From: a virus
Strand: one strand, 5' to 3'
IMG/VR virus record: IMGVR_UViG_3300037961_002872
Location: 1 to 21,330 of that record
Length of the DNA stretch: 21,330 nucleotides
Part shown: positions 1 to 21,330 of the stretch, in pieces
How positions within the stretch are numbered: position 1 is the first letter of the stretch
Layout: each line of letters starts with the position of its first letter
Position numbers and translations under genes: made by a program
Notes under the pieces: generated by a model
The model's input: only the letters and a program-made list of their open reading frames with translations
Told to the model about the DNA's origin: nothing
The model's database searches: none

Positions 1-548
1 GGTATTGGTCTTTGCGGGTTTGGTGGAGGGACAACCATCGGTTGTGGCGGCATGGGGGCTGGAGGAGCAAAACTCGGCGCAGCAACTTCAGAAGGAATTG
101 GCTGCTGCACATTCGGCCCGCCGCTAGGAAGGTAAAGATTTTTTGGCTGAATTTGTGGCTGGCCTAATGCCTGCGCCACCATATTAAGTGATGATGATGG
201 TGCGCCGCCGTATTGTTGTTTTGCCTTTGCCCAAGCAGGAATTTCCACGTTGGTATTCGGCGCTTGAGTCTGAGCAGGCCCGCCGCCTCCAAACATAGAG
301 TTATACATCATGCCAAACGTGTTGGCGGGGCTATTTTGCTGCTGTATTGGCGCTTGAGTTTGAACTAGCCCGCCCATATTGTTGTCAAAAGCTCGAGGTT
401 GCATGGGGCGACCACCGCCCTTCATCATGCCGCCACCACCTGGCATTCCTACACTTCCTCCACCCTTTCCTCCAAAACCACCCTGTCGAGGGCTGCCGGG
501 AGGTACATTCATAGGTGCAAATTGCTGCCTTGATGGTTGCGCAAACAT
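1..548 (-). CDS. Gly/Pro/Gln-rich phage protein, C-terminus outside the window
   Basis: The reading frame is open from an ATG at 548 to the left edge (about 182 residues), so the 3' end is missing. An AGGA lies 8-9 nt before the ATG. The product is of low complexity: an N-terminal half rich in Gly, Met and Pro, then Gln/Pro/Ala-rich sequence with many PP pairs near the edge. Residues around 112 read NVEIPAWAKAKQQYGG; a close version (TVEIPAWAESAM) starts the next gene upstream, so the two proteins share a short module. It lies 12 nt downstream of that gene and is probably cotranscribed. Function is not recognised; the position suggests a minor virion or scaffold-like protein. A collagen-like assignment is not supported, because there is no regular G-x-y triplet. 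Confidence 0.7.
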   Translation of the reverse strand, partial: MFAQPSRQQFAPMNVPPGSPRQGGFGGKGGGSVGMPGGGGMMKGGGRPMQPRAFDNNMGGLVQTQAPIQQQNSPANTFGMMYNSMFGGGGPAQTQAPNTNVEIPAWAKAKQQYGGAPSSSLNMVAQALGQPQIQPKNLYLPSGGPNVQQPIPSEVAAPSFAPPAPMPPQPMVVPPPNPQRPI

Positions 549-560
549 ATTAAAATCCTT

Positions 561-1112
561 TTAGACGGGGAATTGCCCAGAGCTCTGGTTTCTTACCCAC
601 TCAAAAAACTCGGGTGTGCCATAAGGAGGAATGCCGCCGGGTCCGCCATAGCCGCCGGGCGCTCCTGAAGTTAAATTGCTAGGTGGGGGTACAATCATGT
701 CGCCGCCATACGCATCAGGAAAACCAGCGCCGGGCTGACCTGTATTATAGGGCTTGAAATTTGCATCAAACGCAGCAGCTAACTCCGGGCTTCGGCCTGC
801 AAGCTCTGCCCTAGCTTGGTCAAATAGATCACCAGAAGAGTAACCCATCATGCCGCCACCAAAATCTTTGGCTTCCGGCATACCAGCCAGAGCGTCACCG
901 CCGGGTTCTGCAAGACCAAAAGCCGCAGCAGCATCATAACTGCTTTGCATGGCTTGTTCTTGTAAGGGGGTAAAAGCGGCTACGTCCGGCCCGTAGTACG
1001 GCAGATAGCCAACTTCGGCAAATCGTTTCGCTTTTCTTAGGTTGTCCTGCATGGCACTCTCTGCCCACGCTGGAATCTCTACTGTGGTTCCTCCGCCTTT
1101 ACCACCGCCCAT
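561..1112 (-). CDS. Conserved phage protein with N-terminal EIPAWA module
   Basis: 183 residues, starting with ATG at 1112 behind AGGAG spaced 7 nt. After a Gly-rich start (MGGGKGGG), residues 12-60 contain EIPAWAESAM, GYLPYYGPDVAAF and TPLQEQAM, an amphipathic Ala-rich stretch I associate with an uncharacterised protein of marine podovirus-like phages. The remainder is Gly/Pro-rich and looks disordered. It is the first gene of the leftward unit, with a candidate promoter at 1150-1178, and is followed after 12 nt by a protein sharing the EIPAWA block. Role is unknown; a minor structural or internal virion protein is the likeliest guess from context. Confidence 0.75.
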   Translation of the reverse strand: MGGGKGGGTTVEIPAWAESAMQDNLRKAKRFAEVGYLPYYGPDVAAFTPLQEQAMQSSYDAAAAFGLAEPGGDALAGMPEAKDFGGGMMGYSSGDLFDQARAELAGRSPELAAAFDANFKPYNTGQPGAGFPDAYGGDMIVPPPSNLTSGAPGGYGGPGGIPPYGTPEFFEWVRNQSSGQFPV

Positions 1113-1149
1113 TCACGATCTCCTAAAAAAAAATTTTGGCATTGCCCAT

Positions 1150-1178
1150 ATTCTAAAAAGTTTGGGGTGGGGGGTCTA
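1150..1178 (-). promoter_or_regulatory. Candidate sigma70-like promoter for the leftward genes
   Basis: Reading the minus strand, TAGACC (1178-1173, 4/6 to TTGACA) is followed by a 17-nt spacer and TAGAAT (1155-1150, 5/6 to TATAAT). Transcription would start near 1143, about 30 nt before the ATG at 1112. The spacing is ideal but the spacer is a C-rich run, so this is a prediction only. Confidence 0.35.
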
Positions 1179-1190
1179 TATATATAATAA

Positions 1191-1224
1191 CACCCCCGGA
1201 CCCGGGGGGGGGTGCGAGCGCTCG
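1191..1224. repeat. GC-rich hairpin followed by a perfect 10-bp palindrome
   Basis: CACCCCC (1191-1197) can pair with GGGGGTG (1208-1214), enclosing GGACCC. Immediately after it CGAGCGCTCG (1215-1224) is its own reverse complement. The nine-G run at 1204-1212 may be miscounted in assembly. Neither side carries a clear T-tract, so a terminator is not the obvious reading; a protein-binding or strand-opening site is possible. Confidence 0.5.
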
Positions 1225-1569
1225 ATGTCCCGGAGTAGGGCGACTCTAGTAATCTCAACGCTTTGCGGGGTGGCTCTCCCCTACTCTCCCCTGCCCTCTT
1301 CGCTTGTTAGTAAGCGCTAACGTACACCTAAACAGATCAGGCCACAACCCCTTTCGTTATAAGCAATTGTGCTTAGTAGATCATTATGGACTAACGGCAG
1401 CTGACTACCCTTTGCGCTCTCAGCGTCTCCCTGCGTCTCTCTCTCGCTCTCAGATCCGCGCTGTTGTTCGCGCCTTTTCCGCTGTTTGAATCCCCCTCAA
1501 TAATTACTGACAGGCTCCCACACTTTCTGGACAGGTGATTGATATCCCTGCCGTTTAAATTCCGAATAA

Positions 1570-1598
1570 ATGACGCTGTTGTGTTGTGTCTCTATATA
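1570..1598 (+). promoter_or_regulatory. Candidate promoter for the rightward accessory genes
   Basis: ATGACG (1570-1575, 4/6 to TTGACA) is followed by a 17-nt spacer and TATATA (1593-1598, 4/6 to TATAAT). Transcription would start near 1605, giving a leader of about 90 nt before the ATG at 1694. An extended -10-like TGTGCTAAT at 1641-1649 is an alternative. Confidence 0.3.
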
Positions 1599-1693
1599 GG
1601 AAGAGAAGAGACATACCCCGCTTGTTTACAGTTTTGTTTATGTGCTAATCTCTGGCTTGCCATATCGGCATAACGTAACTTGGAGGTTATGAA

Positions 1694-2164
1694 ATGAACA
1701 AACGTGACTATAAAAACGCAGGCGCTGCGCGCTATCAGTTAATCCGAAAAGATGGTCAGTATCACCTGTCTATCAATGGCGAGACGGTTGTTCTGTCTTC
1801 TTTTGATGCCGCCGTTAAACGCATGAAGGATGAGGAGCACGCACGGCAATGCCGCCGCTATATTGTATGCCTGTCTTTCTCTCGTGAGTTTGATCCAGAC
1901 GAAACTGAGATCATTCACATAAAAGCATTGAACCGCACAGACGCCGTTTTTCAGGCTCAATACCAAGTAGCAGAGAATCAGGCGCTCGCCATTGAACACG
2001 GCGGCGAAGTAGATGGAGAAATCATGTTCGGAGAATCACCAGACCATCCGAACATGGTAGATCGCTTTTACTTCACGGCGGCGTTTGTCTGGGATTGGGA
2101 TGAGATGGTAGCCGTCACCGATGGATTACAGACCATTGAACTTTGGGAAAAGCGGGAGGATTAA
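1694..2164 (+). CDS. Hypothetical protein, first gene of the rightward block
   Basis: 156 residues, ATG at 1694 preceded by GGAGG about 8 nt upstream. No family is recognised. The sequence is soluble and mixed: a basic N-terminus (about residues 1-55, with YHLSINGETVVLSSFDAAVK reading like a beta-hairpin and helix), then RRYIVCLSFSREF and a more acidic C-terminal half ending in a Trp/Asp-rich FVWDWDEM and ELWEKRED. There is no signal peptide or membrane segment. It is followed 2 nt later by the next start codon, with that gene's ribosome site inside this one's end. Early expression and a host-takeover role are plausible from position only. Confidence 0.75.
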   Translation: MNKRDYKNAGAARYQLIRKDGQYHLSINGETVVLSSFDAAVKRMKDEEHARQCRRYIVCLSFSREFDPDETEIIHIKALNRTDAVFQAQYQVAENQALAIEHGGEVDGEIMFGESPDHPNMVDRFYFTAAFVWDWDEMVAVTDGLQTIELWEKRED

Positions 2165-2166
2165 TC

Positions 2167-2526
2167 ATGGAGCCAATTCAAGCATCACTTGAGGAACGTA
2201 AGGAAAACGGCAATTACAACGCCGAAGAGCAGGCCGTCTATAACCTGCTTACCGAATGCGGTTTCACGATTGGGCACACAGGCGGCGGCTGTACGTCTTG
2301 GACGCTAGATTTCCCAAATTGTGAAGTATTGCTTTCACAAGACGCAGGCCACATTTTCTCCCCAGAGGATATGGAGTATTGCGGCGTCTGCGTTGGCGTT
2401 TACAACTATTCTGATTGCTGTCCTGTTTGGGAGGAGAGCGTTACAGAATATGCCGACATTGCGAGGTTGGTTTGTCTCGCCATCACTAAGGCCATGACTT
2501 ACCGACCAGAGGAGGGCGAAGGATGA
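2167..2526 (+). CDS. Hypothetical acidic, Cys-rich small protein
   Basis: 119 residues from ATG 2167, chosen over an in-frame upstream start at 2143 because GGGAGGA sits 5-13 nt before it and the previous gene ends at 2164. Cysteines cluster as CGF, GGGCTSW, NCEVLL, YCGVCVGVYNYSDCC; the CGVC and CC groups might bind a metal, though no known zinc-finger pattern is complete. The C-terminus is acidic (RPEEGEG). Its stop overlaps the next start in ATGA, implying translational coupling. Function unknown. Confidence 0.75.
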   Translation: MEPIQASLEERKENGNYNAEEQAVYNLLTECGFTIGHTGGGCTSWTLDFPNCEVLLSQDAGHIFSPEDMEYCGVCVGVYNYSDCCPVWEESVTEYADIARLVCLAITKAMTYRPEEGEG

Positions 2527-2732
2527 GATTACTTTCCGCATATCTTGGGTTGGATGACACTTGGCAAAGTTTCGCGCGTGACGCGCACCTGCCGCTGGTG
2601 GAGTTGGATACGGTTGATCTTCACTTTGTCGGAGAGCATGACCACCTAACGCCGGATCAGGTGGCGATCTTGCAAATGCTTTGCACGGCTCATGACGCGC
2701 TACGCGCCATTGAAGAGATACTAAACGACTAG
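2523..2732 (+). CDS. Hypothetical 69-residue protein
   Basis: Starts in the ATGA overlap with the previous gene. The 69-residue product is acidic and looks helical in its second half (LTPDQVAILQMLCTAHDALR). It has no membrane segment and no recognised motif. It is the last gene before an intrinsic terminator 19 nt downstream, so positions 1694-2732 form a three-gene unit. Role unknown. Confidence 0.7.
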   Translation: MRLLSAYLGLDDTWQSFARDAHLPLVELDTVDLHFVGEHDHLTPDQVAILQMLCTAHDALRAIEEILND

Positions 2733-2751
2733 CCACAACGCTTAACCTCCA

Positions 2752-2783
2752 CCCCCTACCGGATGACGCCGCAGGGGGTTTTT
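2752..2783 (+). terminator. Intrinsic terminator
   Basis: CCCCCT (2752-2757) pairs with AGGGGG (2773-2778), with an inner CGG/CCG stem (2760-2762 and 2769-2771), followed by TTTTT (2779-2783). It lies just after the three-gene unit. Only 46 nt separate it from the next gene, so some read-through is likely. Confidence 0.75.
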
Positions 2784-2829
2784 CAGTAGAAGGCCCGCGC
2801 TTTGCTGGGTCAACCTTGGAGGGTTACAG

Positions 2830-3192
2830 ATGACGAAGACAGACGCTTACCACAACGCGCGCGCATGGGCGCACGATACGGCGCAGGAAATGCGCTCAGA
2901 GATCATAGAAAGCTATTGCACGGCGACTAATGACGAGTGGCTAGGATTAGAAACGATGTTCTTAGAGCGCTCGCACGACCTGGCTGACAACGCTTCTATC
3001 TGGACGGCTGACAATTGGGAACTCGTGGCAGCCACGCGCATTTGCGACTTTGACGCGGTAGCAGAGGCCGAAGATTGCGCCGGACGCTGTTTTGATTCTC
3101 TGGACACTGAGATAACCGCAATAAGCTATTGGATCAGGGTTAATCTCTTGTGCGAGCAGATACAGGAGTTATTTCCATCGCAGGCGGCATAA
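2830..3192 (+). CDS. Hypothetical acidic helical protein
   Basis: 120 residues, ATG at 2830 behind GGAGGG. Strongly acidic with a helical, Trp/Asp/Glu-rich composition (TNDEWLGLETMF, TADNWELVAATRICDFDAVAEAED), suggesting a small soluble helical bundle; acidic phage proteins of this size sometimes mimic DNA or bind host enzymes, but no motif shows that here. It is a single gene between two intrinsic terminators, the second only 7 nt past its stop. Function unknown. Confidence 0.75.
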   Translation: MTKTDAYHNARAWAHDTAQEMRSEIIESYCTATNDEWLGLETMFLERSHDLADNASIWTADNWELVAATRICDFDAVAEAEDCAGRCFDSLDTEITAISYWIRVNLLCEQIQELFPSQAA

Positions 3193-3198
3193 CCACAT

Positions 3199-3230
3199 GC
3201 CGGAGTGTTCATAGCGCTCCGGCTTTTTTT
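3199..3230 (+). terminator. Strong intrinsic terminator
   Basis: A perfect 7-bp stem GCCGGAG (3199-3205) / CTCCGGC (3217-3223) with an 11-nt loop is followed by seven T (3224-3230). It closes the transcript of the 2830-3192 gene and isolates the repeat region downstream. Confidence 0.9.
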
Positions 3231-3242
3231 CGCCAGGTTGAC

Positions 3243-3257
3243 GCCCGGCTGCCGGGC
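3243..3257. repeat. Perfect inverted repeat with 1-nt centre
   Basis: GCCCGGC (3243-3249), T, GCCGGGC (3251-3257). It lies 13 nt after the terminator, is not followed by a T-tract, and opens the repeat-rich control region upstream of 3428. It could be an operator or a second hairpin. Confidence 0.6.
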
Positions 3258-3293
3258 TACTGGCTAGGTTTTCGCCGGGGCGATCGAGCAGCC

Positions 3294-3406
3294 GTGCGAG
3301 ATTTCGTGCGAGGTTTTTATCCCGGCAGGTTTTTTTTCGAGCGAGCATTTTTTCGAGCGAGCTTTTGCTCAAGGTAATTTTGTTTTTGTGCGAGTTTTCG
3401 TGCGAG
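3294..3406 (+). repeat. Phased GTGCGAG and TTCGAGCGAGC repeats upstream of a gene
   Basis: GTGCGAG occurs at 3294-3300 and 3306-3312 (12-nt period) and again at 3388-3394 and 3400-3406 (12-nt period); each pair reads GTGCGAG-n5-GTGCGAG with a T-rich spacer. Between the pairs lies TTCGAGCGAGC at 3336-3346 and 3352-3362 (16-nt period). The spacers are T-rich, giving an alternating pattern. The array ends 22 nt before the start codon at 3428. This arrangement is typical of protein-binding sites (operators or iterons), but the binding protein is not known. Confidence 0.7.
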
Positions 3407-3427
3407 ATTTTAATGAGGAGAAATGAA

Positions 3428-3703
3428 ATGACAGAAGTAACCAAGATTGGTGACGTTGAGATCGCTTACGATACTGGTGTCTCTTACTGCCAAGAATTAG
3501 TTGAAGAGATCGGCAACACTGTTGAAGATGAAGTGATTGCCTCTGCATATGCAGGAGCGATGGCTTACATCGCTTTTTCTGTTGGTGGTTCGGCATTTGA
3601 CCCAGAAGAAGGAGAGAAAGCGCTGTTTAAAATGTTCCAGATTGCAGAAATGATGTTTCATGAAGGCGTTAATTCTCAGGAGGTGATGAACGATGTCCAA
3701 TAA
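3428..3703 (+). CDS. Hypothetical acidic protein downstream of the repeat array
   Basis: 91 residues from ATG 3428, chosen because GAGGAG lies 8 nt upstream; in-frame starts further up fall inside the repeats. The product is acidic (pairs of Glu throughout) with a hydrophobic, Ala/Gly/Met-rich central stretch (YAGAMAYIAFSVGG, about residues 41-54) that is short for a membrane span. The C-terminal part appears helical. Next gene starts 11 nt before this one ends, with its ribosome site inside this gene. Not recognised; the upstream repeats suggest dedicated regulation. Confidence 0.75.
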   Translation: MTEVTKIGDVEIAYDTGVSYCQELVEEIGNTVEDEVIASAYAGAMAYIAFSVGGSAFDPEEGEKALFKMFQIAEMMFHEGVNSQEVMNDVQ

Positions 3704-4034
3704 AGACGGGTCAACACATATAGCCGCAGCAGGGATGCTCGGCTTTCTTTGGCGCTCCAGTGACTTCCACTATTTATGGCACACCGCCACGGAGTCATTT
3801 TACGAGGAGCAACCAGAACGGTTTACCCTCGCCACCCCCAGCGACACTTTTGATGGGGAGCGCTTTACGGGTCAATGGTGGATGTATTGGTACGACACCT
3901 GCGCGGACGCGCTACTGGCTCGAGAGATCGCCCAGAACCGTGGGGAAATCGCCTACCTGTTGCACGATTCGTGCGAGCATTTTGCGGGTCCGGTTTTACT
4001 TACAACGATGGGGGATGGTAGTAATGACGATTGA
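3693..4034 (+). CDS. Hypothetical aromatic-rich protein
   Basis: 113 residues, ATG at 3693 behind AGGAGG spaced about 10 nt. Rich in Trp, Tyr and His (FLWRSSDFHYLWHTATESFY, GQWWMYWYDTCADALL) with an acidic C-terminus. No family is recognised. It overlaps the GIY-YIG gene by 11 nt, so the chain 3428-5906 is probably one translationally coupled unit ending in the methyltransferase. Confidence 0.7.
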   Translation: MSNKDGSTHIAAAGMLGFLWRSSDFHYLWHTATESFYEEQPERFTLATPSDTFDGERFTGQWWMYWYDTCADALLAREIAQNRGEIAYLLHDSCEHFAGPVLLTTMGDGSNDD

Positions 4035-4530
4035 TAAACAGCGTACAGCTCTCTATCGCGCTTACTCATCAACCGGCGAACTAATGTATGTCGGGATATC
4101 GCTCAGTGTTATGTCTAGGTTGAGCCAGCATAAGAACTCCTCGGCATGGTTCAACAGCGCCGCAAGAATTGACATTGAATATTATCCGACCCGAACAGAC
4201 GCGTTAGCCGCAGAGAAGCAAGCGATTCAGACCGAATGCCCCGTTCATAATAAGGCCGGAAAAGTGAAGGATGCCGTTCCGTCAAGCATACCTTGCACCC
4301 TTCCCGGTACCGGAACGCTTGAGGATCTGATTTGGGAGTGTCGCGTATGGGACAGGCTTGTTACTCGGTACGAAGAAAAAGCGCGCAACAGCAATTCAAT
4401 AATAATGGCTTTGTATCACCAGAAGCTGGCTGAACAAAATGCTAAGAAAGCAAATTTACTGTGGTTACGAAGGAAGGAGCGCAAAAATTCGCTTAATAGC
4501 CGACAACGGATACACGGGATTGCAGCATGA
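4024..4530 (+). CDS. GIY-YIG family endonuclease
   Basis: 168 residues from ATG 4024, chosen because the GIY-YIG domain begins at once; a longer in-frame start at 3760 would run out of frame through the upstream gene. The domain spans residues 8-78: the first strand LYRAYSSTG, the second strand MYVGIS (21-26), Arg32 and His36 in SRLSQHK, catalytic Glu64 in LAAEKQAI and Asn76 in PVHN. These match the GIY-YIG catalytic set. The C-terminal 80 residues are basic and helical and may bind DNA. It overlaps the methyltransferase by ATGA. Such nucleases act in restriction, repair or homing; which applies is not shown, and the methyltransferase neighbour makes restriction or marking an obvious possibility. 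Confidence 0.82.
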   Translation: MTIDKQRTALYRAYSSTGELMYVGISLSVMSRLSQHKNSSAWFNSAARIDIEYYPTRTDALAAEKQAIQTECPVHNKAGKVKDAVPSSIPCTLPGTGTLEDLIWECRVWDRLVTRYEEKARNSNSIIMALYHQKLAEQNAKKANLLWLRRKERKNSLNSRQRIHGIAA

Positions 4531-5906
4531 GATACGGATCTGTGTGTTCAGGCATCGAGGCAGCCACAATGGGCTGGCATCACTTGGGCTGGGAACCTGC
4601 ATTCTTTTCGGATATTGATCCGTTCCCCCGTGCGGTGCTTTCCCACCATTACCCGGATATCCCCTTGCATGGGGATTTCACCACAATAGGAGAGGATGAT
4701 TATGGATCAATTGAGCTTCTTGTCGGAGGAACCCCCTGTCAATCCTTCAGTGTCGCCGGACTCAGAGGCGGAATGGATGATGACCGTGGCAACCTGGCGC
4801 TCGAATATCTTAAATTGGCTCAACGCAAGCGGCCCAAGTGGCTGGTATGGGAGAACGTCCCCGGCGTCTTGTCATCAAATGGAGGACGGGACTTTGGAGC
4901 CTTCCTCGGAGGGATGGTTGAGCTCGGGTATGGGTTCGCCTACAGAATTTGTGACGCTCAATATTTCGGCTTGGCCCAGCGCCGCCGCCGTGTGTTCGTT
5001 GTCGGATATCTTGGAGACTGGAGGCGTGCAGCAGCGGTACTTTTTGAGCGCGAAAGCCTGTCAGGGAATCCTCCGCCGCGCAGAGAAACGGGGGAAAGAG
5101 TTGCCCCCGCAGTTACGACTGGCCCTCCTTTCAGTCGCACAGGGAACGAGCGAGTAGAGGCTGATGCTATGGTTCCGGTGTTCCCCACCCTTGATGCGTC
5201 AATGGACGCCAAGTTTGGTAGTAACCAATGGGTTGATAGCGGGCAATGGGTTCTTGATGATGTTTCTAAATCTCTGATGGCACACGGCGTCCGCTTGGAC
5301 CCAGAAACAGAGAGCTTCATTGCTTTCCACCCTACTCAGACACCGATCAGCAATAAAGATGTTTGCCACGCAATTGGCGCGAATCCCAACGCCACAGCAG
5401 CCGTAGCTGTATACACGCCGGAGACGGCTAATTGCCTAAGTGCCAGCCCGTCAAGCAATACCAGCCCGAATGTGGCGTCAGGGCAGGGCGATGTTATTGC
5501 GTTTTCTGCTTACAACCAGTCGGTGGAGACTGATGATGTGTCTCAGACAATTGCGGCCCGTAACGATCAGGACACGGCCTCATGCGTGGCTGTAGCGTTT
5601 GCGCAAAATAGCAGAGATGAGCTCCGGGAGTCTCCGGTTGTCGGTGCGTTATCAACGGGTGGAGGTAAACCCGGTCAGGGTTATCACGCCGTGCGAGAAA
5701 ATATGAAAGTGAGGAGGCTGACACCGCGAGAATGCGAACGTCTACAGGGCTTCCCTGATGACTTTACTAAGATTCCCTACCGCAACAAGCCTGCGAGTGA
5801 TTGCCCAGACGGACCTCGATATAAGGCTTTGGGGAACTCTATGGCTGTGCCAGTCATGAAATGGATAGGGGAGAGAATAGAAAAGGTGACGCGGCTGACT
5901 GAATAG
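4527..5906 (+). CDS. DNA cytosine-C5 methyltransferase
   Basis: 459 residues. Transfers a methyl group from S-adenosylmethionine to C5 of cytosine. Motif I is GSVCSGIEAA (4-13); motif IV is GGTPCQSFS (67-75) with catalytic Cys71; motif VI is WENVPG (108-113); motif VIII is QRRRRVFVVG (151-160); the late motifs are RRLTPRECERLQGFP (396-410) and GNSMAVPV (436-443). The catalytic set is complete. The region between motifs VIII and IX (about 165-395), which should hold target recognition, is long and weakly repetitive, with lines beginning IAFHPT, VAVYTP, IAFSAY and VAFAQN about 30 residues apart. The start is the ATGA overlap with the nuclease gene. A second gene is nested in the +1 frame (4702-5157). 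Likely roles are protection of phage DNA from host restriction or pairing with the adjacent nuclease. Confidence 0.93.
   Translation: MRYGSVCSGIEAATMGWHHLGWEPAFFSDIDPFPRAVLSHHYPDIPLHGDFTTIGEDDYGSIELLVGGTPCQSFSVAGLRGGMDDDRGNLALEYLKLAQRKRPKWLVWENVPGVLSSNGGRDFGAFLGGMVELGYGFAYRICDAQYFGLAQRRRRVFVVGYLGDWRRAAAVLFERESLSGNPPPRRETGERVAPAVTTGPPFSRTGNERVEADAMVPVFPTLDASMDAKFGSNQWVDSGQWVLDDVSKSLMAHGVRLDPETESFIAFHPTQTPISNKDVCHAIGANPNATAAVAVYTPETANCLSASPSSNTSPNVASGQGDVIAFSAYNQSVETDDVSQTIAARNDQDTASCVAVAFAQNSRDELRESPVVGALSTGGGKPGQGYHAVRENMKVRRLTPRECERLQGFPDDFTKIPYRNKPASDCPDGPRYKALGNSMAVPVMKWIGERIEKVTRLTE
4702..5157 (+). CDS. Overlapping phage protein nested in the methyltransferase gene, +1 frame
   Basis: 151 residues entirely inside the methyltransferase gene. 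It has its own Shine-Dalgarno sequence: AGGAGAGG (4688-4695) ends 6 nt before ATG 4702. The product looks like a real protein: an N-terminus MDQLSFLSEEPP, a central EDGTLEPSSEGW and GMGSPTEFVTLN, then a conserved-looking end with SLSDILETG, RYFLSAKACQGILRRAEKRG and LPPQLRLALLSVA. From memory, phage hypothetical proteins with the same SLSDILETG...LS..AC.GILRRA..RG ending occur beside or over phage cytosine methyltransferase genes; I could not check this. In the methyltransferase frame the shared segment covers motifs IV to just past VIII. The basic C-terminal helix might bind nucleic acid. Function unknown. Confidence 0.72.
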   Translation: MDQLSFLSEEPPVNPSVSPDSEAEWMMTVATWRSNILNWLNASGPSGWYGRTSPASCHQMEDGTLEPSSEGWLSSGMGSPTEFVTLNISAWPSAAAVCSLSDILETGGVQQRYFLSAKACQGILRRAEKRGKELPPQLRLALLSVAQGTSE

Positions 5907-5923
5907 GGAAATGAACAGAGAAG

Positions 5924-5982
5924 AGGCTCCGCCCTATTTAGCCTTTGCTGACGCCGCGCCTCGCCAGTGGAGGATGGAGCCT
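5924..5982. repeat. Inverted repeat between convergent operons
   Basis: AGGCTCC (5924-5930) and GGAGCCT (5976-5982) are exact inverted arms separated by 45 nt that are GC-rich. They fill the 84-nt gap between the converging methyltransferase and HTH genes, where a bidirectional terminator would be expected, but the loop is long and T-tracts are poor on both sides. Confidence 0.4.
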
Positions 5983-5990
5983 ACCCCATC

Positions 5991-6179
5991 TTAATCCTCA
6001 GTAGGTGTCTCCGTCCAGAAGCTATAACCGTAAATCTCCGCAGCTCTGATGTATCTCATCAAAGTGCCTTTATCAACTTTGAAATGCTGGGCTATGCCGC
6101 CCCAATAGTGATCTCCGTTGTTGTACATCTCCATCGCCCGTGCAACCTGGGCCTTTGTCAGCGCATATCTACGGTCCAT
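5991..6179 (-). CDS. Small helix-turn-helix DNA-binding protein
   Basis: 62 residues, ATG at 6179 behind GAGGTGG. The sequence reads as one HTH domain of the resolvase/Hin type: LTKAQVARAMEMYNNGDHYW forms helix 1, GGIAQHFKVDKGTLMRYIRA (about 27-46) forms the turn and recognition helix. It ends the leftward replication operon, overlapping the start of that operon's small membrane peptide by 11 nt. It is probably a regulator of phage transcription, or a recombination-directionality or terminase-like DNA binder; the target is unknown. Confidence 0.75.
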   Translation of the reverse strand: MDRRYALTKAQVARAMEMYNNGDHYWGGIAQHFKVDKGTLMRYIRAAEIYGYSFWTETPTED

Positions 6180-6288
6180 GCTGTACCACCTCGCTAGGTT
6201 CTTTCACTGGCCCCTGCGGGTCATCAGTAACAATGCTCCAAGCAGCCAGCGCCATAATAAAAGCCAATGCGGCTATATGTTCATCCAT
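6169..6288 (-). CDS. 39-residue membrane peptide
   Basis: ATG at 6288 is preceded by AGGAGAG spaced 5 nt, one of the better ribosome sites in this operon. The peptide runs MDEHIAALAFIMALAAWSIV then a polar tail rich in Pro, Asp, Glu and Val (TDDPQGPVKEPSEVVQHGP), stopping with TAG at 6171-6169. Residues 5-20 form one hydrophobic helix just long enough to enter a membrane. It overlaps the end of the upstream gene by 8 nt and the HTH start by 11 nt, which fits a translationally coupled operon. Function unknown; possibly a membrane-acting phage effector. Confidence 0.6.
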   Translation of the reverse strand: MDEHIAALAFIMALAAWSIVTDDPQGPVKEPSEVVQHGP

Positions 6289-6472
6289 TTTTACTCTCCT
6301 TTTTTTTGCGATTTTTACTTTCCTGAATATCACCTGATAACTCAGCCTTTAAATCTGCCAAATCAAAACCGCCAAACAGCAACTCACCAGTACAGCCTGT
6401 TGTAGCAAATGCAGTGCCGCTACCTAAGTCAATGAGAATACCCTCGCTTAGATCAATCGGGCGCTGTTTCAT
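6281..6472 (-). CDS. Hypothetical 63-residue protein
   Basis: ATG 6472 overlaps the stop of the HNH gene in TGATG. The first half looks like a compact beta-rich fold (IDLSEGILIDLGSGTAF) and the second half ends in a Lys-rich tail (KNRKKKESKNG) that could contact nucleic acid. No family is recognised. Overlap with both neighbours supports real expression. Confidence 0.65.
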   Translation of the reverse strand: MKQRPIDLSEGILIDLGSGTAFATTGCTGELLFGGFDLADLKAELSGDIQESKNRKKKESKNG

Positions 6473-6885
6473 CAGAAGTAATCCTCAAACTCCAACCTTC
6501 CTACTGCACCACATTCTCGCAAAGCCTTCATTTGGTCAAGCTGTTCTCTATAATGTTTAGCTATGTCACCTTTGCCTTTTGTCTTTCTTGCTTCCTTGCC
6601 CCTGAAAGTATCTTCCGCCATCTCTTGCAGTAATTGACGCTCTTCCTCAGTGAGTGACCTCTGCATCCAATTGCCACCCTCTTGCATATGACAGCCGTAA
6701 CACGCAGCTTGAGCATTGAGGCCCGTAAATCGAGTCCCCCACTTACCCCTAGAATGCCCGTGGCTACAGTGGAGTCCGCGATGCCCTTCCTCATATTGGG
6801 TTCCACAGCGTTCGCATTTCCACTCCGCCCTTTCCTTCACACATTTGGCAAATGCGGTATCTGCTGGTGTTATTTTGATGCCCAC
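6472..6885 (-). CDS. HNH-type nuclease, phage recombination region
   Basis: 137 residues, GTG start at 6885 in a TAGTG overlap, with GGAGG upstream. Residues 24-66 carry a zinc-stabilised HNH core: CERC (24-27), HCSHGH (39-44), Asn57 in GLNAQAAC, and CYGCHMQ (62-68). CxxC pairs bind zinc and the His42/44-Asn57-His66 set would form the active site. The C-terminal half is charged and helical. It follows a NinB-like gene, as nin-region nucleases do in lambdoid phages, so processing of recombination or replication intermediates is the likely role. It does not resemble lambda NinG closely enough to use that name. Confidence 0.75.
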   Translation of the reverse strand: MGIKITPADTAFAKCVKERAEWKCERCGTQYEEGHRGLHCSHGHSRGKWGTRFTGLNAQAACYGCHMQEGGNWMQRSLTEEERQLLQEMAEDTFRGKEARKTKGKGDIAKHYREQLDQMKALRECGAVGRLEFEDYF

Positions 6886-7328
6886 TACCGCGACCCTCCC
6901 CGGCGCAACTTCATAAATTCTGAGTCATCAGGGCAGGTTAGCTTTACACCATGATCGAGCAGGAAGGATTGCACCTGCTCCATAAAGTGATACATCTCGC
7001 CAGTAGGTAACTTGCTGGTTTTCTTCAACTGCTGAGGTATCACAGTGTTGTTTACGATGATGTCCGCGCAGCCTAGAAACTTATACTTCAGCACCTCCTT
7101 GCACTGCTCTTGATCTAGCTCCATGCCCTGCGACTTAAAATGCTCCGACATCTCTCTGCACCAAATATGGAATAGGGCATTCTGCGACTGGCTACGCGCC
7201 GGGCGGTAGATACTTACTTTCCACGACACGGGCTTGCTCCAATCCCAGGTGTCCCGCAAAAACTCGTGGAAGTAACCAATTCGCTCATCAAGCTCTTGCT
7301 TGTCGCTTACCATCCAGAAATCACCCAT
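6885..7328 (-). CDS. NinB/lambda Orf-like recombination protein
   Basis: 147 residues, ATG at 7328 overlapping the upstream gene by 8 nt. The central pattern YRPARSQSQNALFHIWCREM (41-60), followed by an acidic helix with KEVLKYKFLG and a late KLPTGEMYHFMEQVQSFLLD and GVKLTCPDD, matches my recollection of the NinB (Orf) family: a short RS..QN block, a GE..xxxE.xQ helix, and a length near 146. Lambda Orf binds single-stranded DNA and can substitute for RecFOR. Position directly before an HNH nuclease and after replication genes agrees. The match is by eye. Confidence 0.65.
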   Translation of the reverse strand: MGDFWMVSDKQELDERIGYFHEFLRDTWDWSKPVSWKVSIYRPARSQSQNALFHIWCREMSEHFKSQGMELDQEQCKEVLKYKFLGCADIIVNNTVIPQQLKKTSKLPTGEMYHFMEQVQSFLLDHGVKLTCPDDSEFMKLRRGGSR

Positions 7329-7680
7329 GCGTGACTGCCTCGAAATATGCCGGAGACAACTCAGGTAAATTGGTGGCAGGCTTTTCCTCGCTAGTCAGTT
7401 TCCGCGTCCTGAAAAACCCATCATGTTCTGGGTGCATTCTCATAAAGCGCCGGGCATAGTAGGGTGCATAATTGTTGTTAATTTTGAATTGGGTTTTGCC
7501 ATCACCCCCCATGTCTTTTTCCCACCTGACACGCTCAAAGACTGCTTTGACCGAATAATTCTGAAACCCCCTGCGAATGAGCATAAAAGTAAAATCCGCA
7601 AACGAGTCCCACACCTCTGGATGTTGCTTGTGGAATGCCTCGGCTTGCTCGCGCACCTCTTCTGATCTTGTCTTTTGCAT
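7321..7680 (-). CDS. Conserved phage protein of unknown function
   Basis: 119 residues from ATG 7680, which overlaps the helicase stop in TGATG; a TTG one codon earlier is less likely. The sequence shows a pattern I associate with a widespread phage family: HPEVWDSFADFTFMLIRRG, YSVKAVFERVRWE, FKINNNYAPYYARRFM, then HPEHDGFFRTRKL. It is soluble, mixed alpha/beta and basic. Homologues, from memory, occur in replication/recombination operons of tailed phages and have no assigned activity. Its overlap with helicase and NinB-like genes supports a DNA-metabolism role. Confidence 0.75.
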   Translation of the reverse strand: MQKTRSEEVREQAEAFHKQHPEVWDSFADFTFMLIRRGFQNYSVKAVFERVRWEKDMGGDGKTQFKINNNYAPYYARRFMRMHPEHDGFFRTRKLTSEEKPATNLPELSPAYFEAVTHG

Positions 7681-8660
7681 CAAAACCCCTCCACGGTTCT
7701 CAAGTCTAGTTTTACATCGTTACCCCAGCGGGCGTCTTTAAACGTCAGGCCGTTGCCATACCACAGCTTTAACAGCCCGTTGTAGTTGCTTCCAAACTTC
7801 TGCTTCCGAATCTGCACCTCTAAATCAGATTTTTCATCTAGTAAGTCGCGCTCCGCAGCCGTCAGAAACTGGCCCGCCGATTCTTTCTCTAACGCCTCTG
7901 CCCGCTCAACACTCCGGTTTACCAAGATCAGGTTAGTAGCCAAATCTGTAAACGCTCCAGCGCCGCGAACGTCATCGGACGTTGAGCGAGTGTTTACCAT
8001 AGTGCTAGGCCGCTTCCGAGTGTGGTGAATCAGGACAATGTGGAGCTCTAGTGCCTCAGCTAACCCAATCAACGCATTGATAAAATCACGTTGCTGGTCA
8101 ATGTCCTCCGACACACCGCACTTCTGCACGTTGTCCACCACAATCAGTTTGCAGCCACGCTGGTGGAAAGCATCAATACAACCATACGCTCTTGCAGGCT
8201 GTACCGTGGCGTAAACCTTGTAATGCCAAATTCTGTCCCGTGTGAAACGGCAGAGAGCGTCAAACTGCTCCCTTGTGACATTATCCGTGGCAAATGCCTG
8301 CTTCATAAAACGATACACCTGCGCTCGGAATGGCTCCTCAAGGCTCATCATTCCCACGGGGTGAAACCTAGAGTAGTGCAAGGCCAATTGGCTCACTAGC
8401 GCAGACTTTGCGCTGTTGTTTGGCCCAGCAACGAGAGTTACCTCGCCGGGACGCCACCCCCACCGCTCGTTCATCGCATCCCACGGCATCGGCACGCCGC
8501 TGTTCTTGCCATGCTCCGCCATCTCAGACCAAAGCTGATCCTTAGCGTCCGACATCTGGGTAAGACGCATTGACTCAAATTGGCTTAACCGTTCCGCTAA
8601 TTGGCTTGGGGATAGGTCACGGATGTCTTCATCTCGAATGGGCTGTAGTACCTCACTCAT
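7680..8660 (-). CDS. DnaB/RecA-fold replicative helicase-like ATPase
   Basis: 326 residues from ATG 8660 in an ATGA overlap with the upstream gene (a TTG at 8672 is unlikely). A RecA-type ATPase core fills residues 55-300: Walker A GPNNSAKS (79-86), a MSLEEP block like DnaB motif 1a (105-110), Walker B KLIVVDNVQ (171-179), a HHTRK sensor (212-216), and RGAGAFTDLATNLILVNR, like the late DnaB motif. Residue 84 is Ala where Walker A usually has Gly. The N-terminal domain of full DnaB is short or absent, as in other phage helicases. It would unwind DNA at the fork together with the neighbouring primase-like and loader-like proteins. Confidence 0.82.
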   Translation of the reverse strand: MSEVLQPIRDEDIRDLSPSQLAERLSQFESMRLTQMSDAKDQLWSEMAEHGKNSGVPMPWDAMNERWGWRPGEVTLVAGPNNSAKSALVSQLALHYSRFHPVGMMSLEEPFRAQVYRFMKQAFATDNVTREQFDALCRFTRDRIWHYKVYATVQPARAYGCIDAFHQRGCKLIVVDNVQKCGVSEDIDQQRDFINALIGLAEALELHIVLIHHTRKRPSTMVNTRSTSDDVRGAGAFTDLATNLILVNRSVERAEALEKESAGQFLTAAERDLLDEKSDLEVQIRKQKFGSNYNGLLKLWYGNGLTFKDARWGNDVKLDLRTVEGF

Positions 8661-9253
8661 AATCCAGCCCAATTCTTACGAACCGCCTCCTTAAAAGCCG
8701 CATCCCAATTAACGTAGGTGTAGCCTTTCGCTACCGCTCGGTCTACAAAATGGTCTAGGTGCTGATTCAGAGAGCCATGCCCGTTCCGCAGCGCCCAATC
8801 CCTGACCTGATCTGAAATAGAAAAATCAGAAGGAATAGTGGTTTTCCTTTGTATCTTTCTCTTCTCTTCTTTTCTATTAGGAGGGATTTTCTCCTGATCT
8901 ACTCCAGAGTTTATCCTGACAACATTGTTCTGACGCATTAACTTCACGGTGTATTCATCTGATCTGCTGGACATTTTCAGGCACGTTATGCGCCCTTGTG
9001 CGTTCTCAAACAAACCCAATTCACACATAAATCGCATCATCTCTTCCACCCTGTCTCGATGGATGTTGATCTCTGCTGCGATAAGCTCTGCGTCCTCCTC
9101 CAACTCGAACGTCAAGTTATGAGGCTCAACGGTTCTGGCTACGCACTCTAGTAGATACCAATAAACCCCATAGCCCTCCATTCCATACTTCAGCCGTAGG
9201 CGCTTCAACTTTGCGTCCATGCTGGCGGTAGAGTCGTGCTTAAACCATTTCAT
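8657..9253 (-). CDS. Phage replication initiator/helicase-loader-like protein
   Basis: 198 residues, ATG at 9253 in an ATGA overlap. The N-terminal 90 residues begin MKWFKHDSTASMDAKLKRLR and GMEGYGVYWYLLE, which is the pattern of the Lin1244/Lin1753-type winged-helix domain found in phage replication proteins (DUF4373-like). A basic linker (about 120-140) follows. The C-terminal part, HLDHFVDRAVAKGYTYVNWD then AAFKEAVRKNW, resembles the DnaT/loader-type tail. Such two-part proteins bind origin DNA and recruit the helicase, whose gene follows directly. Confidence 0.75.
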   Translation of the reverse strand: MKWFKHDSTASMDAKLKRLRLKYGMEGYGVYWYLLECVARTVEPHNLTFELEEDAELIAAEINIHRDRVEEMMRFMCELGLFENAQGRITCLKMSSRSDEYTVKLMRQNNVVRINSGVDQEKIPPNRKEEKRKIQRKTTIPSDFSISDQVRDWALRNGHGSLNQHLDHFVDRAVAKGYTYVNWDAAFKEAVRKNWAGL

Positions 9254-9663
9254 TTAGACGCCTCCCGCTTGACCATTTTGGAAAAGCCAAACTCCTTGCC
9301 GCCCCGGAGGGCGGCGCGTTCAGCCTCAGCTAACTGACGGTCATTGAGAGGCTTGGAGTTATTGGCTAGGTCAACGATGTAATCGTCGTTTGTGCGCTCT
9401 TTGATGCCGTTACGCCGGGCTATACTGGCGTAATGCCGATCCTCCTCTGGATAAAGCTCCTCCCAAGAAACGCCGACAGCGCTTATGACATCCAGGTTAG
9501 AGCAACCGGCCCAGCAATGTAAAAGCAGACGCCCATCTTTCCCGACATCAATCGCCAGAGACGGGCTGGTGTCCGAATGAGCCGGACAACACGCGATCCA
9601 GCTTCCTTCCCCCTTCTTCTTCACCTTCTGAAGTCTGCTTAAAAAATTGCTGTAACTGCTCAT
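9250..9663 (-). CDS. CHC2-type zinc-finger primase fragment
   Basis: 137 residues, ATG at 9663. Residues 22-56 hold a primase zinc-binding motif: CCPAHSDTSPSLAI (25-38) then LLHCWAGCS (47-55), giving Cys26-x2-His29 and Cys50-x3-Cys54. The start is firm, because members of this family begin with a similar LxRLxKVKxxG block. Only the zinc domain is present; no TOPRIM polymerase part follows, so it may supply template recognition for another primase or a host enzyme. Its first 116 nt overlap the regulator gene upstream. Confidence 0.82.
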   Translation of the reverse strand: MSSYSNFLSRLQKVKKKGEGSWIACCPAHSDTSPSLAIDVGKDGRLLLHCWAGCSNLDVISAVGVSWEELYPEEDRHYASIARRNGIKERTNDDYIVDLANNSKPLNDRQLAEAERAALRGGKEFGFSKMVKREASK

Positions 9664-9904
9664 TTGGCGTTTGTCCCCCTTGCGCTTCGAATTGCGCCCT
9701 TTTGTTTGATTTAATAAGCATGGATGCTAATTCACTCTCATCTATGTCCAGAGCGTCACAGATTTTGAGCAGTGTTGTGACTCGCAAATCGCTTTGATTG
9801 CGCCAGCGGCTTAGTTGTTGCGGTGTAGTGTCAATACGCCTTGCTAATTCTGCCGCTGATACCTTCTTTCGAGCCTGCATTTCTTTTACCAAATCACCAA
9901 TCAT
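9548..9904 (-). CDS. XRE/Cro-type HTH regulator
   Basis: 118 residues from ATG 9904, 1 nt after the previous stop. Residues 1-62 form a lambda-repressor-like HTH: DLVKEMQARKKVSAAELARR is helices 1-2, DTTPQQLSRWRNQ is the turn and recognition helix, and VTTLLKICDALDIDESELA is the last helix pair. The remaining 55 residues are polar and end in a Gly/Glu/Arg-rich tail that runs 116 nt into the primase-fragment gene. There is no peptidase domain, so it is a Cro-like or small-repressor type rather than a self-cleaving repressor. It probably controls this operon or its divergent partner. Confidence 0.8.
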   Translation of the reverse strand: MIGDLVKEMQARKKVSAAELARRIDTTPQQLSRWRNQSDLRVTTLLKICDALDIDESELASMLIKSNKRAQFEAQGGQTPNEQLQQFFKQTSEGEEEGGRKLDRVLSGSFGHQPVSGD

Positions 9905-9905
9905 C

Positions 9906-10169
9906 TTAAAACCCCGGATCAGCTTTGACGGGAGCCTGCTCTTTCTGATTAGGCTCGTAAGTGTTTTCTTTCGCATAGGGCTTTCCGCCCTTAGAAATCA
10001 AAAACTCCATGTTCAACCATTCGGTGTCCGGGTTTAATTCCAGCCATGCCGTTATGAACTCTCGGAACTGCGGGATGTTGATGTTGCAATTCCCGATCTT
10101 CCAATCAGGCGCATTTGGATTGCGCTCCTTGGGGTAAACACCCCCGATTAACACACCATCATTGCTCAT
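9906..10169 (-). CDS. Hypothetical small phage protein
   Basis: 87 residues from ATG 10169, chosen over an in-frame upstream start (10247) that would lie inside the previous gene; AGGAG lies about 10 nt upstream. The sequence starts MSNDGVLIGGVYPKERN and contains NCNINIPQFREFITAWLELN; the C-terminus is Lys/Pro/Gln-rich. It may be a small OB-like or annealing-accessory protein, as its pattern 'GGVYPKE...NINI' resembles short phage DNA-metabolism proteins, but no family can be named. Stop and start overlap or abut both neighbours. Confidence 0.65.
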   Translation of the reverse strand: MSNDGVLIGGVYPKERNPNAPDWKIGNCNINIPQFREFITAWLELNPDTEWLNMEFLISKGGKPYAKENTYEPNQKEQAPVKADPGF

Positions 10170-10842
10170 CAGCGAAAATCTCCTTTCTTGCTGCGTTACT
10201 TTCATTTGTGCGGAAAAATGCCCGCTCCTCAGTGGTAAAAACCCCACCCTTTGATGGCGCTAAACCAAATAACGCCTCCAAATCATCATTGTCGATGTCA
10301 CAGTAATAGCGGTTAGCCTCTAAAACATCGCCCACTTTGACCAAATGCTTCATGTCTACCACATGATTCCAATGCTTCCGCACGGCGTTTAAGTGCTGCA
10401 ATAACTCCATGCCTCTGATGCGGCACGCCTCAAGATCAGCTTCTGCCTGCTTCACGTTACCCGCCTTTTCTTGAAAGTCATCGGCCTCCTCTTCGCTGTA
10501 GGCGTCACCATGCAAACCAACCAGCTTGAGTATCACGCGATCCTTGGCTCGCTTTTCTGCCATAGCGCAGTAGTATTTGTTGTGGCTGGTAGCGGCAGAT
10601 GCCTCACCCACCGACCACTCTGATTTACCCTCTAGCCTGCCTGTAACACAGATAGCCGCGAACTCTGGGCTAATGTTTAGTGGCTGCGGCGCGTCAAACT
10701 CAATCTTCAGGTGCATCGCCACCTTCTCTAATGCTTTGTGCTTCACGGCCCATGTCCCCGACCGCACTTCCCAGCAGGCGCTTTTGCCATCCTCTCCTAC
10801 GGCCTTCAGAAGCTCCTGTAAGCGCTTTGGTATTGAACTCAT
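10159..10842 (-). CDS. Phage DNA-metabolism protein, possible annealing protein
   Basis: 227 residues, ATG at 10842 behind AGGAGG and overlapping the upstream stop in ATGA. Residues 72-116 read EGKSEWSVGEAS, HNKYYCAMAEKRAKDRVILK and LVGLHGDAYSEEEADDF. The pattern of a WSxGEA turn followed by a basic AMAEKRAKDRxILKL helix recalls the ERF/Rad52-like single-strand annealing proteins, though I cannot confirm it. The C-terminal third holds a YYCDIDNDDLEALFGLAPSK segment. Next to recombination and replication genes, a strand-annealing role is plausible; uncharacterised conserved phage protein is the safe name. Confidence 0.6.
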   Translation of the reverse strand: MSSIPKRLQELLKAVGEDGKSACWEVRSGTWAVKHKALEKVAMHLKIEFDAPQPLNISPEFAAICVTGRLEGKSEWSVGEASAATSHNKYYCAMAEKRAKDRVILKLVGLHGDAYSEEEADDFQEKAGNVKQAEADLEACRIRGMELLQHLNAVRKHWNHVVDMKHLVKVGDVLEANRYYCDIDNDDLEALFGLAPSKGGVFTTEERAFFRTNESNAARKEIFADEQ

Positions 10843-11126
10843 ACATCCTCCTTTCTGGTTCCGTTATCTTCCATCTGAGCAAGCTCATAGCCCCTGCTGT
10901 AGCCATAGCGGTATGCCTCTGACTCAAAGGGGGTAATCCTGCTGTAATCGTGAACGTAGCCTGCCAAGAACCCGTCGAAAAATTCACTTCTTAGTTTAGG
11001 CAGGATGTCTGCAAACTGCTCCTCAAATATCCGCATAGTGTGCTGGATATCAACTATTTTGGCCTGACCGAAACACTCAGAATGCCTCATGCCGCGCTCA
11101 ATTAAATCGTTTTGATCAGGAATCAT
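10839..11126 (-). CDS. Hypothetical phage protein
   Basis: 95 codons from ATG 11126, chosen because it overlaps the upstream stop in ATGA with GAGGAG 9-14 nt before. The product looks helical and has the line EFFDGFLAGYVHDYSRIT, then YRYGYSRGYELAQMEDNG, which is rich in Tyr and Gly. A Gly-Tyr repeat of this kind (YRYGYSRGYE) is common in short phage proteins of replication operons. No motif gives a function. Confidence 0.65.
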   Translation of the reverse strand: MIPDQNDLIERGMRHSECFGQAKIVDIQHTMRIFEEQFADILPKLRSEFFDGFLAGYVHDYSRITPFESEAYRYGYSRGYELAQMEDNGTRKEDV

Positions 11127-11506
11127 TCGGTCCACTCCTCGTATCGCTCTACGCGCAGAAGTAACCATTGATGGATTTGCTCTTGCAGGTAGCCCCAGAT
11201 AGCCTTCGCAGTTTCGTAAGCAACTGGCGGCAGGCCGTCAATCTCAGCAGCGTCCATTGTCTGCATGACCCACTCCATCTGACTCCGCACGCAATATGGT
11301 GCAATCTCAGAGAGCCAATCGTCATAACCGTCTTTCAAAAACTCCAAAACCAGGTCAGCGCGTAATTGCGCTAGGTTGCCCGGCGCTGGACCCACCTCAC
11401 CCGCAGAGCTCAGCAATCGAGACGGATAATCACGCCAATCTGGGTCGTGCTTAACGACCTCCTCCACTAAATCAAGCCAATGCTGGCCCCTATCAAGTAC
11501 GCTCAT
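11123..11506 (-). CDS. First gene of the leftward replication operon, unknown
   Basis: 127 residues from ATG 11506, preceded by GGAGG spaced 6 nt; the longer start at 11533 has no ribosome site. Sequence is acidic and helical with Trp-rich segments (VLDRGQHWLDLVEEVVKHDP, QMEWVMQTMDAAE, AKAIWGYLQEQ). No family is recognised. A good candidate promoter lies upstream at 11565-11594. Being the first gene of a replication block, it may be an early regulatory or host-interaction protein. Confidence 0.7.
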   Translation of the reverse strand: MSVLDRGQHWLDLVEEVVKHDPDWRDYPSRLLSSAGEVGPAPGNLAQLRADLVLEFLKDGYDDWLSEIAPYCVRSQMEWVMQTMDAAEIDGLPPVAYETAKAIWGYLQEQIHQWLLLRVERYEEWTE

Positions 11507-11564
11507 ATTTCCTCCAATGCGGTAAATCCGCAAAACAAATAATAAGCCAGTTTGTTTAGGTTGT

Positions 11565-11594
11565 ACTATATTTTTTTGTTCTTAAACTAGGCAA
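11565..11594 (-). promoter_or_regulatory. Candidate sigma70-like promoter of the replication operon
   Basis: On the minus strand TTGCCT (11594-11589, 4/6 to TTGACA) is followed by an 18-nt spacer and TATAGT (11570-11565, 5/6 to TATAAT). Transcription would start near 11558, about 50 nt before the ATG at 11506. The region is AT-rich and shared with the divergent phosphatase gene at 11637. Confidence 0.55.
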
Positions 11595-11636
11595 CATACA
11601 AAACTAACCGATCTAAATCATTTCTGGGGGAATGTC

Positions 11637-12797
11637 ATGGATCATCCACTGCTCGAATTTTGCACGACAGATAAGCAAAGGCAGTGCGTCCGCCTCAATT
11701 GCATTGAAGGGTTGTCTCAGTATGAGATTGGCAGAAAGCTGGACATAACTCGTAGCGCCGTCCGAGACCACCTAAAAGTTGTAAAGGATAAGGCCGCAAG
11801 ACGCGGTTACAGCCCAGATCATGACTGGAAAAACCCCGTTCCTGACGGTCATAAAATTAAGGGTGTATCAACATTTTATGATGGGGAAGGCACTGCTATC
11901 CGGCAATGGGTGAAATCTCAGACAGATGAAGAGCGTCAGTTTGAAATTTTAGTTGAGCGAATAGAGGCAGCTAATGAGGGGCTTCCGAAATTTAAGCCCC
12001 TAGCAGCCCCGAAAACCGTAGATGGCGATTTACTGACCTTGCTCACCATAACCGATTTCCACTTGGGTATGTATGCCTATGAAGCTGAAACCGGGGATGA
12101 TTGGGATGTCACCATAGCGCGAGACGTTTTCCTCAATTCAGTACACGACATGATCAAGGCATCACCGAAGTCTGGCACCGGGATTCTTTGTCAGCTAGGA
12201 GACTTCTTGCACTGGGACGGAATACTTAGTGTCACGCCGCAGTCAGGTCACATTTTGGATGCCGACACCCGCTACGGCAAGCTGGTTGAATTGTCCATGT
12301 CTGTCATGACCGAAGCCGTCAAGATGATGCTTAAACATTTTGCCAAAGTTGTTGTCATTTCAGCGGAGGGAAATCACGACATTTCGGGAAGCATTTGGCT
12401 ACGGAAGCATCTTAAACACCTTTTCGCTAAAGAGCCTCGACTTGAGGTTATTGACAATGACTTTCCTTATTACGCTTACCTACACGGTCAAACCATGTTG
12501 GGCTTCCATCACGGTCATAAAGTAAAGCTGGCGCAGCTGCACAAACTATTCGCTAGTGAGCCTCGCTTCCGAGAGATGTGGGGGGCGTCCACTAGCGCGT
12601 ATTTGCATACTGGGCATCTGCATCACGAGAGAGTAATTGAAGACGGCGGGGCAATCGCTGAGATGCACCCGACCCTAAGCGGCAGGGATGCGTATGCAGC
12701 TCGAGGGGGTTGGGTATCAAGACGCGGGGCAAAGGTTATCACTTACCACAAAACAGATGGTGAAGTTGGCAGGATTACAGTGAGGCCAAGAAGATGA
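11637..12797 (+). CDS. HTH-domain fused to a calcineurin-like metallophosphatase
   Basis: 386 residues, ATG at 11637 with GGGGGA upstream. N-terminal residues 11-50 form a sigma-region-4/LuxR-like HTH: KQRQCVRLNCIEGLSQYEIG then RKLDITRSAVRDHLKVVKDK. After a linker (about 60-130) comes a two-metal phosphoesterase: DFH (140-142), GD (188-189), GNHD (245-248), HHGH (291-294) and GHLHH (326-330), which are the five metal-binding blocks in family order. The resemblance is to SbcD-like DNA-active members, so the protein may bind a DNA site and cut or dephosphorylate nucleic acid. It is divergent from the replication operon and coupled by ATGA to the next gene. Confidence 0.83.
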   Translation: MDHPLLEFCTTDKQRQCVRLNCIEGLSQYEIGRKLDITRSAVRDHLKVVKDKAARRGYSPDHDWKNPVPDGHKIKGVSTFYDGEGTAIRQWVKSQTDEERQFEILVERIEAANEGLPKFKPLAAPKTVDGDLLTLLTITDFHLGMYAYEAETGDDWDVTIARDVFLNSVHDMIKASPKSGTGILCQLGDFLHWDGILSVTPQSGHILDADTRYGKLVELSMSVMTEAVKMMLKHFAKVVVISAEGNHDISGSIWLRKHLKHLFAKEPRLEVIDNDFPYYAYLHGQTMLGFHHGHKVKLAQLHKLFASEPRFREMWGASTSAYLHTGHLHHERVIEDGGAIAEMHPTLSGRDAYAARGGWVSRRGAKVITYHKTDGEVGRITVRPRR

Positions 12798-13051
12798 TAC
12801 CTATATTTAAAGTCCCAATGGGTAAGGGTCAGATTGCTTTACTAACAGAGACAATTGGCGGGGCCATGTCTAACAGCACCAGCCCAGAGCTAACAGACGT
12901 TTACACCGACACCTTCCCAGATGGCGTAACAGTAGACATCACAATAAATGATTTTGTTAAGATTTGGTTGACTTGCTATTGTTGCGAGCTAGAAGAGCTC
13001 GAGGGCGAAATTGAGTTTTTAGTTTCAGACCAATCCGACAAGGTTCATTAG
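12794..13051 (+). CDS. Hypothetical partner of the phosphatase gene
   Basis: 85 residues, ATG in an ATGA overlap with the phosphatase gene. It starts with MIPIFKVPMGKGQIALLTET, has a Thr/Asp/Val-rich middle and an acidic LTCYCCELEELEGEIEFLV stretch with a CYCC group. An internal ATG at 12866 could be an alternative start. The stop converges on the endolysin stop, sharing 4 nt. Coupling suggests work with the phosphatase, but function is unknown. Confidence 0.65.
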   Translation: MIPIFKVPMGKGQIALLTETIGGAMSNSTSPELTDVYTDTFPDGVTVDITINDFVKIWLTCYCCELEELEGEIEFLVSDQSDKVH

Positions 13052-13419
13052 TACGACCACACCGTAGGACCGGGCCTGTCATCGCACCAATCTAAATGAA
13101 TAAACCGCAAAGTCCCGCGCTGATTGACGCCTACTCGCGGAACATTATGAGCAAATGCCACTTTCAGCAAGGCATGAGCTTTGTCCAATTCAACAGCCAA
13201 GTCAACAGCCTTGCCTGTAGTGTGAGCCCCAGGCGGTCTACCATTCGCTATTTTGTCAGCCTCAATTGAGTGTTTTGGGCATCTGTAGCCTGAAGATACA
13301 GGTAATGGGAAGCCTACTTCTTCACGAATATCGTTTAGCCGAGCAAGAGCTTGCTCATCAAACCGATACGTCCCGCAGCCGCACTTGCAGCGCAGCTCAT
13401 CTTCACTGAAATAACTCAC
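13048..13419 (-). CDS. M15-family peptidase endolysin
   Basis: 123 residues, ATG at 13419 overlapping the holin-like stop in ATGA. It cuts peptide stems of the host cell wall from the inside. The fold is that of M15/Hedgehog-like D-Ala-D-Ala or L-Ala-D-Glu peptidases: SSGYRCPKHS (42-51), zinc ligands His66 and Asp73 in GAHTTGKAVD (64-73), and His108 in RFIHLDW (105-111). The N-terminus has a Cys-rich CKCGCG (11-16), common in this subfamily. No signal peptide or anchor is present, so it needs a holin, and several membrane proteins precede it. Length is typical of the family. Confidence 0.9.
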   Translation of the reverse strand: MSYFSEDELRCKCGCGTYRFDEQALARLNDIREEVGFPLPVSSGYRCPKHSIEADKIANGRPPGAHTTGKAVDLAVELDKAHALLKVAFAHNVPRVGVNQRGTLRFIHLDWCDDRPGPTVWSY

Positions 13420-13610
13420 TCTTTCTTGCCTAGAAATAAACCAAATGCCCCGGTTAGCGCGCCCGTCATAACTGACACGAGAGCGGCTTGCTCTGGGTTG
13501 GGGTCAGGGAGAGACATAAACCACTCAACGGTGCGATATGTCATTGCAATCATGGCAAACATCAGCAATCTGGGGATGATGCGCCATGCGTTAAGTTGCT
13601 CTGGGGTCAT
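13416..13610 (-). CDS. Small two-helix membrane protein, holin candidate
   Basis: 64 residues, with two hydrophobic helices: IIPRLLMFAMIAMTYRTVEW (11-30) and AALVSVMTGALTGAFGLFLG (42-61), a PDPNPEQ turn between, and a basic end GKKE. This resembles short two-helix phage membrane proteins (class II holin topology). It directly precedes the endolysin and overlaps its start by 4 nt, the normal place for a holin. An alternative is an accessory lysis protein. Confidence 0.7.
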   Translation of the reverse strand: MTPEQLNAWRIIPRLLMFAMIAMTYRTVEWFMSLPDPNPEQAALVSVMTGALTGAFGLFLGKKE

Positions 13611-13981
13611 GACTTTTTGAGCTTCATCAGCTTGTCAGCGCCCTTAATCCCGAAGGAGGCGCTCACAGCCAGAAAAAGTAAGTATTGATACCAAGACGGT
13701 AAAGTATCAAGTGCATCAAAGCTATCGCGAACGCGACCAACAATAGTGGGATCATCCATGACAACAGAGTATGCCAAACAAAATAAAGGCGCTGCCAAAC
13801 AAATAGTCCAAAATTCGTCTTTCCAGCTCGACGCAGAAGCCGCCGCCATCTTAGCTTCCCAATCCGCATCATTTTGGATAACTTGGAGCTTGGCTTGGTG
13901 CTTGGCTTGCGCTTGCTCATGCTTGTTGGTGAGATAACCAGATGCAAGATTAGCTATCGGCCCTATCAATGCCTGTAGCAT
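13607..13981 (-). CDS. Phage membrane protein, possible holin or lysis accessory
   Basis: 124 residues from ATG 13981, which overlaps the previous stop in TGATG. An N-terminal Ala-rich half is helical and amphipathic (KHEQAQAKHQAKLQVIQ). Two hydrophobic spans follow, FWTICLAAPLFCLAYSVV (about 57-74) and YQYLLFLAVSASFGIKG (about 97-113), separated by an acidic stretch. The pattern of a charged helix and SSWKDE before the first span is shared, from memory, with unassigned phage membrane proteins next to lysins. Probably a lysis protein; not proven. Confidence 0.6.
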   Translation of the reverse strand: MLQALIGPIANLASGYLTNKHEQAQAKHQAKLQVIQNDADWEAKMAAASASSWKDEFWTICLAAPLFCLAYSVVMDDPTIVGRVRDSFDALDTLPSWYQYLLFLAVSASFGIKGADKLMKLKKS

Positions 13982-14163
13982 CAACGGAAACGCCTATTAA
14001 AGCGGCGATATACGTCTCGCGCTGTATCAGTCTCCCATATCCGAATTGCAGTCCAAATAATCGTTAAAACGGCGGCAATCGCTGGGAGTAAACCAGCAAG
14101 AGCGCCAACGCCTGTCGCTACCGAAACAGTATCCACTACTTGCTTTAACCCCTCATCACTCAC
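13981..14163 (-). CDS. Small single-span membrane protein
   Basis: 60 residues, GTG start at 14163 with AGAGGAT 6 nt upstream. One long hydrophobic segment, GVGALAGLLPAIAAVLTIIW, with a following AIRIWETD, spans about residues 18-44. The tail is Arg-rich (YRRFNRRFR) and would stay in the cytoplasm. Similar small Trp-Arg-ended membrane proteins accompany phage lysins. It overlaps the next gene by 1 nt and is probably coexpressed with it. Confidence 0.65.
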   Translation of the reverse strand: MSDEGLKQVVDTVSVATGVGALAGLLPAIAAVLTIIWTAIRIWETDTARDVYRRFNRRFR

Positions 14164-14178
14164 CGTTTTATCCTCTAC

Positions 14179-14661
14179 TTACTGCAACGGGTTGCTTACC
14201 GCATCCATTGCATTCCACAAGTCATCTATTTCGCGTCTAAGGCTTTGCATTCTATCATCATATTTACTGACTATATCAGCTTGACTTTCGACCGTGATAG
14301 CACTTTCTCCGGCCTGCCGCTCCGCTGTCTCTACTCGATCACGCAAATCTAGTAGCTCTCTCTGGCGCTCCATAATCTGCTCCAGATTAGCCCCTAGCTC
14401 TGCCAGCTTGCCCTGTAGCCCAGCGATGTTTTGGTCAACAAGGCGCTGCTCTACAAGACCAACGCGGTCTGTGATATCTGTAAGGTCAGGGACTTGAATA
14501 GCATTAAGGCGCTCCTCAATGCCGTCAATCCGAGCGAAAAACTGAGAAGCAGCCCATATGCCGCCGCCAATGCTAGTAGCCATAGACAGAACAATAGCGA
14601 TCCAAACACCTTTGAAGCTAGTGCCATTAACATTTAGCTCAACCCCATCTAAACCTGACAT
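14179..14661 (-). CDS. Membrane-anchored coiled-coil protein, spanin-like candidate
   Basis: 160 residues. One N-terminal membrane segment, GVWIAIVLSMATSIGGGIW (18-36), is followed by about 110 residues of Glu/Leu/Arg-rich coiled coil (VEQRLVDQ, GKLAELGANLEQIMERQREL, RVETAERQ, DDRMQSLRREIDDLWNAM). A short cytoplasmic start and a long outside coiled coil are typical of an inner-membrane spanin, and it lies among lysis genes. No lipoprotein partner is directly adjacent; the nearest lipoprotein is two genes upstream. Other phage coiled-coil membrane proteins exist, so spanin is a hypothesis. Confidence 0.6.
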   Translation of the reverse strand: MSGLDGVELNVNGTSFKGVWIAIVLSMATSIGGGIWAASQFFARIDGIEERLNAIQVPDLTDITDRVGLVEQRLVDQNIAGLQGKLAELGANLEQIMERQRELLDLRDRVETAERQAGESAITVESQADIVSKYDDRMQSLRREIDDLWNAMDAVSNPLQ

Positions 14662-14662
14662 C

Positions 14663-15514
14663 TCAACCGCCCTGACAGCTATCGACTATTGAAGGATCTT
14701 GGAAGAACGCGCATGGGTTATAAGTAGGCCCAGTCTGGTAGAACCCGCTAGTCTCACCCTCTGTCAGTATTTCTGCCGTTGTCTTAAAGTAATCGCCAAC
14801 CGATACCGCAACCGTTGCAACCACCTCGTTAAACTTCACCGTCACATCGCCTGTAGCCGCATCAAAGAACGACTCAGTAGCATCGGCATACGTTGTATCT
14901 AGCTGTGCCGCCTGCTCGTTTGCGCTGTCAATGAGCTCCGGGCTAGACGCTACCGCCATAAATGCAGCAGCAGTCTGGGTCGTTTCTTCTACGTTTGTTA
15001 GCGCATCGTTGTAAATATCTACCTCTGCGTCCTGCAGCGTAACGTCATTTGTGTTGAGGTATTCTTGCACTGCCGCAGCCTTTTCGTTGTCCCCAGCTGC
15101 TTGGGCGTCAGTGGCAATCTCATTTACCCGGACAACCTCAATCACCGCCTGCGCCGCATCTACATAAGCGTCAACCGCTACGGCAACCTGGTTCATAGCT
15201 TGATCTGACGCCTCATTGAAATATTCTTGAGCGCCAACATCTATGGGATACGTTGCTGCCTGTACTGCAGCCACCGCAGCGTTATAAGCATCTGCCTGAC
15301 CATAGCTAATCAAGCCATCAGTTACTGTGCCTACCGGAGCAATGCCGCCCGTTTGAGCGTAGGCAGCCATTCCGCCGACCGCCCTTATCCCGTAATCAAA
15401 CGTAGACCGGATTGACGCACTTGTGCTTACAAGATCATCAATCCCCGCCGCTGTTAGTGCTGGTGCGGAAACGCTCGCTAATACTAGCCCCGCTATCGAC
15501 TTCTTCAATTTCAT
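14663..15514 (-). CDS. Exported Ala/Val/Thr/Asp-rich protein of the late operon
   Basis: 283 residues from ATG 15514, with AGGTGA 6-11 nt upstream; a GTG 9 nt earlier also fits. The N-terminus, MKLKKSIAGLVLASVSAPAL, is a classical signal peptide, with cleavage expected near ALTAAG. The mature protein is Ala/Val/Thr/Asp-rich and acidic, with long low-complexity helices (ASDQAMNQVAVAVDAYVDAA). Two Cys lie near the C-terminus (NPCAFF and DSCQGG), possibly a disulfide. It overlaps the previous gene by 77 nt. Function unknown; a host-surface or virion-related exported protein is possible. Confidence 0.65.
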   Translation of the reverse strand: MKLKKSIAGLVLASVSAPALTAAGIDDLVSTSASIRSTFDYGIRAVGGMAAYAQTGGIAPVGTVTDGLISYGQADAYNAAVAAVQAATYPIDVGAQEYFNEASDQAMNQVAVAVDAYVDAAQAVIEVVRVNEIATDAQAAGDNEKAAAVQEYLNTNDVTLQDAEVDIYNDALTNVEETTQTAAAFMAVASSPELIDSANEQAAQLDTTYADATESFFDAATGDVTVKFNEVVATVAVSVGDYFKTTAEILTEGETSGFYQTGPTYNPCAFFQDPSIVDSCQGG

Positions 15515-16064
15515 CTGTTTCACCTATGTTCAACATGGCATCGTAGTAGGGCTTTCTTTTCACATAGTCCGGTATGAATACCGTGGGCAACTGGCGCATC
15601 GCCATCATTGCCGCTCGACCTACCACTAGCTTGCCATTTACCAATATTGGGCAAGGCGTCCCAGACGTAAACATCGCTGTCCAGATTTCTTTCTCTTGGC
15701 ACATGAGGCTTACTGCCGCAATGCTCATGCCCAATTCCTTGAGAGTCTTAGCGTCTTTGCGCCGATTGCATTTTTCGTCTTGCATATATTGCCCAGCGGA
15801 GATGCCAATCATCACAAACTGAGCGCCGCCTGATTTTGATTTTAGGCAAGTGTCGTTGCCGCTACTCATCAGGCTAGGAGAAATGGCGCTGTACACCGGC
15901 ATCTGACTGCTAGACCCAGCACCATTAAACGTCTTTGAATTGTTTGTTGTACTGTTGTTGGAATTAACAGTACTGTCTTGCGTGTTAGTGTTGAGGTCGC
16001 CCTGCTGATCGTTTTGCGCGTTTGCACTTACAGCCAGAAAAACAAACAGCAGGAACCACCTCAT
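15438..16064 (-). CDS. Exported four-cysteine protein of the late operon
   Basis: 208 residues, ATG at 16064, no clear ribosome site, so coupling from the preceding lipoprotein (4 nt upstream) is likely. MRWFLLFVFLAVSANAQ is a signal peptide. Then a Ser/Asn/Thr/Gln-rich low-complexity stretch (about 18-50) precedes a folded part with MPVYSAISPSLMSSGNDTC and KSGGAQFVMIGISAGQYMQD. Cys73, Cys99, Cys122 and Cys138 are the only cysteines and may form two disulfides. I recall similar secreted phage proteins with the YSAISPSL block, without assigned function. Its tail overlaps the next gene by 77 nt. Confidence 0.68.
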   Translation of the reverse strand: MRWFLLFVFLAVSANAQNDQQGDLNTNTQDSTVNSNNSTTNNSKTFNGAGSSSQMPVYSAISPSLMSSGNDTCLKSKSGGAQFVMIGISAGQYMQDEKCNRRKDAKTLKELGMSIAAVSLMCQEKEIWTAMFTSGTPCPILVNGKLVVGRAAMMAMRQLPTVFIPDYVKRKPYYDAMLNIGETDEIEEVDSGASISERFRTSTNSGGD

Positions 16065-16068
16065 AGCA

Positions 16069-16860
16069 TTAGTTGCAAGTCACTACGACTTTGCCATCAT
16101 CATCCGTTGTAATCACACAGCCCTTATTGGTCGCAGTAGCGTACTCTAGCCAATCTTGGTTGGTCGTCCAGATGCCTTCCATCCCGATTTTTCCGAGGCT
16201 GTGCAGATTCGTTAGGGCATTAGTGCCAAGCGTCACAAGGTTGGTCATGCCAGCAGTACCCATGTTGTAGGTTGCGTTTAGGCCGTCTTCAGCAGTAGCG
16301 CCAATTTGGGTAAAGCCAGCTACGGCGATCTCAGCGTTAGTATCAAATCCTTCTGTACCTAGAGTGACTGCGCCATCAATACCAGCAGTACCTAGCGTTA
16401 CCATGCCGTCAATCCACGGCGTGAAGTCTACGTTTGATGCCGCCTCACCCATGCTGACAAATGAACCGTAGAGCGCCTGCTGCGTAGTTGCATCAGCACT
16501 GATACGAGCAAGATCAACCTCTGCCGAGTACCGAGCCATTGTCTTGGTTGAGTCTGCCTGCATCCACATCATGCCCAAATTACTGATCGGGGCAGCTAGT
16601 ATGCTTGCCCATTGGATTGCCTGAGACTGCTGGGGAATAGGCTGTACAACAGGTGTCTGTGTCATGGCTAGAGCCATAACCGCAGCACTAGCCGCTTGTC
16701 CATCGCCTGCCGCCGCAATAGCCGACAACGCATCGAATTTTGCCTGCGCTGCTCTGGCGTTAGCTTCAGCACTTTTTTGTACCGCTTCGTAGTATTGAGT
16801 AGTAGTTGACGCACACCCAACCAAGCCCAATAACGCTACCGCACAAATCAAATTTTTCAT
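16069..16860 (-). CDS. Lipoprotein with an 11-residue repeat
   Basis: 263 residues, ATG at 16860 with GGAAGGA 8 nt upstream. MKNLICAVALLGLVGC is a lipoprotein signal with lipobox LVGC and acylated Cys16; Ala17-Ser18 next to it suggests transport on to the outer membrane. An Ala-rich helical region (about 20-65) and a Pro/Gln link (68-80) follow. Residues 151-238 consist of eight tandem 11-residue units such as DGMVTLGTAGI, DGAVTLGTEGF and TNLVTLGTNAL. The C-terminus has Cys248 and Cys262. Possible roles are outer-membrane spanin partner or virion/host-surface protein; length is much greater than typical spanin lipoproteins. Confidence 0.72.
   Translation of the reverse strand: MKNLICAVALLGLVGCASTTTQYYEAVQKSAEANARAAQAKFDALSAIAAAGDGQAASAAVMALAMTQTPVVQPIPQQSQAIQWASILAAPISNLGMMWMQADSTKTMARYSAEVDLARISADATTQQALYGSFVSMGEAASNVDFTPWIDGMVTLGTAGIDGAVTLGTEGFDTNAEIAVAGFTQIGATAEDGLNATYNMGTAGMTNLVTLGTNALTNLHSLGKIGMEGIWTTNQDWLEYATATNKGCVITTDDDGKVVVTCN
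16147..16410 (-). repeat. Eight tandem 33-nt units encoding 11-residue repeats
   Basis: Lipoprotein residues 151-238 fall into eight 11-residue units in strict register: DGMVTLGTAGI, DGAVTLGTEGF, DTNAEIAVAGF, TQIGATAEDGL, NATYNMGTAGM, TNLVTLGTNAL, TNLHSLGKIGM, EGIWTTNQDWL. Most have a TLGT or related core and seven of eight end in Gly or Ala plus a hydrophobic residue. The unit just before (140-150) may be a degenerate ninth. Confidence 0.7.
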
Positions 16861-16861
16861 G

Positions 16862-17230
16862 TCAAATGTCCTTCCCTAAACTAAAGGTGAAAGGCTTATA
16901 ACCTTTCTTGTCCAGCACCCGTTGCCAGCCTTTACGGCCCGCAACACTCATCCCAGTACAGCCGCTTAACTTTGCATAGTGTACCGCCGATTCATCCATA
17001 TCAACAATAGTGTCCATATTTCCGCCCGCTAGGAAGATATGTAACACTTTTTTGCGCGGGTAACATATGATCTCAGTTACAGCGCAGGCATCGTCAGCAG
17101 GCCAAAACTGCATTAAGCCTTTTTTTACGCCATCTACGATGTCTTCAAATATGTGGGTGTTGCCCCCTCTGTCTAATGCCGCCTCAATCCACGGTTTACA
17201 GCGGTCTAGCTCTTTATCTAAATCCTCCAT
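16862..17230 (-). CDS. Conserved phage protein, GNAT-fold-like
   Basis: 122 residues, ATG at 17230 behind AAGGAG. Pattern: RCKPWIEAALDRGGNTHIFE, MQFWPADDACAVTEIICYPR, KVLHIFLAGGNMDTIVDMDE, GCTGMSVAGRKGWQRVLDKK, GYKPFTFSLGK. I associate this layout with a roughly 120-residue protein found next to tail genes in many podovirus-like phages. The strand-turn around VLHIFLAGG and the closing GRKGWQRVLDKKGYKPF recall the core and end of GNAT acetyltransferases, but catalytic residues are not evident and the substrate is unknown. It could have become a structural or chaperone-like protein. Confidence 0.65.
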   Translation of the reverse strand: MEDLDKELDRCKPWIEAALDRGGNTHIFEDIVDGVKKGLMQFWPADDACAVTEIICYPRKKVLHIFLAGGNMDTIVDMDESAVHYAKLSGCTGMSVAGRKGWQRVLDKKGYKPFTFSLGKDI

Positions 17231-17241
17231 TTACGCACTCC

Positions 17242-17535
17242 TTACGGTTGAACTTTAACAAAACCGTTTGAATCAACGTAAAGCGCCCCCGATACAGATG
17301 TGCTGCTCGGCAAGCTGTTACCTTTAGACATTAAAACTTGCACAAATTCGTTACCAACGGAAACAACCAGATAGCCATTGCTTGCGTCATACAGCAAAAT
17401 GCCGTTTTCAGTTGCCACATCGGACGTTTGCTTTTGCGATATCAGCGCCCTGACCCGGGTTAGGTAATCGTTTAGATCCTCCGCCCATAAATGCGGTGTC
17501 TCTCTGGAGTACGGTGGTGGTAACTCTCTGCTCAC
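17242..17535 (-). CDS. Hypothetical small tail-region protein
   Basis: 97 residues, GTG start at 17535 in a GTGA overlap with the nozzle gene's stop. Residues 1-40 (SRELPPPYSRETPHLWAEDL, NDYLTRVRALISQK) look like a tail-attachment peptide, followed by a compact beta domain (NGILLYDASNGYLVVSVGNE, SGALYVDSNGFVKVQP). I recall short phage proteins with the same PPPYSRETPHLWAEDLxxYL start downstream of nozzle genes. It may attach a fibre or cap; function not established. Confidence 0.6.
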   Translation of the reverse strand: MSRELPPPYSRETPHLWAEDLNDYLTRVRALISQKQTSDVATENGILLYDASNGYLVVSVGNEFVQVLMSKGNSLPSSTSVSGALYVDSNGFVKVQP

Positions 17536-19436
17536 CGCCTTCCTCCGCCGCTGATACGCAACCGGACATCACCTACACGCCAGTTAGCCTCTGCATCGCC
17601 GTCAATCCGAACCCTAACTTGCCTGCCCGTCATCCTAACGCTTGTCGGGTTTGTTGGGTCAAACGGGCCATGCTCAGTCTCGCTCCCGTTAGGGTAGAAA
17701 CGAGTTTTAAATTTAACGCTGACCTCGCCCTGCGTATCCTCTTCTGGGATCATCTCCGTAATACGCATAACCGTGTCACCGTCAGCAATGTTTACGGGGC
17801 CACTTTCAACAAATACCGCGCTACCCTCATGACCATATCCTGACTCATGGCGATATACCGCGCCATCTGTACCAATCCACATCGGGTCCAAGAACACACC
17901 AGAATCTACGCCAGTGCAGCGCCCAAGATCGCCCACAAGCCAATGGTTTTCGTTGTAGTCGTAAGCAACGTACCGGGTGTTTTCGCTTTGGCCTTCGCCA
18001 GGGTAAAACCACCAAACCTCGTTAAATTTCTGATTAGCAACACAGAATCCGTGGCTAATTCGGTCTCGGTTCATCTCGGTAAATACCTTGTCATGCACCT
18101 CGCATGGAAGAACTCGAGCCGTTGAACCGTCATATACAAAGAAGTTGCGTTCACCCATCCAGAAGGCTGTCGGGCCTACAGAAGCCAGCATATTGCGACC
18201 AACTAAGCCGCACGAGTTGCCGATTTTCTGAAACCCAAACACCGTAGGTGGCCCCTGATACGTTGCGACCCACGCATCTATATCTGTACAGATCAGGGTT
18301 CTACCTCGCACCCTTGCCCCTGCAACAATCTCGCCTGATGTCTGTAGCTCAAGGTCGCCAGCCTCGTTAGTAACCGCTGGCTGCCACTCGTACAGGTTTT
18401 CACGGTCACACCACTGCACCTTCCGAGTGTTGCCGCCTGCGCCAAGGCAGAATACAAATCTTTCAGCGGTAACAACTATCGCTTTGTTTGATGTTGGCAC
18501 TTCGCTAGAAACGGACACTGATGAGTTAGCAGAAACAAGTGTTGCAACCGTTGTCGTAGGACTTGCCGCAAATGCCGACACATCCAACTCATACAAGTTG
18601 CCGTCTGCATCAGACAGCGCAACCAAGTCTTCACCCCAGTTGTCTAGCGTCCAATTAGTAGCCGCTGCGACCGTGTAGTTTCTTTCTCTGGGTACGCCAT
18701 AAGCGCCAGAGCCATAGTTTTTACCACCGTAACCAAGGTTTTCAGTCGCTTGTGCAATGCCCGCACTGAACCCTGCCGGGGTGATGTCGTAGACAACATC
18801 GTTGCCGTCTATCATCGCTAAACGGTTGTATGACCCAGCAGCAAGGTATGGCGATCCATTATTTGACGCCCATGCGTGTGAGCCTCTGGACTGCCTGTTG
18901 GCTTGGCGTACCGTTATCTCAGTGAGCGTAATCGTGTCTGTCTCTCCGCCCGTAGCAGAGTCAAGCGTAATAACTAGATTGGTGTTTGAAAGCGATCCGC
19001 CAGTGGTGATCGAAAACGAACTACGGCCTGTTGTCGTAATGTTTGTGCTGGATGCCACCCCGCCAAGGGTGATCGTTGCTGACGCCCCTGTAGACACCGC
19101 TGTTACGTTTACATCTACGACATAGCTGGTTGAGACCGCCAGCACACTCGACAAGCTCTGCGTGATGCTCGCCGCTGTGCCTGCCGTATTGCTCAACTGC
19201 AGCGTGTCAATATCTGCATTGTAGTTGGTGTTAGATAGCGTCCACTTTGACGAATCTTCTAGGTGCGGGTCATTGCTAATCGTTTCAATGTTTGCCGACT
19301 GCACCCAGCCGCCTACTGGCTGCGGAGCGTTGTTAGTCCAGCGCACAAGGCTAGAGTCAAGCCAGCGCCCCTTAGAGTCTAAGTCTACGCCGTGACTATA
19401 AACGCCTGCGGGAATGTCCAGCTTGAATAGGGGCAT
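17532..19436 (-). CDS. Tail nozzle/stabilisation-like protein with an inserted domain
   Basis: 634 residues, ATG at 19436 overlapping the previous stop by 1 nt. Residues 1-48 (LDIPAGVYSHGVDLDSKGRW, LDSSLVRWTNNAPQPVGGW) and 184-634 carry the beta-propeller-like pattern of podovirus tail-nozzle and head-completion proteins: repeats such as GSPYLAAGSYNRLAMI, GVPRERNYTVAAATNWTLDN, GEDLVALSDADGNLYELD, RTLICTDIDAWVATYQGP and MGERNFFVYDGST. Residues about 55-180 form a separate Thr/Ser-rich beta-sandwich-like domain (SKWTLSNTNYNADIDTLQLS to TDTITLTEITV). It would sit at the tail tip or below the portal. The C-terminal segment ends in an Arg/Gly-rich GDVRLRISGGGRR. Confidence 0.75.
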   Translation of the reverse strand: MPLFKLDIPAGVYSHGVDLDSKGRWLDSSLVRWTNNAPQPVGGWVQSANIETISNDPHLEDSSKWTLSNTNYNADIDTLQLSNTAGTAASITQSLSSVLAVSTSYVVDVNVTAVSTGASATITLGGVASSTNITTTGRSSFSITTGGSLSNTNLVITLDSATGGETDTITLTEITVRQANRQSRGSHAWASNNGSPYLAAGSYNRLAMIDGNDVVYDITPAGFSAGIAQATENLGYGGKNYGSGAYGVPRERNYTVAAATNWTLDNWGEDLVALSDADGNLYELDVSAFAASPTTTVATLVSANSSVSVSSEVPTSNKAIVVTAERFVFCLGAGGNTRKVQWCDRENLYEWQPAVTNEAGDLELQTSGEIVAGARVRGRTLICTDIDAWVATYQGPPTVFGFQKIGNSCGLVGRNMLASVGPTAFWMGERNFFVYDGSTARVLPCEVHDKVFTEMNRDRISHGFCVANQKFNEVWWFYPGEGQSENTRYVAYDYNENHWLVGDLGRCTGVDSGVFLDPMWIGTDGAVYRHESGYGHEGSAVFVESGPVNIADGDTVMRITEMIPEEDTQGEVSVKFKTRFYPNGSETEHGPFDPTNPTSVRMTGRQVRVRIDGDAEANWRVGDVRLRISGGGRR

Positions 19437-19942
19437 TAAGATGTATACCCAATAAATGAACCGTAAAGAGTGCCGCCCACATTCCAGATTTGAATCCAGT
19501 TTGTAGCACCCACCTCAAGCTCTGGGGCAGACCCAAACAGCCACTCCATAGTGGGCCATGTGATGTCGTCAGTAGAGCCAACAGAGGTAAAACGCAGGGT
19601 TACGAACTCGCCAGATGCAAGGCTTGAGGTGATAGTTACGTCACCCGCCATCGCGCACGTTTGGACCGTCCCGTTAGCTGGGTCAACATTCTGAGTGCCT
19701 GATGTGCCTAACGCATGGACTTGCTCAGTAATCTTGCCATCTACGTCAAGCGCGGCGACCTGATTTAGCGTCATGCCTGATGTGGTATAGCTGTTGAGGT
19801 TTAGTACAGTCCCACCGCCGCCACCCCCAGCATTCAGCAGAGTGTCCAAAGATGTCCAGTTATTGTTGAGTTTTGTACCCCACGCATCGGAGTCGCCACC
19901 GATTGCGGGAAGGTTAAAACTGAAATTTGTAGTAGTAGTCAT
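19436..19942 (-). CDS. Small phage tail-fibre protein
   Basis: 168 residues, ATG at 19942. The N-terminus NFSFNLPAIGGDSDAWGTKL then NNNWTSLDTLL is a common attachment segment of short phage tail fibres. A hexaglycine (GGGGGG, residues 40-45) links it to a beta-rich body containing LNQVAALDVDGKITEQVHAL, LASGEFVTLRFTSVGS and IQIWNVGGTLYGSFIG. It lies between the glycine-rich adhesin and the nozzle gene in the late operon, so it probably forms part of the receptor-binding tail apparatus. Confidence 0.75.
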   Translation of the reverse strand: MTTTTNFSFNLPAIGGDSDAWGTKLNNNWTSLDTLLNAGGGGGGTVLNLNSYTTSGMTLNQVAALDVDGKITEQVHALGTSGTQNVDPANGTVQTCAMAGDVTITSSLASGEFVTLRFTSVGSTDDITWPTMEWLFGSAPELEVGATNWIQIWNVGGTLYGSFIGYTS

Positions 19943-19987
19943 AGCTGCTCTCGCTCTTAATCCCTATATTTTACTACGGCTAATAAA

Positions 19988-20899
19988 TTATTTTGCCACT
20001 TTCGTTGACGGGTAACGCCTTGATCTTCCGGGCCACACAATCCTTACCGCGCCTTCTTTGCCAGAATATCCGTAAAATCCGGCACCAATCGAATTAGCCC
20101 CTGCTGGGGTTGGACCGCCGCCGCCATATTCCTGATCATCTTGTCCTGAGTCTGTGCCTTGGTCATGCGACCCTGGGCTGCCATCGTTCTCTCGGATCGT
20201 ATTTTCTGACGTATTTGCAGTGTCATAAATACCACCAGCGCCGGAAGTACCCTGACCATATAGACTCACACCGCCGCCATAGCCCCCTTGTCTTCTAAAA
20301 GGGCTGAAGCTGCCACTAAGCCATTTTCCACCAGCGCCGCCACCGCCACCACCGCCTGACCCAGCGGAGCCGTTCCCTGTTGCGCCGTTACCGCCATTTC
20401 CAGCATAGCCAGCAGCACCGCCACCACCGGGGCCAGCAGAGCTAAATCTGCCATTGGCCCCAGAAGCGCCGCTTCCGCCTGCATATGATCCCTTTCTGGA
20501 AACTTCCGCCGCCAAAATGGTAGTGTCGCTGTTTGTGTTGTCGCCGCCTGCACCGCCTTTTGCTTGTATTAAAGTCGTGCCGCTGCGGGATATTGATGAC
20601 GCGCCGCCGTTACCCCCTGCGTCGTTAACCCCGCCAAAGTTGTATGCCCCGGCTGACCCACCATCACCAACGACTACGGTAAGCTGCTGTCCCGGGCTAA
20701 CTTTTATCGTCCCGTAGGCTAACGAGCCTCCGTCTCCAGCTTCACAGAGATAGTTGCTAGAGCCGCCGCCACCGCCGCCAATACAAACACACGCTATATA
20801 CTCAACATTATCTGGAACAGTAAACGTGTGGGTTCCCGGGCTGAATATCTGCTCCCCTTTTGCGGGCAGACCCTTGGCTTTCACCATTGCTCTAAACAT
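19988..20899 (-). CDS. Glycine-rich adhesin-like tail protein
   Basis: 303 residues, ATG at 20899 in a TAATG overlap. Residues 17-45 (EQIFSPGTHTFTVPDNVEYI, ACVCIGGGGGG) form the usual start of glycine-rich phage domains. From about 40 to 275 there are many Gly runs (GGGGAAGYAGNGGNGATGNG, GSGGGGGGGAGG, YGGGGPTP) with short variable inserts, as in gp38-type adhesins where polyglycine helices display receptor-contact loops. The end, YSGKEGAVRIVWPG, is the typical closing motif. A role in host recognition is inferred. The variable inserts (about residues 120-145 and 235-260) would be the contact loops. Confidence 0.82.
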   Translation of the reverse strand: MFRAMVKAKGLPAKGEQIFSPGTHTFTVPDNVEYIACVCIGGGGGGSSNYLCEAGDGGSLAYGTIKVSPGQQLTVVVGDGGSAGAYNFGGVNDAGGNGGASSISRSGTTLIQAKGGAGGDNTNSDTTILAAEVSRKGSYAGGSGASGANGRFSSAGPGGGGAAGYAGNGGNGATGNGSAGSGGGGGGGAGGKWLSGSFSPFRRQGGYGGGVSLYGQGTSGAGGIYDTANTSENTIRENDGSPGSHDQGTDSGQDDQEYGGGGPTPAGANSIGAGFYGYSGKEGAVRIVWPGRSRRYPSTKVAK

Positions 20900-21330
20900 T
20901 ACACATTACTCCAAGTGTCGCCAGGTTCTGGCCTGTCTGCCCAGATCGCGGATGGCTCCACCCTGTCTGTCCATGTGTCGCCGGGTTCCGGCTCTGATTC
21001 CCACTTCAAGCGTCCTGATATCGCCATGACCCCAGTAGCGGCAGATTTTGCGCCTGATTTAGTAATGATCCTAACTGTTGATGCTAGTAAATTACCTTCT
21101 GCTGCTATCAGGGCCGCGCCAGCATGATTCATCCCGGCACCAGCGTTGGTGACGCTAACTGCAGCCGCTTGTATTCCGGCCTGCTGTACTCGATACGGCG
21201 AAAGCGTAGTGCTAGAGGCTGCCGCAGAAGCGAGTGCCGCCGGGAGTACAAGCCCCGCGCCAGCGTTAGTGGCAGATGCTACATCAGAAGATGCAGCGGC
21301 ATTAAGATAATCGCCTTCTGCGTATCCCTT
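20899..21330 (-). CDS. Phage tail protein, N-terminus outside the window
   Basis: The frame is open from the right edge to TAA at 20901-20899, giving 143 residues of a C-terminal part. An internal ATG at 21132 exists, but the open frame upstream reads as protein, so the gene probably starts beyond the window. The sequence is Ala/Ser-rich and includes repeated ATNAGAG and VTNAGAG blocks, a beta-like AEGNLLASTVRIITKSGAKS, then two Trp-containing repeats (EPEPGDTWTD, RPEPGDTWSN). Repeats of this kind are common at the end of phage tail or fibre proteins. It overlaps the adhesin start by 1 nt. Confidence 0.68.
   Translation of the reverse strand, partial: KGYAEGDYLNAAASSDVASATNAGAGLVLPAALASAAASSTTLSPYRVQQAGIQAAAVSVTNAGAGMNHAGAALIAAEGNLLASTVRIITKSGAKSAATGVMAISGRLKWESEPEPGDTWTDRVEPSAIWADRPEPGDTWSNV

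Follow-up and report, generated by a model that had tools for sequence, protein, structure and literature searches.

In phages and plasmids, multi-site operators and activator regions carry a short asymmetric word in several direct copies, which are closely paired and placed in the gap that precedes an operon. A recognisable promoter is usually found among or next to the sites of operator arrays, but is not strictly required. Direct repeats beside T-rich DNA are found also in iteron origins, such as lambda ori and RK2 oriV. Stoperators of cluster A mycobacteriophages are 13-bp asymmetric sites, the orientation of which follows transcription (PMC9283540); those of the L5 type are intergenic, and more than 20 are spread across the genome (PMC9283540). 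The Start-associated sequences of cluster K mycobacteriophages are asymmetric 13-bp repeats, located in the same direction before the starts of many genes (PMC3203893).

The array described here was found in the IMG/VR virus record IMGVR_UViG_3300037961_002872, analysed as a whole (21,330 bases, hereafter the window). The record is classed as linear, which often denotes a fragment. It is a fragment of a little known tailed phage, and array and surrounding gene module are both seen on this one metagenomic contig. The array resembles multi-site operators in that a short asymmetric word recurs in several direct copies, closely paired, in a gap ahead of an operon, and differs from them in that no clear sigma-70 promoter is recognised and the regulator is putative. 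As in Start-associated sequences, the repeats are asymmetric and run in the same direction upstream of a gene start, but here six precede one gene and one is internal.

The array and its gene context

The features considered are the following, all on the + strand.

3199-3223, +: intrinsic terminator with an 11-bp stem and a T7 tail, closing the gene run 1694-3192
3294-3300, +: site 1, GTGCGAG, weakest array member, with a GC-rich upstream flank
3306-3312, +: site 2, GTGCGAG, 12 bp from site 1
3339-3345, +: site 3, GAGCGAG, inside TTCGAGCGAGC (3336-3346)
3355-3361, +: site 4, GAGCGAG, inside TTCGAGCGAGC (3352-3362), 16 bp from site 3
3388-3394, +: site 5, GTGCGAG, with a T preceding its first G
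3400-3406, +: site 6, GTGCGAG, 12 bp from site 5, its end 8 bp 5' of the Shine-Dalgarno sequence
3415-3420, +: Shine-Dalgarno sequence GAGGAG of the first operon gene, read from the sequence
3428-3703, +: first operon gene, acidic 91-aa ORFan, pI 4.1
3693-4034, +: second operon gene, acidic 113-aa ORFan, overlapping the first by 11 bp
3971-3977, +: site 7, ATTCGTGCGAGCATTT, matching over its full length, located within the second operon gene and 46 bp upstream of the start codon that follows
4024-4530, +: third operon gene, GIY-YIG endonuclease
4527-5906, +: fourth operon gene, C-5 cytosine DNA methyltransferase

The gap at 3293-3406 hosts, within 113 bp, six CG(T/A)GCGAG-like sites, which all lie on the + strand. 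An earlier note on this DNA had described GTGCGAG pairs with a 12-nt period around a pair of TTCGAGCGAGC with a 16-nt period, located after a strong terminator and just before a gene. All these elements were found again, GTGCGAG at 3294, 3306, 3388 and 3400, TTCGAGCGAGC at 3336 and 3352, the terminator at 3199-3223 and the gene start at 3428. Beyond that description, the central pair is made of the same motif, with T changed to A at the second position (GAGCGAG), so that six sites share one orientation, their starts are spaced 12-33-16-33-12, and a seventh site is located at 3971. Likeness between copies is not confined to the 7-mer but reaches into the T-rich flanks, and alignment of the six sites gives an extended consensus close to TTTCG(T/A)GCGAGNTTTT. 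Pair centres are 47 bp apart. The central pair forms a tandem with a 16-bp unit, and over 27 nt pairs 1 and 3 share 89% of their positions. The six sites show no significant helical phasing (Rayleigh p ~0.10 at 10.5 bp).

The module (1694-5906) lies on the + strand, and is flanked by two blocks on the - strand, carrying replication and structural genes, respectively. The former encodes a DnaB-like helicase, a primase, an initiator-like Lin1244_N protein and homologues of NinB and NinG. Overlaps of 11, 11 and 4 bp in the run 3428-5906 suggest that the four genes make up one operon. The gap hosting the array measures 235 bp and is the only long one of the module, in which genes elsewhere overlap or are separated by 2 to 97 bp. 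Placed directly between the strong terminator and the Shine-Dalgarno sequence, it is the only upstream regulatory room of the operon. Six consecutive small acidic ORFans (pI 4.1-4.9) are encoded at 1694-4034, and no PHROGs, Pfam or PADLOC match was obtained for these proteins where tested. Runs of small acidic proteins are frequent among early host-takeover or DNA-mimic genes. The structure predicted for the 91-aa protein is unusable (pLDDT 52). Elsewhere in the window, the protein encoded at 11637-12797 combines, at the N terminus, a helix-turn-helix resembling sigma-70 region 4 with a phage DNA repair exonuclease family (phrog_704).

Distribution of the sites in the window and in relatives

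Six same-strand copies in 113 bp are far beyond chance. The window contains 10 copies of GTGCGAG, compared with a computed expectation of 2.7 in line with the 2-3 copies anticipated earlier, and none of 100 shuffles reached 10; CGWGCGAG occurs 9 times, against 1.1 expected. When non-simple 7-mers repeated at least four times within 130 bp were sought, this array alone emerged in the window. A cluster of four-copy size, which leaves the two variant copies uncounted, was obtained in 1 of 200 order-3 Markov simulations of the window.

Three related contigs have been compared. One of these, G003 (29,836 bases), is ~99.9% identical to window 8293-21330, stops short of the module and runs 16.9 kb beyond the right end of the window. 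About 83 bp at 14442-14524, inside the gene 14179-14661, are missing from this otherwise 99.9% identical contig. Replication genes are shared by the window with G002 (35,001 bases) and G001 (11,312 bases), mostly at 30-80% protein identity, and structural genes with G002, again mostly at 30-80%; both lack the module. The same 7-mer scan found no array in the sequence compared of the three contigs, of which G003 and G001 are fragments. Neither module genes nor array were found in 80 further loci, retrieved through the protein encoded at 561-1112. The T-rich two-site pattern has no relative in viral contigs or in 84,980 genomes, and ORFans of the module gave no match in GenBank phages (tblastn, five ORFans), IMG/VR (peptide pattern, three) or plasmids (tblastn, one). 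As far as seen in the relatives and loci compared, the array thus appears specific to this accessory module.

Spacings in multiples of 3 are expected of coding repeats, and are mainly observed in most clusters found in the loci of the 80 relatives. Array spacings fit no coding period, and a coding-repeat reading was rejected, the 16- and 47-bp periods being no multiples of 3.

A weight matrix built from the six sites was run over the window and the 16.9 kb of G003 beyond its right end (~38 kb). Site 7 is the one further full-length site found. Its score falls within the array range, above the weakest array member, and was reached in 4 of 2000 order-2 Markov simulations of 38 kb (p ~0.002, assessed after the site was seen). 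The GTGCGAG copies which the earlier note had reported on either strand at 1212, 2970, 3150, 3971 and 5691 were all recovered, and the scarcity it had seen in the right part of the window holds, a single copy (18305) being found right of 5691. The left bias continues when the count is taken beyond the window, as the note had proposed, with 0 copies in the 16.9 kb of G003 past the right end. Location of the copies outside the array is skewed to the left module, with 5 in the 4.7-kb module vs 1 in the other 33 kb, a bias assessed after being seen. Their excess in number is weak alone, as 11% of composition-matched words reach 6 copies. Most of them lack T-rich flanks, and for this reason only the copy at 3971 is counted as a site.

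Possible functions of the array

Position, number, orientation and extended sequence of the copies, and the outlying seventh site, favour an array of putative binding sites controlling the operon. As in direct-repeat operators, one word recurs beyond chance, in several copies, in noncoding DNA before a gene. The chances that the array is a multi-site operator for a putative regulator of the operon 3428-5906 are, in our judgement, about even. A sequence-specific DNA-binding regulator, of phage or host origin, would recognise the extended consensus and bind as three pairs of adjacent protomers, 12, 16 and 12 bp apart, at spacings approximating one to one and a half helical turns. Once bound, the regulator would set transcription of the operon, and site 7 may serve as an auxiliary internal site.

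A convincing sigma-70 promoter was not found in the gap by scoring against a host sigma-70 consensus only. The best + strand match (TTGTGC-17-TTTAAT, 3386-3414) has a score close to the median for 235-bp stretches, and transcription from it would start past the Shine-Dalgarno sequence. Given these weak signals, activation or read-through control past the terminator is at least as plausible as repression. The XRE protein encoded at 9548-9976, the only clear one recognised, does not appear to be a specific candidate partner, because the relatives G001 and G002 keep the XRE gene yet show no array. Neither GTGCGAG nor GAGCGAG is described as a recognised operator word in the literature searched, which returned unrelated oligonucleotide occurrences only.

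The resemblance of pairs 1 and 3 indicates that the array may in part have arisen by duplication. All of it could derive from neutral or selfish local growth, the T-rich 16-bp unit and the 27-bp segment having been duplicated by slippage without acquiring a function. The central tandem, the near identity of the outer pairs and the lack of anything similar in relatives are in keeping with such an origin. Simple local duplication does not explain, however, a spatially separate seventh full-length site, which lies in the same operon and strand and shares the extended sequence. Cores are moreover kept while sequences between cores diverge, and the pairs are regularly spaced by 47 bp in a regulatory position. 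Growth of this kind is held to be unlikely, and less likely than an operator, as are the three explanations that follow.

Each of the seven sites is asymmetric and follows the direction of transcription; like the operon, they are on the + strand. Six are found in one gap downstream of a terminator, and one inside the operon. A monomeric repressor bound to such sites could halt RNA polymerase past the terminator in an orientation-dependent manner, as an elongation roadblock akin to stoperators. L5-type stoperators are similarly asymmetric, intergenic and in one orientation relative to transcription. In these, however, more than 20 sites are distributed across the genome, whereas the present ones are clustered in one place and not scattered over many intergenic spaces in the ~38 kb scanned; the word is different, and no repressor related to the stoperator family was recognised. 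A roadblock is accordingly considered rather improbable. The bolder proposal that the seven sites exert stoperator-like elongation control in a phage not related to mycobacteriophages, gating an accessory operon that encodes a nuclease, a DNA methyltransferase and acidic proteins with a possible anti-defence role, is a long shot.

The sites could alternatively act in RNA, in the leader of the operon mRNA, as an attenuator, serial weak terminators or targets of an RNA-binding protein. All have the sense of the mRNA. Hairpins containing G-U pairs and followed by U runs can arise from pairs 1-2 and 5-6, and were reported by a terminator scan; 3249-3259 can pair with 3318-3328, ahead of GU8. Yet the region folds no better than shuffled sequences (z -0.17 and -0.77; single sites, z -1.4 to +0.2), and matches no Rfam family. 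An RNA element thus seems as improbable as a roadblock. At 3244-3328 a GCCCGGCTGCCGGGC hairpin was also noticed, the 3' half of which can alternatively pair with CCCGGCAG at 3321-3328, followed by GT8. This alternative pairing is attenuator-like and overlaps pair 1 of the array.

The earlier note had read the array as binding sites or iterons. The first part is retained, since an array of putative binding sites is the most natural reading of copies that are clustered, in the same orientation, intergenic and at the head of an operon, with an outlying seventh site and a bias to the left module. A replication origin with iterons, or a partition centromere, would likewise consist of direct repeats adjoining T-rich DNA, but neither is supported. 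In contrast to lambda ori and RK2 oriV, the array is irregularly spaced and is neither beside nor inside an initiator gene: the initiator-like gene (8657-9253), helicase and primase are 3-7 kb off, on the opposite strand. GC skew does not switch at the array, being positive on both sides. Replication genes are common to G001-G003, none of which has the array in the sequence compared, G003 and G001 being fragments, and no partition gene was noticed. An origin or centromere is thus very improbable.

Similar words in other phages and significance of the array

Viral contigs scanned for the exact pair yielded four matches attributable to chance, three of them copies of one sequence. A three-copy gapped pattern retrieved 64 stretches, the majority of them coding or simple repeats. 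Contig IMGVR_UViG_3300037851_000469 (L053, rc 1-420, and L080) hosts near one end ~20 copies of the 11-bp unit GTGCGAGATTC in ~1 kb, mostly direct and a few inverted, suggestive of a strong array, of binding sites or of an origin, in another phage. The 7-mer, the T-containing spacer and the many direct copies in a compact region are as in the window; unit length, copy number and extent over 1 kb all differ, no relation to the window phage was detected, and the shared core may be a coincidence. Direct copies of GTGCGAGTT located right after an intrinsic terminator, and followed by inverted copies, were found in L034 (rc 6500-6700) and L076 (10290-10480), apparently Mu-like phages judging by eye from Mor-like and GemA-like proteins. 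No relation to the window array was shown for either group, and the L053 and L034 regions had no blastn match in GenBank phages.

The array is a real feature, the function of which we infer; its novelty is modest, features of this sort being fairly ordinary, and in general it would be a regulatory site of a familiar type. If a phage protein binds to it, the array would offer a regulatory handle on a module that encodes acidic ORFan proteins together with a nuclease and a methyltransferase, in a phage group not yet described. It would then show when the module genes switch on, which bears on whether these genes counter host defences.

Follow-up and report, generated by a model that had tools for sequence, protein, structure and literature searches.

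Several described proteins resemble, in part, the phage lipoprotein analysed here. Hendecad helices occur in DNA-delivery tubes such as phiX174 H, tetrabrachion is a hendecad coiled coil, T5 Llp and Cor are phage outer-membrane lipoproteins with an exclusion role, and the Braun lipoprotein Lpp is linked to peptidoglycan through its C-terminal Lys. Lpp is also reported to contribute to the spatial constraints of the envelope (PMC8824477). The 11-residue repeats of perilipin 4 (Plin4) form a 3-11 helix with few bulky residues, a preference for Asp over Glu, and 5 Gly and 3 positive charges per 33 aa (PMC8064757, PMC5889406). Spanin pairs, for which a survey reports extreme diversity and a combined periplasmic length of 62–300 residues, include the separated T4 pair PseT.2/PseT.3, in which the two o-spanin cysteines are needed for lysis (PMC6139136).

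The window analysed here, a 21,330-nucleotide stretch of an IMG/VR virus record (IMGVR_UViG_3300037961_002872), encodes on its minus strand a 263-residue lipoprotein (16069–16860), termed LIPO, which has at least 78 distinct complete relatives in uncultured phages and lies between a tail-hub-like gene (17532–19436, phrog_3287) and an M15 peptidase endolysin gene (13048–13419). The sequence-only reading had taken it for a lipid-anchored protein of the late operon, and both points are borne out: its signal peptide carries the lipobox LVG-C16 with Ala at +2 (16813–16860, minus strand), and genes for holin-like proteins and the M15 endolysin belong to the same minus-strand operon. The mature protein, which we infer to reside in the outer membrane, has 248 aa. 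Residues 17–135 (16456–16812, minus strand) form a conserved N-terminal region with almost no indels and the bulk of the family's invariant residues in an alignment of 57 sequences. The spacing from the lipid Cys to a YY(E/A) motif is 7 in all 76 relatives in which both motifs were located, and that from YYE to LGMMW is 72 residues, again in 76 of 76. Lipobox variants in the relatives are chiefly ITGC, LVGC, LSGC, VTGC and LTGC; the lipid Cys was taken as the first Cys after residue 8, a rule under which at least eight rows (ALLC, SILC, VLLC) represent a Cys within the signal peptide and no true lipobox. Two cysteines lie close to the C-terminus in nearly all of the 78 relatives, 16 and 2 residues before the end in 51 of them, and hydropathy analysis of 16 LIPO proteins found no C-terminal hydrophobic segment, and hence no C-terminal transmembrane segment of the u-spanin kind.

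Between the conserved region and the C-terminus lies an array that had been read from the sequence as eight consecutive units of strictly 11 residues. On the minus strand, 16147–16410 is exactly 88 codons (LIPO residues 151–238), and the eight units it encodes are contiguous with zero indels (in order, DGMVTLGTAGI, DGAVTLGTEGF, DTNAEIAVAGF, TQIGATAEDGL, NATYNMGTAGM, TNLVTLGTNAL, TNLHSLGKIGM and EGIWTTNQDWL). Identity at lag 11 is 21/77, the top rate among lags 3–30, and was equalled by none of 20,000 shuffles at lag 11, nor was that rate reached at any lag from 3 to 30 in 5,000 shuffles. The gap-free 11-residue period stands, although the sequences of the units are degenerate. Units 1–7 match the family consensus at 8–11 of 11 positions, with Ala replacing the near-invariant Gly at position 10 of unit 6; because unit 8 fits the consensus poorly (7 of 11 positions) and belongs to the conserved tail, seven canonical units plus one degenerate cap unit is the fairer count. 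An origin of the repeat as a DNA or assembly artefact was considered and ruled out, since Tandem Repeats Finder reported no DNA-level tandem repeat at 16147–16410 and the protein periodicity persists; the period is therefore maintained in the protein despite divergence of the DNA.

To describe the register, 466 units from 71 proteins were compiled. Gly fills position 10 in 96% of units and position 7 in 79%, the latter position being otherwise nearly always Ala or Ser; position 6 is Leu in 65%, position 11 is Met, Ile, Phe or Leu in 92%, position 1 is Asp, Asn or Thr in 92%, and position 8 is Thr in 64%. The arrays are rich in Gly (20%) and Thr (16%), and have a D:E ratio of 7.1:1.2; Lys and Arg are absent from 62 of the 71 and appear only once in each of the other 9. 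Projection on an 11/3 helix puts positions 8, 1 and 5 on a narrow polar face and positions 6, 10, 3, 7, 11 and 4 on a broad apolar one lined with Gly. The strict small residues at positions 10 and 7 suggest close helix–helix packing over simple adsorption to lipid. Hydrophobic-moment analysis gave 98 degrees as the best harmonic for 59 of 71 arrays on the Eisenberg scale, 25 of 71 on Kyte–Doolittle and 2 of 71 on Fauchere–Pliska, an answer on helix versus strand that varies with the scale and on which no main argument is built.

Relatives were collected from IMG/VR, where scans with the window protein and with the 57-sequence alignment found 130 and 211 encoding stretches, respectively, of which at most 80 per scan were kept; pooling four scans gave 91 distinct frames, of which 13 incomplete ones were dropped and 78 complete ones retained. 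Array length was measured from an array-start motif to a conserved Trp in the tail, both anchors being present in 72 of the 78 (of the remainder, five are missing the tail motif and one the array-start motif). These distances range from 50 to 152 residues, and modulo 11 they equal 6 in 38 relatives, 9 in 33 and 2 in one (L075), so that array length is constant modulo 11 inside each of two tail types in 71 of 72 proteins. The class-6 proteins listed have a common 'NNxL...W..Y' tail, the window protein is of class 9, and L075 combines the class-6 tail with a distance 7 residues above a class value (79 vs 72). The spacer before the array takes only four lengths, 16 (5 proteins), 20 (55), 27 (14) and 31 (1), in steps of 4, 7 and 4 residues. 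Nearly all measured length changes are of 4, 7 or 11 residues, steps that hold a helix in phase. At the nucleotide level, a single 33-nt gap is the sole difference within four of the 26 close pairs listed (L066/L060, L052/L231, L032/L039 and L032/L071), and 15 of the 26 include a gap that is 33 or 66 nt long; in many of the remaining pairs the alignment is broken by numerous small gaps and is uninformative. Protein length is 263 residues in the window and reaches 343 in relatives. The comparison of unit number proposed by the sequence-only reading thus found the periodicity retained, with length shifting by whole hendecads.

Monomer models from AlphaFold2 agree with a helical array. For the window protein (57-sequence alignment), a continuous helix of 97 residues is predicted at 147–243, with block pLDDT of 69–85 over residues 151–240, followed by a beta hairpin at residues 248–262 (16075–16119, minus strand) with Cys248 and Cys262 at its edges; the N-terminal half has pLDDT below 60, and pTM is 0.24. 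For the longer relative L066 (302 residues, 33 sequences), the predicted helix covers 134 residues (147–280) with block pLDDT up to 95, the two models together spanning pTM 0.24–0.29. A longer array thus gives a longer predicted helix, 134 vs 97 residues at anchor-to-Trp distances of 116 and 86, which at 1.5 angstrom per residue corresponds to roughly 200 and 145 angstrom. The suggestions that the array might be helical in hendecad fashion and form an elongated element, and that an unstructured loop would speak against this, fare well here: each model predicts one long helix and no such loop, and the length steps are 4, 7 and 11. The 11-residue period, phase-preserving indels and predicted helix that characterise hendecad coiled coils are all present in LIPO, and a helical rod expandable by whole units is well supported by alignments and models. 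The hydrophobic pattern of LIPO is compatible with hendecad a/d/e/h if position 11 is taken as a, a likeness to hendecad (undecad) coiled coils such as NadA3 (PMC6191539); it differs from these in that Gly occupies its h and k positions. A sequence search of the PDB gave no match. A Foldseek search of the L066 model against the PDB gave no match at E <= 0.001 (best 2.7), a single long helix being an uninformative query.

The late operon of the window runs from the tail-hub-like gene through a small protein, a phrog_22172 protein, LIPO, two exported proteins and an N-anchored coiled-coil protein to holin-like genes and the M15 endolysin. The first exported protein (15438–16064, minus strand) belongs to phrog_20531 and has relatives near a lysozyme gene in two roseophages, and the second (14663–15523, minus strand) is mostly helical. 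The coiled-coil protein (14179–14661, minus strand) has an N-terminal transmembrane segment, a predicted coiled coil and no Cys, gives only generic coiled-coil profile matches, and is a candidate i-spanin-like partner. Beyond it lie a holin-like gene (13607–13984, minus strand; phrog_2524, with a weak GTA_holin_3TM match), a conserved 64-residue membrane protein that adjoins the endolysin (13416–13610, minus strand; matched in 12 of 80 loci), and the endolysin itself on the same strand (PF08291, E 1.7e-11; phrog_894, E 1.7e-22).

This linkage to lysis genes, which the sequence-only reading does not mention, recurs across the family. Within 2 kb of LIPO in 61 representative loci, an M15 gene is found in 31 and a gene for DUF5675, which carries a Pfam label of unknown function and which we take to act as an endolysin, in 10, never together (41 of 61 in total), and GTA-type holins lie near LIPO in several. 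Of the 43 loci that extend 1.5 kb or more to either side of LIPO, 30 carry a gene of endolysin type or a holin-like one no further than 2 kb away and 13 carry neither; one of these 13 is L001, a near-copy of the window whose endolysin is about 2.55 kb away. Eight contigs of 30–49 kb, drawn from twelve (G003, G004, G009 and G012 left out), each carry one M15 or DUF5675 gene, at most 2554 nt from LIPO in all eight and less than 1 kb away in seven. A six-frame lipobox scan of the same eight found LIPO as the sole match in five and two extra short lipobox ORFs (45–120 codons) in each of the other three, which are taken to be chance matches; in the window, the only other match is a 62-codon ORF that starts with TTG and lies on the opposite strand. 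LIPO is essentially the only lipoprotein encoded in these contigs. By simple hydropathy, an N-anchored membrane protein is present in 15 of the 61 loci, and a Cys-free one lies 15–1408 nt from LIPO in 5 of the 8 contigs. The gene immediately downstream of LIPO encodes the terminase large subunit in 18 of 61 loci, and a capsid-like gene, named by eye, lies near LIPO in 8 of 61.

Searches of LIPO against Pfam, PHROGs, NCBIfam, PADLOC and PDB sequences returned nothing convincing and only sub-threshold matches. Those to the PHROG annotations 'Rz-like spanin' and 'lipoprotein' were discounted because, in the ten members inspected individually, they fall on residues 1–50, the lipoprotein signal region. 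Beyond that region, LIPO has no sequence similarity to any spanin. No match was obtained among INPHARED cultured phages by tblastn with three family queries, a search that possibly left records very near the window outside its reach; 175 pattern matches in GTDB genomes included zero LIPO relatives, and no description of the family was found in open-licence PMC literature. The family is nevertheless not wholly unseen before, since the UniProt viral entry A0A516LWI0 (269 residues, in BFVD) is a member, 66% identical to L066 over 302 columns (Foldseek E 1.8e-24). That identity was found although tblastn with L066 detected nothing in INPHARED.

With two C-terminal cysteines in LIPO and a Cys-free N-anchored protein nearby, an o-spanin-like role is the leading hypothesis. 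LIPO would be a periplasmic lipoprotein anchored in the outer membrane and made late, alongside holin and endolysin. Its C-terminal half would be one long helix of tandem 11-residue units, each making three helical turns, capped at its end by the hairpin with two Cys at its edges; gain or loss of whole units (33 nt) would keep the phase and make the rod longer or shorter by some 16 angstrom for each unit. Rods may pack via their Gly/hydrophobic face and, once peptidoglycan is cut, would extend toward the inner membrane; after contact there with a short N-anchored partner they would help to clear the outer-membrane barrier, in the manner of an o-spanin. Taken whole, this reading of LIPO, as a periplasmic helical rod of variable length that is seated on the outer membrane and acts in lysis like an o-spanin, is a tentative one, to which we give a little less than an even chance.

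The comparison with T4-type o-spanins (PseT.2/PseT.3) shows where likeness ends. LIPO shares with them (PMC6139136) the lipobox, the endolysin and holin linkage, the two C-terminal Cys and, in 5 of 8 contigs, a nearby Cys-free N-anchored protein that is a candidate inner-membrane partner; two Cys in the lipoprotein and none in its neighbour is also the commonest pattern of two-component spanins. A spanin pair is expected to have one or more periplasmic Cys close to its C-terminal interaction site, as the LIPO cysteines would provide. LIPO differs, however, in its size, with 263 residues in the window and as many as 343 in relatives, and in a combined periplasmic length that in the window sums to about 370 residues (248 plus about 122 for 14179–14661), above the maximum of 300 in that survey, and also in its hendecad rod on the outer-membrane side, its conserved N-terminal region and a partner that often goes unrecognised. 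Because the partner is seen in few loci (15 of 61) and the length lies beyond the survey range, LIPO probably works like an o-spanin, which is not to say that it is one. Against this reading stand the strongly conserved N-terminal region, where spanins are reported as extremely diverse, the terminase large subunit gene directly downstream in 18 of 61 loci and the 13 of 43 loci with no endolysin-type or holin-like gene within 2 kb. A more elaborate version, which we consider rather unlikely, holds that hendecad helices anchored in the outer membrane oligomerise into a tube or rod of tunable length, with unit number matching the width of the host envelope, so as to act as a molecular ruler; the usual layout of long i-spanin and short o-spanin would then give way to one in which the outer component is long and the inner one short, an inverted spanin architecture. 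The LIPO family could represent an unrecognised solution in uncultured phages, and the whole-hendecad changes between near-identical phages would offer a natural series relating periplasm-spanning length to outer-membrane breakage.

Other readings of the same features were weighed against this one. The 11-residue period and V/T/A/G bias, similar to Plin4, together with the Gly and Thr content and the excess of Asp over Glu, are what an amphipathic 3-11 helix would show if the array coated the inner face of the outer membrane and loosened it, in the manner of a disruptin; indeed LIPO and the perilipin 4/alpha-synuclein 11-mers are alike in being Gly-rich helices, predicted in LIPO, that lengthen by repeat number. 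Compared with Plin4 (PMC8064757, PMC5889406), however, LIPO has almost no Lys or Arg where Plin4 has 3 positive charges per 33 aa, a near-invariant Gly at position 10 that suggests helix packing, common bulky L/M/I/F at positions 6 and 11, a lipid anchor and a bacterial periplasmic setting, and we regard a membrane coat as unlikely. The strongly conserved N-terminal region could instead bind a conserved host protein, as would suit a late outer-membrane lipoprotein that acts at the periplasmic face against later phages, stopping either their adsorption or the entry of their DNA (receptor masking or superinfection exclusion). T5 Llp and Cor provide precedents, and 5 of 57 members weakly match the Cor profile phrog_1119 (best E 0.023). 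The sub-threshold PHROG matches of ten members nevertheless fall mostly at residues 1–50, in the lipoprotein signal region, LIPO is without a PADLOC match, and the constant proximity of endolysin and holin would be unexpected, so that exclusion seems rather unlikely.

Two further readings turn on the rod itself. LIPO resembles Lpp, with its reported contribution to envelope spacing, in being a lipoprotein with a helical rod, predicted in LIPO and changing in length by whole units, and it might act as a tether that sets the envelope width of the infected cell or protects the envelope until lysis. It differs from Lpp in being phage-encoded, variable in length and built of hendecads instead of heptads. 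It ends, however, in a predicted Cys hairpin with no Lys-type peptidoglycan anchor, and near-identical phages differ in array length; we regard a structural spacer as quite improbable. The neighbouring terminase (directly downstream in 18 loci) and capsid-like genes (near in 8), with the precedent of hendecad helices in the phiX174 H tube, would fit a protein of the virion or of entry, which would keep its signal-like start uncleaved and form part of the tail or a helical tube that is ejected. The lipobox is canonical, however, and at fixed spacing to the next motif, an endolysin-type gene lies nearby in 8 of 8 contigs, and to our knowledge tailed virions are not expected to contain lipoproteins; we hold this reading to be very unlikely.

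Several observations on neighbouring genes accompany these results. The contig G001 matches window positions 8293–21330 at about 99.93% identity, but its version of the candidate partner at 14179–14661 (L001:7200–7595) has a coiled coil shorter by 87 nt, or 29 codons and about 8 helical turns, a second helix-phase-preserving length change. Just 3′ of LIPO, three loci (L067:5777–6004, L045:1141–1356 and L029:4978–5196) encode a Cys-free protein of 71–75 residues in which a membrane segment at the N-terminus is followed by a charged tail; its L029 copy has no match in Pfam or PHROG. A small 'GDATSQLIN...NESxSGRAYR' protein (phrog_3342, unknown function) is encoded near LIPO in 23 of 61 loci, for example at L265:2350–2757 and L006:4741–5004. 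Phages of Pelagibacter and Roseobacter encode relatives of phrog_20531, which in CRP-207, CRP-810 and HTVC023P lie close to a lysozyme or M15 gene, and in the roseophages CRP-207 and CRP-810 the phrog_20531 gene is followed by one whose protein resembles, by eye, that of 14663–15523; the pair 15438–16064 and 14663–15523 is possibly a widespread envelope or lysis module of marine phages. Judging from sequence likeness, the tail genes of the window phage are akin to those of Octadecabacter Antarctic DB virus 2, whose gp13 is matched by 17532–19436 at 47.9% identity over 79% and whose gp17 is resembled, by eye, by the MGGGKGGG protein at 561–1112.
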